From a virus, in the IMG/VR virus record IMGVR_UViG_3300032229_000649, positions 1 to 43,915 of that record: DNA of 43,915 nucleotides; one strand, 5' to 3'. The notes under the pieces were generated by a model. The model did no database searches. It saw nothing but the letters and a program-made list of their open reading frames with translations, and was not told the origin of the DNA. This document shows, piece after piece, positions 1 through 43,915 of this stretch (positions are counted from its first letter, which is position 1; every line of letters starts with the position of its first letter). The position numbers and the translations under genes were made by a program.

Positions 1-1420
1 GAGGAAGAGTTCCTGGCATACGAATTGGTGAATCCATAGGAGTACGAGGCTCCCCAAGAATTCCAGAAGTATCTAACTCTCCTTCTGCAACTGCATTAGG
101 GATAGGAACATACGACTCTGCTGGTTCTGTCATTGATGCAGGAATATCTATCATATTTCCGTTACCAAGTTCTACCTTAACAGTTTGTGTAGCTGCATCC
201 ATAGAACGAATATTTCCTTGGTACTTTTGATTTCCACCAATGATTACACGTCCACCCATTTTTGCAAATTTGCCTGATTTATCACGCAGTTGAACATTTG
301 CTCTTGCTGCTTTATCTGCAGGAGTATCAACTCCATCACCTTTACCTGATGTTGGTCCTTGTTCGCCAGCAGCAGTAAGACTGTCATCTACAAAATCCCA
401 AGAGTCAGACATCTCATCTTCAAGAGCTAAATCATCTAGTAACTCCCAGTCAAGATCAGGAGCTGCTTCTTCATACATTTTGCTTTCTTCTGGATATAAC
501 TTATCTACCTTATGTGCAATAAAAGGTTCGTTATCTAGAAGTGCTGCAATAAAAAGTGCTGTTTCAGTGTCTACAGGAATTTGTCCGCAAGGTGTTCTAT
601 CGTTAGGGTCGTCAAGAATTTTGTCATACATAGACATATCGGCATCTGTCATGCCCATGTCATCCCAGTCGCCATCATCCCAAACATAAATATGACCTGC
701 TGGCTCAATACGGTACAAGCGGTCAATACCTGATCCGTCTAAACGAATACGGGCAAAAAATTCAATTACATTATCTTCAGGCATTGTCTTTGAGGTAATA
801 AAAGAATCGTAATTAACTCTCTTTGGCATCTCGTATTCCATAGGATCTAAGCCACCTGCAGTAATTGAGTTTGACTTAGCTTTTTTGTTTTCACGTTCTA
901 CAATTGCAGAAGCCCATGAACGAGCAGCATCTCCACCCCAAAGAGCCCAAGCAATGCGACCATTTGATGGATAATTCTTTTGTCCTGGCTTGTAGCCAGT
1001 TCCCTTTTTATCTACTTCGTGACGAGGGAAGTATTTAGCAATATGACGAATTTTACGAATACCAATTTGACCGCCACGAGCAAGGGTTCGAGCAGTGTTG
1101 AGACCAACAGATGTTCCACCGCGATTTTCTTCTTTACGCCACTCAAGGCCGCGCTTTGCCTCAGCAACAACTGAGTCAGGAATTGTGTACATACGGTCAT
1201 TATTTGAAAAAACTTTAATATCTAAATCTGTAAGCGCTGCCGCTGCAAGCTCTACTGCAGGACCAGTTGGTCGGACATCTTTAGCGCTCCAGTAAGTTGC
1301 TGCAATAAGAGGCTCTTTAATATCAAGCTCTAGAACAACGTTCTTTGATTCATCTACTATTGCACCTAAGGTCTCAGAGATAAAGAGAACTTTAGACCCG
1401 TTACGGCCAACATAGTCCAT
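1..1420 (-). CDS. Virion-associated protein, C-terminus beyond window edge
   Basis: The frame opens at an ATG at 1420 and stays open for 473 codons to the left edge, so the 3' end is missing. Around residues 86-169 is a conserved phage block: HEVDKKG near 134, then GRIAWALWGGD near 154-164 and a following SW. I know this W-G-G-D block from capsid or scaffold-region proteins of actinophages. A later stretch reads RDKSGKFAKMGGRV and resembles a small beta-barrel segment of the same proteins. Its ATG overlaps the stop of the upstream gene by one base (TAATG), so translation is probably coupled. Position after portal and polyvalent genes suggests a head-assembly or structural role. No protease active site could be identified. 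An exact function is not claimed. Confidence 0.8.
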   Translation of the reverse strand, partial: MDYVGRNGSKVLFISETLGAIVDESKNVVLELDIKEPLIAATYWSAKDVRPTGPAVELAAAALTDLDIKVFSNNDRMYTIPDSVVAEAKRGLEWRKEENRGGTSVGLNTARTLARGGQIGIRKIRHIAKYFPRHEVDKKGTGYKPGQKNYPSNGRIAWALWGGDAARSWASAIVERENKKAKSNSITAGGLDPMEYEMPKRVNYDSFITSKTMPEDNVIEFFARIRLDGSGIDRLYRIEPAGHIYVWDDGDWDDMGMTDADMSMYDKILDDPNDRTPCGQIPVDTETALFIAALLDNEPFIAHKVDKLYPEESKMYEEAAPDLDWELLDDLALEDEMSDSWDFVDDSLTAAGEQGPTSGKGDGVDTPADKAARANVQLRDKSGKFAKMGGRVIIGGNQKYQGNIRSMDAATQTVKVELGNGNMIDIPASMTEPAESYVPIPNAVAEGELDTSGILGEPRTPMDSPIRMPGTLP

Positions 1421-2127
1421 TACTTGATCTCCTCTGTTACTGGGCCACCAGCGACCCATGCACGACATGTGCGGGATGCAGCGCATTTAAAGTCGAATGC
1501 TTCACAATACCCTAAATCTCCAGCATCGATTGAGCCCCAAGCATCATTTCCTTCTTCATTACCAAGCCCAGAAGCAATACAATCAAGCATCTTTGGAGTC
1601 TGAATAAACACAGCACAACTGCCACATCTTTGTTTCTTAGCAGTCTCAGTATCTACAGACCACTCATCTGCAAGTGCTTGCCAATACTCATCATTTGGCT
1701 CTGCAGGATTGAGAGGTCCGTACATAGCGGTGTCAATAGCGTTCTTACGATTATCAAGGTTAATACCAATATCTTGGGTCGCAGGAGGACATCCTTCAGA
1801 TGTCTCTACAGCTGCTGTCATAGCTTTCTTAAGTACATAATCTACTCTGTATTTTTCTACATCTTTGTAAGTAAGATACTTACCCATTGACTCTGCTCTT
1901 TGGAACATTTCACGGACAACTTTGTAGTTAGCTGGTTCAATGTAGATAAATGACTTACCGTCAAGACTTACATCGCCTTCTGCGTATGAGCGAAACTTGC
2001 CATCTATAAGAGTAGAAATCCCAAATCGTTCACTATAAAAAACTAGTTGCTTTACAACATCTTCACCTTTTAGGTATGCAAGAGCCATTCCTTCTTCAGG
2101 ATAGGACTTAACCACTACGGTTTTCAT
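1420..2127 (-). CDS. Cys-rich phage structural-region protein
   Basis: This encodes 235 residues. The N-terminal 100 residues form an unrecognised mixed alpha/beta region. From about residue 130 is a block found in many phage structural clusters: YGPLNPAEPNDEYW, then CGSC near 168, a further Cys in the DCIASG segment, and a C-terminal group YCEAFDFKC...TC. Six cysteines in this spacing suggest a metal or Fe-S site. The 330-residue protein at 14386-15378 has a related C-x2-C...C...C cluster, so the phage has two such domains in one cluster. The start overlaps the upstream stop (ATGA), and the stop overlaps the next start by one base. A virion role is inferred from context. Confidence 0.85.
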   Translation of the reverse strand: MKTVVVKSYPEEGMALAYLKGEDVVKQLVFYSERFGISTLIDGKFRSYAEGDVSLDGKSFIYIEPANYKVVREMFQRAESMGKYLTYKDVEKYRVDYVLKKAMTAAVETSEGCPPATQDIGINLDNRKNAIDTAMYGPLNPAEPNDEYWQALADEWSVDTETAKKQRCGSCAVFIQTPKMLDCIASGLGNEEGNDAWGSIDAGDLGYCEAFDFKCAASRTCRAWVAGGPVTEEIK

Positions 2128-2261
2128 TTATCCTCTTCCTTTTTAGGTTCAGCATCTTCGTCATCATCGGCTGCTGCTGGATCCCAGAAAGCTACATCCA
2201 TAAGCCTTCTGTATGCAGCAATCATTGCCTCTGTGTAAAGTTCTTTATCTGTAAGACTCAT
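2124..2261 (-). CDS. Small acidic hypothetical protein (45 aa)
   Basis: The ORF starts at an ATG that overlaps the upstream stop (TAATG) and ends in a TGA that overlaps the next ATG (ATGA). It is therefore locked on both sides into the structural operon. The N-terminal half is a predicted amphipathic helix (MSLTDKELYTEAMIAAYRRL). The C-terminal half is highly charged (ADDDEDAEPKKEEDK). No family was recognised. The tight overlaps are the main evidence that it is a real gene; a small assembly or chaperone-like role is only a guess. Confidence 0.7.
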   Translation of the reverse strand: MSLTDKELYTEAMIAAYRRLMDVAFWDPAAADDDEDAEPKKEEDK

Positions 2262-2362
2262 TATACATTATCCTTTTTTTCAGAGTCTTTTTCAGATTCT
2301 TTCATTGCTGGAAATGACTTTTGATTGTCAGATAAAGCTTTTGGCATAATAGCCTCTTCCAT
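2261..2362 (-). CDS. Very small Lys/Glu-rich hypothetical protein (33 aa)
   Basis: A 33-codon ORF begins four bases after the stop of the giant gene and ends in a one-base overlap with the next ATG. The sequence (MEEAIMPKALSDNQKSF, then a Lys/Glu/Asp-rich tail) is likely disordered. It sits exactly in the gap between two certain genes. An internal ATG five codons in (MPKALSD) is another possible start. No family was recognised and support comes only from operon packing. Confidence 0.5.
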   Translation of the reverse strand: MEEAIMPKALSDNQKSFPAMKESEKDSEKKDNV

Positions 2363-2366
2363 ATCT

Positions 2367-5300
2367 TCAGGGATTGATAACACCTGTATCTCCTTTCACT
2401 TCTCCTATGGTTAATGCTAGTAGATTAGCTTCTTTTTGGAAACCCTCTTGTCGTAGCAATGTCAGCAATGTCTGGTGCCATGCTTGGTTATGGCCTCCTC
2501 CAGTATTGCTCTTCCATCCACCTTCCATAAGGTGAGCTATTTCGTGAAGCAAAGCTACCTTAGAAATTCCTCTTTTTCTAACCAAAACTACAGGGAACTC
2601 GACACCCTTTAAAGGATCTCCATCTGCGAAAGCTTCGCTATTTGCAAGACCTATACCAGCTTCAATTCCTCCACCATAAGGAGTTCCATCGGAACCTTCC
2701 CATGAAGGGTCATCTCCTAGCATCTTATCGGCTACAGATCCTCCAGCCAAATAGAATAGCTTGTTGCCATAACCATATTTTTTCAATATATCGGCAATAT
2801 ATTTTCCAATTTCATTTCTATCTTTAATTAGCTCTTGTCCTTCTAGAATTCTTGAGGCAAAAATTCCGTGTGCAGACTCTAAATTATCGTTATCTTTTCC
2901 TTCTTCTGAAGTACGGTCATAGTTAATGTCATCCCATAAATCGTATTCTTCATCATTGACAGTAAGTTTTGTAGGTTGTTTAGAGGCATCTTTATTCTTT
3001 GGAGTATTTTTAGCAATCTCTTCTCCAGTTTGACCTTGTTCTCCAACATTAGGTTCTGGAGTTGCTTCTGTAGTTTCAGGTGTTTGATCAGCGATCTGCT
3101 CGCCAGTTTGACCTTCACTGCCTACGCCTTCGCCAGCTTCTGGTGGACCAAAAGGATCGCTTTGAGCAATAAAGTCTGGAACTTCATCGCTAACAAGTTC
3201 TTTGTCAAAAACAAAACTTGGGTGCATCTCTGGTGGAACGTAACCTTCACTTACTGGCTCCCCTGCTCTATCACCAGTTGTCTCTACAAATTTTGGCTCT
3301 TTGTTGTTTTTAATTTGCTTAGGGAACTTTCCTTTTTCTGCATCTTCAACCATTTCGCTAGCTTTACCTCTAACAACGCGAACTGGGACAAAAGGAATGT
3401 TTTCAGCAATAGCTGCTTGTAATCTGTGATTTCCTTCGCCAACAAAAGCCATACCTGTTTCATCATCGTAGATAACCATGATTGGGTCGTTGAACGGCTT
3501 TCCATTGAAATCTCTTATTGCAAATCCTTTACCTTCACGAAGAGACTTTCTGTAAGACTCTATAGCTTCCTCGTTTCCAGCAACATTGCCAGCCATATCT
3601 TTTAGCGCATCGGTAGAAACAAAACCTACAGTGCTTCTGGATCCAACTAATCCGCCAGATCCACCATCTTTATAGTCTTGTAATCCTGGGAAAGAAGATC
3701 CAACTTGATCAGGTGTATCTCCTTTTTTAATTCCAAGCATCCAGTTAACTGCATCTTGAGCTTGCTTTGCAGCAACAATAATCATTCCCGGGTCATCTTG
3801 AAGAGGCTTCAACCAACCTTGTGCGTATGAAGCTGTATTACCCCAATCGATTTCTACACCAAACTCTGCAGCAATGAGTGCAACTGTAATTTCTGCAATA
3901 AGTTCTTCTTCGCCACGGCTTGCTTTATGGTTTCCATAGTTATCTTGAAGATCTTTGCGCTTTCCTTCTTTACCTAAGCGTGAGATATGTCCTGTGCTAT
4001 GACCTAATTCATGGAAAAGGGTTTCAATGAAACCTACACTAGTGTCAAACTGCTCTCTTAGTGGTAGATAAATTTTATCTACTGAAGGCAAGTAATAAGC
4101 CTTATCTTGAGGCTTGTAGATAATCTCTGGATGATCTGCATATGACTCTAATATTTGCTTTTCAATGTCTGAGACTGGAACTGGATCTTTCTTTACCAAA
4201 GGTGGAAGGTTTAGTTTCTCGAACTGAGAAACGTTAAATACTGGAACTTCTGTAAAGTAGATGTATCCTTCTTTTTTAATGCTTCCATCTGGCTGCTTTA
4301 CTTCTTTAGTTACAACGTTAGGCTTTAGAATCTTTGTGCCTGTCTCGCCCTTACGAACAAAGCCTCCTAGTGATTTACCTTGATTGAAGGTCAAGAATCT
4401 AGGGTCTGTCCAATCATTTAGATGCATTGCTGCCCAGAGAGCAAGTGTGTTAGTTCCTTGATAACTCTTGTTTGTTTTTCCGTTTGTTGGAAGGAAGCCT
4501 CCGCCAGACCATCCCTTTGTCCAAGGAACAACGCCCTTTTCAATAAGTTCGATTAGTCGGTTAGCAACTTCCAAAGTCTTCTGATCTGTAATCTTTCTAG
4601 CCTTGACAACCTCGTTGCCAACCTCTTCTGGAGTTACAGGTTCTGGATCTGGTGTAACGGTCATTCCGCTAAGTTTTTCAACGTCAGTTAGCTGAGGCTT
4701 TTCATCATCTTCAGATGTGACATCGTAAATCCACTTTAGGTTTTCTCCAATGTCAATAGCCTTCTTTGCGCGAGTAGCGGCAACGTATGAGATTCTAAGT
4801 TCTTCTGGGTCAGGAAGTTGCATCTCTCCTTCATCATTGATCTCAGGTTGCTTGAAATCATCAAAAAGCTTTACGCGATCCCATTCTTTACCCTTTGACT
4901 TATGTGCTGTAATAATTTCAGCGTCAATAGGGATTCTTGGAGGATAGTTTTGTACCCATCGTCTAACATCGTTAATTAAATTAAGGATATCTTCTTCTTG
5001 CTCTTTTCCAAAAGCCTTTTCAAAAGAGAATTTTTCTGGGTTATATGTAAAGTCCTTCAAAAGAAAATCTTTATATGACTTTGAGTTTTGGAAAGATATT
5101 ACTCCGTCTTTAATTGTGTATGTAAGCTTTCCTTTAAACCCACTATTAGTTCTACCAGTACCGAGCTCTCCAGTAATTCCGTCTGCGAGTGCTTCCTTGC
5201 CTACAGGAACGTATGCATCTGTTCTAAACCCTGTACCACGGATAGGAGTAATACTGTTGAGCTTATCTACCAACTCTTTTATAGTCATCTTTCTATCTCT

Positions 5301-8300
5301 TAGAAGACGAACCATGTACATCGCTCCACCTACTGATTTGCCATCCTGAACTGCCTTTAGGACTTCGTTCCAGTTTTGGAAACCTGCTAAATCTTCATGG
5401 AGTTTTGGCTTCTTGTATGCAGGTGTTCCCTTGTTAGCTGCAATCAACCATGCTGCAGACTTTGCATATGACATAGCCTTGTAGTAGGTCTCTAAGTTTA
5501 ATCCTGGATTCTTTCCCTTAGCTAATAGGTCAAAGACACTGTCGATAACTCCACCGTTTGATCTAGCAATAATTGCAGTAGGGTCTTCCATATTCTCTAC
5601 AATTTCGCCGTCGTCTTCTCCAGGCTTTCCTACTACCTTATTTTTAGAGTTAAGTAGAGTTAGGAATCTGTTTCCTATTCCTGCAACCTTTGCACCGAAA
5701 CGGAATGTCTGAGTTAGGTATAGCTCTTTTGCATTCTTTACGTTATTAAGCTCATCTACAGCTCCACGGAATGCATAGATAGCTTGATTACTATCTCCAA
5801 CATATACCTTTTGAATTCCTTCTTGGTCAGCCAAAAGTTTTACAATTACTGGGTTCATATCCTGAGCTTCATCAAAGAAGAACATATCGTTCTTTCTATC
5901 TTTAAATTGCTTAGTGCTAGTTGATCCAGAATTTAAACCATCTACAAATTGAGGTTTAGTTAGCGCCCAAGCTTTAAGCATATGTGAGTAATCAATTCTT
6001 GATAGCTTCTTTGAGGAAGGATCCCAACCTTCTTCAGTACTTACATCTTTCCACATTTTCTTTGCATACTCGACAAGAATTGGTGGAACTGTGTCGTAGA
6101 ATGGAGTTTTCTTAGTGAAATGCTTTTCAGTTAAGACATCATCTGCTGAAATTGCAAATCTATCTACTGCTTCTCTTATCTCTTGAACAAGATCGTTTCT
6201 TCCTAGAGTTGTTTCTGTGCCTCTGATAGATACAGTTACTGGCTCGTACTGGTAGTACTCAAATAGGTTTACATAGTCAGTGTAATCGATAAGACTTCTC
6301 TCATTTATCTTAAAGACACTGCTAAGTTTATTTCTTTCCTTGTGATTATCTGGAAGCATTGAGTAGACAATGTTGTCCATAGTTCTAGAATCTACGTTCT
6401 GAGGCATTCTGCCTTGAGCTTCTTCAGCAGTTTCTTTGTTAAATACAATGTAGAGAAGTTTCTTAGCTGGATTTTCTGCCAAAATTCTCTTTGCAGCAAG
6501 AACTAGAGTAGAAGTCTTTCCAGTACCAGCCAAAGCTTGAACTATGACATCTCCACCAGTCATAATTGCATCAACAATCTTCTTCTGCTCTTCTGTTGGA
6601 GGGAACTTAGAGATGTTGTTATAGTCAAATGAGCTCTCTGATTCACCAAGAAGAGTTCCGTTGCCAAAGTTATCGGCGTCTGTTCCTTCAGTATCTTCTG
6701 GTTCATTGATAACAATCATTGCGTTAAGATTTGTTACTGGATCTATGAAGTCTTGGAGAACTCTCTCAAGCTCTAATGAGAATGAACGCTTGTCATTCTC
6801 GGTACGCCAGATAATTGATCCGTCTGGTTTAATAGTTGCAACAGGTTGATTTCTAAGGAATAGATCCTTAGTTGCTCTAAATACAATTAAGTCATCTGCT
6901 GAATCTAAGCTTAAATCTACGCCTTTATCTTTAAGCTCTTTCTCAGTTGGTTTGTCTATTGCAAAAGTTACATCGAATAGATTTCCAGTTTTAAGACTTG
7001 GAAGAGAGCTTTCAGTTGTTCCTCGTGCAGGAAGATTCTCTTTTACCTTTGAAACTACAGAAGTAGATGTCTTTACAAAGTTAGTTTCCTTTACCTTGTC
7101 ATCTCGTTCTTTTTCTGCAGACTTAAACTTCTCTGCAAGCTCATCAGGATTTACTGCGCCTTCTGCAGGTGTAGTTCCTTGAATGTCCTTGATCTTATTT
7201 GCAATATCTTTAACAGTTGTCTCACCCTTAGGCTTAACTACTGGTACAAATTCAGGTCGGAAAACAATTGAAAGATTCTTAGCCGCTACAGGCTCTCTTT
7301 CATTAGTATCGTCATATCTAACCTTTACATAATTCTTATACTTTCCACCCTGATATGAATCAAGAAGAACGCTTACAGTTCCAGTTCTCTTAGTCTTGGC
7401 GTGGATAACCTTGTCGCCAGGCTTAATTAAAGTAACTCCGTCAGAGGAGATATGGAAACCTGTTTCTCCTTCTGCGTTTTCAGGCTTAGCAGTTACTGCC
7501 TCTTTAATGGTTTCATCGACATTAAGGCCCTTGACAGCTTCTTCAATAGATGCATCTGGCTTAGAGGTTGTGATCGCATCAATTGCATCGTTAACAACTG
7601 TTGCTACCTGCTCAGGAGTTACATCCTCACCCTTAACAGGCTGTATTTCAGGGATAACAACTGGATCAACGTCTGGAATAGCTTCGATAGTTTCTGTCTC
7701 TATCTGGGCATTGGTCTTGTCAGCATTTTCTTTTCTGCGATAAATTCCGCCTTCTAGTTTTTTATTTAAGAACCAGCCAGTTCCACCGTCTTCTCTTGGG
7801 GACTGTCTTTCTGTAAAAATTTGACCAGTATTGAGATTTGCCCTTAAAACTTTTACAAAATTAGATGGATCTACTTCGTCGTCTTCTAATTTAACAACTT
7901 CAAGCAAATCTCCATCAAAACCAAAAATAAAGTCGCTAGGCTTTATATCTTTGACTCTTGCATTAGGAATAAAGTCTGTGTTTTCTGGATCTTTAACCCA
8001 TTCTTCATTAATTTTATCTCCGTATAAAGGTGAGACATATTCCTTTGGAGAGTCTGAAGATTCTTCGCCTTCAACAATAGTTACAGGTTCTTCTACTACA
8101 GAATTTACTTCATCTATAGCTGCATCAACATTTTCACTAGTTACAGGTTTTCCAGCAAGTCCTTCAGAAACAATCTTGTCAGCTTCTCTCTTAGAAGCTT
8201 TCTTCTTTTCTTCAGCTAGAGAAAGTACCCACTTCTTAAATCCTTCTGCGTAAGCTGCGCTTCCTCCAGTAGGAATGTTGCCAGCTTTGAGATTTTCAAG

Positions 8301-11300
8301 TAGCTTTCTTAGAACTTGATCGGTTACTCCAACATCGAATAATGCATTGTGGAAATCAGAAGAGTCAGTAGTAACTCCTAGACGCTCTGCTAGTTGATTA
8401 AGAGCATTAGAAGGTGCTTTCCATGAACCTACACCTGAGCTATTTATAGTCCATGTCCAAGCGTTTCCTAGAGCGGAGAAAGCTTCATCTCCTTCTGCAG
8501 GATTCTCAGGGAATGTAACTGTCCCACGTTCAATTTTTTGCAGTGCTTGAGCAATTGGTAGCGTGTCAATTGATCCCTTTAGCTCAAAATCAATTCCAAC
8601 TTTCTGAGCCCAGCGCTGTAATACGTTTAAATCAAATCCAATATTTTGTCCAACAAGAATTGGATCTGCGCCAAAGAAGTCAACAAGTTTTTGTAGCTGA
8701 TCCTTGATGCTTGGCTGTGTAGCTAGCCATTCATCTGTTATTGGGTTGCCTTCAGCATCTCTCATTCTATTTGCACGAAGAACCTTGTTTCCTTCACTAT
8801 CTGTTTCATAATAGTAATCGCCCAAAGGCTTTTCAGGATTAATGTAGATGTTAAGCTCTTCTACCTTTTCACCACCAACATATCTAACCGCAGCTGCTTG
8901 GATAGGCGCATCTGGGTTTAATACGTTCTGTACATCGTTTCCTAAAGTTTCAAAGTCAAAAACTACATATCCATTTTCTCTAGCATCTAGAGCTGCTTGG
9001 ATGTTAGCTCCATCTCCGAGGTCCAAAAGCAACTCGGCTGAACCGTAGAATGCAGGTAGTTTTGGCTTGGATACTTTCGGTGCAACCTCGATAGATCCTT
9101 CAGCGTTAAAGGTGTATCCCTTATCTGCTTCTGCAATTTTTTCTTGACGTTCTTTTTCAAGCTGAGAATAATTAGGAAGAGACTTATCTGGTCTATCTAG
9201 AGGTTCTTTATCTCCTGATGTTGGAAGATTTACTTCTCCACGAATAATGTCGATTGGGGTAGCTTCACGCCATTCCTTAACCTGTGTTTGGTGTCCAACA
9301 TAGTGTCCTTCAAGAGATGTAACTCCATCTTTAGTTCCAAGAACCTTGGTAACTGTGAAGAACTCTTTAGCCCCATTTTTGTTCTTTCTAAATGCAATAT
9401 CTCCAACTTGAACTTCAGATGCTGGTACGTTAGATACATAAGATGCTTTTTCAACTGGCTTAACAGGAGTATTTTCAGTTTCATTGTTAACTGCTTCTAC
9501 TTCTGGAGGAGTCCAAAGACCCTTACGGCGTTCAGCTTCTTTCTTATATTCTGCTAAAGCTGCTTCGTATCTTTCTATATCAGCAGGGTTCTTTAATCCC
9601 CACTTCTTTCCTTCGGTACCGTTTGGTCGCTTGAATGTTCCAATTATTTGTAGTTTTCCAGTAGGACTAAAAGACTTCATTTCTGGCTTGCTCAGTACTG
9701 GTAAGTCTCCCTTTTCTGGAGGTGTAACTCCACGGTATACCTGTACTTCTGTGTCGTCTGCCCAAAGCTTAGTACTTTGTTCTACAGAGTTTGGATAGTA
9801 TCCAGTAAGTCTAGTCGCTGGAACTGTTTCCATATCTCTATCTTTAGTAAGACCTGTTTCAATACTTACAATTGTAAAATAATCATCTTTGAAAACATCG
9901 CCAGGCTTTAAGTTAGGTGCAGCAACCAAAGCGATACTTGGTTGTGGTCCTTGAGGCTTTTCTGTTTCTTTAACCTCTGCAGTAGGAGCTTCTTCTGGCT
10001 TTTCAGCTGGCTTTGAACCAAGAACAATGTCATCAATTATCTTTGTAACTGCATCTAGCTCATCTTTGAGAGCTTTCTTCTGTGCTGGAGTTGTTTCTTC
10101 AGAAAGATCTGCCTTATCAATTTTTCTTTGAATCTTACGACGCTTGTCAACAAGAGCCTTAAGAATTTCTTTATCTCTCTCAGTAAGAGGAGTTGGCTTT
10201 TCTTCTGCAGCTGGTGCAGGAGGTGTATCTGGCTTTTCTTCTGCTTCTGCAGCTGGTGTTTCTACGACAGGTGCTGCTTCTGGTTTTTCAGATGGCTTAC
10301 TCTCTGCTTCAGCTCCAGTGCTTTCTGGCTTATCTGGAAGGTTCTTAATGAACTCCCAACCAAGCTCAGCATTAACTAAACGACTAATGTCTTCCATTTC
10401 TTCTGTAGTCAAAGAATCTAACTGGAAAAGCATCTGCTTTACTGCTGAACGTCGAGGGAAATCTAAAGTAAATGCGTCTTGACCGAACTCTGAATCAACA
10501 ATCTTAATCATCATTTGTTGACGATGACGCTTTTCTTTCTTAAGAGCTTTTCTTTCTGCTCTTGTCAGTTTTTTGCGTTGCTGTACTTGCTTGATTAAAG
10601 CATCAAGATTAGGGTTCTCATCTTCTTTAACGCTATCAATTAAAGCTTCATCAACTAAATCTGAGTCATCATCATCTGCTACTTCTTCTCCGCCAAGATC
10701 TTCAGGGGCAGTAAATTTGTAATCGTCCCACCACTCCCCTCCGTACTGCTTTCTAGGAATAGGTAGCTCATCTACAATTTCACCAGTATTAATATTTACC
10801 CAAGAACCGTCTTCTTGCTTAATCCAAGTAGATGATCTGCCATTAAGATCTTTACTGGTAGCTCTAGTTCCAGCAGGTAGTTCATCAAACTCTTTTGGAG
10901 ACTTCTGTCCTCTTTTTACAGCTTCTGCTTCTTCGAGAAGACGATTATTTTCTTCTATTTCTTTCATTAAATCTTCTGGCTCTGCCCCAGGTAATTCTTT
11001 TTGTATCTTTGCAAGTACGTCACCTAGCTCGGCACGCTCTTGAAGAAGAACTTTAATTTTATCGTCTATGTTTCCTTCAGATACAGAAGTTAGAAATTCC
11101 TCTGGAGGATCAGTTTGAATTACTGTTTGTTGACTTGTAGGGGTTTCGTCACTAGGTATGCCTAGAGGATCACGAGTATATAATTCTTGGTCAAATTCAG
11201 TACCATCTTCTTTTTTCCATCCCTCCATGGTTTTCCATGTACCAGTTTGTGGATAATATGGACTACCGTCTGTATATTCAACTCTCCAGATAGATGGTTT

Positions 11301-14300
11301 ATTAGGGGTATCAAATTTTCTTTCTGATACACGAGTTACTATTCTCCAGCCAACGCCAGGAATATAAACTTCGTCTCCCGGTTTGAGATCTTGTGGACGC
11401 TTTTTAGTGTACTTAAGTTTTTCATCTACAACTACTGCTTCTTCTTCTTCTTTTGGAGTTTCCTCTACTTCTGGTGTTTCAGGGGACCCCTTAAGCTCTT
11501 CAAGAGCTCTTTTAATTCTTTCAATTCTTCTTGCCATCTTGTCTTTTACATCAGGCTCTACATCTTCTCGCTTGATTAGTCTTTCAACCATATCAAGCTC
11601 ATCTTCTAATTCTGCAATATCTCTTTCTTCTTTAGTAAGAGCTGGAACTTCTGGAGTTGCTTCAGGTGTTGGAGCTTCTGGAGCTTCTGGAGTAGGAGTT
11701 GGTGCTGGGGCATCAATGTCAATTGGGTCTTGAGCAGGTGAGTTTGGAGTTGCAGCACGAGGTTGTAGATCGATACCAAAACGATCACGAAGTTCACGAG
11801 CAAACGCTTTAAATTCTTCATCAGTTTGTAAAGCAGATTCTGAATTAACTGGAAGAGTTTTTCCATCTCTTTCAACAGTTCCAGTCCACTCAAAACCATT
11901 CTCGTCTAAGAAGTCTGCAATTTCTTTATCTTTAAAAGCTCCGCCAGCACCAGCACGAAGAAGAGTGCGATTACCTGAACGCTTGTATGTAACTGCCTTT
12001 TTAGGCTTGACTTCTTCTTCTTTTGTATCTGGCTCTACTTCTGGCTCTTCAGAAACAGGAGGCTTTATTCTTGCCTTTGCTTTTCCAGCCTTCTTATTAA
12101 TCTTTTCAATAATTGCATCTGTATCTTTACCCTTAAGCTGGAGAGCATCTCTAAGAGCTTCTGCAGGAACGGGAGAGTTTACAAGTTCTCCGTTAGGGTC
12201 TTCGGTTAGCATTTCTCCAAAACCTGGTCCATGCTCACCAGTGCCATTAATAGCGTTGCTTAGTTCGTCAGTTAAGTCTTTAACTTTATTTGCAGACAAA
12301 TCTAAAGCTGTAGTTGGAGGTACATCTCCTTGAAGATCTTTTGGAGTGTAGTTTTCTTTAGGGTCAACTGGATTTGGATCTAACTTATAAAGACCTTCTG
12401 GAGTATCTATGTCTGCATTCTTTGGCAAGAATGGTCGGTAGTCGCCATCCTCTTTAAAGGATGCTAACTCTTCTTCTGAAAGACCTTCAAGTAGAGGAGG
12501 GACATATGTATCTTCAGATACATCTTCAACATCTTCTAATCCATCTTTAATATCTTCAGTAGGTTCTGGGGTAGTAGCCTTTGGTTCTGGCTTTTCAATT
12601 TCATCTTCAATAATTTTGTCAGAAGGTGAAGGATCTATCTCGCCATCTTCAATTGGAGCTTCTTCTACAACAGGTTCTTTTTCTCCTCTAGATTCTAGGA
12701 GAGCCTTTTCATTGTTATTGTTTCCAGCAATCTTGTCGTAAGCCTGTGCAAGAGCCATTTCAGCATCTCCACCTTGCTCACGAATTGCTGCAGCGATAGC
12801 TTCTGCTGGAACATCTCGTTCACGGCCATCTGTAAAGTTAATTGGGGCGTAGCCAGTTGCTTTTTCAGTATCACTAACAGGTTCTACTGCTGTAAGAAGA
12901 GCATCTTCTAGCTCCTCTGGTACTTGATCGTTTGCAATTGTTACAGGATCATCAAACTCAAATTCTGGTGTGTACTCTTCGTTAGGATTAAGTTCGTAAG
13001 CTCTCTCTGGAACTTCATAAGGAAACGCAGAGACTTCTTTTTTCTTTTTATCAGCCTTCTTCTTTGTTGGCTTAAAGATATCGTCTGCTTGATCAAGTAG
13101 AGGAACATTGTCATCTGCAGTCTGTTGCTCTGGGCGTGTGTATTCACGACCCTCATCTTCATCAAGGAAAGGTTCGTCACGGAGGATTTCATTGTTTACA
13201 TCTTTCCAAGACTGAGCAAATGCAAGAGGTGTATTTTTGCCACGACGATAAACCGCAAGAACTGGCTCATCAGGGTTCCAAAACTGCTTACCTGAGTCTG
13301 GATCAATTTCGCCCTTCTTAAGAAGCTTTGGTTCTGGCTTATCTAACTCTGCAGCTCTCTTCTGACCTTCACCGATTGCTGTCTGTGCATCTTTAGGGTT
13401 ATTAAATTTAACGATGTCATACTTGTCATCTGTGTATCGAACAGCACCACTTTTTGTTTCTTCATCTTTGCGATAAATACTTGGTGCATCGGAGATAACA
13501 ATGCTGCTTTCTGGAAGTACCTGTGCTCCATTAGGAACTTCTGCTTCTACTGGAGAGTAGCCATCTTCTGAGTCCTTGCTTTTAATAAAAGCTTCAAGAC
13601 CTTCACCAAGCTTTGTAGGTACTGTTGCAACTTTACCCTTGCCCATTTCAATATCAACAAGGTTAGGATCAAACATGTTCTGGTTTAGTAGTTCACCTGA
13701 AAGACTTCTTGTAGAACCATCGTTTCTAGCAACATAAACACGGAAACCATCGGTAGCTCTTTTAGCTAAAGATGCTCCCATATTAATCCAACGCTCAAAT
13801 CGGTCTGAAAGCTGTACAGCTTCACGAGCACGGCGAGCTGCGGCAGAGTTCTTACCAGCGTAAGGGTTTGCGGCAGCTAGTAGAACTTCAACAGGCACTT
13901 GTCCTTGAGGCATATTCTCTAGACGAATCATTGAGTACTTATGCTCTGGTGAATCGATAGGAGAGAACATTGCAGATGCCAAGAGGCCCTTTACTGTCTC
14001 ATCCTTAATGCGTGGATCATCAAGTACCCAACGCATCTGAGCTTCTGCAAGTGCAGATGCTGTCATTGTGTTAAAGCGAGTTGATCTTGGGTGAGATACT
14101 GGAAGTAAATCTGTATTAAATGCTTCTAGGCCAACAATTTTGTTGTACTTGGCTAGAGAAATGTAGTTAGAGAGCTCTGTAAGTGCTTGATGCTTGCGAA
14201 TAGAGAAAGGAAGTCCTCTAGTTTTTTGTAGAGAACGAGCAAGAACCTTGTATGCAGACCTACGATTTACTCTACGGCTTGTTGTAGAAAATTCGTTGGC

Positions 14301-14396
14301 TTTTTCAAGTAAAACATTTGCTTCTTGACGAATAAAACGTGCCTGTTCACGGCTGCTATATGCTCTGTAAGAGCTTACAACAATTTTATTCTCCAT
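2367..14396 (-). CDS. Giant polyvalent protein: exonuclease, SF1 helicase, ArdC-like zincin, ParB-like and second zincin domains
   Basis: A 4009-residue protein. Residues 1-110 end in DLLPVSHPRST, a motif shared with the preceding gene product. Up to about 1780 it is mostly acidic, Pro/Glu-rich linker with small repeats (VPAEA units near 530 and 744). KPGD-type beta segments lie near 1006, 1498, 1666, 2154 and 2328. A DnaQ-type 3'-5' exonuclease spans about 1790-2035 (DFET near 1813, a VGQNIGFD block, HNALFD near 2016). An SF1 helicase spans about 2595-3225: AGTGKT near 2625, DEAQD near 2842, GDSNQAIYAFRG near 2865, TAHKSKGKEWD near 3165, AATRA near 3208. An ArdC-like module (VPWTKGW near 3293, zincin HELGH near 3461) is followed by a ParB/Srx-like GEGNHR near 3653 and a C-terminal zincin (HEIAH near 3951). 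This matches phage polyvalent proteins thought to be injected with DNA to counter host defences. Its start overlaps the upstream gene by 11 bases, with SD AAAGGGAG. Confidence 0.95.
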   Translation of the reverse strand: MENKIVVSSYRAYSSREQARFIRQEANVLLEKANEFSTTSRRVNRRSAYKVLARSLQKTRGLPFSIRKHQALTELSNYISLAKYNKIVGLEAFNTDLLPVSHPRSTRFNTMTASALAEAQMRWVLDDPRIKDETVKGLLASAMFSPIDSPEHKYSMIRLENMPQGQVPVEVLLAAANPYAGKNSAAARRAREAVQLSDRFERWINMGASLAKRATDGFRVYVARNDGSTRSLSGELLNQNMFDPNLVDIEMGKGKVATVPTKLGEGLEAFIKSKDSEDGYSPVEAEVPNGAQVLPESSIVISDAPSIYRKDEETKSGAVRYTDDKYDIVKFNNPKDAQTAIGEGQKRAAELDKPEPKLLKKGEIDPDSGKQFWNPDEPVLAVYRRGKNTPLAFAQSWKDVNNEILRDEPFLDEDEGREYTRPEQQTADDNVPLLDQADDIFKPTKKKADKKKKEVSAFPYEVPERAYELNPNEEYTPEFEFDDPVTIANDQVPEELEDALLTAVEPVSDTEKATGYAPINFTDGRERDVPAEAIAAAIREQGGDAEMALAQAYDKIAGNNNNEKALLESRGEKEPVVEEAPIEDGEIDPSPSDKIIEDEIEKPEPKATTPEPTEDIKDGLEDVEDVSEDTYVPPLLEGLSEEELASFKEDGDYRPFLPKNADIDTPEGLYKLDPNPVDPKENYTPKDLQGDVPPTTALDLSANKVKDLTDELSNAINGTGEHGPGFGEMLTEDPNGELVNSPVPAEALRDALQLKGKDTDAIIEKINKKAGKAKARIKPPVSEEPEVEPDTKEEEVKPKKAVTYKRSGNRTLLRAGAGGAFKDKEIADFLDENGFEWTGTVERDGKTLPVNSESALQTDEEFKAFARELRDRFGIDLQPRAATPNSPAQDPIDIDAPAPTPTPEAPEAPTPEATPEVPALTKEERDIAELEDELDMVERLIKREDVEPDVKDKMARRIERIKRALEELKGSPETPEVEETPKEEEEAVVVDEKLKYTKKRPQDLKPGDEVYIPGVGWRIVTRVSERKFDTPNKPSIWRVEYTDGSPYYPQTGTWKTMEGWKKEDGTEFDQELYTRDPLGIPSDETPTSQQTVIQTDPPEEFLTSVSEGNIDDKIKVLLQERAELGDVLAKIQKELPGAEPEDLMKEIEENNRLLEEAEAVKRGQKSPKEFDELPAGTRATSKDLNGRSSTWIKQEDGSWVNINTGEIVDELPIPRKQYGGEWWDDYKFTAPEDLGGEEVADDDDSDLVDEALIDSVKEDENPNLDALIKQVQQRKKLTRAERKALKKEKRHRQQMMIKIVDSEFGQDAFTLDFPRRSAVKQMLFQLDSLTTEEMEDISRLVNAELGWEFIKNLPDKPESTGAEAESKPSEKPEAAPVVETPAAEAEEKPDTPPAPAAEEKPTPLTERDKEILKALVDKRRKIQRKIDKADLSEETTPAQKKALKDELDAVTKIIDDIVLGSKPAEKPEEAPTAEVKETEKPQGPQPSIALVAAPNLKPGDVFKDDYFTIVSIETGLTKDRDMETVPATRLTGYYPNSVEQSTKLWADDTEVQVYRGVTPPEKGDLPVLSKPEMKSFSPTGKLQIIGTFKRPNGTEGKKWGLKNPADIERYEAALAEYKKEAERRKGLWTPPEVEAVNNETENTPVKPVEKASYVSNVPASEVQVGDIAFRKNKNGAKEFFTVTKVLGTKDGVTSLEGHYVGHQTQVKEWREATPIDIIRGEVNLPTSGDKEPLDRPDKSLPNYSQLEKERQEKIAEADKGYTFNAEGSIEVAPKVSKPKLPAFYGSAELLLDLGDGANIQAALDARENGYVVFDFETLGNDVQNVLNPDAPIQAAAVRYVGGEKVEELNIYINPEKPLGDYYYETDSEGNKVLRANRMRDAEGNPITDEWLATQPSIKDQLQKLVDFFGADPILVGQNIGFDLNVLQRWAQKVGIDFELKGSIDTLPIAQALQKIERGTVTFPENPAEGDEAFSALGNAWTWTINSSGVGSWKAPSNALNQLAERLGVTTDSSDFHNALFDVGVTDQVLRKLLENLKAGNIPTGGSAAYAEGFKKWVLSLAEEKKKASKREADKIVSEGLAGKPVTSENVDAAIDEVNSVVEEPVTIVEGEESSDSPKEYVSPLYGDKINEEWVKDPENTDFIPNARVKDIKPSDFIFGFDGDLLEVVKLEDDEVDPSNFVKVLRANLNTGQIFTERQSPREDGGTGWFLNKKLEGGIYRRKENADKTNAQIETETIEAIPDVDPVVIPEIQPVKGEDVTPEQVATVVNDAIDAITTSKPDASIEEAVKGLNVDETIKEAVTAKPENAEGETGFHISSDGVTLIKPGDKVIHAKTKRTGTVSVLLDSYQGGKYKNYVKVRYDDTNEREPVAAKNLSIVFRPEFVPVVKPKGETTVKDIANKIKDIQGTTPAEGAVNPDELAEKFKSAEKERDDKVKETNFVKTSTSVVSKVKENLPARGTTESSLPSLKTGNLFDVTFAIDKPTEKELKDKGVDLSLDSADDLIVFRATKDLFLRNQPVATIKPDGSIIWRTENDKRSFSLELERVLQDFIDPVTNLNAMIVINEPEDTEGTDADNFGNGTLLGESESSFDYNNISKFPPTEEQKKIVDAIMTGGDVIVQALAGTGKTSTLVLAAKRILAENPAKKLLYIVFNKETAEEAQGRMPQNVDSRTMDNIVYSMLPDNHKERNKLSSVFKINERSLIDYTDYVNLFEYYQYEPVTVSIRGTETTLGRNDLVQEIREAVDRFAISADDVLTEKHFTKKTPFYDTVPPILVEYAKKMWKDVSTEEGWDPSSKKLSRIDYSHMLKAWALTKPQFVDGLNSGSTSTKQFKDRKNDMFFFDEAQDMNPVIVKLLADQEGIQKVYVGDSNQAIYAFRGAVDELNNVKNAKELYLTQTFRFGAKVAGIGNRFLTLLNSKNKVVGKPGEDDGEIVENMEDPTAIIARSNGGVIDSVFDLLAKGKNPGLNLETYYKAMSYAKSAAWLIAANKGTPAYKKPKLHEDLAGFQNWNEVLKAVQDGKSVGGAMYMVRLLRDRKMTIKELVDKLNSITPIRGTGFRTDAYVPVGKEALADGITGELGTGRTNSGFKGKLTYTIKDGVISFQNSKSYKDFLLKDFTYNPEKFSFEKAFGKEQEEDILNLINDVRRWVQNYPPRIPIDAEIITAHKSKGKEWDRVKLFDDFKQPEINDEGEMQLPDPEELRISYVAATRAKKAIDIGENLKWIYDVTSEDDEKPQLTDVEKLSGMTVTPDPEPVTPEEVGNEVVKARKITDQKTLEVANRLIELIEKGVVPWTKGWSGGGFLPTNGKTNKSYQGTNTLALWAAMHLNDWTDPRFLTFNQGKSLGGFVRKGETGTKILKPNVVTKEVKQPDGSIKKEGYIYFTEVPVFNVSQFEKLNLPPLVKKDPVPVSDIEKQILESYADHPEIIYKPQDKAYYLPSVDKIYLPLREQFDTSVGFIETLFHELGHSTGHISRLGKEGKRKDLQDNYGNHKASRGEEELIAEITVALIAAEFGVEIDWGNTASYAQGWLKPLQDDPGMIIVAAKQAQDAVNWMLGIKKGDTPDQVGSSFPGLQDYKDGGSGGLVGSRSTVGFVSTDALKDMAGNVAGNEEAIESYRKSLREGKGFAIRDFNGKPFNDPIMVIYDDETGMAFVGEGNHRLQAAIAENIPFVPVRVVRGKASEMVEDAEKGKFPKQIKNNKEPKFVETTGDRAGEPVSEGYVPPEMHPSFVFDKELVSDEVPDFIAQSDPFGPPEAGEGVGSEGQTGEQIADQTPETTEATPEPNVGEQGQTGEEIAKNTPKNKDASKQPTKLTVNDEEYDLWDDINYDRTSEEGKDNDNLESAHGIFASRILEGQELIKDRNEIGKYIADILKKYGYGNKLFYLAGGSVADKMLGDDPSWEGSDGTPYGGGIEAGIGLANSEAFADGDPLKGVEFPVVLVRKRGISKVALLHEIAHLMEGGWKSNTGGGHNQAWHQTLLTLLRQEGFQKEANLLALTIGEVKGDTGVINP

Positions 14397-15378
14397 CTTC
14401 TTCTCCCTTTATTGGAAGAAGGTCTCCATCTAAGCTGTCATAACCAAGAGATGCTAGAAGAGATGCTCGCTTGAATGGATTCTCTCCATTACGAACTGCA
14501 CGAAGCCAAGATGCACGAACTGCATGCTCTGCTTCGTATCCAAAGCCTGAATACTCTGCCATAGCAAGGATTGCTTCTTCTGGAGATGAGTAATCTTCTT
14601 CAGGAAGAAGGTCAATATTTAATTCTTGTTCGTAACGCCACTCGTTAGCAAGCTTTGCTAGCTCTTGTGGTGATTGGATTTCGTTTCCGAGCTTCTCACC
14701 TTCGAGAACTCCAACATCAACGACGCCATCTGGGATAACCGCAAAACGACACTTACCTTCGTCCTCGACTTCGAGTTCGATGATTCTGCACGAGCCATTA
14801 CCCATGTATAAAACACAGTTAGAGCATTTGACTCCGATACCTCTGACATCATTTTCGGCTGGAGGTGTGTATCCTGCCCAGATTCCTGTGGCATCTTCAT
14901 TGAATCTTCCATATTTGTCTGCAATCTCGACTAGCGCTTCTGCTAGATCGCTCTCTTCAGGAACCAAACCTGCTGAAGCTGCAATGGAGTTTGATTTCTT
15001 AGTTGAACGTGGATGTCCAGAAGGAAGTAAGTCATTATCTGTCTTGTATGCAGAGTTTGATGGCTTTCCAGACTTCAACAACTTAAGAAATGCATTCACT
15101 CGACCCATTGCCCATTGGTTGCGAGTCATTCCTGGACGATGTGAGACGCTGTAAGCACCTGCACCTCTGCGATAGACAGCTTTTAACATTCCGACGGTTG
15201 CACGACGACCTTTACCTGCTTTTTCGTTGTGCTGTTCGACTTTATTCTTTAAAGACTTCTCTACTGCTGCAGAAAACTTAACTTTACGAGTTCCTGACGC
15301 AGATCCTTTAGCATTTTTCTTAGAACCCTTAACTTGATCCTTCTTAGGAGCAGGAGTTTGAGAAATAGTGCGTGACAT
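14386..15378 (-). CDS. Head-region protein with RGAGAYS...DLLPxGHPRST block and Cys cluster
   Basis: This encodes 330 residues with a very basic N-terminus. Residues about 60-125 hold a conserved phage block: RRGAGAYSVSHRPGM, NQWAMGRVNAFL, and DNDLLPSGHPRSTKK. I know this block from structural-region proteins of actinophages and marine phages, but no biochemical role is known to me. Near residue 190 is a C-x2-C...C...C group (VKCSNC, GSC, GKC) followed by FAVIPDG, probably metal or Fe-S binding. The short DLLP string recurs twice more (NIDLLPEED, GDLLPIKG). The ATG overlaps the portal stop (TAATG), and the 3' end overlaps the giant gene. A capsid-assembly or packaged-protein role is inferred from position. 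Confidence 0.88.
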   Translation of the reverse strand: MSRTISQTPAPKKDQVKGSKKNAKGSASGTRKVKFSAAVEKSLKNKVEQHNEKAGKGRRATVGMLKAVYRRGAGAYSVSHRPGMTRNQWAMGRVNAFLKLLKSGKPSNSAYKTDNDLLPSGHPRSTKKSNSIAASAGLVPEESDLAEALVEIADKYGRFNEDATGIWAGYTPPAENDVRGIGVKCSNCVLYMGNGSCRIIELEVEDEGKCRFAVIPDGVVDVGVLEGEKLGNEIQSPQELAKLANEWRYEQELNIDLLPEEDYSSPEEAILAMAEYSGFGYEAEHAVRASWLRAVRNGENPFKRASLLASLGYDSLDGDLLPIKGEEDGE

Positions 15379-17063
15379 TACTGCTCTTGCCCTTCTGTTG
15401 GGGTCTCGGCTGTAATACCTGCTTCTTCTGCACCTTCACTTGCAGCATCTAATGCTTGCTGAAGCTCTGGTGGGATAGGAGCAACGGATGATTGCTGTTG
15501 CTGTGAACGGACTGTGTTAATAACCTCTGGTGCAATTGCTGACAGCATTGCTTCTGTAAATTCTGGTGTAAGTACGCCACGTTCTTGTAGAAGTCTAATT
15601 GAAAGTTCTTTTGGAGTAGGTGCATCTGCATCTGAGAAGCCATGAGCACGACGCCATGTGTTTGCAGAGACCGCCATGCGATCAAATCCTGCGTCTGCAT
15701 CTGTTGCACGGTCATTACGAGTTGCAATTGCTGATGGGTCATACCAAACAACAATCTTGTTAACTTGTGTTTCTTCAAAACCATTTGCAATAAGGTATGG
15801 ACGAAGGTAAACAACTGTTAGAGCATCTGCAATGAGCAACATAAGTGGCTCAATGTGTGCCTTATATAGTGATTCATCAATCTGCATTGCATTTGAGTAC
15901 TTAACATTTGCTAAACCTGTAACAACATCCTTTGGAACATCTAATCCTTGAAGGATGCGCTCTAGTACACGATCAGAACGCTCAGCTAGTGCTGGGTCGA
16001 ATGAACGCTCAAACTTAAACTGCTTAATCTTGTCGCCAAGTTCTGCAGGACCACGAATGATAAGAGGAACAACTGCTGATGCGGACTCTTCGTCACGAAT
16101 CGGAGTTGTCATCGCATCCATTAACTGCTCTTCGAATTCATCTTCCGCTTCTTCGGCAGTAAACCCTGCGCCGATACCATCCTCAGAATCGTAGGGGAAG
16201 TCGCCGTCACCTTGCGACGCGACGGAAAGACCATCTGGTAAATAAAGCGCACCAGCATTGAGACGAGAACGAGCAGTCGCACGGAATGTCCTATTCAGTA
16301 GAAGGAGTTCTGCACAAAGATCAAGCAAACCACGAAGTGATGAATCTGCTTCATCTGAAAAACGAGGATGTGAACGCCACATGCGTCCAACAAATGCATT
16401 CTTACCTAGCTTTGAATTCTTATCTATTCCACCTTGTGTTGTAGTGGATTGTTCACGACGACCAATAACATTGAAACCGCCACGAGGATCTGTTGTTACT
16501 TCATCAACGGAACGAATGTCCCAAGACTCTGGCAAGTTATATGCTGGTCGTGCTGGCATCTGAACTAAATAACATTCTCCAGCTACTGCAAGGTTAAGTG
16601 CAGCATCTCTTAATAAACCTGCTTGTCCACCATATGCAGAATTTAATCGTGCAAGTGCACGTTCTGCCGCAGCTCCAAGACGATCATCAACTAGTTCTGA
16701 TTGACGAACAGAGATTGGAGTCTCTGATGGATCATCAACAACAGCTGCATAAATTCTGATACGAGATACAACTGACGCAACTAAATTGAATGCGTATTTG
16801 ATTTCACCAATAGCGTCGTAGTATTCCCAAGCTTCTGCTTGCCATGCGCTAGATCCAGCAGAGCGACGAATTCTAAATTGCTCAAACTCACCCTTGTCAT
16901 TAACTTTAATTTGAGCTGCTGCAGCTGTAAGAGTTCTAGGAGTTGAGTATGTTGCTGCCTGAGCTGTATTTGTAAAAACATTAGTAAATGTTGAATTCTG
17001 AGGCTTTTTATTTTTTGACTGTGGAGACGGAGGTGTTACTTCGTCATTGGTAAATATACCCAC
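15378..17063 (-). CDS. Portal protein
   Basis: This encodes 561 residues, a normal portal length, starting at GTG with a good Shine-Dalgarno (AAGGAG, 5-base gap). The body has portal-type features: an N-terminal wing with EYYDAIGEIKYAFNLVASVV, a central region with GRMWRSHPRFSDEADS, an acidic loop near 300-320, and the C-terminal segment ERILQGLDVPKDVVTGLANV followed by KYSNAMQIDESLYKAHIEP. In actinophage portals that last segment forms the long helix and clip region. The tail is Gln/Glu-rich and probably flexible. The portal ring is the gateway for DNA packaging. The terminase large subunit that would dock on it is not in this window. Confidence 0.93.
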   Translation of the reverse strand: MGIFTNDEVTPPSPQSKNKKPQNSTFTNVFTNTAQAATYSTPRTLTAAAAQIKVNDKGEFEQFRIRRSAGSSAWQAEAWEYYDAIGEIKYAFNLVASVVSRIRIYAAVVDDPSETPISVRQSELVDDRLGAAAERALARLNSAYGGQAGLLRDAALNLAVAGECYLVQMPARPAYNLPESWDIRSVDEVTTDPRGGFNVIGRREQSTTTQGGIDKNSKLGKNAFVGRMWRSHPRFSDEADSSLRGLLDLCAELLLLNRTFRATARSRLNAGALYLPDGLSVASQGDGDFPYDSEDGIGAGFTAEEAEDEFEEQLMDAMTTPIRDEESASAVVPLIIRGPAELGDKIKQFKFERSFDPALAERSDRVLERILQGLDVPKDVVTGLANVKYSNAMQIDESLYKAHIEPLMLLIADALTVVYLRPYLIANGFEETQVNKIVVWYDPSAIATRNDRATDADAGFDRMAVSANTWRRAHGFSDADAPTPKELSIRLLQERGVLTPEFTEAMLSAIAPEVINTVRSQQQQSSVAPIPPELQQALDAASEGAEEAGITAETPTEGQEQ

Positions 17064-17101
17064 GAAAACTCCTTGTCATCTCAGTTGCGGAATACGAAGG
17101 C

Positions 17102-17398
17102 TTACTTATCTTCATATGCAGTCAACAAACCAGCGATAGCCGATACAGCGTATATTGTAGCGATTATGTAGGTTACTGTTGGAATAATGATAGCCGAGAT
17201 TACGAACCCTGATCCTATCCAAAAACTAAAGCACCACTCACAGGTGGATAGGTAGCCAAGATAGGAAGACTCTGGCGGAAACTTTTTCCAAAAGGCATTA
17301 CGCAAGGGGGCTGTAACCATGTCACGAGTTATTAATCGAGTCACACGATATGTAGCTAGCCCTAGAAGGATAAATTGTAGGAGGGTTAGATCATTCAT
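17102..17398 (-). CDS. DUF1360-like membrane protein
   Basis: The 98-residue protein opens LLQFILLGLATYRVTRLITRD, followed by a C-E-W-C motif (STCEWCFSFWIGSGFV) and a second hydrophobic segment. This is the layout of the DUF1360 family, small two- to three-helix membrane proteins found in bacteria and in many actinophages next to structural genes. Its biochemical role is unknown. The start overlaps the stop of the upstream gene by four bases (ATGA). The portal start lies about 40 bases downstream in the same direction. Confidence 0.82.
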   Translation of the reverse strand: MNDLTLLQFILLGLATYRVTRLITRDMVTAPLRNAFWKKFPPESSYLGYLSTCEWCFSFWIGSGFVISAIIIPTVTYIIATIYAVSAIAGLLTAYEDK

Positions 17399-17763
17399 TC
17401 TGTTGGATCCTCACTTGAATAGACCGAATTGTTTTGCCCGTAAGGGTTCCAGCCTCTAAGACGAGACCCACAACCGCAGGAAGCGTCTTTTATAAAAGCT
17501 ATAACCTTTTCGGACTCAGTTAAAACTGCTTGAAGTTTGCCTTCAACGTGCCTATGGATGAATTTCTCTCTGAATACAAGTGTAGGTCCAGTAGGAGAGT
17601 CTTGCGCTATCAAAATGGTATCTCCCAATAGAACAACTCGAACTCTATCTACCTTGCGAGTTCCTTCTGGAGACGGTCCAGGTATGGTGAACTCATCTAA
17701 CCCAATGGAATTGGGTGGAGCGATCCAAACTAATGCTGGGAAGACATCTGAAATCGCTCTCAA
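17395..17763 (-). CDS. Hypothetical protein, structural operon
   Basis: The 122-residue product has a beta-rich N-terminal part (VWIAPPNSIGLDEFTIPG, RVRVVLLGDTILI) and a C-terminal CGCGSRLRGWNPYG segment. I cannot name the family with certainty, but this composition is typical of small proteins encoded upstream of actinophage portals. The Cys-Gly-Cys-Gly turn could bind metal. It overlaps the next gene by four bases and follows the previous one by only three bases, which supports co-translation. Confidence 0.75.
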   Translation of the reverse strand: MRAISDVFPALVWIAPPNSIGLDEFTIPGPSPEGTRKVDRVRVVLLGDTILIAQDSPTGPTLVFREKFIHRHVEGKLQAVLTESEKVIAFIKDASCGCGSRLRGWNPYGQNNSVYSSEDPTE

Positions 17764-17766
17764 GGA

Positions 17767-18105
17767 TTATCCAAACTCTATATATTCATCGGGGACATAG
17801 AAATCATTCCACCCTAAGGTGTAAGTTGCTAGTTCTAAGTCAAGAATGACTGGAGCCTCTCTAGAACTGTCTTCAATATTTAAATCAAAGTCTTCTAAGG
17901 TCTTCACATGCTTTGCTTCCTTCCACGCATAGTGTCCTTTAAGGGCTACTAAGGGGAAAGCCATAGGGTAGCTAGAGTTAGGGGCGGACATAGTCTCAAG
18001 GAAGCGCGATTGAGGTCTTTTAGTCTTCTTAGGGTTCTTCCACACAACCACAACCAGCTCTGTGTCCTTGTATGTGCCTGTCTTTGTCTTGTAAAGGCGG
18101 CTCAT
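17767..18105 (-). CDS. Hypothetical protein, structural operon
   Basis: This encodes 112 residues, starting at an ATG four bases inside the 3' end of the upstream gene. The sequence is mixed alpha/beta with a basic N-terminus (MSRLYKTKTGTYKD) and an acidic, aromatic C-terminus (LGWNDFYVPDEYIEFG). No signal peptide, membrane segment or recognisable catalytic motif is visible. Gene overlap and strand support a real gene; its role is unknown. Confidence 0.72.
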   Translation of the reverse strand: MSRLYKTKTGTYKDTELVVVVWKNPKKTKRPQSRFLETMSAPNSSYPMAFPLVALKGHYAWKEAKHVKTLEDFDLNIEDSSREAPVILDLELATYTLGWNDFYVPDEYIEFG

Positions 18106-18599
18106 TGGCTCAAACGCCTTGCCATAGCCCTATAGGTGACTCCAGCGGCTTCTGCGATGGTAGCTGTAGGGACGCCACGGTTCCTAAGTTGCCTTGCAAT
18201 CTGAGTTAGCTCGTTATTAGCTTGAGCTAAAGGACTAGTTGGAGGTGTCTTGGCTCTGTAGCGCTTTGAGAGGGCTGAAAGCTCACGAAGTCTGATTCTT
18301 AGCTCTGGAGGGACACCCGGAGAGATGGACTTGAGACGAGGGGCGTGCTTTGTAGGCACAGAGGTCGTCAAAGACTTTGGGGGTGGCAGTGGAACTGCTT
18401 TTAACTGCTTAACGTCAGGGGCTCTACGGACCCAGAAGTGAATTGTGGTCTTAGGAACAGCGGGGCTGAGAGAACCACCTATAACTCCTAGTGACCAGCC
18501 TGACTTCCACAACGCACGAAGGCGTGACTCCATCTCTGAGCGTGTCAGAGTTGAAATATAGATAACCTCCTCAATGGGAAGTTTCGGTGGGTTCAGCAT
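18102..18599 (-). CDS. HTH DNA-binding protein at head of structural operon
   Basis: I choose the ATG at 18599 (MLNPPKLPIEEV), giving 165 residues, rather than an upstream ATG at 18740. A TACAAT -10-like hexamer lies six bases before the ATG at 18599, and translation from 18740 would run through a repeat-like segment (CCCGGAAAATAC). Residues about 10-70 contain a helix-turn-helix-like segment (TRSEMESRLRALWKSGWSLGVIGG). The C-terminus has a second one (RNRGVPTATIAEAAGVTYRAM). The middle is Pro-rich. Two HTH-like ends at the first position of the structural operon suggest a transcription regulator or a terminase-like DNA recognition protein. Which of these applies cannot be told from sequence alone. 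Confidence 0.72.
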   Translation of the reverse strand: MLNPPKLPIEEVIYISTLTRSEMESRLRALWKSGWSLGVIGGSLSPAVPKTTIHFWVRRAPDVKQLKAVPLPPPKSLTTSVPTKHAPRLKSISPGVPPELRIRLRELSALSKRYRAKTPPTSPLAQANNELTQIARQLRNRGVPTATIAEAAGVTYRAMARRLSQ

Positions 18600-18980
18600 A
18601 GTCCTATTGTACAGAGTTTTAGAAGGGGTGTACGAGAAGAAAGGGGATCCAATCTTGTACGACAGCTTTAAATATATGAACCTTTCCATATTTTGCTTTT
18701 GGCCCCGGAGAAGGCAGAGGGTATTTTCCGGGTTTTTCAAAATCGTTCCGGGCCTTTTTTCTAAAAAATCTTTTTTATTTTTTCCCCCCTTAAATTTTAT
18801 TTTTTAAGACTTTAAAACTAAAACTAGAGAAGGCATAGCCTTTTATTTTTTATTTTTTTCTATTTTTAACAGGATTTAAGGTCATATATTAAGACCTCTA
18901 TTTTTATTTTTCTTTTTCTTTTATATCTCTTTATTATTTTTATAAAGGTCTTACTAATAAAACTACTGACTACTAACTAC

Positions 18981-19070
18981 TACTGACTAGTAACTTACTC
19001 ACTAGTAACTTACTCACTAGTAACTTAATACCTTCTAGCCTACTGACTAGTAACCTACTGACTATTAGCC
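18981..19070. repeat. Six tandem 15-bp iterons
   Basis: Six units follow in exact 15-bp phase: TACTGACTAGTAACT, TACTCACTAGTAACT twice, TAATACCTTCTAGCC, TACTGACTAGTAACC and TACTGACTATTAGCC. A seventh, TACTGACTACTAACT (18964-18978), lies just before, offset by two bases. Four units carry the palindrome ACTAGT. An initiator protein or repressor could bind these; the AT-rich flank favours an origin. Confidence 0.8.
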
Positions 19071-19116
19071 TAGAAAAGTATGACTAGTCATATACACGAA
19101 ATGACCACTTATAGAC

Positions 19117-19145
19117 TTGCAAAGTGCAGGAAGGTAGTTTATATT
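19117..19145 (+). promoter_or_regulatory. Sigma-70-type promoter with conserved spacer
   Basis: TTGCAA, a 17-base spacer (AGTGCAGGAAGGTAGTT), then TATATT. The GCAGGAAGGTA core in the spacer is shared with the other promoters of this phage. It drives the plus-strand gene at 19192. Confidence 0.75.
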
Positions 19146-19152
19146 TATCTTA

Positions 19153-19171
19153 TTGAAGCAAGGGGCTTCAA
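19153..19171 (+). promoter_or_regulatory. 5' leader hairpin with AAGGG loop
   Basis: TTGAAGC-AAGGG-GCTTCAA lies just after the predicted transcription start (7-bp perfect stem). It belongs to a group of leader hairpins in which stems differ but still pair. Confidence 0.6.
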
Positions 19172-19191
19172 TAACAAAAAGGGAGAAACAA

Positions 19192-19464
19192 ATGTCATAC
19201 GGAGTATCAATTACAGTAAAGTATTCAGAAACAACTTCAACTGGAACAATTACAAAAGAAACAAACTATAACTTCCACGTTGATACCGCATCAAGTGCAA
19301 GTAGCCTAATTACTGATACCGCAAAGAATGCAAAGGAAATGAATGCAGAAGTTGTAAAGGTTGCCGTAACAAATGAAACTAAAGGTTCTTATACAAGTCC
19401 TTTTAACGGCAGTTACAAAGAACTTACAGACAGCGAAATCTTGGACTTACTCCTAACCAAGTAA
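19192..19464 (+). CDS. Hypothetical plus-strand protein (90 aa)
   Basis: The start is the ATG at 19192 (MSYGVSITVKYSET), ten bases after a GGGAG Shine-Dalgarno. An earlier in-frame ATG at 19153 would cover the leader hairpin and is rejected. The product is Thr/Ser-rich, with alternating polar and hydrophobic residues suggesting a beta-sheet protein, and has no cysteines. It has its own promoter, leader hairpin and strong terminator, so it is a monocistronic gene. Together with the next gene it is one of only four supported plus-strand genes. Function unknown. Confidence 0.8.
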   Translation: MSYGVSITVKYSETTSTGTITKETNYNFHVDTASSASSLITDTAKNAKEMNAEVVKVAVTNETKGSYTSPFNGSYKELTDSEILDLLLTK

Positions 19465-19475
19465 CCGCAAGAATT

Positions 19476-19510
19476 AGCCCCCCTATCCAAGGGGGGCTTT
19501 TTCTTTTTCT
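19476..19510 (+). terminator. Rho-independent terminator
   Basis: AGCCCCCC-TATCCAA-GGGGGGCT, then TTTTCTTTTT, immediately after the plus-strand gene. Confidence 0.9.
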
Positions 19511-19542
19511 AAGACACACCGCACAAAAGCTTCCCTCTAATC

Positions 19543-19571
19543 TTGCAAAGTGCAGGAAAGTAATCTATTCT
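19543..19571 (+). promoter_or_regulatory. Sigma-70-type promoter with conserved spacer
   Basis: TTGCAA, 17-base spacer AGTGCAGGAAAGTAATC, TATTCT. It is nearly identical in -35 and spacer core to the promoter at 19117-19145 and drives the gene at 19613. Confidence 0.75.
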
Positions 19572-19612
19572 TTCGGTAGTGGGAAACCAAGTACCACAAT
19601 AGGGAGAAACAA

Positions 19613-19954
19613 ATGAAACTAGCAATTAAACTAACCGCAGAAGGAAACGCTTCTATCATTGACTTAACGGCAGATAGTAACGAACTACTAACACTTCAAA
19701 TGGCGGTAGGTGGTCTTATTGAACCAAAGACTCTTGCAAGTGGTTACACACTTATTATGAATGAAGAAGGAAAGTTGCAAGGTCTTCCAATAAATTCAAG
19801 AGCCACCGAAATTTGGTTGGCTAACTTCCCAAACTTTCCTGATGTAATTCTCGGTGATGTAGTTATTGCAGGGGGTTATGATGATGAAGGTGAGCAACTG
19901 GGTCTTGATAAAGATTATGCAGACCGCTTGTTGAAAGTCTTTGCACAAGCATAA
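19613..19954 (+). CDS. DUF3846-like protein
   Basis: The 113-residue product has the hallmark of the DUF3846 family: a region with ELLTLQMAVGGLIEP, then LIMNEEGKLQGLPINSRATE, and a DVILGDVVIAGG turn. Proteins of this family are common in phages and plasmids and have no established function. The start has a clear AGGGAG Shine-Dalgarno. The gene has its own promoter and terminator and converges on the lysis-type cluster. Confidence 0.85.
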   Translation: MKLAIKLTAEGNASIIDLTADSNELLTLQMAVGGLIEPKTLASGYTLIMNEEGKLQGLPINSRATEIWLANFPNFPDVILGDVVIAGGYDDEGEQLGLDKDYADRLLKVFAQA

Positions 19955-19969
19955 GAACTAAAGCAAAGA

Positions 19970-19998
19970 ACCCCCTACCAAAAGATAGGGGGTTTTTT
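19970..19998 (+). terminator. Rho-independent terminator, possibly bidirectional
   Basis: ACCCCCTA-ccaaaaga-TAGGGGGT followed by TTTTTG. It lies between the plus-strand gene and the end of the convergent minus-strand gene. Confidence 0.88.
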
Positions 19999-20009
19999 GT
20001 TGTCCTTAA

Positions 20010-20414
20010 TTAAGGGAGAACTCCAACACTCTCACCTTGAAAGAGATAAGCCAAAACTTCTTCATCAAAGCAACCGCACTCATTAAGTCCTTTAGACTTT
20101 CTAAAAGCGTTAATCGCTTCAACTGCTCCTTCTCCAAGACGACCAAACTTATCATTCATTACTGAATTGAAACCTAAATCATTCAACCGCAGTTGAACTG
20201 TTTTGACTGACTCAGAGTTTCCTTCATAAGCATTTACTTTCAATGCAGAAAGATAGACATACTTTTCAGGGTTGGCTTGAAAAGTTGGGGCTTTCTTTTC
20301 TTTCTTTGGTTCTTCTTTAATCGCTACTGGTTCAGACTCAACGGCGAGCGCTTGCTCATTAGTTGAAGGTGCTACAGAACCAAGCAACGGCATAAGGTTT
20401 TCTTGCTCGCTCAT
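20010..20414 (-). CDS. Peptidoglycan-binding protein
   Basis: The best start is the ATG at 20414 (MSEQENLMPLLG), five bases after the stop of the lysozyme-like gene. A longer frame would only overlap that gene. The N-terminal half is a charged, Ala/Glu/Lys-rich linker. The C-terminal part is a PG_binding_1-type domain: VKTVQLRLNDLGF, KFGRLGEGAVEAINAF, DEEVLAYLF. Such domains anchor hydrolases to peptidoglycan. Here the binding domain is a separate chain just downstream of the hydrolase, so the pair may work as a split cell-wall lytic unit. No signal peptide is visible. Confidence 0.85.
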   Translation of the reverse strand: MSEQENLMPLLGSVAPSTNEQALAVESEPVAIKEEPKKEKKAPTFQANPEKYVYLSALKVNAYEGNSESVKTVQLRLNDLGFNSVMNDKFGRLGEGAVEAINAFRKSKGLNECGCFDEEVLAYLFQGESVGVLP

Positions 20415-20418
20415 AGTC

Positions 20419-21012
20419 TCACTTCTTTTCTGTGGGGAATTTGCTAAGCCACTCTTTGAACTTAGCGTAGTGCTTTCCACTAGTACTAGTATAAGCGTCT
20501 TTGCCTATGTGCCAAGAAGTCCAGTCGCTTCCACCATTACTCATATGCATAGCAATTTGAGCGTTCTTGACTGGGTTAAACAAGTCCGCATTATGATCCA
20601 AATCAAACTTGGTTCGTCTATCTTCTCCAAGACTATCCACCATATTGATTTGGAATATGCCATAAGAGTTATCGCCAGTTAATTTATTGCCATTGAAAGC
20701 AAGGGGTCTGCCATTGCTTTCCTTCTTGGCTATTGCCCAAGCTTCTTTTAGGTCTTGACCTTCAAAGCCTACGGCTTCTAATAACCACACCAACTCAATA
20801 TCGGTAAGGCTTGTCTTGTTCTCAAAGTAGGATAGAGGCTTAGTCTTCTTGACTGGCTCTACTACTGGTTTTACTTCTGTTGCCACTTGCTCTGTTGCGA
20901 CAACCTCTTGGACTTTATTCTCTACTGCTACTGCAACCGCTCCTGATGATAGAACTATCAAGAGTGATAGTAGTGCCAACACCTTTTCGGGTGAGTTTAG
21001 AGATGGGTTCAT
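20419..21012 (-). CDS. Secreted or membrane-anchored lysozyme-like muramidase / lytic transglycosylase
   Basis: A 197-residue protein. Residues about 10-30 (VLALLSLLIVLSSGAVAVAV) form a signal peptide or anchor. A Val/Glu/Lys-rich linker follows. The catalytic region begins near 75: EAWAIAKKESNGRP holds the probable catalytic Glu, and GDNSYGIFQINM is the Gly-x-Phe-Gln-Ile motif of the SLT/lysozyme fold. A Trp-rich C-terminus follows (GSDWTSWHIG). The family cleaves the glycan strand of peptidoglycan. Either endolysin or virion lysin would fit; the neighbouring membrane-protein genes favour a lysis cluster. A long leader with a GGGTTAG...CTAACCC hairpin precedes the gene. Confidence 0.88.
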   Translation of the reverse strand: MNPSLNSPEKVLALLSLLIVLSSGAVAVAVENKVQEVVATEQVATEVKPVVEPVKKTKPLSYFENKTSLTDIELVWLLEAVGFEGQDLKEAWAIAKKESNGRPLAFNGNKLTGDNSYGIFQINMVDSLGEDRRTKFDLDHNADLFNPVKNAQIAMHMSNGGSDWTSWHIGKDAYTSTSGKHYAKFKEWLSKFPTEKK

Positions 21013-21330
21013 TTGGTTTTTCCTTTGTTAGGTTACGGGGACAGGGTTAGAGACTTCACTAACCCGACCATCGCCTCTTAGGGGATAGCCTTACTTCAAG
21101 TGTCTAATTCGTAAATCTCCTTGTGTCGTTAATTAGTACTGAATAAACCTTAGCATATGTGCAGGGAAGTCCCGCAGTCAAGTTGAGCGTGAGCGTGTTT
21201 TTATTTTTATTTTTTACTCTAAAAGCCCTGCTCACCCCTGCATAAACCTAAAATACCTAAAATGCCCCAAAAAAAGTGCAGGAAGGACTATTTTCAGCCC
21301 TTCCCGACACTTTAGAAGACTTGCGAGCGC
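21013..21330. other. Promoter/leader region of lysozyme-like gene
   Basis: No gene is seen here. It holds a hairpin (GGGTTAG-tgaagtct-CTAACCC, near 21045-21066), a promoter at 21152-21181, a T-rich run, and an imperfect dyad at 21273-21313 built around the same CAGGAAGG core found in promoter spacers. Confidence 0.6.
21152..21181 (-). promoter_or_regulatory. Promoter for lysozyme-like gene
   Basis: TTGACT, an 18-base spacer, TATGCT on the minus strand. The spacer contains GACTTCCCTGCA, the promoter core in inverse orientation compared with the other promoters. Confidence 0.6.
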
Positions 21331-21495
21331 CTAGCGCTTGTCCCTTGCTGAGAGGGTAGCAAGAGCGATAGAACTAAGTCCAAGAGACAAAGCAAGACTG
21401 TCTCCTCCTGAACTGTTCTGAAGTCCAGCAATTATTGAACCTACTGCCAGCACCATAGAAATAACCGCAGTCCAAACCACTCTTTTTAGATCCAT
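21331..21495 (-). CDS. Small two-helix membrane protein, holin-like
   Basis: A 54-residue product. The ATG directly follows the TAA of the HTH gene. Residues about 7-25 (VWTAVISMVLAVGSIIAGL) and 33-48 (LALSLGLSSIALATLS) are two hydrophobic segments joined by a short polar turn, with a charged C-terminus (ARDKR). That is class II holin topology, and the lysozyme-like gene follows. No holin family was recognised by sequence, so the call rests on topology and neighbourhood. Confidence 0.68.
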   Translation of the reverse strand: MDLKRVVWTAVISMVLAVGSIIAGLQNSSGGDSLALSLGLSSIALATLSARDKR

Positions 21496-21729
21496 TTACT
21501 TTTTCCTTTTCTTCTTAGTAGTAGGGCTTGTCTTGCCCTGTGCTTTCTTTCCAGTAGGGCTAGTTCTGCCTACCAACCTTGCTGAGGGGTCTCTAGCCTC
21601 TACCCCATTTGAGTAGATAGCCTTTCTAGCAGTTCGGTAAGCGACCCCCAACTCTTTAGCGACTGCCTCAATAGCCAGTCCCCCTTCATAGAGTTTTACT
21701 GCTTCTTCTTGGATACTAGCGACTTTCAT
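21496..21729 (-). CDS. Small HTH protein with Lys-rich tail
   Basis: A 77-residue protein. Residues 1-45 form a helix-turn-helix of the homeodomain/resolvase-tail type: EEAVKLYEGGLAIEAVAKEL, then GVAYRTARKAIYSNGV. The C-terminal third is Lys/Ser/Thr-rich and basic, ending KKKRKK. The C-terminal HTH of the protein at 18102-18599 is similar in type (IAEAAGVTYRAM). It overlaps the upstream gene by 14 bases and abuts the next ATG, so it is co-translated with the membrane proteins. It may be a regulator or a terminase-like DNA-binding protein. Confidence 0.75.
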   Translation of the reverse strand: MKVASIQEEAVKLYEGGLAIEAVAKELGVAYRTARKAIYSNGVEARDPSARLVGRTSPTGKKAQGKTSPTTKKKRKK

Positions 21730-21907
21730 TTGTTAGTTGTTTCCTTTTCTGTCTAGAGATTTCCGCTTCAAGAAATCTAATCTTTTCGTTCTTTTGGTTA
21801 ATGACTCGGTGTAACTGACCCTGCGCTCTGATACCAACCACCATAACAAAGCAAGAACCTGCGAGCGCAATAATTATTGCGAGCATTGTTCCTGTATCTA
21901 AAACCAT
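21716..21907 (-). CDS. Single-span membrane protein with coiled coil
   Basis: I choose the ATG at 21907 (MVLDTGTMLAIII) because GGAGGG lies just upstream. A longer frame from 21973 would begin in the previous gene. The 63 residues have one membrane helix (about 8-28, AIIIALAGSCFVMVVGI) and a charged heptad-like helix (INQKNEKIRFLEAEISRQKRK). This is spanin- or holin-accessory-like topology, but no lipobox or family signature is visible. It is part of the lysis-type operon. Confidence 0.7.
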   Translation of the reverse strand: MVLDTGTMLAIIIALAGSCFVMVVGIRAQGQLHRVINQKNEKIRFLEAEISRQKRKQLTNESR

Positions 21908-21909
21908 AT

Positions 21910-22098
21910 TTATCCCTCCTTCCTTGTATAGGCAAAAGTAAAGACGGAGAAACAACCAACCCAGTCCCCCCACCTTTTTCCAAAGTGAAAGGTTCTCCAG
22001 TTAGTAGCCACGATATTTAGCCAAAGGGTATAGCGACCAACCCCAATAGTTATATGAGCTAAGTAAGTCGGTAGCCCAAATCCAATATCAAACATCAT
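21910..22098 (-). CDS. Small aromatic membrane-associated protein (62 aa)
   Basis: Translation starts at the ATG at 22098, seven bases after AAGGGGG of a border element, which here serves directly as the ribosome binding site. The product is rich in Phe, Trp and Gly (ITIGVGRYTLWLNIVATNW, WGDWVGCFSVFTFAY), with two weakly hydrophobic stretches. No family was recognised. It is the first gene of the 22.1-21.3 kb operon, and the next ATG follows two bases after its stop. Confidence 0.6.
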   Translation of the reverse strand: MMFDIGFGLPTYLAHITIGVGRYTLWLNIVATNWRTFHFGKRWGDWVGCFSVFTFAYTRKEG

Positions 22099-22099
22099 C

Positions 22100-22123
22100 T
22101 TTTTTCCCCCTTCTTATATATAG
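22100..22123 (-). repeat. Border element, start-adjacent copy
   Basis: CTATATATAAGAAGGGGG followed by six As. It supplies the Shine-Dalgarno of the gene at 22098 and perhaps also its promoter. Confidence 0.65.
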
Positions 22124-22347
22124 TCTTTAGTGAATAGGAAGGCAAACCCCGGACCATTACCTTCGGGGTCTTGGGATAGACATAGCCCTTCGCCATTATC
22201 AAACTCCAAGAAAGGAATTGGCTCGTGGGCTGAAACTTCCCACCCCAACTCTTCTGCTTCTTCGGCAGTAGCATTTCTAACCTTTACAAGAGTCGCACCT
22301 ACAAGCGACCCCCATTCCTTCTCTAGGTATTTCGTCAAGTCGCTCAC
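22114..22347 (-). CDS. Hypothetical acidic protein (77 aa)
   Basis: Two GTG codons are possible starts (22353 and 22347). I prefer 22347 because the AGGGGG sequence then lies seven bases upstream and the codon overlaps the preceding small ORF's TGA (GTGA). The protein reads SDLTKYLEKEWGSLVG, AEELGWEVSAHEPIPF and LSQDPEGNGPGFAFLF. It is acidic and aromatic, with no Cys pair. Its 3' end runs into the border element used by the next gene. Function unknown. Confidence 0.68.
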   Translation of the reverse strand: MSDLTKYLEKEWGSLVGATLVKVRNATAEEAEELGWEVSAHEPIPFLEFDNGEGLCLSQDPEGNGPGFAFLFTKDYI

Positions 22348-22460
22348 GCACACGCCCCCTCTGTTGTCTCTGAGCAGTCATAGTCAAAACAACAATAACC
22401 TTTTACTTCTCCAAAAAAACTCATTGTGGGAAAGTGTGTTGCTATGTCTCCGCATAGCAC
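22344..22460 (-). CDS. Possible Cys-rich micropeptide (38 aa)
   Basis: A GTG-started ORF lies eleven bases after a border element's AAGGGGG and ends in a GTGA overlap with the next gene. The product has seven Cys or His residues (VLCGDIATHF, GYCCFDYDC, GACA), resembling the other small zinc-ribbon proteins here. The weak start codon and spacing make this uncertain. It fills a gap that would otherwise be an unusually long leader. Confidence 0.42.
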   Translation of the reverse strand: MLCGDIATHFPTMSFFGEVKGYCCFDYDCSETTEGACA

Positions 22461-22498
22461 GCACTCTGTTTCCCCCTTCTTATATAGAGAGTCGGTAG

Positions 22499-22693
22499 TC
22501 ATACTAGAACTCCTTCTAATCCTTCATCAGTTCCAAAGTCGGTAGGGCTTACCAAGTCCAACCACTCTCTGAATAGATAAATCAAACCTTCTTGTTCTTG
22601 TTGCTTCTCTTCGTATAGTTCTTCATAAAGAGAATAGGCTTCTCTTTCCCAGTTATCGGTAAGAGATAATTCTTCTAATAGATAGATAGGCAT
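22499..22693 (-). CDS. Small acidic hypothetical protein (64 aa)
   Basis: The ATG at 22693 is fused to a border element (AAGGGGAAAAAATG), so the element provides the Shine-Dalgarno with a five-base gap. The product is strikingly acidic and helical (LYEELYEEKQQEQEGLIYLF, VSPTDFGTDEGLEGV). No motif was recognised. Small acidic phage proteins often act as inhibitors or DNA mimics, but nothing here proves that. Confidence 0.65.
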   Translation of the reverse strand: MPIYLLEELSLTDNWEREAYSLYEELYEEKQQEQEGLIYLFREWLDLVSPTDFGTDEGLEGVLV

Positions 22694-22728
22694 TTTTTCC
22701 CCTTCTTATATAGAGACCTGCCCTACCC

Positions 22729-22917
22729 TTACGGGTAGAGCAAGTCCTTACAAAAACTATTCATCTGCTCAACTGGAACTTTACACATTTCAGGTGTTGT
22801 TGCGTCAAACGCCCACGCAATAAGTGCTAGCAAGATAAGACCAACCGCAATTCTGCGCCTAATAAACTTTGCTTCTGTTTTCACTTTGTCCCTGCTTTCT
22901 GTGGCTCCCTTAGCCAC
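22729..22917 (-). CDS. Small membrane protein, probably from a leaderless mRNA
   Basis: Translation begins at GTG at 22917 (MAKGATES). The -10 hexamer TAGAGT ends only seven bases before it, so the transcript should start at or next to the GTG. There is no Shine-Dalgarno. The 62 residues have a basic N-terminus (KFIRRR), one membrane helix (about 27-42, IAVGLILLALIAWAF) and a Cys-containing C-terminal part (EMCKVP, NSFCKDLLYP) that would lie outside the membrane. Function unknown. Confidence 0.7.
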   Translation of the reverse strand: MAKGATESRDKVKTEAKFIRRRIAVGLILLALIAWAFDATTPEMCKVPVEQMNSFCKDLLYP

Positions 22918-22924
22918 TAGTAGA

Positions 22925-22953
22925 ACTCTATCAAACTTTCCTGACTTTTTCTA
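22925..22953 (-). promoter_or_regulatory. Sigma-70-type promoter with conserved spacer (leaderless)
   Basis: TAGAAA, 17-base spacer with GTCAGGAAAGT, TAGAGT. Its -35 hexamer includes the stop codon of the upstream gene. Confidence 0.65.
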
Positions 22954-23145
22954 CTTTCCTGCTTTCTTTCCCTTTTGGGCGTGTCCTGCTAGTTCTAGCA
23001 ACTCTCCAACTGTCCTTTGTGGGAAGTAGTGAGAGTGTCTATCTTTGAGCATTACTGAAACAACTAGGTGGCTTTTTTTCTTTTTTGAGGCGTGCTTGAT
23101 ATGTCCTAGTGTCCCAAGCACCGCACTATCAGGTAGAAACTTCAT
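22951..23145 (-). CDS. Small basic hypothetical protein, leaderless
   Basis: The ATG at 23145 lies six bases after a TAGAAT -10 box, so the mRNA is probably leaderless. The 64 residues are rich in Lys and His (GHIKHASKKKKSHLVV, KDRHSHYFPQRTVGELLELAG) and could bind nucleic acid. No domain was recognised. It has its own promoter and ends where the next gene's promoter begins. Confidence 0.7.
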   Translation of the reverse strand: MKFLPDSAVLGTLGHIKHASKKKKSHLVVSVMLKDRHSHYFPQRTVGELLELAGHAQKGKKAGK

Positions 23146-23151
23146 AGCTTT

Positions 23152-23180
23152 ATTCTAACAACTTTCCTGACTTTTCTCAA
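23152..23180 (-). promoter_or_regulatory. Sigma-70-type promoter with conserved spacer (leaderless)
   Basis: TTGAGA, 17-base spacer with GTCAGGAAAGT, TAGAAT, then six bases and ATG. Confidence 0.75.
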
Positions 23181-23207
23181 ATACATTTTTTCCCCTTTAT
23201 ATATAGA

Positions 23208-23243
23208 CGGAGAAAAAGGGACGCTCTTGCGAGCGCCCCCTTC
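23208..23243 (-). terminator. Rho-independent terminator of HNH gene
   Basis: GGGGCGCTC-GCAA-GAGCGTCCC then TTTTT on the minus strand, followed directly by a border element (23186-23206). Confidence 0.85.
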
Positions 23244-23246
23244 CCT

Positions 23247-23771
23247 TTAGCAAGATGTAACGGCTTGGTATCTCCAAGTCTTTCTTTCTATTTGTGTTTT
23301 TACTGAGTGGCAATTAGCGCAGAGAACTTGGCACTTCTGTATTTCTTTTCTCAATACGGCAACACTAAATCCAAGTTGTAGCCCTGTGCTGATATTAAAA
23401 TCTTTCTTACCTGAACAATGGTCAAACTCTAGAACCATTAAATTAGTTTCTCCACAATGATTACAAGGATTTTTCTTTAAGTATTCTAGAACGAAAGCCT
23501 TTCCTAATACTTGGCGTTGAGAGATAGTTCCAATAGCCTTTTTTTCTTTGCGTGTATTTTCTTTTAGGGCTTCTAGAGTTTGTTTATTTTCGCTTCTTTT
23601 CTTTGCGAGTTCTCTATTTTTGGCTTGGATTTTTGGTGCTTCTATTAGCCACTTATCACGAACGGCTTTACGCTCGGCTAACTCTCTTTGATATTTTTCT
23701 AGATTATCGGCAAGTCTTTTATCTCTCTCTGCTTGCTTAATCTCTCGTATATCTTGTTTAGTCATTAACAT
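23247..23771 (-). CDS. HNH endonuclease
   Basis: A 174-residue protein. The N-terminal 85 residues are a long Lys/Arg/Glu helix. The C-terminal HNH region has a first Cys pair (CNHCGE, near 106), the E-F-D-H core (LMVLEFDHCSGKKDF), a second Cys pair (CANCHSVKT) and a basic tail. The E-F-D-H plus C-x2-C-H layout is the HNH of the cd00085 type seen in free-standing phage homing endonucleases. A second HNH gene lies just upstream. The start ATG is seven bases from AAGGG. It has its own promoter, leader hairpin and terminator. Confidence 0.88.
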   Translation of the reverse strand: MLMTKQDIREIKQAERDKRLADNLEKYQRELAERKAVRDKWLIEAPKIQAKNRELAKKRSENKQTLEALKENTRKEKKAIGTISQRQVLGKAFVLEYLKKNPCNHCGETNLMVLEFDHCSGKKDFNISTGLQLGFSVAVLRKEIQKCQVLCANCHSVKTQIERKTWRYQAVTSC

Positions 23772-23797
23772 CTTATGTCCCTTAATCTTTAACGACC

Positions 23798-23814
23798 CTC
23801 GCTTCCCTAGCGAG
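23798..23814 (-). promoter_or_regulatory. 5' leader hairpin of HNH gene
   Basis: CTCGCT-AGGGA-AGCGAG on the minus strand, close to the predicted mRNA 5' end. Confidence 0.6.
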
Positions 23815-23827
23815 TGCGTGTAGGTTA

Positions 23828-23856
23828 ATTATATTCTACTTCTCTGACTTTTCCAA
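23828..23856 (-). promoter_or_regulatory. Sigma-70-type promoter with conserved spacer
   Basis: TTGGAA, 17-base spacer with GTCAGAGAAGT, TATAAT (perfect -10). Confidence 0.8.
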
Positions 23857-23907
23857 CGCTATTCATAGCGAGTCGTTTTTTCCCCTTTATATATATATAT
23901 ATAGACG

Positions 23908-23946
23908 GAGAAAAAATAACCCCCACCTTTCGGTGGGGGCTTACTT
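23908..23946 (-). terminator. Rho-independent terminator
   Basis: AGCCCCCACC-GAAA-GGTGGGGGTT then ATTTTTT, after the 40-residue gene and right before a border element (23876-23903). Confidence 0.9.
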
Positions 23947-23947
23947 T

Positions 23948-24070
23948 TTAGAGCGCACCTTCTTGCGCTAGACCTATCTCTAAGTCTAAGAGTTCGGCAG
24001 GTGTGGCTTCCTCTAGATTTACCCAGCCAGCACCTTCCTCATCTATGCGAAAGATTTCTACATATCCCAT
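23948..24070 (-). CDS. Small acidic hypothetical protein (40 aa)
   Basis: The ATG lies four bases after the stop of the upstream HNH gene (TGATTAAATG) and is preceded by GGTGGGG. The product begins MGYVEIFRIDEEGAGWVNL and continues with an acidic helix (TPAELLDLEIGLAQ). It ends directly in front of a terminator. The tight coupling to the HNH gene supports translation, but no function is apparent. Confidence 0.65.
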   Translation of the reverse strand: MGYVEIFRIDEEGAGWVNLEEATPAELLDLEIGLAQEGAL

Positions 24071-24074
24071 TTAA

Positions 24075-24725
24075 TCACCCCACCTTCATTAGTGCTTTGT
24101 ATTGCTTTGTTCTCTTTATCTTAGTGCTTGTTGCCTTATCTTGTAAAGATAACTCAAACTTCCAACTATTTATTTCCATATGAGTCTTTATGCGGTGGCA
24201 AGTAGAGCAACGAACTACACACTTTTTAATTTCCTCTTTAACTCGGCTAGCAATTTTAGTGTTGCCACCAAGCGCAGTTCCAATATCAAACTTCTTACTG
24301 TGTAGGTGGTCAAACTCTAGGGCTAATACATTACTTTCACCGCAGTCCACACAAGGGTGTGTCTTTAGGTAATCAAATACATATTTTCTTACATCTAGGT
24401 TCTTTGTCTTGTGTTTAACTTTTCCGCGAATAGATACGCAAGGCTTACACACACCTTCTCTTGACCAACGATTTCTTTCTGTGCGATAACCTTCTTGGAA
24501 AGATGATAAGGCTTTTGTTTTTCCGCACTTACTACATTTTCTTTTACCTTTTGCTTCTAGAGATAAACGCTTAGCAGTTCTTTGGGCAGAGGTTTTGCGG
24601 TGGACGGAAAAACACTTCTTACATCTTGCTCTTACTCCCTGAATACCAGACTCATACTTATTAAACTTTTCTAGTGGCAACTCTGTTAAGCAACCTATAC
24701 ACACTTTAACTTTTTGCTTTGGCAC
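24075..24725 (-). CDS. HNH endonuclease with three Cys-pair modules
   Basis: A 216-residue protein with two N-terminal zinc modules: CIGC...CKKC (near 10-40) and CSKC...CKPC (near 60-95). The HNH follows: CVDCGE near 130, LALEFDHLHSKKFD, and CSTCHRIKT near 178. The 23247-23771 protein shares the same HNH core with different flanks. Free-standing HNH proteins of this kind are often homing endonucleases that spread into phage intergenic sites. It has a promoter of the common type, with an 18-base spacer, and a leader hairpin. Sequence ahead of the ATG is AGGGAG. Confidence 0.88.
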   Translation of the reverse strand: MPKQKVKVCIGCLTELPLEKFNKYESGIQGVRARCKKCFSVHRKTSAQRTAKRLSLEAKGKRKCSKCGKTKALSSFQEGYRTERNRWSREGVCKPCVSIRGKVKHKTKNLDVRKYVFDYLKTHPCVDCGESNVLALEFDHLHSKKFDIGTALGGNTKIASRVKEEIKKCVVRCSTCHRIKTHMEINSWKFELSLQDKATSTKIKRTKQYKALMKVG

Positions 24726-24743
24726 TTACTTACTCCCTAATCA

Positions 24744-24761
24744 CTCACTTCCCTTAGTGAG
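24744..24761 (-). promoter_or_regulatory. 5' leader hairpin of HNH gene
   Basis: CTCACT-AAGGGA-AGTGAG on the minus strand. Compared with the hairpin at 23798-23814, one stem base pair has changed on both sides (G-C to A-T) with pairing kept. Confidence 0.6.
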
Positions 24762-24772
24762 CGTATGGCTTT

Positions 24773-24802
24773 ATTTTACACTACCTTCCTGACTTTTCGC
24801 AA
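24773..24802 (-). promoter_or_regulatory. Sigma-70-type promoter with conserved spacer
   Basis: TTGCGA, 18-base spacer with GTCAGGAAGGT, TAAAAT. Confidence 0.7.
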
Positions 24803-24879
24803 TATGGAACTAAATCGGTGTTTCGTGCGTCTAACAATATAGAAACGAAAAGGGTATTTATATATAAGAGGGGGAAAAT

Positions 24880-24990
24880 ATGAACTATCAAGACGCTTGG
24901 GAAATAAAACGACCAACAACTAACTGTCCTATTTGCGGAGATGAAACTATAAATAATTATCTCTGTGAGGAATGCGCTGAACACTACTGA
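24880..24990 (+). CDS. Plus-strand zinc-ribbon micropeptide (36 aa)
   Basis: The ATG directly follows a plus-strand border element (GAGGGGGAAAATATG), which gives the Shine-Dalgarno. The product has two Cys pairs, NCPICGDE and LCEECAEHY, in classic zinc-ribbon spacing. It is a lone rightward gene among leftward ones. An overlapping minus-strand frame of 84 residues has no Shine-Dalgarno and is rejected. Confidence 0.72.
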   Translation: MNYQDAWEIKRPTTNCPICGDETINNYLCEECAEHY

Positions 24991-25076
24991 TAAGCGACAC
25001 GCCAATAACAAGTTCCCACACTTACAACGGCACATAGAATAAAATTAAGATACAAGCCAAGAGAAAGGGAACTCAA

Positions 25077-25193
25077 GTGGCAAGAGTAAAGGCAAGAGAA
25101 GTAATGATTTGGATAAATTGCTATCGTTGCGGAGAGCAATTCCAAATTAGGCAGGTAGATTATTACCGCAACATAATTTGTGAGAAGTGCTAA
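25077..25193 (+). CDS. Plus-strand zinc-ribbon micropeptide (38 aa)
   Basis: A GTG start lies seven bases after AAAGGGA. The product begins MARVKAREVMIWINCYRCGE and ends NIICEKC, so it is a single four-Cys zinc ribbon with nothing else. A strong plus-strand terminator begins about ten bases after the stop, which confirms the reading direction. It may be co-transcribed with the preceding 36-residue ribbon. Such minimal ribbons in phages could bind host RNA polymerase or DNA, but this is a guess. Confidence 0.72.
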   Translation: MARVKAREVMIWINCYRCGEQFQIRQVDYYRNIICEKC

Positions 25194-25201
25194 AGAAAGT
25201 A

Positions 25202-25230
25202 GCCCCCGAGAAATCGGGGGTTATTTTTTG
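25202..25230 (+). terminator. Rho-independent terminator
   Basis: CCCCCGA-GAAA-TCGGGGG then TTATTTTTT, after the plus-strand zinc-ribbon gene. Confidence 0.9.
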
Positions 25231-25231
25231 T

Positions 25232-25253
25232 CTATATATATAGGGGGGAAAAA
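25232..25253 (+). repeat. Border element, plus orientation without a downstream plus gene
   Basis: CTATATATATAGGGGGG followed by five As sits between convergent genes, so it cannot be a promoter or ribosome site for any visible gene. Confidence 0.6.
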
Positions 25254-25823
25254 CTAAACTCGGTATTGAGTCAAAAGATAAAAAGGCTCGGCAGTTTTAT
25301 TATCAAACTTTGAGGATACGGCGAGCGCAGTTTTAATAGCTGACCTTGCGTTAGTGAGAGTTCTTTTCTTTCCTTCTGATAGGGCATTGAGAACCCCTAA
25401 AGCATAGGCTGAACCTGAACCAACGGCATACGCCCCAACTGTATCGTGGCACCAAGAAAAGTCCTCACCTATTTCATAGATAGTTCCATTGACCAAGATA
25501 ACTAACTGACTTTCGTGTTCCCCGTCTTTTGAGTATGAGGCTTCCTCAAAACACTTTTTTAGTTCCGGGATAAATACGGCAGTAATAAACTTATCTAATT
25601 TCAAACCTAAAGTAGTTGTGGTACATACTGGTGGCTTAAAAACGTGGGCTAATATATTTATTGCTCTTACATCCCCAGCCACGGCAATTATGTAATTACC
25701 ATTCTTAAAAACTTTTCCATTATCTTTCGGCAGAATATAAGTCCTGCCATCTTCCTCTGAAACCCTAGAGTCATAGCCAATAACCGCCCAGCCTTCACCC
25801 TGAACCGCAGCTATTGTTGTCAA
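25254..25823 (-). CDS. HslV / proteasome-beta-like Ntn-hydrolase
   Basis: A 189-residue protein starting at TTG seven bases after AAGGA. After removal of the initiator Met the chain begins Thr-Thr-Ile-Ala-Ala-Val, the same way HslV exposes Thr1. Asp17 falls exactly in GYDSR (HslV and proteasome beta: D17). A Lys lies at 36 in GKVFK (K33 with a short insertion). AVAGD and GSGSAYALG match the core turn and the S129/G-rich loop. All catalytic elements of a self-compartmentalising threonine protease are present, with no propeptide. No HslU-type unfoldase is visible. The gene follows an 81-residue acidic gene in one operon. Substrate unknown; processing of phage or host proteins is possible. Confidence 0.88.
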   Translation of the reverse strand: MTTIAAVQGEGWAVIGYDSRVSEEDGRTYILPKDNGKVFKNGNYIIAVAGDVRAINILAHVFKPPVCTTTTLGLKLDKFITAVFIPELKKCFEEASYSKDGEHESQLVILVNGTIYEIGEDFSWCHDTVGAYAVGSGSAYALGVLNALSEGKKRTLTNARSAIKTALAVSSKFDNKTAEPFYLLTQYRV

Positions 25824-25837
25824 GATTTTTTCCTTAC

Positions 25838-26083
25838 TTAGTAGTTAAAGTCATTCCACAATTCATCACGCAAGGCATACTCATATTTATCGGCAAGGTG
25901 AGAGTTTTTCTCTCCTATATCCTCACTTTCAATAAGTCTGTCTAGCGAAAGAACGGCGGTGTATTCGTTGTCCTCAAACATTATTACTATCTTTGTATCT
26001 CCTTCGGCAGGGTCATCAACGATAGCCACAACGAACGGGGCATTATTTCCATTAGGGTGATAAACCTTTTGAACTATTTCCAT
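25838..26083 (-). CDS. Hypothetical acidic protein upstream of HslV-like gene
   Basis: The 81 residues start MEIVQKVYHPNGNNAPFV and include AEGDTKIVIMFEDNEY and LSLDRLIESEDIGEK, a compact acidic alpha/beta protein. The stop is 14 bases before the TTG of the protease, so the two are probably co-translated and may act together as partner or inhibitor. That link is inference. The promoter-like region upstream keeps the TCAGGAAGG core but has lost a recognisable -35. Confidence 0.72.
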   Translation of the reverse strand: MEIVQKVYHPNGNNAPFVVAIVDDPAEGDTKIVIMFEDNEYTAVLSLDRLIESEDIGEKNSHLADKYEYALRDELWNDFNY

Positions 26084-26131
26084 ACTCTAAAGAATAACCT
26101 CACCCGGCCTTCCTGATTTTTCCCCTTCTTA

Positions 26132-26166
26132 TATAGAAAAACCCCCCACCTTTCGGTGAGGGGCTT
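26132..26166 (-). terminator. Rho-independent terminator
   Basis: AGCCCCTCACC-GAAA-GGTGGGGGGTT then TTT, running straight into a border element (26117-26136). Confidence 0.88.
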
Positions 26167-26171
26167 AGAGA

Positions 26172-26408
26172 CTATTCGCCCCATAACTCTTCTAAGGTAT
26201 CGGGCTCATAGGGGTTGCCTATCTCCTCTTGTTCCTTTTCAAAAGTCCAAGCGTTACCGCACTCGCATTTTACTTCTGAGGATACATTCCCCCAGTCGTC
26301 GGTCATAAAGTCTTCTTCCCAAGCCTTACCGCAACTACCGCACTCAACTTCAAGTGTTACATCTTCGGAGTAGATACCCGAACCTTTCATACTTCCTTCA
26401 TAACTCAT
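26172..26408 (-). CDS. Zinc-ribbon protein (78 aa)
   Basis: The product has a Ser/Gly N-terminus (MSYEGSMKGSGIYSED), a Cys pair ECGSCGKAW near 23-28, a second CECGNAW near 48, and an acidic tail ending LEELWGE. Two C-x(1-2)-C pairs separated by about 20 residues make a zinc ribbon. The start has AAGGGAG upstream and a well-formed promoter of the common type. Function unknown; several neighbours are zinc ribbons with similar acidic tails. Confidence 0.78.
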   Translation of the reverse strand: MSYEGSMKGSGIYSEDVTLEVECGSCGKAWEEDFMTDDWGNVSSEVKCECGNAWTFEKEQEEIGNPYEPDTLEELWGE

Positions 26409-26437
26409 AACTTTCTCCCTTCTGAGTTAGTGTCTCT

Positions 26438-26466
26438 ATTCTACATTACCTATCTGACATTCTCAA
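26438..26466 (-). promoter_or_regulatory. Sigma-70-type promoter with conserved spacer
   Basis: TTGAGA, 17-base spacer with GTCAGATAGGT, TAGAAT. Confidence 0.75.
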
Positions 26467-26467
26467 T

Positions 26468-26575
26468 AGGGACACTTCACCCCCGCTAGGGAGGCAGGGG
26501 TGAGGTGCGATAGGCAGGGAAGCCTATCTCAACGGGGAGCGATAGGAAGGGAATCCTCGCTACTACCCGGACTAC
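26468..26575. other. Stacked hairpins in intergenic region
   Basis: Three adjacent stem-loops lie here: CACTTCACCCC...GGGGTGAGGTG, GATAGGC-AGGGAA-GCCTATC, and AGCGA...AGGA-AGGGA-ATCCTCGCT. The loops repeat the AGGGA(A) string in plus orientation. No ORF crosses the region. It may end transcription of the gene at 26616 or be a small RNA. Confidence 0.5.
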
Positions 26576-26615
26576 CATTCTAGCATTATTGTTTTACTTC
26601 AAAAACTTTTTCCCC

Positions 26616-26921
26616 CTACCCGTTGAAGCAGTCGGGACACTCCAGCTGTCTCATCTGACCGCTTACCTCACTTCTTATTTTCCCCTCTCCGTAGCAAGTC
26701 TCGCAGTTTGGGTCTCCCTCATCAAGAACGCCAATATGATTTGAAACGGCGACTACATCCCAACCGTATTGCTCTTTCAAAATATTACCCGCAGCTCTAA
26801 GGCAAGCGTCCTCATATATCTCGCCGTCTTGTAAATCATCTTCCGATACGGCAACGCTTACTATCATTGAAAAGTAATCACCGATAAACATTACATTTTT
26901 TATATTCATTATCTTATCCAT
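26616..26921 (-). CDS. DnaJ-type zinc-finger protein (101 aa)
   Basis: The N-terminal 65 residues form an alpha/beta domain (MFIGDYFSMIVSVAVSEDDL, AAGNILKEQYGWDVVAV). The C-terminus has CETCYGEGK...LECPDCFNG, a two-pair zinc finger with the G-x-G of DnaJ-type CxxCxGxG repeats. The ATG follows a TAGGAT box by six bases, so the mRNA may be leaderless, although the -35 is poor. Function unknown. Confidence 0.75.
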   Translation of the reverse strand: MDKIMNIKNVMFIGDYFSMIVSVAVSEDDLQDGEIYEDACLRAAGNILKEQYGWDVVAVSNHIGVLDEGDPNCETCYGEGKIRSEVSGQMRQLECPDCFNG

Positions 26922-26975
26922 ACTCTTATCCTACCCTTTCCTGGATCCTTTTTCTTTTTTCCCCTTTATATGTAG

Positions 26976-27004
26976 AAAGAGCCCCAACCTTTCGGCGGGG
27001 CTCC
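26976..27004 (-). terminator. Rho-independent terminator
   Basis: GAGCCCCGCC-GAAA-GGTTGGGGCTC then TTT on the minus strand, adjacent to a border element (26955-26975). Confidence 0.85.
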
Positions 27005-27018
27005 CTTTCTTTTCTACT

Positions 27019-27327
27019 CTAGGCGTATTCCTTGAGTTCTGATAATCGGCGGGGTGTCCAGTTGATATCTCTTTCAACGGCAGGAATATCTATCCCGCCC
27101 ATTGTTAGTTTCAGGCTTTGTAACTCTTTCAGGCTGAAGTAGCCTAACTCCTTCTCGAAGCCGTGAACGATACCGAAGAACATATCTTCTCCATCAAACT
27201 CCATCGCATACCAAGTCCAGTTGCTTGCTAGTGCGAAGAATTTACATACTAGGACGGGGTCGCCCTCATTCTCATTAGCGTAAAGCGGTGGTAACTTCTT
27301 GCGAAGTTCTTTCGTTAGTAGTTCCAT
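27019..27327 (-). CDS. Hypothetical protein (102 aa)
   Basis: I choose the ATG at 27327 (MELLTKELRKKLPPLY) because AATAGGGAAAATG gives a clear ribosome site. A longer frame from 27396 translates the leader. The protein contains VLVCKFFALASNWTWYAMEF and DGEDMFFGIVHGFEKELGYF, which resembles the DUF2958 family (a short phage/plasmid domain with LLPLYANEN...GDPI.CK and W.Y..EFDG..FFGLV.G.E.ELGYFSL). DUF2958 has no known function. The leader forms a long stem (CTCGGTAGG...CCTACCGAG). Confidence 0.82.
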   Translation of the reverse strand: MELLTKELRKKLPPLYANENEGDPVLVCKFFALASNWTWYAMEFDGEDMFFGIVHGFEKELGYFSLKELQSLKLTMGGIDIPAVERDINWTPRRLSELKEYA

Positions 27328-27437
27328 TTTCCCTATTCTTTCCCTAGTTGTTAGCCTCGGTAGGTGCCGTATTGTTTCCGACCCTCTAGAGTTCAAGTCG
27401 TTCAGGTGACCAACGGCTACCCCTACCGAGTATCTTT

Positions 27438-27466
27438 ATTCTACTTTACTTCTCTGACTTTTTCAA
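27438..27466 (-). promoter_or_regulatory. Sigma-70-type promoter with conserved spacer
   Basis: TTGAAA, 17-base spacer AAGTCAGAGAAGTAAAG, TAGAAT. This is a good type member of the group. Confidence 0.82.
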
Positions 27467-27505
27467 CACTTACCGCACTCATTCTTTTTTCCCCTTTATA
27501 TATAG

Positions 27506-27540
27506 AAAGGGAAAAACCCCCGCAGGGGCGGGGGCTTTTC
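27506..27540 (-). terminator. Rho-independent terminator
   Basis: AGCCCCCGCCCC-TGCGGGGGTTTTT type hairpin after the gene at 27597, adjacent to a border element (27485-27505). Confidence 0.88.
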
Positions 27541-27596
27541 ATTAGTTAGTGAGTAGGCACTCGAGTTAGTTTGAAACCCACTCCCTCACTTATTAG

Positions 27597-27821
27597 TTAT
27601 TCAGTTGCTACCCATTTGATAGCGGTGCGAAGTAGATTATCGTAATCTCCCGACATACTTTCATCAAGATACTGATTTATCTCTTCTTGTGGCACTCCTG
27701 ACTTACGCATAGCGTTTGCCACTCGTCCCATAATTGCGACTGCGTTGCCGTCTTCTCCTACCAACGGCACGACTATCGCTGGATACTTTGGCGCATCCAC
27801 GCCGATAAATTCTTTTGGAAT
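27597..27821 (-). CDS. Small hypothetical protein with apparent ATT start
   Basis: The frame contains only an internal GTG (27800) with no ribosome site. Seven codons upstream an ATT lies exactly seven bases after AAAGGGGG, giving IPKEFIGVDAPKYPAIVVPL, an N-terminus that fits the protein's own pattern better. The 74-residue product continues LVGEDGNAVAIMGRVANAM and SGDYDNLLRTAIKWV, which resembles small actinobacterial/phage proteins of unknown role (VPL.G.DGNA..ILGRV). The ATT start is an inference from spacing and N-terminal sequence. Confidence 0.72.
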   Translation of the reverse strand: MPKEFIGVDAPKYPAIVVPLVGEDGNAVAIMGRVANAMRKSGVPQEEINQYLDESMSGDYDNLLRTAIKWVATE

Positions 27822-27858
27822 TTTGGTTCCCCCTTTCCGTTTCCCTAGTGGTGTATTA

Positions 27859-27887
27859 ATTTTATCCTACTTCACTGACTTTTCCAA
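27859..27887 (-). promoter_or_regulatory. Sigma-70-type promoter with conserved spacer
   Basis: TTGGAA, 17-base spacer with GTCAGTGAAGT, TAAAAT. Confidence 0.78.
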
Positions 27888-27928
27888 CGACATCCGTTAG
27901 ATTTCTTTTTTCCCCTTCATATATAGAT

Positions 27929-28072
27929 TTAGATAAACTCAGTCAAGTCCCTATCACTTATCTCGCTTACATCAACGCCGTGTGACTCCGCTATTGCTTC
28001 CCACAAGTCATCTTCCGAAAAACTTCCATCGGGATGCCACTCCATAAGAATACTCAAGTAATCTCTTTCCAC
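27929..28072 (-). CDS. Small acidic protein (47 aa)
   Basis: A GTG start lies one base after the upstream stop, with a strong GAGGAGG site inside the upstream gene's last codons. The product is MERDYLSILMEWHPDGSF followed by an acidic helix (EDDLWEAIAESHGVDVSE). No family was recognised. Its end reaches the border element at 27906-27926. Confidence 0.7.
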   Translation of the reverse strand: MERDYLSILMEWHPDGSFSEDDLWEAIAESHGVDVSEISDRDLTEFI

Positions 28073-28073
28073 T

Positions 28074-28535
28074 TTAGTCCTCCTCTCTCATTAGTGTGAA
28101 AGTGAATCGTGCCCCACCCGTTGGTTCATCGTGGCTCGCCCGGCTTGCGGTAAAGGTAGTGGCGCCGTCCCAAGTAGCGGTGATACGGAAGTCGCCTCTG
28201 ATAGTTAGTGCTTCCAATACTTCTTTGAATTTCTTTACGGCGTATCCGCTATCTTTGTTCCAACCCAAGCCAACGCCGTCAATACGAACCAAGTCCCAAG
28301 TAACGCCGACTTTATCTCGCCACGCTTCAAGCGCATCATAGAAACTACTTTTACTATCGTCCCAGCAAGCGAAGCAAGAATCTGAAGGTGTTAGTTCTTT
28401 GTCGCACTCTTCACACTTTTGGTCATCTTCATAACGAATATACCCAACGCCACAATCATTACAATCGAAGCAACGGCAATCGCTACTTAGTTCAATCTCC
28501 CAGTAAGCCTCTTTCTCTTTTACTGCTGAAGTCAT
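28074..28535 (-). CDS. Zinc-ribbon protein with C-terminal alpha/beta domain
   Basis: A 153-residue protein. Near residues 18-55 are four Cys pairs: CRCFDCNDCGVGY, KCEECDKEL and CFACW. They form one or two zinc ribbons. The C-terminal 90 residues (WDLVRIDGVGLGWNKDSGY, FRITATWDGATTFTASRASH) are a mixed domain with the pattern of a short adaptor. Function unknown. Its mRNA begins at an extended -10 promoter, and the start is preceded by the common CTAGGGAAAGG leader. Confidence 0.8.
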   Translation of the reverse strand: MTSAVKEKEAYWEIELSSDCRCFDCNDCGVGYIRYEDDQKCEECDKELTPSDSCFACWDDSKSSFYDALEAWRDKVGVTWDLVRIDGVGLGWNKDSGYAVKKFKEVLEALTIRGDFRITATWDGATTFTASRASHDEPTGGARFTFTLMREED

Positions 28536-28571
28536 TCTTTTTCCTTTCCCTAGTTGTTGAACGACAATCCA

Positions 28572-28580
28572 ATTTTATCA
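28572..28580 (-). promoter_or_regulatory. Extended -10 promoter (TGATAAAAT)
   Basis: TCTATGATAAAAT with no good -35. The CTATGATA string also precedes the genes at 32787 and 38215. A CCGGGAAATAA repeat copy, inside a GATACT...AGTATC dyad, lies in the -35 position. Confidence 0.55.
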
Positions 28581-28649
28581 TAGATACTTATTTCCCGGCC
28601 AGTATCTCTTCTCGTTTTCTTTTTTCCCCTTCATACATAGTAGGGAGAA

Positions 28650-28687
28650 AAAAAGAAACCCCTCGCCATTTAGCAAGGGGCTTCTTT
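28650..28687 (-). terminator. Rho-independent terminator
   Basis: GCCCCTTGC-TAAAT-GGCGAGGGG then TTTCTTTTTTT on the minus strand. Confidence 0.85.
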
Positions 28688-28696
28688 CTACTTCTG

Positions 28697-29077
28697 TTAT
28701 CCGTAGATTAGTTCTCCGAATACCGCATACTGAATTACGACATCGCCGAAGCAAGCATCGTAGTCGTCAAGCTTCAACGCATAACCGCCACAATGGGAAG
28801 CGTTGTCCATAAGAGCCTTCTCGAAACCAACACGAAGTTGTTCGAGAGATACATCGTGCCACTTCTCTTCTTCATCTTCATAGACTCGGAAGTTTTGTGG
28901 ATTTGTTACTGACTCACCGTTTTCATCGGTAGTCCATAAATCAATGTCCTCGCCGTTTTCATTTCTGATTTCGGTAGACCAGTGAACCATTCCTGCGCCG
29001 TCTGAACCGAATACGGCTTCCCACAACTCGCCAACGGTGAAAGTAATGCCCACCGTCATTTTGTCTGAGTTATTCAT
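28697..29077 (-). CDS. Acidic hypothetical protein (126 aa)
   Basis: The product begins MNNSDKMTVGITFTVGELW and contains GMVHWSTEIRNENGEDID, FRVYEDEEEKWHDVSLEQL and CGGYALKLDDYDACFGD. It is acidic, with several Trp, and looks like a compact beta-rich fold. I do not recognise the family with confidence, though similar small proteins occur in actinophages. Its ribosome site AGGG is in the loop of a 7-bp hairpin that ends immediately before the ATG. Confidence 0.78.
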   Translation of the reverse strand: MNNSDKMTVGITFTVGELWEAVFGSDGAGMVHWSTEIRNENGEDIDLWTTDENGESVTNPQNFRVYEDEEEKWHDVSLEQLRVGFEKALMDNASHCGGYALKLDDYDACFGDVVIQYAVFGELIYG

Positions 29078-29095
29078 TTGTTCTCCCTAGAACAA
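29078..29095 (-). promoter_or_regulatory. Hairpin presenting the ribosome site in its loop
   Basis: TTGTTCT-AGGG-AGAACAA then ATG on the minus strand. The stem is seven perfect pairs and the Shine-Dalgarno is the loop. Confidence 0.6.
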
Positions 29096-29128
29096 TCGGC
29101 TTATCCCTAATGATTTGCCGTTGAGATA

Positions 29129-29157
29129 ATAATACTCCACTTCCCTGCCTTTTTCAA
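29129..29157 (-). promoter_or_regulatory. Sigma-70-type promoter with conserved spacer
   Basis: TTGAAA, 17-base spacer AAGGCAGGGAAGTGGAG, TATTAT. Confidence 0.8.
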
Positions 29158-29185
29158 GTATTTCTTTTTTCCCCTTTATACATAG

Positions 29186-29214
29186 AAAAACCCCCGCCGT
29201 AGCGGGGGCTTCTC
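29186..29214 (-). terminator. Rho-independent terminator
   Basis: AGCCCCCGC-TAC-GGCGGGGGTTTTT on the minus strand, adjacent to a border element (29165-29185). Confidence 0.88.
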
Positions 29215-29217
29215 AAT

Positions 29218-29361
29218 CTAGTCCTCGTCATAGTATGAGTCGTATTTATCGCTTCTCATCTTTGCTATGACTCTTGCTTTTATTGCTTCGTCCGAACCGT
29301 ATAGGTGTCCTTCGCAATCACCCATTTCGTGTCCGCAACAAGGAAAGTCCTCACAAGCCAT
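29218..29361 (-). CDS. Small zinc-binding protein (47 aa)
   Basis: The ATG follows CTAGGGAGATAAAA. The product opens MACEDFPCCGHEMGDCEGH, a dense Cys/His group likely to bind zinc, and ends in an Asp/Tyr-rich tail (KYDSYYDED). It has its own promoter and a terminator three bases after the stop, which makes it a convincing gene despite its size. Confidence 0.75.
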   Translation of the reverse strand: MACEDFPCCGHEMGDCEGHLYGSDEAIKARVIAKMRSDKYDSYYDED

Positions 29362-29392
29362 TTTTATCTCCCTAGTGTTAGCCGTTATCTCT

Positions 29393-29421
29393 ATTCTACT
29401 TTACTTACCTGCCTTTTTCAA
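29393..29421 (-). promoter_or_regulatory. Sigma-70-type promoter with conserved spacer
   Basis: TTGAAA, 17-base spacer AAGGCAGGTAAGTAAAG, TAGAAT. Confidence 0.8.
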
Positions 29422-29454
29422 TACTTTCATTTTTTCCCCTTTATACATAGATAG

Positions 29455-29498
29455 GGGAAAACCCCGCAAACGAAAATAGTTTTACATCTGCGGGGCCC
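29455..29498 (-). terminator. Rho-independent terminator
   Basis: CCCCGCA...TGCGGGG with an inner imperfect AAAAC/GTTTT pairing, then TTTTCCCC, after the gene at 29511. Confidence 0.8.
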
Positions 29499-29510
29499 GG
29501 AAATAACAAT

Positions 29511-29834
29511 CTAATCTCCGTAGTATCCGTAGTCCTCGTCCGTTCCGTGTCCTGCGCTCGCAAGCGTATCGGCGTCCGCTTCTACATCACTCATCTCGTA
29601 GTAATCTGGAGTTCCTTCGTCCGTTACTTCGTAACCTGTTCCTTCTGCGTTCATAGTATTTTCCTGAATAGTCCAATCCGCTTCGTCCCAACGAACCTCG
29701 TCCGTCATCACCTTGCCGATTTCATCTATGAACCTTTGTATGACCGCTTCGGCTTCTTCCATACTGCTCGCCTTGATTTCTGTTATTGAGATAGTTAGGT
29801 CTTGCCCCGTTGAGTAATACTTTTCTGCTCTCAT
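29511..29834 (-). CDS. Acidic hypothetical protein (107 aa)
   Basis: The N-terminal half is alpha/beta (LTISITEIKASSMEEAEAVI, FIDEIGKVMTDEVRWDEADW). The C-terminus is very acidic with many Tyr and Asp (DYYEMSDVEADADTLAS, DEDYGYYGD). The net charge is strongly negative, as in DNA-mimic proteins, but no family match is visible. The start is four bases after the stop of the 44-residue gene, so the two are co-translated. Confidence 0.75.
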   Translation of the reverse strand: MRAEKYYSTGQDLTISITEIKASSMEEAEAVIQRFIDEIGKVMTDEVRWDEADWTIQENTMNAEGTGYEVTDEGTPDYYEMSDVEADADTLASAGHGTDEDYGYYGD

Positions 29835-29838
29835 TTAT

Positions 29839-29973
29839 TTACCCCTCTATTCCGTAGTCTTGGCAAACTAGCATTACCGCATCATCTAAATCAGCGATAA
29901 GCATTTCTATCTCATCACCCGTCATTCCCTTAGTCATCTCTGCGCTTACTGCTGAAGTCCATACATCTTTCAT
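29839..29973 (-). CDS. Small hypothetical protein (44 aa)
   Basis: The ATG follows CTAGGGAAAAGGAAATCAA. The product MKDVWTSAVSAEMTKGMTGD continues as an acidic amphipathic helix (EIEMLIADLDDAVMLV) with one Cys. It is first in a two-gene transcript with the acidic gene downstream (TAA-ATAA-ATG) and has a well-formed promoter and leader hairpin. Function unknown. Confidence 0.72.
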   Translation of the reverse strand: MKDVWTSAVSAEMTKGMTGDEIEMLIADLDDAVMLVCQDYGIEG

Positions 29974-29994
29974 TTGATTTCCTTTTCCCTAGCC

Positions 29995-30011
29995 GTTAGC
30001 CCCTTGCTAAC
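29995..30011 (-). promoter_or_regulatory. 5' leader hairpin with AAGGG loop
   Basis: GTTAGC-AAGGG-GCTAAC on the minus strand, about seven bases after the -10 box. It has the same loop as the plus-strand hairpin at 19153-19171 on an unrelated stem. Confidence 0.65.
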
Positions 30012-30017
30012 AACTCT

Positions 30018-30046
30018 ATTCTACCAAGCCTTACTGACTTTTTCTA
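30018..30046 (-). promoter_or_regulatory. Sigma-70-type promoter with conserved spacer
   Basis: TAGAAA, 17-base spacer AAGTCAGTAAGGCTTGG, TAGAAT. Confidence 0.72.
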
Positions 30047-30087
30047 CAACCTCGTGCCGTTTTATTTTTTCCCCTTTATACATAGAT

Positions 30088-30130
30088 AGGGGAAAAAGCA
30101 AAAACCCCCTGCTTTCGCAAGGGGTTCGTG
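30088..30130 (-). terminator. Rho-independent terminator
   Basis: CCCCTTGC-GAAA-GCAGGGGG then TTTTTGCTTTTT on the minus strand, adjacent to a border element (30065-30085). Confidence 0.88.
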
Positions 30131-30145
30131 CCGACTAGGGATTGT

Positions 30146-30580
30146 CTATTTAGTAGATACTACTGTGTAAGTAGTTTCCACTTTAGTCTTGGCAAAGACT
30201 TCAGGGAAATCTGCTTCTAGTAGTTTCTTATTTACATCTGTGCGTGAGCGTTGTCCGATTGTAATTCGTGTTCCGCCATTTATTGTTCCCTTTGTAGCAA
30301 CGCCGACCCATTTTTCGGTATCGCCAATCAAGACTTTTTCCCAACCCATAAGCGCATAAATCGCTTCTGTGGCTTCTGTCTTTTCCTTTTCCAAATCGGT
30401 AATTGCTTCACGCAATCTAACCAATTCAGCAATCAAGGCTTCTGCCTTTTTCTTGCTCTTATCAAGTGAAAGAACTTCACTTGTTGCGCTAACTGTTGTT
30501 TCATCAACAACTGTTTTGATTGTCTTACCAGCAACCTTTTTGGTTGTGGCTGTGGTGCTTGTTTTGATAGTGCTAGCCAT
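30146..30580 (-). CDS. Coiled-coil hypothetical protein (144 aa)
   Basis: The N-terminus is Thr/Lys-rich and low in complexity (TIKTSTTATTKKVAGKTIK). Residues about 42-75 form a coiled coil (KSKKKAEALIAELVRLREAI, LEKEKTEATEAIYAL). The C-terminus, RSRTDVNKKLLEADFPEVF followed by VETTYTVVS, resembles the end of small phage proteins found near recombination or nuclease genes, though the family is not certain. The start has AAAGGTAGGAAG upstream. Confidence 0.75.
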   Translation of the reverse strand: MASTIKTSTTATTKKVAGKTIKTVVDETTVSATSEVLSLDKSKKKAEALIAELVRLREAITDLEKEKTEATEAIYALMGWEKVLIGDTEKWVGVATKGTINGGTRITIGQRSRTDVNKKLLEADFPEVFAKTKVETTYTVVSTK

Positions 30581-30637
30581 TGGCTACTTCCTACCTTTCG
30601 TTTCGTCATTTACTAAGCGTGATTGCCTAGTAAGAAA

Positions 30638-30666
30638 ATAATAGCCTACTTTCCTGCCTTTCGCAA
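30638..30666 (-). promoter_or_regulatory. Sigma-70-type promoter with conserved spacer
   Basis: TTGCGA, 17-base spacer AAGGCAGGAAAGTAGGC, TATTAT. A leader dyad TTACTA...TAGTAA follows. Confidence 0.78.
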
Positions 30667-30715
30667 ATCCAAACCTTTTCGTGTCGCTCTATGTATAAGG
30701 GGGAAAAAATAGGGG

Positions 30716-30919
30716 TCAATAGCCTTCGGCATAGACTTCCTGCTCATCATCATAAAGACCTGTGTAAATAACAATCTGTCCTTCATTGTCGTATTCGTAT
30801 CCAACTCTGGCAGACAATCTCTCAACTAGGTATTGAGTGTCTATGAATAGTCGGGATAGTCCGAAACCAATCGCACCACCAACAATCATCATTAGTAAAG
30901 TAAATCCGTTGAAAAACAT
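30716..30919 (-). CDS. Small membrane protein (67 aa)
   Basis: One N-terminal membrane helix (about 4-25, NGFTLLMMIVGGAIGFGL) is followed by a soluble acidic tail (VGYEYDNEGQIVIYTGLYDD). It follows the upstream gene's stop by two bases and is the last gene of a four-gene operon (31561 to 30716). Function unknown. Confidence 0.7.
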   Translation of the reverse strand: MFFNGFTLLMMIVGGAIGFGLSRLFIDTQYLVERLSARVGYEYDNEGQIVIYTGLYDDEQEVYAEGY

Positions 30920-30921
30920 TT

Positions 30922-31149
30922 CTATACCTCACTTGCTTGTTGTTGGAGAATTGAGAACATAGCAAGGCTCGCTACATTTTCCCCTGCTTCCATTGGCACT
31001 ATCCGTAATCCAGCGCAAGCCAAAGCATCTAGGACAAGAACTGTATCCGTGTCGTCTCCCGACAATTCAGACATCTCCTCGGCAAGCCGTTCAGCATTTG
31101 CCTTCTGTTCCTCTATAAGTTTCAACATTTGCTCATCAGTTTTTTTCAT
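30922..31149 (-). CDS. Hypothetical protein (75 aa)
   Basis: The N-terminal helix is charged (MKKTDEQMLKLIEEQKANAE). The rest, DDTDTVLVLDALACAGLRIV and ENVASLAMFSILQQQA, looks like a compact alpha/beta domain. The ATG overlaps the upstream TGA by four bases (ATGA). No motif was recognised; the operon position supports translation. Confidence 0.7.
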   Translation of the reverse strand: MKKTDEQMLKLIEEQKANAERLAEEMSELSGDDTDTVLVLDALACAGLRIVPMEAGENVASLAMFSILQQQASEV

Positions 31150-31325
31150 TTTGTTCTCCGTTTCATTTTGTCTGTTGCGTCATTGTATCCAGCATAGTAA
31201 AGACTCTCTAGCCGTTCGGCTAACATCTTGGTCGCTTTGTTTATGTCGGGCATACTCGCCTCAAAATACATTATCTGTTCCGCTTGGTCTTTTACATCTC
31301 TACGGATTTCTTTTTTAGTTCTCAC
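31146..31325 (-). CDS. Small helical protein (59 aa)
   Basis: A GTG start overlaps the upstream stop (GTGA), and the stop overlaps the next ATG (ATGA), so it is coupled on both sides. The product is a charged helical protein (MRTKKEIRRDVKDQAEQIMY, MLAERLESLYYAGYNDATD). The ESLYYAGY segment is reminiscent of small phage proteins of unknown function. Confidence 0.72.
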   Translation of the reverse strand: MRTKKEIRRDVKDQAEQIMYFEASMPDINKATKMLAERLESLYYAGYNDATDKMKRRTK

Positions 31326-31561
31326 GCCGTTTCACACTTTCCGAAACGGAGTTCCCAACAATCGGGGTGCGTGCCTGAAATTATTTGCTCACGCAAGCCT
31401 AAATCTAAATCGGGGTAAGCCTCTTGGATTAGCCCGCCTAGTTGTCTAATTAGAAAACCCTTCATAGGCACTTCTACTTGCCCGTAATCTCCACACACAA
31501 AACATTTTGGAGTTTCCACAATGTAAGTTGTGTTCTCAACCATTTCACCGAAAGCCGTCAT
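31322..31561 (-). CDS. Zinc-binding hypothetical protein (79 aa)
   Basis: The first gene of a four-gene operon. CFVCGDYGQVEVPMKGFLI has a Cys pair, and HPDCWELRFGKC adds a His and two Cys, a plausible split zinc site. The start follows AAAGGGAAAAT. Its promoter (TTGATT-17-TAGAAT) lies inside the end of the upstream gene. Function unknown. Confidence 0.75.
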   Translation of the reverse strand: MTAFGEMVENTTYIVETPKCFVCGDYGQVEVPMKGFLIRQLGGLIQEAYPDLDLGLREQIISGTHPDCWELRFGKCETA

Positions 31562-31589
31562 TTATTTTCCCTTTCTGTTCGGTATCTTT

Positions 31590-31618
31590 ATTCTACTCTT
31601 TTTAGTGGTGGAAATCAA
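31590..31618 (-). promoter_or_regulatory. Sigma-70-type promoter
   Basis: TTGATT, 17-base spacer, TAGAAT. It lacks the CAGG core and overlaps the 3' end of the upstream gene. Confidence 0.6.
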
Positions 31619-32096
31619 CAATAACCGCAAATTGTTTTTTGGGTTCTTTTTCTATTCTCTCCATAAGATAAGCAAGACTTCCTGTTCCTGCCTCTAAATC
31701 CCAAATCGCACTATCGTTATTCCAATAGTCAGCAAGTAAAGTTCCAACCTTCCTTATGTAGTAGCCGACCATACCTAAATCAAAGTTATTTATTCTTGGG
31801 TCATAAATATCTACAACTTCTCCTAAAGTTTTTCCCCCCTTCTCAAAAGCAGAAAGAGCTTCTTTCATATGAGTATGGCGATACTCGGAAAAAGTATTTA
31901 CCCACTTCATAAATACTTCAGGGTCATTAGCGTAGTTCAGCGCATTAGTAGGTTCATCATCTCCGAACATACCTTCCCAACGCCCACCAACTTCAGACCA
32001 ATCAGACCAATCTGCTTCCTCTAGTCTGCTCTCAACATTACTTATCGCTTCTTGGTGGGTATCTGCCTCAACCAAGAGTAATTGGACACAATGAAT
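31602..32096 (-). CDS. Hypothetical protein with apparent ATT start
   Basis: The open frame extends to an ATG at 32138, but that would translate a border element and has no ribosome site. An ATT at 32096 lies seven bases after GGAAGGGG, the same arrangement as at 27821. From there the 164-residue product reads IHCVQLLLVEADTHQEA, SDWSEVGGRWEGMFGDD, DLGMVGYYIRKVG and WDLEAGTGSLAYLMERI. The SDW...GGRW block occurs in small proteins of several actinophages as far as I recall. Function unknown. Confidence 0.72.
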   Translation of the reverse strand: MHCVQLLLVEADTHQEAISNVESRLEEADWSDWSEVGGRWEGMFGDDEPTNALNYANDPEVFMKWVNTFSEYRHTHMKEALSAFEKGGKTLGEVVDIYDPRINNFDLGMVGYYIRKVGTLLADYWNNDSAIWDLEAGTGSLAYLMERIEKEPKKQFAVIVDFHH

Positions 32097-32142
32097 TTTT
32101 TTACCCCTTCCTATGTAGTATGGGGAAAATTCTATCATAGAA

Positions 32143-32610
32143 CTATTCTAAATCAAGAACCACGACTTGTCTGCCCTCAACTTGTGGCATTTGATTATTC
32201 TCAATCATACAAACATTTACGAACTGCTCAATCAAATACTCACACGCTTGGTCAAAGGCTTCATCTGCTTCGTGATTGACCATATCCAAATGCTCTCCGT
32301 CATTTGTGTAAATATCAAACCACGAATTGTTTTGCCACTCTAGTCTTGGATAGTTTCCTTGACTAGCTTCGGAAAGGTCTTTATCCGTTCTTAGTTCCGG
32401 GGGAAACTCACTACTGCTGGTGTAAGTCGAACCCGTTTCTCTGTCCTCAATCTTAGTGTCGCCGTCTACATAAATTGTAACCTCGAAATCCCCCAAGCCG
32501 ACTTTACAAACCGCACCCTTCTCCCACCACACGCTTTCTTGGTGGTCGCCGTCAGGTTCGCTTCCGTCAAGCCAAAAGAACTCAATCTCGTATTCCCCTG
32601 CCGTTGGCAT
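32143..32610 (-). CDS. Acidic hypothetical protein (155 aa)
   Basis: The ATG is fused to a border element (AAAGGGGAAAAAATG). The product starts MPTAGEYEIEFFWLDGSEPD and is acidic and Trp-rich throughout (SVWWEKGAVCKVGLGDFEV, LEWQNNSWFDIYTNDGEHL), probably beta-rich. No catalytic motif or family was recognised. The border element must supply both promoter and ribosome site, as no other promoter lies between it and the ATG. Confidence 0.75.
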   Translation of the reverse strand: MPTAGEYEIEFFWLDGSEPDGDHQESVWWEKGAVCKVGLGDFEVTIYVDGDTKIEDRETGSTYTSSSEFPPELRTDKDLSEASQGNYPRLEWQNNSWFDIYTNDGEHLDMVNHEADEAFDQACEYLIEQFVNVCMIENNQMPQVEGRQVVVLDLE

Positions 32611-32630
32611 TTTTTCCCCTTTATATATAG
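32610..32630 (-). repeat. Border element, start-adjacent copy
   Basis: CTATATATAAAGGGG followed by six As, of which the last begins the ATG. Confidence 0.65.
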
Positions 32631-32634
32631 AAGG

Positions 32635-32787
32635 CTATGAAAGTTCTCTTACATCAAGATTTGCTTTGTGTATCAGGTCGCCGTATTCCTGTCGCACCCA
32701 CTCGTCTGCTAATCGCAAAGCCTCTTGTTCATTGTCGGCTTGCCATACAGTTCTGATATTTGCTGAAACTACTACTTCGTATTTCAT
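32635..32787 (-). CDS. Small hypothetical protein (50 aa)
   Basis: I choose the ATG at 32787 (MKYEVVVSANIRTVWQADN), which follows GAAAGGGAAAAG; an upstream ATG at 32820 only translates the leader. The product continues EQEALRLADEWVRQEYGDL, a beta-alpha fold common in small phage proteins that start (M/K)YEV.V.....V.A.....A. Its leader contains the shared AAATGACGAAAGGG string, and its promoter is TTGACG with an extended -10 TGATACGAT. Confidence 0.75.
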   Translation of the reverse strand: MKYEVVVSANIRTVWQADNEQEALRLADEWVRQEYGDLIHKANLDVRELS

Positions 32788-32839
32788 CTTTTCCCTTTCG
32801 TCATTTGGTCTTACTCCCAAATCGTATCATAGAACTTCC

Positions 32840-33277
32840 TTGACCCGTCAATAGCAACTAAAGTTTTCAGTTCGTTCACTCTGCTTTTAATTTTTGAGCG
32901 TAAATTCCTGGGTGGGTAACGACTTGGGGTGGAAATGAAAATCTAAGTTCAGGATATTTTTACTCTTTCTGAAACCCGGAAAATAAGTTATTCACTTCCG
33001 TAATGCTGAAGGTAACTTTACGCTCACTCATCTTGATTTCACGCTCGCTGGTCTGCTGCGTGAGTGGTGGAAATGAAAACTTTACTTCCGTTAGAAAAGC
33101 TCTCCCTTCTTTTTTCCCCTTCTTATATAGAACTCTTTCCCCCTCATACATAGCAAGGGGAAAAGAAAATCCCCCTCGCACTCGCATACACGAAGGGGAT
33201 TTCTCTATCCGTAATCGGGGGGACACACGCACCAATAAGAAGGACGATACCCGACCACGAAATCTCTTGCCGTTATC
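32840..33277. other. Gene-free repeat region
   Basis: No convincing gene was found. A frame of 91 codons reads through two border elements and a terminator and is rejected. The region contains TTTTGAGCGTAAAT, two GGAAATGAAAA(C/T) copies that recur near 38.4 kb, a CCCGGAAAATAAG repeat, two border elements (33110-33130, 33137-33153) and a terminator. Confidence 0.6.
33162..33206 (-). terminator. Rho-independent terminator of VWA gene
   Basis: GAGAAATCCCCTTCG...CGAGGGGGATTTTC then TTTTCCCC on the minus strand. Confidence 0.8.
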
Positions 33278-35059
33278 TCACGCCACGAACTTTTGCCCTG
33301 CCGTTGATAAAACCTTCTCGGCGTTCTTGCCGATAATTTGAGCAGACAAACTTGGGTCGGTTATGTTCTCAACGACCTGTGCGTTAGCACCAGCGCAAAT
33401 ATGTTTAGCAGTTGCGCCGTTGTCGCCAATCGGTAGCCATAGAACTGCTACGCCGTTCTTTGAGCAACGAGCAACCCACGCCTTTGCGCTTTCCATTTCA
33501 TCACTTGTGTAGTGTCCGTCAGATACAACGACCAGTAATCTTGCGCCTTCACCATTGAGTAAGTTGAGTGCGCCGTCCAAAGCACGGAACGCTCTATCAA
33601 ACTTTTCAGTTCCGTCAGGGGCAGAATAGACATTTACTTCCTTTAGTCGTTGCCCTGCCTTTAGTGTTGGGAAAACATCTGAACCATAATAAACCATAGC
33701 GCAACGACCCTGAACTCGGCGAACTGCCTCACTCATAATCCAAGCAGTAGAAGCCATTGGGTTCATAGCAGAACTCATTGACCCTGAAATATCTACCATT
33801 ACTCCAACTGATAATTCAGGTTCGTCTGTGTGCTTACGAACTTTCTTTGAGAAAGCCTTTGGTTGAGTAAAGATACCTTTTTGTTCTAAAGCCTTTGCCT
33901 GAATAATTTTGCGAGTGTTTAGTTTTCCGGGGGGAACAATACTTCCAATCTCAATCGCACCACGCTCACGATACTTTGCTCTTTCCAAAGCCTTAGCAAT
34001 TTTTACTGCGCTATTGCGTTCTTGTCCATTAGGGCTTCGCTTCTCAACTAACTGTGAGCGAGTGCTTGCTTGCCCCGGACCTGAACTCTTTGAGAATACT
34101 TGACGAGCAATTTCCTCATTTTTCTTTTGCTCTTTAGAAGTATTGGCTTTAGCAGTTGCGCTCTCTTTCATATCCTCTGAACGCTTTTGGTCTTGTAGTT
34201 CATTGGCATTAGAGATAGAAACGCTTTCGCTCATCTCACCAAGCATTTCGCTCATCATTTCAGCAAAGGCTTCTTGTTCCTCTTTAGTTGGTTGTTCCCC
34301 TGCTTCCTCTGCCTTTTCACGAACCAATCTCGCCCACTCAATCGCTAGTGGATAGCAAGCAGAAATATCAGTATGAATTGCGTGGTCTTGGAATTGGTAA
34401 ATAATTTCCTTTAGTTTCATAACTAAATCAGAACCTAAAATCCCATTGACCTTATCAAGTAAATCAAAGGCTTGGAGTTCATCAAGCGACCCTGCGATTA
34501 TTCTTGCGTGGCATAAACCAACTAAAGAACTAGCAGAACGAATTGTTGATTGCTCTGAAAACACTTCTTTCGCTTCGTCAATAATCAAACCCATAGCACT
34601 TGCTCGTAGAAAAACTTTTGCGTCAGGGTGAGTGTTGATACCCCACGCTTCTATGCGACCTTCCTCTAGCAACATCAAAGCCTCAAACTCATCTTGCTTT
34701 AGTGTCTTACCTGCTAGTGGAATATCCCACGCTGAAAACTTTGCGTGATATGCCTCGTGGCGAATTGCGCCAACTGCCTTAGCAAACTCGTATTGGTTCT
34801 TTCGCTTAGTCAAATCGTCAATCATACTTGGAGTTGTTATTTCCCCAAAGGCTTCTTTTGTATTTACTTCTATTTCTGCGAGAGCAGGTAGGAAGCAAGC
34901 AGGTGCGCCTTTTCCTGCCTCTGTTCCTAGCAAAGCAACTAAGTCTGTTCTATCAGACCAAGTATTTACTAATTGAGTAATTTCATAACCAACTCCTAGC
35001 CAATCGCTAGGTGTCTTTATCTTGGAACGAGTTAGTTCCTGTGGCTTGATATGTGCCAT
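33278..35059 (-). CDS. VWA-domain protein with N-terminal HExxH (CoxE / DUF2201-like)
   Basis: A 593-residue protein. Near residue 100 is IRHEAYHAKF, an HExxH zinc motif, with a downstream LLEEGRIEAW that could give the third ligand; this is the layout of DUF2201-type putative metallopeptidases. Residues 240-350 form a charged linker (EAFAEMMSEMLGEMSESVS). The C-terminal VWA domain starts near 415: MVDISGSMSS is the MIDAS DxSxS, and VVVSDGHYTSDE holds the later Thr and Asp. MoxR ATPases and VWA proteins typically act as a pair in protein remodelling or metal-cofactor insertion. The MoxR gene is the preceding one. The start follows AAAAGGAC. Confidence 0.88.
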   Translation of the reverse strand: MAHIKPQELTRSKIKTPSDWLGVGYEITQLVNTWSDRTDLVALLGTEAGKGAPACFLPALAEIEVNTKEAFGEITTPSMIDDLTKRKNQYEFAKAVGAIRHEAYHAKFSAWDIPLAGKTLKQDEFEALMLLEEGRIEAWGINTHPDAKVFLRASAMGLIIDEAKEVFSEQSTIRSASSLVGLCHARIIAGSLDELQAFDLLDKVNGILGSDLVMKLKEIIYQFQDHAIHTDISACYPLAIEWARLVREKAEEAGEQPTKEEQEAFAEMMSEMLGEMSESVSISNANELQDQKRSEDMKESATAKANTSKEQKKNEEIARQVFSKSSGPGQASTRSQLVEKRSPNGQERNSAVKIAKALERAKYRERGAIEIGSIVPPGKLNTRKIIQAKALEQKGIFTQPKAFSKKVRKHTDEPELSVGVMVDISGSMSSAMNPMASTAWIMSEAVRRVQGRCAMVYYGSDVFPTLKAGQRLKEVNVYSAPDGTEKFDRAFRALDGALNLLNGEGARLLVVVSDGHYTSDEMESAKAWVARCSKNGVAVLWLPIGDNGATAKHICAGANAQVVENITDPSLSAQIIGKNAEKVLSTAGQKFVA

Positions 35060-35125
35060 TTCTTTTGTCCTTTTCTAGTCGTGTGTCCTTACAGAATTAT
35101 CATATCATTTTTATTTTCATTTTGT

Positions 35126-35172
35126 CTATGTATGTAGGGGGAAAAAACTTTTATTTTCCCCTTCTTATATAG
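35126..35172. repeat. Inverted pair of border elements
   Basis: A plus-oriented copy (35126-35147) faces a minus-oriented copy (35153-35172). Their AGGGG/CCCCT cores can pair into a hairpin. It lies between the MoxR terminator and the VWA gene. Confidence 0.55.
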
Positions 35173-35222
35173 AAGGGAGAGTGGGGGTTGGGATACCAAT
35201 ACCAACTCCCCACTTCCTACCA
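35172..35222 (-). terminator. Terminator hairpin after MoxR gene
   Basis: GTGGGG(A)GTTGG...CCAAC(C)CCCAC stem on the minus strand, ending in the CCCTTCT of a border element. The T-run is weak. Confidence 0.65.
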
Positions 35223-35245
35223 ACGAACTAGGTTCTAGGGAAAAC

Positions 35246-36304
35246 CTAGATTTTCGCTGGCTTATGCTCTGCGCCAAAGGCACGAGCAATAACATCAACA
35301 ACAACATCTCTATCTAATTCAGGTGCGCTCGCAATTAGATTAGAGATAGCGAACTCTGTGCCAAAGATTTCAGAAGTATCTCTGAACCCTAGCAACTCAC
35401 GCATTTGTGGCGACCAAGATATTTCAGCACTATCGCCTTGTGTGCGCTTGTGTAGATTTTGAGCAACGCTAACCATTGTGGTTGGAACACCTAACTTCTT
35501 TGCCAAAGCCCAATCAGTAGTTAGTTCTGCTTGGATTTGGAAACGAGATAGCAACGCTTCACTCATACGAACTCCCGGAGCATTTGGGTTAGTAGCAGAA
35601 ATTACATAAAAGTTTTCATGGACTTTTATAGTTCCCCTTTCAGGGTTCATAGGAATTGTAATTTCCTTTCGTCCGTCCATTACTGAATAAGCAACTGCTA
35701 GTGCTTTAGGGTCAATCAAACCAATCTCGTCAATAAAGAAAGGCAGACCAAACTCAACTGCTCTAATAAATCCTGCGTCAATCCACTCAAACTTTCCACT
35801 TGGGGTCTGAATAAAAGAACCATAGAAATCATTAGTATCAGTATCGCCATTACCAATCAAGGTAATAACTTCCTCATCAGAAAAACTTGCTTCTACTAGA
35901 GCAGTTTTTCCTGTTCCCGGAACTCCATAGAAAAATGCGAATTGTGGAGAACCAACGCCTTCGGAAAAGAACTTCTTAGTTGCTTCTCTTGCTCTGCGTA
36001 AAACTGCTACATCAGTATGAACTCCCCATTGGCGAGTGAAATACTTTTGTCCATTAGGACGAACATAGAACTCATCAGCACTTAGGTTTCCCACCTCAAC
36101 GCCACTAGGGGTCATAGCACCAACTCGCTCTCTTGCTTTTCTCTTATCGCCACTTGCTCGCTCAACGCAACGACCACTAGGTAATACTTTTGCGCTAAGT
36201 CGTAGAGAAGTGTCCTCGTGAGTGCTTTGGGTCAAGCAATCAGAAACGATAGTCCAGAAATCGCCTTTTAGTTCTGCCAACTTATCTTTGATAATTGTAT
36301 CCAT
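35246..36304 (-). CDS. MoxR / CbbQ-type AAA+ ATPase
   Basis: A 352-residue AAA+ protein: Walker A GVPGTGKT at 127-134, Walker B FFIDEIG at 189-195, sensor 1 in VISATNPNAPG near 240, and an Arg-finger candidate in LLSRF near 254. The N-terminal 110 residues are a small extension. The short inter-motif distances and the ATNPN sensor are typical of MoxR/CbbQ/NorQ ATPases, which work with a VWA partner to remodel target proteins. The next gene (33278-35059) is that partner. The start follows AGGGGG by nine bases, inside a translationally coupled operon with the 152-residue gene upstream. Confidence 0.9.
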   Translation of the reverse strand: MDTIIKDKLAELKGDFWTIVSDCLTQSTHEDTSLRLSAKVLPSGRCVERASGDKRKARERVGAMTPSGVEVGNLSADEFYVRPNGQKYFTRQWGVHTDVAVLRRAREATKKFFSEGVGSPQFAFFYGVPGTGKTALVEASFSDEEVITLIGNGDTDTNDFYGSFIQTPSGKFEWIDAGFIRAVEFGLPFFIDEIGLIDPKALAVAYSVMDGRKEITIPMNPERGTIKVHENFYVISATNPNAPGVRMSEALLSRFQIQAELTTDWALAKKLGVPTTMVSVAQNLHKRTQGDSAEISWSPQMRELLGFRDTSEIFGTEFAISNLIASAPELDRDVVVDVIARAFGAEHKPAKI

Positions 36305-36316
36305 TTTTACTGCCCC

Positions 36317-36775
36317 CTAAGCAATCTCAACAGGAAAGCCAAGTGCTTTTCTGCTTTGGTTGATACGATAAACGACCTTTACAGGTGTTTCACTTTTGCC
36401 AATCTCAACTAAATCATTTTGAGAAGTTTCTACTAGAAATGGCTCATTTCTCATTTCCCACTCACCTGAAACTAAACCAGCGAATATGGATTGTAGGTGT
36501 TCTAAACGCTTATCAACATATTGTTCTTTGAGAGCAATATCAGATAAGTCCTTTGAGCCAACTGTGGCAATATCGTCAGCGAACTGAACTGTGGTCTGTT
36601 GCCATAATTTCTTTGGCTTGTCCTTTGATACGACCCTGCGATAAATCTTGGCAGGAACTAAATCACCTGTCGGAGTAAATCCGTCAGGAGTAATAAACAT
36701 TTCTGTTCTGTATCCCGATTTTACGAACTCGGCATAAACAGAAACTCCCTGAATTGGTTTTTCTTTGTCTAGCAT
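36317..36775 (-). CDS. Hypothetical protein upstream of MoxR
   Basis: The 152-residue product begins MLDKEKPIQGVSVYAEFVK and contains FITPDGFTPTGDLVPAKIY, FADDIATVGSKDLSDIALK and VKVVYRINQSRKALGFPV. It looks like a soluble alpha/beta protein without Cys pairs. It is the first gene of the MoxR-VWA operon (12 bases to the MoxR ATG) and may be the client or adaptor, but that is only inference. The leader forms a 9-bp hairpin and the promoter is TTGCTT-16-TAGAAT. Confidence 0.78.
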   Translation of the reverse strand: MLDKEKPIQGVSVYAEFVKSGYRTEMFITPDGFTPTGDLVPAKIYRRVVSKDKPKKLWQQTTVQFADDIATVGSKDLSDIALKEQYVDKRLEHLQSIFAGLVSGEWEMRNEPFLVETSQNDLVEIGKSETPVKVVYRINQSRKALGFPVEIA

Positions 36776-36796
36776 TGGTATCTCATTTCGTCATTT

Positions 36797-36819
36797 ACCA
36801 AGTTCCCTACGAACTCGGT
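36797..36819 (-). promoter_or_regulatory. 5' leader hairpin of MoxR operon
   Basis: ACCGAGTTC-GTAGG-GAACTTGGT on the minus strand, nine pairs with one G-T wobble, loop purine-rich. Confidence 0.6.
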
Positions 36820-36892
36820 GTTAGGTCAATTCTAGCAGTTTTCATCATATAAGCAAATACCCTATTTTCGTGTCTATGTATAAGGGGGAAAA

Positions 36893-36944
36893 AAGGTTCT
36901 GCCCTCACGATAAAATGACGAGTAAAATCGTAAGGGCAGAAATC
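36893..36944 (-). terminator. Terminator hairpin
   Basis: TTCTGCCCT(T)ACGAT...ATCGT(G)AGGGCAGAA, then CCTTTTTT on the minus strand. The T-run is the A-run of a plus-oriented border element (36873-36894). Confidence 0.8.
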
Positions 36945-36963
36945 TATCTATGAACTTGTCTTA

Positions 36964-37248
36964 TTAGTTCAGGTCTATCTCTTTGAGTTGTGCTGGAAGT
37001 TCTTGGGCAGGTTCAGTAGCAGTATGTGGTTTTAGTCCATACTTCTTGAATTCCTTTTTATACTTCTTACTATCTCGTCCTTCTGTAATCCAATCCGATA
37101 CAAGACGAGCAACTAGATAGCGTTCCTCATCTTTAGCTTCCCTCACTAATAGGAAGTCCTCGTGTATCCAGTTCTCCGTTCCCACAAGAGTTATCTGATT
37201 GGCGTTTCCATAGTTCCCGTCAATATCAAAATAATGTATGCGACCCAT
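36964..37248 (-). CDS. Hypothetical protein (94 aa)
   Basis: The product starts MGRIHYFDIDGNYGNANQIT and contains LVARLVSDWITEGRDSKKYK and a Pro/Glu tail. It looks like a small alpha/beta protein. Sequence upstream (AAGAGAAAGAGAGGACACC) supplies the ribosome site. A Cys-free basic middle might contact nucleic acid. Function unknown. Confidence 0.75.
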   Translation of the reverse strand: MGRIHYFDIDGNYGNANQITLVGTENWIHEDFLLVREAKDEERYLVARLVSDWITEGRDSKKYKKEFKKYGLKPHTATEPAQELPAQLKEIDLN

Positions 37249-37407
37249 TGGTGTCCTCTCTTTCTCTTGCCGTTAGTCTAGCGTGTAAAGCTTCCCTCGT
37301 TCTTACCCGTCTTGAAGTTTTTACTTCCCGGTCCAGGGTACCTGGATCCGAACTCCTCTTGCCGTTGAGTGGGGCAGGGTTTTTTCCCCCTACCCCCTCG
37401 CCGTCAA

Positions 37408-38007
37408 TCACGCCGTCGCTTTTGCTTTCTGTAATGCTGGTGGGCAGTCGTCGTATAGATACTCTTCATACTCATCAGGGTCTTCCTCATACTGTTCGCA
37501 GTTGTAGCAGTCCATACCAAGCCGTGTCCAAGCCGTGTGGTTCAACTCGCCACCTTCCTCGGATACCAACTCGCCAGCCTTGTAAGTTTCAATTCCCCAG
37601 AAGTCGCAACCAGATTCGTAGTATGTATGTTCAATACTTAGTTCCGGGAAAATCTCTGACAGCGCCTGTGTTGTTGGGGTCGGTGGAGACCAAGCCGAGT
37701 CAAATGAAAAACTAATGAACTCCCCACCCTCTACATAATTCACATAGGCATTGCCAGCCACATCCCACTTAGTTCCCCAAGAGTTGATGTTGTTGTGATA
37801 CCAGTCCTCGTGCCCTGCGCTCTTAGACGCCTCGCCCAGCATTGGCTCTGCGTCAGGAGTTGAAGGCATAATGTTGGCAAGTGAGTAAATAGGTTCTTCT
37901 ATTCTTTCATCACCATCTCTTAGAGGTCTGCCAACAAACTCTTTTAGATTTTTGATTGAAGTAGCGTTGCCACTAATGCTGATTGTGTTGTCGCACCAAT
38001 TAGGCAT
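37408..38007 (-). CDS. YubB/Api92-like (DUF1281-type) protein
   Basis: The start is the ATG at 38007 (MPNWCDNTISISGNATSIK), seven bases after AGGAG; MPNWC(S/D)N is the family's N-terminal hallmark. The 199-residue product has the other signatures: a YSLANIMPSTPDAE block, INSWGTKWDV, FSFDSAWSPPTP, LSEIFPELSIEHTYYESG and FWGIE. The family (ferredoxin-like YubB domain) is widespread in plasmids and phages and has no proven function. A C-terminal Cys pair (MDCYNCEQY) is added here. It overlaps the upstream gene by eight bases. Confidence 0.9.
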   Translation of the reverse strand: MPNWCDNTISISGNATSIKNLKEFVGRPLRDGDERIEEPIYSLANIMPSTPDAEPMLGEASKSAGHEDWYHNNINSWGTKWDVAGNAYVNYVEGGEFISFSFDSAWSPPTPTTQALSEIFPELSIEHTYYESGCDFWGIETYKAGELVSEEGGELNHTAWTRLGMDCYNCEQYEEDPDEYEEYLYDDCPPALQKAKATA

Positions 38008-38215
38008 TCGCATTCTCCTGCTTCTCATAAAACATAACTGCCAACTCTTTTATTGGTTCTGGCAGATATTCAATTAGTTGTTCCTCAACATAGAAAGGCA
38101 AATCATTTCCACCTTCAGAAATATATGCGTCGTGCCAACTATCGTAGAGGTCGTCCATCTTTCCCTGTATTGCTTGCTTCTGTAATTCAACAGGAAGCGT
38201 ATTGAAAAAATCCAT
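38000..38215 (-). CDS. Small hypothetical protein (71 aa)
   Basis: I choose the ATG at 38215 (MDFFNTLPVELQKQAIQGK) after AAAGGGAATCAA; the longer frame upstream is leader sequence. The protein is helical and acidic (MDDLYDSWHDAYISEGG, YLPEPIKELAVMFYEKQ). The LWDSWHDAYI-like pattern occurs in small phage proteins. It is co-translated with the YubB-like gene. The leader includes the shared AAATGACGAAAGGGAA string. Confidence 0.75.
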   Translation of the reverse strand: MDFFNTLPVELQKQAIQGKMDDLYDSWHDAYISEGGNDLPFYVEEQLIEYLPEPIKELAVMFYEKQENANA

Positions 38216-38329
38216 TTGATTCCCTTTCGTCATTTGTTGTGGTGTTGGGGAACGAGTTTTTGTTCCTAGGCTTTCAACCCTATTCAGCAACAGCAAATAG
38301 CATCTGCCCCAACAAGAAAAACTTATCAT

Positions 38330-38583
38330 AGAGATTACATCAGCGCAAGCACCTGACTCAGGAGTTTCTCTCTAAATGAAGTTTTCATTTCCACTCCGGG
38401 GCCCTGCACCTTCAGGTGGATTTACGCTCAAAAGTAAAACGCTTAAAATTAAGCAAACAATCTAAGTTCCCGGTTTATGGTCATATATCAAAACTCATCA
38501 CAAAGTTTTCAGTTCTCATTTCTGCTGACATACATATTCGTTTTCACGCTCAAAGCCTGGGCGACCAACATAACGCCAATAAT
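38330..38583. other. Gene-free repeat region
   Basis: No gene was seen. It contains AAGTTTTCATTTCC, ATTTACGCTCAAAA (reverse of a string at 32.9 and 42.6 kb), two AATCTAAGTTC(C)CGG copies and an extended -10-like CTATGATAA. Confidence 0.55.
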
Positions 38584-38859
38584 CTAAGTTCCGGGCTGAT
38601 GACCTTCTTCTGGTGCCCCATCTGGAATTGTTAGTTCCTGGCTAGGACCACACTGCTGTAATTTCTCAACATCAACAAATCTTGTTTGGGCGAGCGCAAC
38701 TTGGAACAACTCGTTGTACTTCACCATTTGCTCAATGTCCTCCGTGAAGCATGTGGCAGCGTGCTGCAGCAGGTCCTCATCCGTCATTGTATTTTCCGGG
38801 TCCTCGAGCATCACAGCTTCATCAAATTCAAATTCTATTTTTGTAATTATCTTTCTCAT
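38584..38859 (-). CDS. Hypothetical acidic protein (91 aa)
   Basis: The product begins MRKIITKIEFEFDEAVMLED and contains DEDLLQHAATCFTEDIEQMV. It is an alpha/beta protein, and its C-terminal tail (SQELTIPDGAPEEGHQPG) is likely disordered. Two copies of the CCCGGAA repeat lie within the gene, one coding for DPENT and the other forming the last codons and stop. The start follows GGAGAGGGAAAAAATA. Function unknown. Confidence 0.72.
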   Translation of the reverse strand: MRKIITKIEFEFDEAVMLEDPENTMTDEDLLQHAATCFTEDIEQMVKYNELFQVALAQTRFVDVEKLQQCGPSQELTIPDGAPEEGHQPGT

Positions 38860-38906
38860 TATTTTTTCCCTCTCCGTTAGTAGTTTAAAAATTAAGGAGA
38901 CTAGAC

Positions 38907-38949
38907 CTGCTACACAAAGCGCTAACCGTTAGCGACCCTGCAGGTCTAG
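38907..38949. repeat. Nested inverted repeat
   Basis: Outer arms AGACCTGC and GCAGGTCT enclose an inner dyad CGCTAAC-CGTTAGCG. It may be a terminator of the 39022 gene or a recombination/cleavage site. Confidence 0.6.
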
Positions 38950-39021
38950 CCTCCTATAGTCAGGCCGTCTTGCCCGCTCACTGACGCAGCTTAAAGACGT
39001 GCCTGAATTCTTTTTTCCGGG

Positions 39022-39429
39022 TTAGACTTCTGCAGTCTGTCCGTTTTTAATGCGACGCTTCCATCCCTCGCCGCTCATCGTAAAATCAAAAACCTTTCCC
39101 ATCTCCGTTGCTACGAGCGAGCCGATTTCTTCAAACTCCGTTTCAAGTTTTCCGTTAATGGATTCGTACATGCCGTCTGGCAAATCACTTGCCGCGGTGT
39201 AGTCACCGTAAACGAAACAACGGTCTCCAGCCCATCTCCCGGAAATTACAGTCTCGGGTAGGTCCCCGCCGCCTCGAGCTGGGCTGGTCATCGTCAAGAT
39301 GTACAGCGCATCTGCAAGCGTGCCGCCTTCAAATCCGATGTGTTCCCATTGCTTAAGACCCAAGCCGAGTTCGTGTGGTGTTACAACTTCTTTTTTATCG
39401 TAGTTAACAAGTACATGGTATTGGCCCAT
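39022..39429 (-). CDS. Hypothetical phage protein, MGQYHVLVN family
   Basis: The 135-residue product begins MGQYHVLVNYDKKEVVTPHE, followed by GLGLKQWEHIGFEGGTLADAL, a TSPARGGGDLP loop and RWAGDRCFVYGDY. This N-terminal pattern recurs in hypothetical proteins of actinophages and streptomycetes to my knowledge, with no known role. It has a near-consensus promoter TTGACA...TATATAAT and the AAATGACGAAAGG leader. Confidence 0.82.
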   Translation of the reverse strand: MGQYHVLVNYDKKEVVTPHELGLGLKQWEHIGFEGGTLADALYILTMTSPARGGGDLPETVISGRWAGDRCFVYGDYTAASDLPDGMYESINGKLETEFEEIGSLVATEMGKVFDFTMSGEGWKRRIKNGQTAEV

Positions 39430-39478
39430 GGTGTTCCTTTCGTCATTTAAAACCCTAGGGTTCCCTAGTGGAATTTAT

Positions 39479-39507
39479 TATATAACCTGCCTTAGGACAT
39501 ATGTCAA
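39479..39507 (-). promoter_or_regulatory. Strong sigma-70-type promoter
   Basis: TTGACA, 17 bases (ending AAGGCAGGT), TATATA; a TATAAT with 19-base spacing overlaps it. Confidence 0.78.
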
Positions 39508-39633
39508 GTACTGACGTCGACTGAGTCGCCCTATATCCAGAAACGGGCAAAAAGATTGTTACTTCCGGGGATCTGGCCTGGAGCTCCTGGGTCCCTGGCC
39601 TGGAAATAAAAACTTTTAGATCTTTGACAGCTG

Positions 39634-40071
39634 TCAGGCTGCCAGAACGTTTTCACTTCCCGGCCATATGTATGGCAAATCTTCGGGTACCTCTGGCCAA
39701 TGCATTCTGTAGTGCTCTGGAAATTTGCGAATCAAATTACTTTGGTGTGAGACATGGAAGTTTTCATTTTCCAACCACGGCGGCATTTGCAACTCCTCGC
39801 TGTGCCCGGAAAGTATTAATTCAAATCGTGGCAGCATCGAGTCGTTGTACCCTCTTCGAATCCATTCCTCACAAATAACTTTTCCATACAGTGCGAGCGC
39901 TGGGACGTGGTCCCTCCACATCACTGCTGCAGGATGATTCCTCCACCCTCTGGTCTCACCGTTGATTGCTCTTATCAATTGCCACGTCTCTACCCGTTGC
40001 TTCCCCAGTCTTCGATAGTCCAATACCTGTGCACTCCGTTCGAACTCTGCGTATGGCAAGAATGTTTGCAT
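39634..40071 (-). CDS. Pyrimidine dimer DNA glycosylase / endonuclease V-like
   Basis: The 145-residue product opens MQTFLPYAEFERSAQVLDYR, then RLGKQRVETWQLIRAINGE, RGWRNHPAAVMWRDH and ALYGKVICEEWIRRGY. This is the actinobacterial MSMEG_6728-type family related to T4 endonuclease V. Such enzymes cut DNA at UV-induced pyrimidine dimers and would repair phage DNA. Ribosome site GAAGGAG is upstream of the ATG. The 3' end carries a copy of the CCCGGAA-type repeat (coding for WPGSEN). The gene is GC-rich compared with genes left of 38 kb. Confidence 0.85.
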   Translation of the reverse strand: MQTFLPYAEFERSAQVLDYRRLGKQRVETWQLIRAINGETRGWRNHPAAVMWRDHVPALALYGKVICEEWIRRGYNDSMLPRFELILSGHSEELQMPPWLENENFHVSHQSNLIRKFPEHYRMHWPEVPEDLPYIWPGSENVLAA

Positions 40072-41022
40072 GTCGTCACTCCTTCTCTATCCGTTTGTAT
40101 ATATAACCCTACCCATCCCACGCCGCTATTTCAAGAACCCCAACCGTTTAAATTTTTTCCCCCTCTATAGTCAGGCCGCCCGGAACAAACAAGCCGCGAT
40201 GTCAGTACAGCTGCAGCTGTGATCAACCGTTATATTTTCCGGGGACCTGGTCTAGCTCGCCGCTGTCAGCTCGAGTACTCCTCGGTAACTTGCCGTTCTT
40301 TTTTCCGGGTGCGGATCGGGCCCGAAGCGCTTCAGATGTCAAAGTCAAAAAAGACAACACACGTTGTAATTTCCAGGGGACGGACCCGTCTTCGATCCAA
40401 CGCCGCTTGTATTATATTTTCCGGGCTTGATGCAAGCACGCCGCCTCCGCCTGAACCGCCACCACCGCCAGCTCAGCACCAGGTGCACTGGAAACCTGGA
40501 ACAAACAATTTCTGATGGTCATGACCGATCCGTCTTCGGAGGGTTGAGTCAGGTCGACTCAAGTTTGGAATCCCTCGCCGCCATCCCGGCCCTGGCTAAT
40601 GAACAATGTAACTTCCGGGCATCGGATCTGCAGCTGCTGTCAACAGAAAAACTTTATAACTTCCGGGGATCCAGATCTGCAGCTGGGTCCCACCCGGTGA
40701 TTCATTGCTCACGTTTTCATTTCCCGGCATCTGCAGCTGCAGCTGTGATCAACGGTTTGGTTTGTTATTTCCCGGCTGGAGGACCCTTCCGTCTTCGCGG
40801 GGAAAATGTTAACTCCTGCTTAGTTGATATCTGTCATATATTTGAGTCAGGCGTACAAGGTTAATTCTAAGTCTGTCCGTTTATCCACAGGGAGTTGTGG
40901 ATCTGCAGCTAGCTACGTCCCGGAACTAACAACACCGTTTCACGATATGAATCACAAGCTTGTTATCCAACCGTTATATATTTTGCGAGCGCTTATCCCA
41001 CGCCGCTTAGTTGAAATTTAAA
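40072..41022. other. GC-rich, palindrome-dense non-coding region
   Basis: About 950 bases without a convincing gene. It includes a border element (40153-40170), many CCCGGAA-type repeats, and CAGCTGCAGCTGTGATCAAC at about 40209 and 40733. Alternate CTGCAG/CAGCTG/GGATCC-like palindromes are frequent. Plus-strand frames (98 and 145 codons) cross these repeats and have no ribosome site. Confidence 0.6.
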
Positions 41023-41187
41023 CTAGCTCGCAGCGCTCGCCGTTTTCATTTCCTGGACTAAAGCTGCAGCTTCGTTTGCCCGTGCCGTTAAACGGATGTG
41101 TTCCTCACGGGATTTTGCTAAAACAATATCCTCCTGAAGGCGGGCCGCTAGCTCCTCGAGCTTTATTAGATTATTAGTTCCGGGCAT
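41023..41187 (-). CDS. Small helical protein after terminase-like gene (54 aa)
   Basis: The ATG lies inside the terminase-like gene's 3' end (overlap 14 bases). The product MPGTNNLIKLEELAARLQED continues IVLAKSREEHIRLTARANEA, a charged coiled-coil-like helix. Codon use and the amphipathic pattern support coding. One CCCGGAA repeat and one GGAAATGAAAACG repeat lie inside it. The ribosome site is weak. Confidence 0.6.
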   Translation of the reverse strand: MPGTNNLIKLEELAARLQEDIVLAKSREEHIRLTARANEAAALVQEMKTASAAS

Positions 41188-42112
41188 CTGGATCCGATCC
41201 GTCTTCTGGTTTGGGGGTTACATCTGTAATAGAATAAACTTCTGTTACCTGCACGCCGTCTGCTATGAGTTCACTTGTTCTCATAGAAGCAACTGCTTCA
41301 AGGCGAGCCAGCCGTTCGGCTAGGATTTCTGCTGGGGAGCGGTCTGTGTTTTTAATATCTATGTTGAGTTCCATGCCGCCTCGTACACCAGCACGGTCAA
41401 GGATTTCTGTTGCCGCTTTGAGTTTGACTGGTTCGGAGATGGCGGTCTCCATTAGTTCCTCAAGGACATCCACAGCATAAGAGGAAGCCTGACTTATTTT
41501 TTGCCGAGCAATCTCAACGTTGTTTGCCGTCCGTCTTGTTGAGCCCAGATGGATGCGACACAATCCGTCATCCTTGACTCGACCACTGTTCCACAACTGA
41601 CATCTTGTGCCATCAGTCTTAGTAAGGCGACACCGTCCAGGTAGACCTAGGGGCGCTCGCTTATCGGATTTCGGGCCGCCTTGCTCCTGCTCTTTTAGCC
41701 AGTTCCGAGTTGCACCAACAACCCAAGGTGGGGAAATCTTTAGGGCGTCGTCGTCTAGGAGGAGATCGAGGCCAGATAGGAAATCAGAGTTTATATTTCC
41801 CGGATCTGACAATAGCTGTTTCTTGTTGTTGATGCTGATGAGCGCTCGCTCTTTATCTTGTTCAATGGAGCGAGCAATAATAAGATTTGTGGCAGCACCC
41901 GTTTGGTCATCGAAGACTGGAGACCACTTCAGCATTGACCGTCTTAGGACTGCACGGTTCTCAAATGTGTCTTCGCAGATACCCCGCTCGATTTCTATAA
42001 TACCGAGCTCTTCCAGATTTGGACGCCGATCATATGGGACGTCAACAATTGGGGTTATATTTTCCGGGCCGTCTTCAGGACCCTCGTCAATGTATTCGAT
42101 GATATCTGTCAT
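41174..42112 (-). CDS. Terminase small-subunit-like protein
   Basis: A 312-residue protein. The N-terminal 130 residues are unrecognised (LEELGIIEIERGICEDTFEN, a Q-A-Ser-rich middle). Then a Cys/His cluster, CRLTKTDGTRCQLWNSG...LCRIHLG, probably binds zinc. Next comes the C-terminal block NNVEIARQKISQASSYAVDV, ELMETAISEPVKLKAATEIL, DRAGVRGGMELNIDI, the pattern of actinophage terminase small subunits or HTH DNA-recognition proteins. It would recognise the packaging site. No Shine-Dalgarno is seen before the ATG, only CCACCGCCGCC. The portal lies 24 kb away and the large subunit is not in the window. Confidence 0.78.
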   Translation of the reverse strand: MTDIIEYIDEGPEDGPENITPIVDVPYDRRPNLEELGIIEIERGICEDTFENRAVLRRSMLKWSPVFDDQTGAATNLIIARSIEQDKERALISINNKKQLLSDPGNINSDFLSGLDLLLDDDALKISPPWVVGATRNWLKEQEQGGPKSDKRAPLGLPGRCRLTKTDGTRCQLWNSGRVKDDGLCRIHLGSTRRTANNVEIARQKISQASSYAVDVLEELMETAISEPVKLKAATEILDRAGVRGGMELNIDIKNTDRSPAEILAERLARLEAVASMRTSELIADGVQVTEVYSITDVTPKPEDGSDPDARN

Positions 42113-42126
42113 GGCGGCGGTGGGGG

Positions 42127-42158
42127 GAAAAAACCTAGGGGGAAAAAATCCCCCTAGG
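42127..42158 (-). terminator. Rho-independent terminator after holin-like gene
   Basis: CCTAGGGGGA-TTTT-TTCCCCCTAGG then TTTTTT on the minus strand, immediately upstream of the terminase-like gene. Confidence 0.88.
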
Positions 42159-42170
42159 AAATTTCACCTG

Positions 42171-42452
42171 TTACTTCTTAGCTTTCTTTGCTGCTTCAGC
42201 GGCTAGTTTCTTTCCAGCCTCTTTAGCAACTCCTTCAGCGATTCGTCCGAATGCTGGGTCTTTCTTATTGATCCAACGGAGGGCTGTTGGGATTAAGGAG
42301 GCCCATAGTGCGTTGGCTACTAGGAGCCATTCACCTGTGCCGAATTCGAGAGGTGATGCGATACCACTGGTCTGCGCCACAATCATGGTTGCGCCAATTA
42401 CTTGACCTAGAAGGTTGCGAACATACGACTCGATTGCTGCTTTGTTAATCAC
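42171..42452 (-). CDS. Holin-like membrane protein
   Basis: The 93-residue product starts at GTG (MINKAAIESYVRNLLGQVIG). A first hydrophobic stretch, AIESYVRNLLGQVIGATMIV, and a second, WLLVANALWASLIPTALRWI, are followed by a Lys/Ala-rich tail (EAGKKLAAEAAKKAKK). That is the layout of actinophage holins, which make membrane pores that release the endolysin. A second candidate holin is at 21331-21495, far from this gene, so the assignment of roles is open. A promoter candidate TTAACT-18-TATAAT lies at 42624-42653. Confidence 0.72.
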   Translation of the reverse strand: MINKAAIESYVRNLLGQVIGATMIVAQTSGIASPLEFGTGEWLLVANALWASLIPTALRWINKKDPAFGRIAEGVAKEAGKKLAAEAAKKAKK

Positions 42453-42684
42453 GAGTACTCGTTTCTACGGGGGGAAAAAAGTTTCCCCGTGATACATATA
42501 ATCGCACAGGTTTGATGTTGAAAAGTTTTTTGGGAAAAGTTGTTTGAAACAGTTAGGGTCTGACGCTTTTATAAACAAAAATACTGTTTTGAGCGTAAAT
42601 TTAAGGAATTATTGCCCTACTTCATTATAGAGAATATTGTACGAAAAAGTTAAAAGTATGTCTAAAAAAGTGCTTCCTGGATTC
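42453..42684. other. Leader/intergenic stretch
   Basis: No gene seen. It contains a GGGGAAAC...TTTCCCC hairpin, the repeat TTTTGAGCGTAAAT and a TTAACT-18-TATAAT promoter for the holin-like gene (42624-42653). Confidence 0.55.
42624..42653 (-). promoter_or_regulatory. Promoter candidate for holin-like gene
   Basis: TTAACT, 18-base spacer, perfect TATAAT on the minus strand. Confidence 0.5.
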
Positions 42685-42822
42685 CTAAAACTCTTCTTGC
42701 TTTGGGTGCTTTGGCTTTCTTTTGTATTTCTTTTTAGATTCAACGGGACGAGAAGCAGACGATCTTCGTAGTTCTAAAAGTCGCCTAAGTTCTTCTTTTG
42801 TCTTTCTAAACTTAAAATCCAT
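42685..42822 (-). CDS. Small basic protein (45 aa)
   Basis: The ATG overlaps the end of the upstream gene by 11 bases, with GGAGAACAGGAAA as ribosome site. The product is very basic (MDFKFRKTKEELRRLLELRR, KKKYKRKPKHPKQEEF) and likely binds DNA or RNA. No family was recognised; its composition and coupling support it. Confidence 0.65.
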   Translation of the reverse strand: MDFKFRKTKEELRRLLELRRSSASRPVESKKKYKRKPKHPKQEEF

Positions 42823-43039
42823 TTTCCTGTTCTCCTATGAAGTTCTCTACTTTGGTCAGGTGAAAGCCCATAGTCTTCTCACACTTAAACCAAGTCAGCT
42901 CGATCCCATATTTATTCCTAGTAGAGATTATTATAGAGAAGATTGTTTTTGGGTCTCTGTAAATCTTCTTATAGTTGTGGTGGTGACATCTGGTAAGGGT
43001 TGACCATGTCTTTGGTTTTCTTGGATGCTCTGATTTCAT
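42812..43039 (-). CDS. Small basic protein with Cys/His (75 aa)
   Basis: The ATG follows GGGGGATAGAG. The product begins MKSEHPRKPKTWSTLTRCHH and contains HNYKKIYRDPKTIF, WFKCEKTMGFHL. A C-H-H-H group and a later Cys and His could form a zinc site. It is rich in Lys and aromatic residues. The following gene overlaps its 3' end. Function unknown. Confidence 0.7.
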   Translation of the reverse strand: MKSEHPRKPKTWSTLTRCHHHNYKKIYRDPKTIFSIIISTRNKYGIELTWFKCEKTMGFHLTKVENFIGEQENGF

Positions 43040-43051
43040 CTCTATCCCCCA

Positions 43052-43384
43052 TCACAAGATCTCATCAAGTTTAAACTCTTGACCATCTTCATATGGTTTG
43101 TCATTAAAGCCGTTAGCATCTGTAGCCGTTTTACCTGTCAGGATATCAAGGGCGTGTCTAAGTCCCAAGGTATAAAGACTTGTATCTGCTTCTCCATACA
43201 TAGACTCCCAGTGGTCAATCTTTTCTTGAAGCTTTTGGATCTGACCTTCCTGCAAATCCATTGCTGCCTTTTTCATAGCCAAGTAGATATCTAATTGGGT
43301 ATCAGTATCAAACTTGTTTTGGGCAAGCAATGAAGCCAAGGTGTTGAATATGGTTTCTTGAAATGTTTTATCTAATTCACTCAT
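43052..43384 (-). CDS. Helical hypothetical protein (110 aa)
   Basis: The ATG overlaps the upstream stop (ATGA). The product is helical with heptad spacing (LQEGQIQKLQEKIDHWESMY) and ends in an acidic tail (YEDGQEFKLDEIL). It opens MSELDKTFQETIFNTLASLL. No family was recognised; the coupling to the Cys-rich gene suggests a joint role. Confidence 0.75.
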   Translation of the reverse strand: MSELDKTFQETIFNTLASLLAQNKFDTDTQLDIYLAMKKAAMDLQEGQIQKLQEKIDHWESMYGEADTSLYTLGLRHALDILTGKTATDANGFNDKPYEDGQEFKLDEIL

Positions 43385-43911
43385 AGGTTAATCCTACAGT
43401 TGTAGCAGACAAAAGCGTCATAGCCATCAGACCCCTGACCCTTTTTTATATTGCCATTCATGGTAAAGGCTGCTGGGACAATCCCGTGTTCCTTACCTGA
43501 AGACCCACATAATCGGCATTGAGGTTCGATCAACCATTCCATGCTATGTCCTTCGACTTTGGATAGACCTAAAATTCCACGAGTCAAAGCATGAAGCTCT
43601 CCTGCACCATCAGTTTTTTTGAGGAAGTACTTAGGGTTGGAGACTTTTAAGACTGGTATGCACTTCTTGCAATTACAAGTCATAGCGTTAGGTTGGCAAA
43701 TAAATTCACCATCTGGGTTAAGAGTTTTTAAGATAGGTGTATATGGCCAAGGAGTGTTAGGGTCTTTGTGCCTATCGACAGAGTGACCACATATACATAT
43801 GCGCCTATCGACACTTTTATTGTAGCTTTTACTTTGATCAAGTATTGCTACTCTTTGTGGGTCAATACCCATTGATGAAAGAAAATCCAATCCTTGATTA
43901 GTTTCGCTCAT
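43381..43911 (-). CDS. Cys-rich zinc-finger protein (176 aa)
   Basis: The start is an ATG four bases from the right edge, so its ribosome site is outside the window. Three zinc groups are visible: CICGHSVDRHK (near 38), CNCKKC (near 80) and CRLCGS...HGI...CYNCRINL at the C-terminus. The CICGHSVDRH form recurs in hypothetical proteins of actinobacteria and their phages. Other residues are mixed alpha/beta. A nucleic-acid or protein-binding role is likely but unproven. Confidence 0.78.
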   Translation of the reverse strand: MSETNQGLDFLSSMGIDPQRVAILDQSKSYNKSVDRRICICGHSVDRHKDPNTPWPYTPILKTLNPDGEFICQPNAMTCNCKKCIPVLKVSNPKYFLKKTDGAGELHALTRGILGLSKVEGHSMEWLIEPQCRLCGSSGKEHGIVPAAFTMNGNIKKGQGSDGYDAFVCYNCRINL

Positions 43912-43915
43912 TAAA

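Follow-up and report, generated by a model that had tools for sequence, protein, structure and literature searches.

What would a phage do with a single protein of some four thousand residues encoded among its head genes? The question is raised by a virus record of 43,915 bases, analysed here at full length as the window, in which a single minus-strand frame of 4009 codons occupies positions 2367–14396. The frame shares 11 nt with the upstream gene and begins with an ATG that follows a purine-rich stretch; its existence as a 4009-residue ORF is confirmed. According to ORF calling, Pfam and PHROGs, its product, hereafter the giant, consists of a leader followed by a series of cargo domains. The reading that we favour, with fair but not full confidence, is that the giant is a polyvalent effector, packaged in the virion and injected, with a head-derived address domain, and that it belongs to a tailed phage, probably of actinobacteria. 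All features below lie on the minus strand and are given in window positions.

The giant and its relatives in the head module

The portal gene (15378–17063; phrog_776, 1.2e-106) lies next but one upstream of the giant, so that the original prediction of one 4009-residue frame beside the portal holds for the frame, whereas the adjacency is broken by an intervening gene of 330 aa that matches the DUF5824 profile (PF19141; 14386–15378). On the other side, a 235-aa ORF (1420–2127; no family at E up to 0.01) separates the giant from the gene of a head-protease polyprotein, which is cut by the window end and is represented by its N-terminal part (2–1486). The host of the phage is probably an actinobacterium: WhiB, which is typical of actinobacteria and their phages, was found in 15 of 22 records, and among 14 control genomes it scored only in Corynebacterium glutamicum.

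The leader-bearing phages of this analysis are metagenome contigs. One of them, Actinomycetia phage DSL-LC01, is described as metagenome-assembled with a predicted actinobacterial host (PMC10611076), and it was the only one of 50,697 phage records to carry the leader. It encodes a 3289-aa ORF at the equivalent place, with the portal on one side and head-maturation genes on the other. The giants of the window and of DSL-LC01 align at residues 15–336 (31% identity, E 1e-26) and in a short module near 460–558 (4e-9), the remaining listed matches being at chance level. Searching IMG/VR with the leader returned 23 loci, and searching with a small alignment returned relatives of which the best 80 of 105 were used; 53 ORFs of at least 900 aa were grouped into 33 clusters, an uneven sample in which several come from the window's own clade and in which the leader, having served as bait, is present in 33 of 33 by selection. 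Among genome contigs, 40 stretches fitted the leader patterns and none was confirmed as a prophage copy, in a search limited by those patterns, and no plasmid record carried the leader.

The source being a metagenome virus contig, an assembly chimera or annotation artefact had to be weighed. We give this explanation almost no weight, as equal architecture is found on the other contigs L094–L097, and on L093 minus one domain (GEGNHR, below), and the order of exonuclease and helicase recurs at about 30% identity.

The place of the giant is constant. The portal family phrog_776 was found in 41 of 43 records (not deduplicated, near-identical ones included), and in all 41 the giant lies 3' of the portal on the same strand, 0.67–5.3 kb from the portal match. 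In a converse test that was not baited with the leader, the leader lay downstream in 72 of the best 80 of 425 portal relatives, including 50 of the 50 with at least 2.5 kb of downstream sequence, which represent 19 distinct portals at 95% identity; the eight loci without a leader all have 730 nt or less downstream. Further along, the gene downstream of the giant in locus L103 encodes a 1735-aa polyprotein matching head-maturation-protease and other head families. In DSL-LC01 its functions are split over several genes, after which comes that of the major head protein, and a terminase is also present in that phage.

A leader with kin in neighbouring head genes

Residues 1–310 of the giant form a leader of ~300 residues composed of two joined domains. 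Half 1 (residues 15–130; 14007–14354) is helical in the predicted model and bears a DLLPxxHPxST motif, and half 2 (about residues 179–274; 13575–13862), delimited by profile comparison, carries a QxRDxxGRFAxMGG variant together with a small beta barrel. A Pfam search with the leader alone returned no family at E up to 5. The original prediction had missed this region.

Half 1 is related to part of the immediately upstream gene: comparison with the upstream-gene profile by hhalign gave a probability of 97.1 and an E of 5.7e-11, and among the 58 leader clusters whose upstream sequence reaches 1.5 kb or more, 55 have half 1 in that gene. All 14 upstream genes scanned carry DUF5824 (E up to 0.001); half 1 alone matched no Pfam family, DUF5824 included. 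Half 1 was searched in the fetched loci, with PF19141 as its stand-in across whole records, where it matched once each in 9 of 11 and was absent from two (G028 and G029). Eight of these matches lie between portal and giant; the ninth, in G033, lies just outside the giant's frame and not in the upstream gene, which in that record matches half 1 weakly (4e-7). In very long giant frames, half 1 occurs at their start only.

Half 2 points in the other direction, to the downstream head-protease polyprotein (probability 96.9, E 1.3e-10), which in the window has the homologous stretch at 104–319. A half 2 profile built solely from giants reached the downstream gene at E 1e-3 in no more than 4 of the 12 clusters whose downstream sequence spans 3.5 kb or more. 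A profile of three gene classes (25 rows, head-gene rows included) gave 33 matches in 15 whole records, partly by construction because some of its rows came from the searched records; sorted by frame length and position, 16 of these matches fall in giants and 14 in downstream head polyproteins, and the other 3 belong to extra genes that lie between the portal and the giant. There were no matches elsewhere in the 15 records, and that absence is not by construction. Neither half matched any of 4353 shuffled frames. A further 23 half 1 or half 2 matches fell in loci without a giant start above threshold, and those inspected were cut loci.

Three clusters without half 1 upstream (L068, L071 and L082) have in its place a gene of 1.1–1.5 kaa in which half 2 sits close to the N terminus and is followed by an ADP-ribosyltransferase match; head families are matched as well. 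By PHROG name, the extra genes of L068 and L071 are Alt-like and that of L082 is an ADP-ribosyltransferase (2.6e-9) not named Alt-like; for L068 the identity of this region is based on Pfam and PHROGs, a search of PDB sequences giving no match at 0.01. Additionally, in Roseobacter phage CRP-831 a 974-aa ORF after the portal shows phrog_2859 (4e-30), a DUF5824-like region, prohead protease S78 and capsid matches; the DUF5824 match there scores 19.4 bits, under the curated cut-off of 25, but is supported by tblastn of the upstream gene (3e-14). The capsid ORFs of the Roseobacter phages CRP-821, CRP-822 and CRP-823, which like CRP-831 have recorded host strains, bear the DUF5824-like region too.

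An AlphaFold2 model of residues 1–810 (31 rows) contains a mostly confident helical domain to about residue 176 and a mostly confident beta region after about 220, joined by a less confident stretch (about 171–220, block means 47–70) in which the motif's conserved residues Q, DR and MG lie. We infer from the model that this arrangement, a conserved motif inside a flexible joint, would be apt for a site of recognition or cleavage. Fold searches with the leader and the repeat module described below gave none at E 1e-3 (best PDB E 0.067, best BFVD E 0.025); two BFVD rows for which the aligned part is not displayed, the top one at probability 1.00 and one named 'Prohead protease' at 0.98, are suggestive only. 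VIA matches of the leader, with a Z of at most 5.2 in the helical part and of about 4 between the barrel and Spindlin, were left out as evidence.

As far as sequence comparison can tell from the stretches and records searched, the leader is composed of parts of the head module. Because its domains are otherwise found in head-module genes, and the gene lies between portal and head protease, virion packaging is more than an analogy: it is quite probable that the giant is a virion component, and we lean towards the leader as its targeting element. The constant place in the head module and the domains common to head-protease genes would also suit a protein of virion structure or assembly inside the particle, one that remains in the head or works while DNA is being packaged, with enzymes that process the packaged DNA instead of serving in the next host. 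However, the cargo varies greatly, and among its domains are ADP-ribosyltransferase, NUDIX and ArdC, for which we know of no role in assembly. Half 2 also fronts ADP-ribosyltransferases, two of them Alt-like, and T4 Alt is described as ejected (PMC9026906), which makes an assembly protein unlikely.

Variable cargo and its enzymes

Behind the leader, a repeat module of which 31 of 33 giants have one or more copies occurs twice in the window, at residues 457–585 (12642–13028; no significant Pfam match) and 660–801 (11994–12419), both from a local profile and the model. Two PGD-type repeats were located by a local profile at residues 1486–1575 (9672–9941) and 1652–1740 (9177–9443). Across the 33 clusters, the exonuclease was counted in 16, the PGD-type repeat in 15, the helicase in 10, the ArdC-N, MPTase and C-terminal domains in 5 each and the GEGNHR domain in 3, all of which are lower bounds because truncated ORFs were scored as absent. 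Pooled Pfam matches from 13 and 17 chains (one protein in both) include ADP-ribosyltransferase, NUDIX, WYL, KTSC, sigma-70 region 4 and others. Some leader ORFs are short and closed (L016, 807 aa; L144, 996 aa).

Several cargo assignments were not retained. A kinase-like cargo, found in 16 of 33 clusters by a local profile, was not relied on, as it had no PDB match at E 0.1; the name came from one PI3/PI4-kinase and one CotH Pfam match among 17 chains, plus conserved residues. A local 'art' profile was set aside since it overlaps the kinase-like matches, and the DSL-LC01 cargo is not called an ADP-ribosyltransferase and kinase (no PHROG match at 0.001; a sub-cut-off Pfam match to ATP-cone at 0.0034).

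The original prediction held that the chain contains a DnaQ-type exonuclease and a complete UvrD-like SF1 helicase, and profile searches found both folds (Pfam, PHROGs and PDB sequences). The first is a DEDDh 3'-5' exonuclease of PolC/DnaQ type (residues 1791–2054; 8235–9026), with matches to RNase_T in Pfam (1.5e-11) and to the polymerase exonuclease subunit in PHROGs (1.5e-21, residues 1806–2080). Its closest solved sequence is PolC-type (6.2e-11 with the single sequence, 1.3e-26 with the family profile), the profile also matches the exonuclease-bearing DinG (5.9e-12), and the catalytic residues D, E, D, H and D are invariant in 12 of 12 aligned exonucleases (16 clusters have the domain).

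The helicase (residues 2586–3235; 4692–6641) is an SF1A enzyme, matching UvrD-helicase (9.5e-19) and UvrD_C (3.6e-7) in Pfam and DNA helicase in PHROGs (3.2e-76, residues 2587–3233). An alignment of nine sequences, covering 9 of the 10 helicase clusters (the tenth, L085, is cut by the contig end), shows motifs I, II, III, V and VI intact throughout. Catalytic residues are preserved in distant relatives too. The SF1 helicase thus stands as predicted, but its closest solved relative is FBH1, not UvrD (1.8e-29 by sequence; by profile, 1.2e-59 for FBH1 versus about 1e-16 for PcrA/UvrD). No F-box was present among the 12 Pfam matches to the giant at E up to 1, and because no F-box family matched, we class the helicase as an FBH1-like core only and not as FBH1 proper.

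The joining of exonuclease and helicase in one chain, which had looked like a one-off, recurs in 9 of the 10 helicase-bearing clusters, always with the exonuclease first; five of the nine are the window and its closer relatives L094–L097, and four are distant. Compared with the close relatives L093–L096, dN/dS is 0.06–0.17 in the exonuclease and 0.04–0.11 in the helicase, versus 0.25–0.51 in the linker, where the value is highest for 4 of the 5 pairs. With L097, which is more distant, the ratio is 0.27 for the exonuclease, and the helicase is saturated. These ratios indicate that both enzymes are under purifying selection. They bear on the idea that the giant is a scaffold or size-determining protein whose cargo consists of decaying passengers, which would fit the wide length range and the short leader ORFs: with active sites intact in the 12 exonucleases and nine helicases aligned, and with ratios of 0.04–0.17 in the enzymes, we consider it very unlikely.

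In phage records, the stand-alone proteins closest to the helicase come from Arthrobacter phages and bear the annotation DNA helicase (33% identity over 98%); a DNA-level search of phages with the helicase part found none. This kinship would suit a late cytoplasmic DNA repair or recombination enzyme that is encoded in the head operon and never enters the virion, an improbable reading that leaves the shared leader domains, and a constant leader in front of changing cargo, unexplained.

The predicted ArdC-like module with HELGH is borne out. An ArdC N-terminal domain (PF08401, ArdcN 1.1e-24; residues 3276–3386; 4239–4571) is followed by an MPTase-PolyVal zincin with the HELGH motif (PF18818, 1e-24; residues 3427–3545; 3762–4118), both above cut-off, which gives the ArdC arrangement of ArdC-N and then an HExxH zincin. 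PHROGs label the region anti-restriction (3e-59, residues 3273–3558), and the solved ArdC entries 6i89 and 6sna match at about 2e-33 (1.9e-33, query residues 8–282).

Two further domains had been proposed at the C-terminal end. The GEGNHR string is present in a domain at residues 3581–3730 (3207–3656; string and local profile; 3 of 33 giants), but its ParB label finds no profile support: there is no significant Pfam match (best E 0.2, to UPF0261_C), and the predicted model is poor (pLDDT about 20–40). The suggested second zincin (residues 3861–4009; 2370–2816; alignment and model) carries HEIAH and GGHxxxW; all 11 sequences aligned share the HExxH and the GGH that follows it, and at least 90% keep the W. 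The motif is thus conserved, but the fold is matched weakly, with no significant Pfam match (best E 0.16, to DUF5677), no Foldseek match at 0.001 (best E 2.9) and, as the best VIA row, 1oz9 (Z 4.6, rmsd 5.3, 109 aligned); the VIA rows are mostly zincins, every one below Z 5.

Cargo also differs between close relatives. The window and L093 share 98–100% identity per block over residues 2401–3400 and 25–57%, with many gaps, over 1001–1400, and L093 is without residues 3601–3700 and the GEGNHR domain; L095 and L096 match the window at 100% identity over 3601–3700, yet at about 80% in the helicase. Synonymous divergence from L093 jumps from 0.50 in the leader to 0.05 in the helicase, 0.035 in ArdC, 0.69 in MPTase and 0.07 in the C-terminal domain, and therefore points to segment exchange. 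We take the cargo to recombine behind the leader, also between close relatives.

Possible route into the host and comparison with known systems

With its disparate domains in one chain, zincin and ArdC-N hubs and phage head context, the giant is of the polyvalent type, as had been proposed. The label of a multi-defence protein does not extend to all of the cargo, as the exonuclease and helicase could equally serve recombination, takeover or end processing. In the mechanism that we favour, the leader would direct the chain to the inside of the prohead, perhaps through recognition of half 2 by the head scaffold or protease, and the packaged chain would leave with the DNA via the portal; ejection into the host is likely. 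There, ArdC-N would bind the incoming ssDNA and counter restriction, and one or both zincins might cleave the chain into working pieces, a self-processing that we regard as possible but somewhat doubtful. Joined in a single chain, the FBH1-like helicase and 3'-5' exonuclease might strip recombinase and trim DNA, either at the entering ends or on the DNA of the host; that they act together on DNA ends or ssDNA is proposed tentatively, and recombinase stripping by a phage helicase is a guess from the family.

A more speculative extension is that the leader, and half 2 above all, serves this phage lineage as a genome-wide address tag, whose bearers would enter the prohead, be freed by the maturation protease and, if free, be ejected; the polyprotein of the head maturation protease itself carries the half 2 domain. 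If the leader is a packaging signal, injected effectors could be listed from sequence, and very large proteins would have a folded packaging tag. If the address tag is true, sequence alone would give the full injected-protein set of uncultured actinobacterial phages, one member being an exonuclease-helicase that remodels genome ends or strips host recombinase. An exonuclease with an FBH1-like helicase would then be an unusual injected activity, and it would be relevant to a long-standing problem: the way in which linear phage DNA, at entry, survives the recombination and end-processing enzymes of the host or makes use of them.

Known systems offer parallels for several parts of this proposal. 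The vRNAP of N4, a giant beads-on-a-string protein of about 3,500 residues and thus of comparable size, is described as ejected (PMC12633501), and therefore a chain of the giant's size can be ejected; no RNA polymerase domain was matched in the giant (Pfam, PHROGs). T4 Alt is a packaged and ejected enzyme, and T4 internal proteins are addressed by their N terminus (PMC9026906); the Alt-like ADP-ribosyltransferase genes of two relatives (L068 and L071) carry half 2, whereas the propeptides that act as signals in T4 are described as short, 10 N-terminal residues of IPIII being enough (PMC9026906). P1 DarB is a large antirestriction protein with a helicase that resides in the head and is packaged through its N terminus, a signal that in the giant is predicted; its first 30 residues are reported to direct a reporter to the capsid, and BLAST is reported to give no consensus among Dar N termini (PMC9024508). 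In contrast to those 30 residues, the giant has about 300 residues of predicted folded domains common to neighbouring head genes, and it is unlike DarB, a methylase with an SF2 helicase (PMC5512222), in its enzymes. MuF polymorphic toxins likewise fuse a packaging-module domain to exchangeable effectors (PMC5576092); at E up to 1, neither Pfam nor PHROGs matched a MuF domain in the giant, and its cargo, unlike theirs, is several domains long.

FBH1, UvrD and PcrA are reported to strip Rad51 or RecA from DNA (PMC4999840). The giant has the SF1 core in common with them and differs in fusing the helicase to an exonuclease, ArdC and the leader, without an F-box match. DinG resembles it in holding a DnaQ-type exonuclease and a helicase in a single chain, and WRN also has a DnaQ-type exonuclease joined to a helicase. 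DinG-like helicases, however, are placed in superfamily 2 (PMC11981726), while the best helicase profile matches of the giant are SF1 enzymes. Among the titles and abstract starts listed for our searches of open-licence PMC papers we found no description of the leader or of a phage fusion of DnaQ and SF1 helicase, and no open-licence PMC paper contains the word DUF5824.

The closest comparison is with polyvalent proteins (Iyer et al. 2017, PMC5512222), which resemble the giant in their many unrelated activities, their ArdC-N and zincin domains, their portal-terminase context and their predicted injection. The main text of that study does not contain 'DnaQ', and it names a UvrD-type helicase for a few actinomycete plasmid-type proteins. 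As described there, polyvalent proteins did not follow an architecture in which a fixed delivery domain at the N terminus precedes a variable toxin at the C terminus (PMC5512222); they are defined by mixed domains without a recognisable common address, whereas one lineage here has a constant front derived from the head. This constant, head-derived leader is what is new relative to the polyvalent class: a virus with one huge toolkit protein behind a front resembling its shell genes, which suggests that the toolkit is packed and injected with the DNA.

Leader frames in other records

A leader frame of 7,671 codons lies at about 2400-25422 on the minus strand of contig C1 in virus record G034 (fetched as pieces L100 and L101), with a helicase match inside it. 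Its relative in record G033 (locus L102) has exonuclease and helicase matches, together with matches to an ADP-ribosyltransferase (1.4e-30) and NUDIX (1.7e-22). The sole DUF5824 match in the whole G033 record (C1 26267-26518, minus strand) is located just past the frame of the giant rather than upstream of it, and the gene order of the G033 subgroup may be different.

Leader ORFs at three other loci (L016, L144 and L012) end at 749-996 aa, whereas their relatives extend over thousands of residues; these early ends represent either sequencing frameshifts or genuine short forms. In record G047, one 160.7-kb contig (C1) carries the giant and the head polyprotein twice, at 4659-15390 and 141136-151868, with equal spacing and unequal frame lengths, reflecting either an assembly that joined two genomes or a true duplication.

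Two adjacent ORFs in the window

An ATPase ORF at 35246-36304, presumably MoxR/CobS-like, matches phrog_16448 (2e-48) and phrog_249 ('porphyrin biosynthesis', 8.7e-17). It is adjoined by a 593-aa ORF (33278-35059) without a PHROG match.

Half-2, ferritin-like and DUF5824-like domains in other proteins

In Actinomycetia phage DSL-LC01, half 2 of the leader precedes a DUF3626 match (7e-10) in a gene annotated as 'cytoplasmic protein' (L002:18005-19405), making its product a candidate further packaged protein. A ferritin-like domain, possibly a packaged DNA protector, occupies residues 1268-1409 of the head-protease polyprotein at locus L103 (270-5474, minus strand; PF00210, 1.3e-14), and such a domain is also found in one of 14 DUF5824 genes (1.7e-19). 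In Roseobacter phage CRP-831, prohead protease S78 and the major capsid protein share one ORF (L187:4473-7397) with phrog_2859 and a DUF5824-like region.

Follow-up and report, generated by a model that had tools for sequence, protein, structure and literature searches.

A candidate divergent control region at the head of the virion genes of a freshwater actinobacterial phage

RESULTS

Organization of the divergent locus

The window analyzed here, 43,915 bp long, is an entire IMG/VR record and probably a fragment of a larger genome. Its source is a freshwater actinobacterial phage of ~135 kb, the length that its closest contigs reach. One relative (G2) is circular, at 134,908 bp once a unique (non-repetitive) 123-bp overlap is removed. 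Another (G1) closes only via a repetitive 51-bp end overlap, which was rejected as proof of circularity because it lies inside collagen-like repeats. The portal protein of the window is 74% identical to that of phage DSL-LC01, grouping it with the large actinobacterial phages, and the other phages with similar portals are the Microbacterium phages Pumpernickel, Zooman, Cece, and A3Wally. The locus is kept in about 80 relatives, and there were no nucleotide matches to it in the searched collection of cultured phages.

The divergent gene border reported from the sequence alone is borne out by a minus-strand gene starting at 18596, which encodes a protein with two predicted helix-turn-helix (HTH) domains, and a plus-strand gene starting at 19192. 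The intervening gap opens on the left with three GTACA boxes, continues with a conserved block and a T-rich spacer, and ends on the right with an array of 15-bp repeats, a palindrome, and a sigma-70-like promoter:

18102 to 18596, minus strand: HTH gene, first in the leftward run HTH-x-x-x-portal-giant protein
18608 to 18660, minus strand: three TGTAC/GTACA boxes in one orientation (18608, 18629, and 18656), in the stretch from the HTH start codon to the conserved block; candidate sites of autoregulation
18670 to 18753, minus strand: conserved, single-copy noncoding block of ~84 bp; candidate late promoter or activator site
18755 to 18961, no strand assigned: spacer, T-rich on the plus strand; AT maximum of the record, conserved in composition and not in sequence
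18984 to 19073, plus strand: array of six in-phase 15-bp inverted repeats, TTACT-N4-AGTAA, with a degenerate extension left to 18962
19080 to 19091, no strand assigned: palindrome ATGACTAGTCAT, of the family ATGACYRGTCAT, 37 bp ahead of the divergent -35 element (start to start)
19117 to 19145, plus strand: sigma-70-like promoter of the divergent gene, TTGCAA-N17-TATATT
19192 to 19464, plus strand: divergent small gene, 90 amino acids
19476 to 19498: terminator-like hairpin after the 90-amino-acid gene
19543 to 19571, plus strand: second promoter, TTGCAAAGTGCAGGAAAGTAATCTATTCT, with a spacer motif common to the first
19613 to 19954, plus strand: second divergent gene, DUF3846 family (E value, 1.3e-15)

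The locus stands at the head of a leftward run of HTH, portal, capsid, and tail genes, which in G1 proceeds through the portal, giant protein, capsid, and tail genes to replication genes. In the window, the 4,009-residue protein adjoining the portal gene (2367 to 14396) has helicase-like, exonuclease-like, and metallopeptidase-like stretches by eye. The HTH protein is modeled by AlphaFold2 with a mean pLDDT of 83 and helices at residues 8 to 58 and 122 to 163. Neither it nor the 90-amino-acid protein has a significant match in PHROGs or Pfam, and Foldseek returned no PDB matches at an E value of ≤0.001. The rightward promoter type recurs ahead of neighboring plus-strand genes; more generally, sigma-70-like promoters with a GCAGG-containing spacer motif (19117 and 19543, and 29157 and 29421 on the minus strand) precede small genes in the window, G1, and G2.

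An array of 15-bp dyads and a promoter-associated palindrome

As the sequence-only reading had it, six 15-bp units lie in exact phase from 18984 to 19073 (starts at 18984, 18999, 19014, 19029, 19044, and 19059). Its assignment of ACTAGT cores to all six was slightly overstated because two units, at 19029 (ACCTTCTAGCC) and 19059 (ACTATTAGCC), have degenerate sequences, leaving four exact cores (18986, 19001, 19016, and 19046). The seventh unit that it placed nearby does contain a fifth ACTAGT, at 19083, but this copy is out of phase and forms part of the 12-bp palindrome. At a lag of 15, the array matches itself at 47 of 60 bp, compared to a maximum of 41 after dinucleotide shuffling; none of 500 local and none of 60 whole-window shuffles reached 47, and five ACTAGT sites in 141 bp were reached in 0 of 2,000 shuffles. 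Tandem Repeats Finder (TRF) reports 6.6 copies with a score of 107 and also offers a reading in units of ~7 bp.

Read as TTACT-CACT-AGTAA, the unit is a dyad, a symmetry absent from the earlier reading. The units had been called iterons, but an inverted repeat of the form TTACT-N4-AGTAA lacks the directionality of an iteron. Exact dyads occupy 18995 to 19008 and 19010 to 19023 in the window, and relatives with few copies retain the dyad as GTTACT-N4-AGTAAC. Exact TTACT-N4-AGTAA is confined to this locus in the window, G1, G2, G4, and G5; G3 has two exact copies, both elsewhere, and none at the locus. Dyad copy number differs between close strains, even those whose HTH proteins are >90% identical, and drops to one or zero in deeper relatives, the array being lost in part of the clade.

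Most relatives that have the palindrome place it about 25 to 26 or 34 to 39 bp before the divergent -35 element (start to start), two preferred offsets that are roughly one helical turn apart. In one group (L068, L073, L075, L077, and L079), it lies instead before the promoter of the second plus-strand gene, and therefore the palindrome tracks a promoter, in the manner of an operator.

A conserved noncoding block and an AT-rich spacer

Two elements adjoining the HTH gene, the ~84-bp block and the GTACA boxes, went unmentioned in the sequence-only reading. On the coding strand of the HTH gene, the block has the consensus CCGGAACGATTTTGAAAA-N18-CCTTCTC-N3-GGCCAAAAGCAAAATATGGAAAGGTTCATATATT. Identity between the window and ten relatives is 69 to 94% in the block, as opposed to 35 to 69% at the 4-fold sites of the HTH gene and 24 to 65% in the T-rich spacer, placing its conservation far above that of synonymous sites. 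Its core motifs occur once per genome in the genomes tested. The possibility that the block is a protein-coding extension of the HTH gene was rejected, since in several relatives an in-frame stop lies a short way ahead of the start codon. A structured RNA was rejected as well: Rfam scores fall far below gathering thresholds, and RNAalifold returns three pairs without covariation.

The block does not match a sigma-70 promoter, and a search for sigma-70 region 2 in three relatives found none, so any promoter role is read from its place and conservation. From its position at the start of the leftward virion-gene run, we infer that the block is a late promoter or activator site. Boxes similar to the GTACA boxes precede the HTH gene of DSL-LC01, whose product is 30% identical; GTACA clusters also occur elsewhere in the genome and are not unique to the locus. 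In DSL-LC01, this HTH gene (about 47065 to 47628) was missed in the annotation of OQ999401.1, where positions 46238 to 47402 carry annotated hypothetical genes in a CA-rich low-complexity stretch.

The T-rich flank described earlier is confirmed, with positions 18762 to 18961 (81% A+T) forming the most AT-rich 200 bp of the window. In the window and all seven relatives compared (8 of 8), the richest 200 bp of the record falls no more than 800 bp upstream of the HTH gene (75 to 85% A+T; z, 3.9 to 5.0), although these eight genomes are related and so are not independent cases. Relatives without the array also have their AT maximum at this locus and keep the block along with the AT-rich stretch. 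Since the sequence of the spacer has itself diverged between relatives, its AT-rich composition appears to be maintained.

DISCUSSION

A proposed divergent control region for the late operon

Our preferred reading, in which we have moderate confidence, is that the late (virion) operon is controlled from the gap at 18.6 to 19.15 kb, which would form a divergent control region equipped with a multi-dyad operator. Leftward, the conserved block would act as the single late promoter or activator site for the genes from HTH and portal through capsid and tail, and the HTH protein may control its own operon at the GTACA boxes. Rightward, the host-type promoter TTGCAA-N17-TATATT would drive the small genes, controlled by the TTACT-N4-AGTAA array and the ATGACYRGTCAT palindrome just upstream, to which a putative dimeric regulator would bind cooperatively. 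The T-rich spacer between the two promoters would supply a segment that is easily bent or melted.

This arrangement resembles the multi-operator divergent control regions of other phages in its divergent genes, its repeated dyad operators, and an HTH gene adjoining the sites; it differs from them in its very AT-rich spacer and in the position of the dyads, which adjoin the promoter of the genes running opposite to the HTH gene. In most relatives that have it, the palindrome stands at a constrained distance from a promoter, as is characteristic of the dyad operators of a divergent operator region. The sequence-only reading had offered either an origin or an operator set for divergent promoters: the latter has gained from the dyad unit, the promoter-tracking palindrome, and the variable copy number, and the former is weakened while keeping real support. 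A plain operator region alone leaves the AT maximum in all eight genomes unexplained.

Replication, packaging, and partition as alternatives

That AT maximum, which adjoins the HTH gene in every one of these genomes and in the window also supplies an AT-rich region next to the dyads, argues for an origin of replication, where an initiator would bind the dyads (or the block) and open the adjacent AT tract, as lambda O does at oriLambda, with divergent transcription adding negative supercoiling. The layout resembles that of oriLambda, where each iteron is an imperfect inverted repeat next to an AT tract (PMC7466680); the two have in common a set of short inverted-repeat units that directly adjoin an AT-rich tract and lie close to transcription starts. 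In the genomes tested, moreover, the block and the dyads are each confined to a single locus. However, the units here are spaced at 15 bp and not ~20 bp, they are intergenic and not inside an initiator gene, the AT tract spans ~200 bp, and part of the clade does without the array, which is missing from deep relatives that retain the AT tract. The initiator gene that the earlier reading proposed to look for did not appear among known families: Phage_rep_O, Rep_3, and the DnaA C-terminal domain gave no match above cutoff in G1 to G3, and thus no O-like protein was found there. Origins of Rep_3-type iteron plasmids likewise pair tandem repeats with an AT-rich region, but the repeats here are symmetric dyads and not directional iterons, and Rep_3 was not found in these three relatives. 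The GC skew, which had been expected to turn at an origin, changes cumulative slope near 96 and 22 kb in G1 and near 56 and 131 kb in G2, where the locus lies at 72.7 and 82 kb, respectively, and so turns about 25 kb away; because the skew follows gene orientation (at 4-fold sites), it is weak evidence either way. Pumpernickel and DSL-LC01 both have their AT maximum at a different region (locus B), where it precedes homologs of one and the same gene for a cysteine-rich protein, and the HTH gene of Pumpernickel is not preceded by a gap. Weighing these points, we consider an origin at this locus possible but unlikely. Slightly less likely still is a new type of origin in large actinobacterial phages, which would have the deeply conserved, single-copy ~84-bp element and the AT maximum lying between late and early promoters that diverge, along with dyad arrays that are specific to lineages and are bound by a putative, unrecognized initiator.

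The association of the HTH gene with terminase genes in some phages raises the alternative of a packaging site (pac or cos) that the HTH protein would recognize in the manner of a small terminase subunit. Homologs in Microbacterium phages lie directly downstream of the large terminase, in GMA2, a protein with a fold segment that matches is probably encoded by the open reading frame after the terminase, the Pumpernickel homolog has a weak Terminase_5 match (E value, 0.033), and the conserved block adjoins the HTH gene. The HTH protein may indeed be related to terminase-associated proteins, its C-terminal HTH aligning with the N-terminal HTH of the protein upstream of TerL in G1 (hhalign E value, 2.9e-5; probability, 74%). 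That neighbor, a two-HTH protein encoded directly upstream of TerL (L116:4710-5144 in G1, and also in G2 and G5), is a small-terminase candidate in its own right. A packaging site at this locus is nevertheless improbable: tens of kilobases separate the locus from the large terminase in G1, G2, and G5, where the terminase has its own two-HTH protein immediately upstream as the better candidate for the small subunit; Pumpernickel (NC_073468.1) has 19,963-bp direct terminal repeats (1 to 19963 and 166133 to 186095), the ends of which lie about 10 kb away from its HTH gene; the G2 circle closes via its non-repetitive overlap; and the block shows no accumulation of contig ends. A small cluster of contig ends, located upstream of the HTH gene at a distance of about 1.45 kb, falls at different bases in different strains and was read as assembly breaks.

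If a ParB-like protein bound the short dyads in tandem, the array might also form a centromere-like partition site, for which there is parS precedent in short tandem sites such as the heptads reported for plasmid pSM19035 (PMC9499535). The array shares tandem short sites in close phase with these omega/heptad operator-centromere arrays, and TRF can divide it into heptad-sized units, but its sequence and 15-bp dyad period differ from theirs. We regard a partition role as highly improbable, given that a ParA-type ATPase (AAA_31) was absent from G1 to G3 and present in all 14 controls and that the array is lost in part of the clade.

A second AT-rich region

Locus B is an AT-rich intergenic region just past the right end of the window, upstream of homologs of window positions 43381 to 43911 and about 23 to 25 kb from the divergent locus (G1, about 97.1 to 98.3 kb; G2, 57.5 to 58.3 kb; L124:17499-18278). 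It precedes a conserved cysteine-rich protein gene, a homolog of Pumpernickel gp283 (25 to 33% identity), and it is the AT maximum in DSL-LC01 and in Pumpernickel (A+T of 0.685 and z of about 5.4 in the latter) and among the top AT regions of G1, G2, G3, G5, and G7. In G1 and G2, it sits at the global divergence of gene orientation, and a related CGCGT...TGTGTG...CTACG motif is present there in G1, L160, L161, and DSL-LC01. Conserved out to Pumpernickel and DSL-LC01, locus B is a rival candidate for the origin.

Pumpernickel has a 1.16-kb noncoding gap ahead of gp283. GTTAC-type dyads are present at locus B of DSL-LC01 (17792 and 17835 in L124), and the 13-mer TCATAAAGTACTA occurs exactly twice in that phage, at locus B (L124:17884) and upstream of the HTH gene (OQ999401.1:46898).

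The divergent control region proposed here is a small, testable segment that combines a very strongly conserved noncoding element with the AT maximum of the genome, in a phage whose relatives recur across many metagenome contigs, and the second, more widely conserved AT-rich region emerges as a further candidate for the origin of replication.
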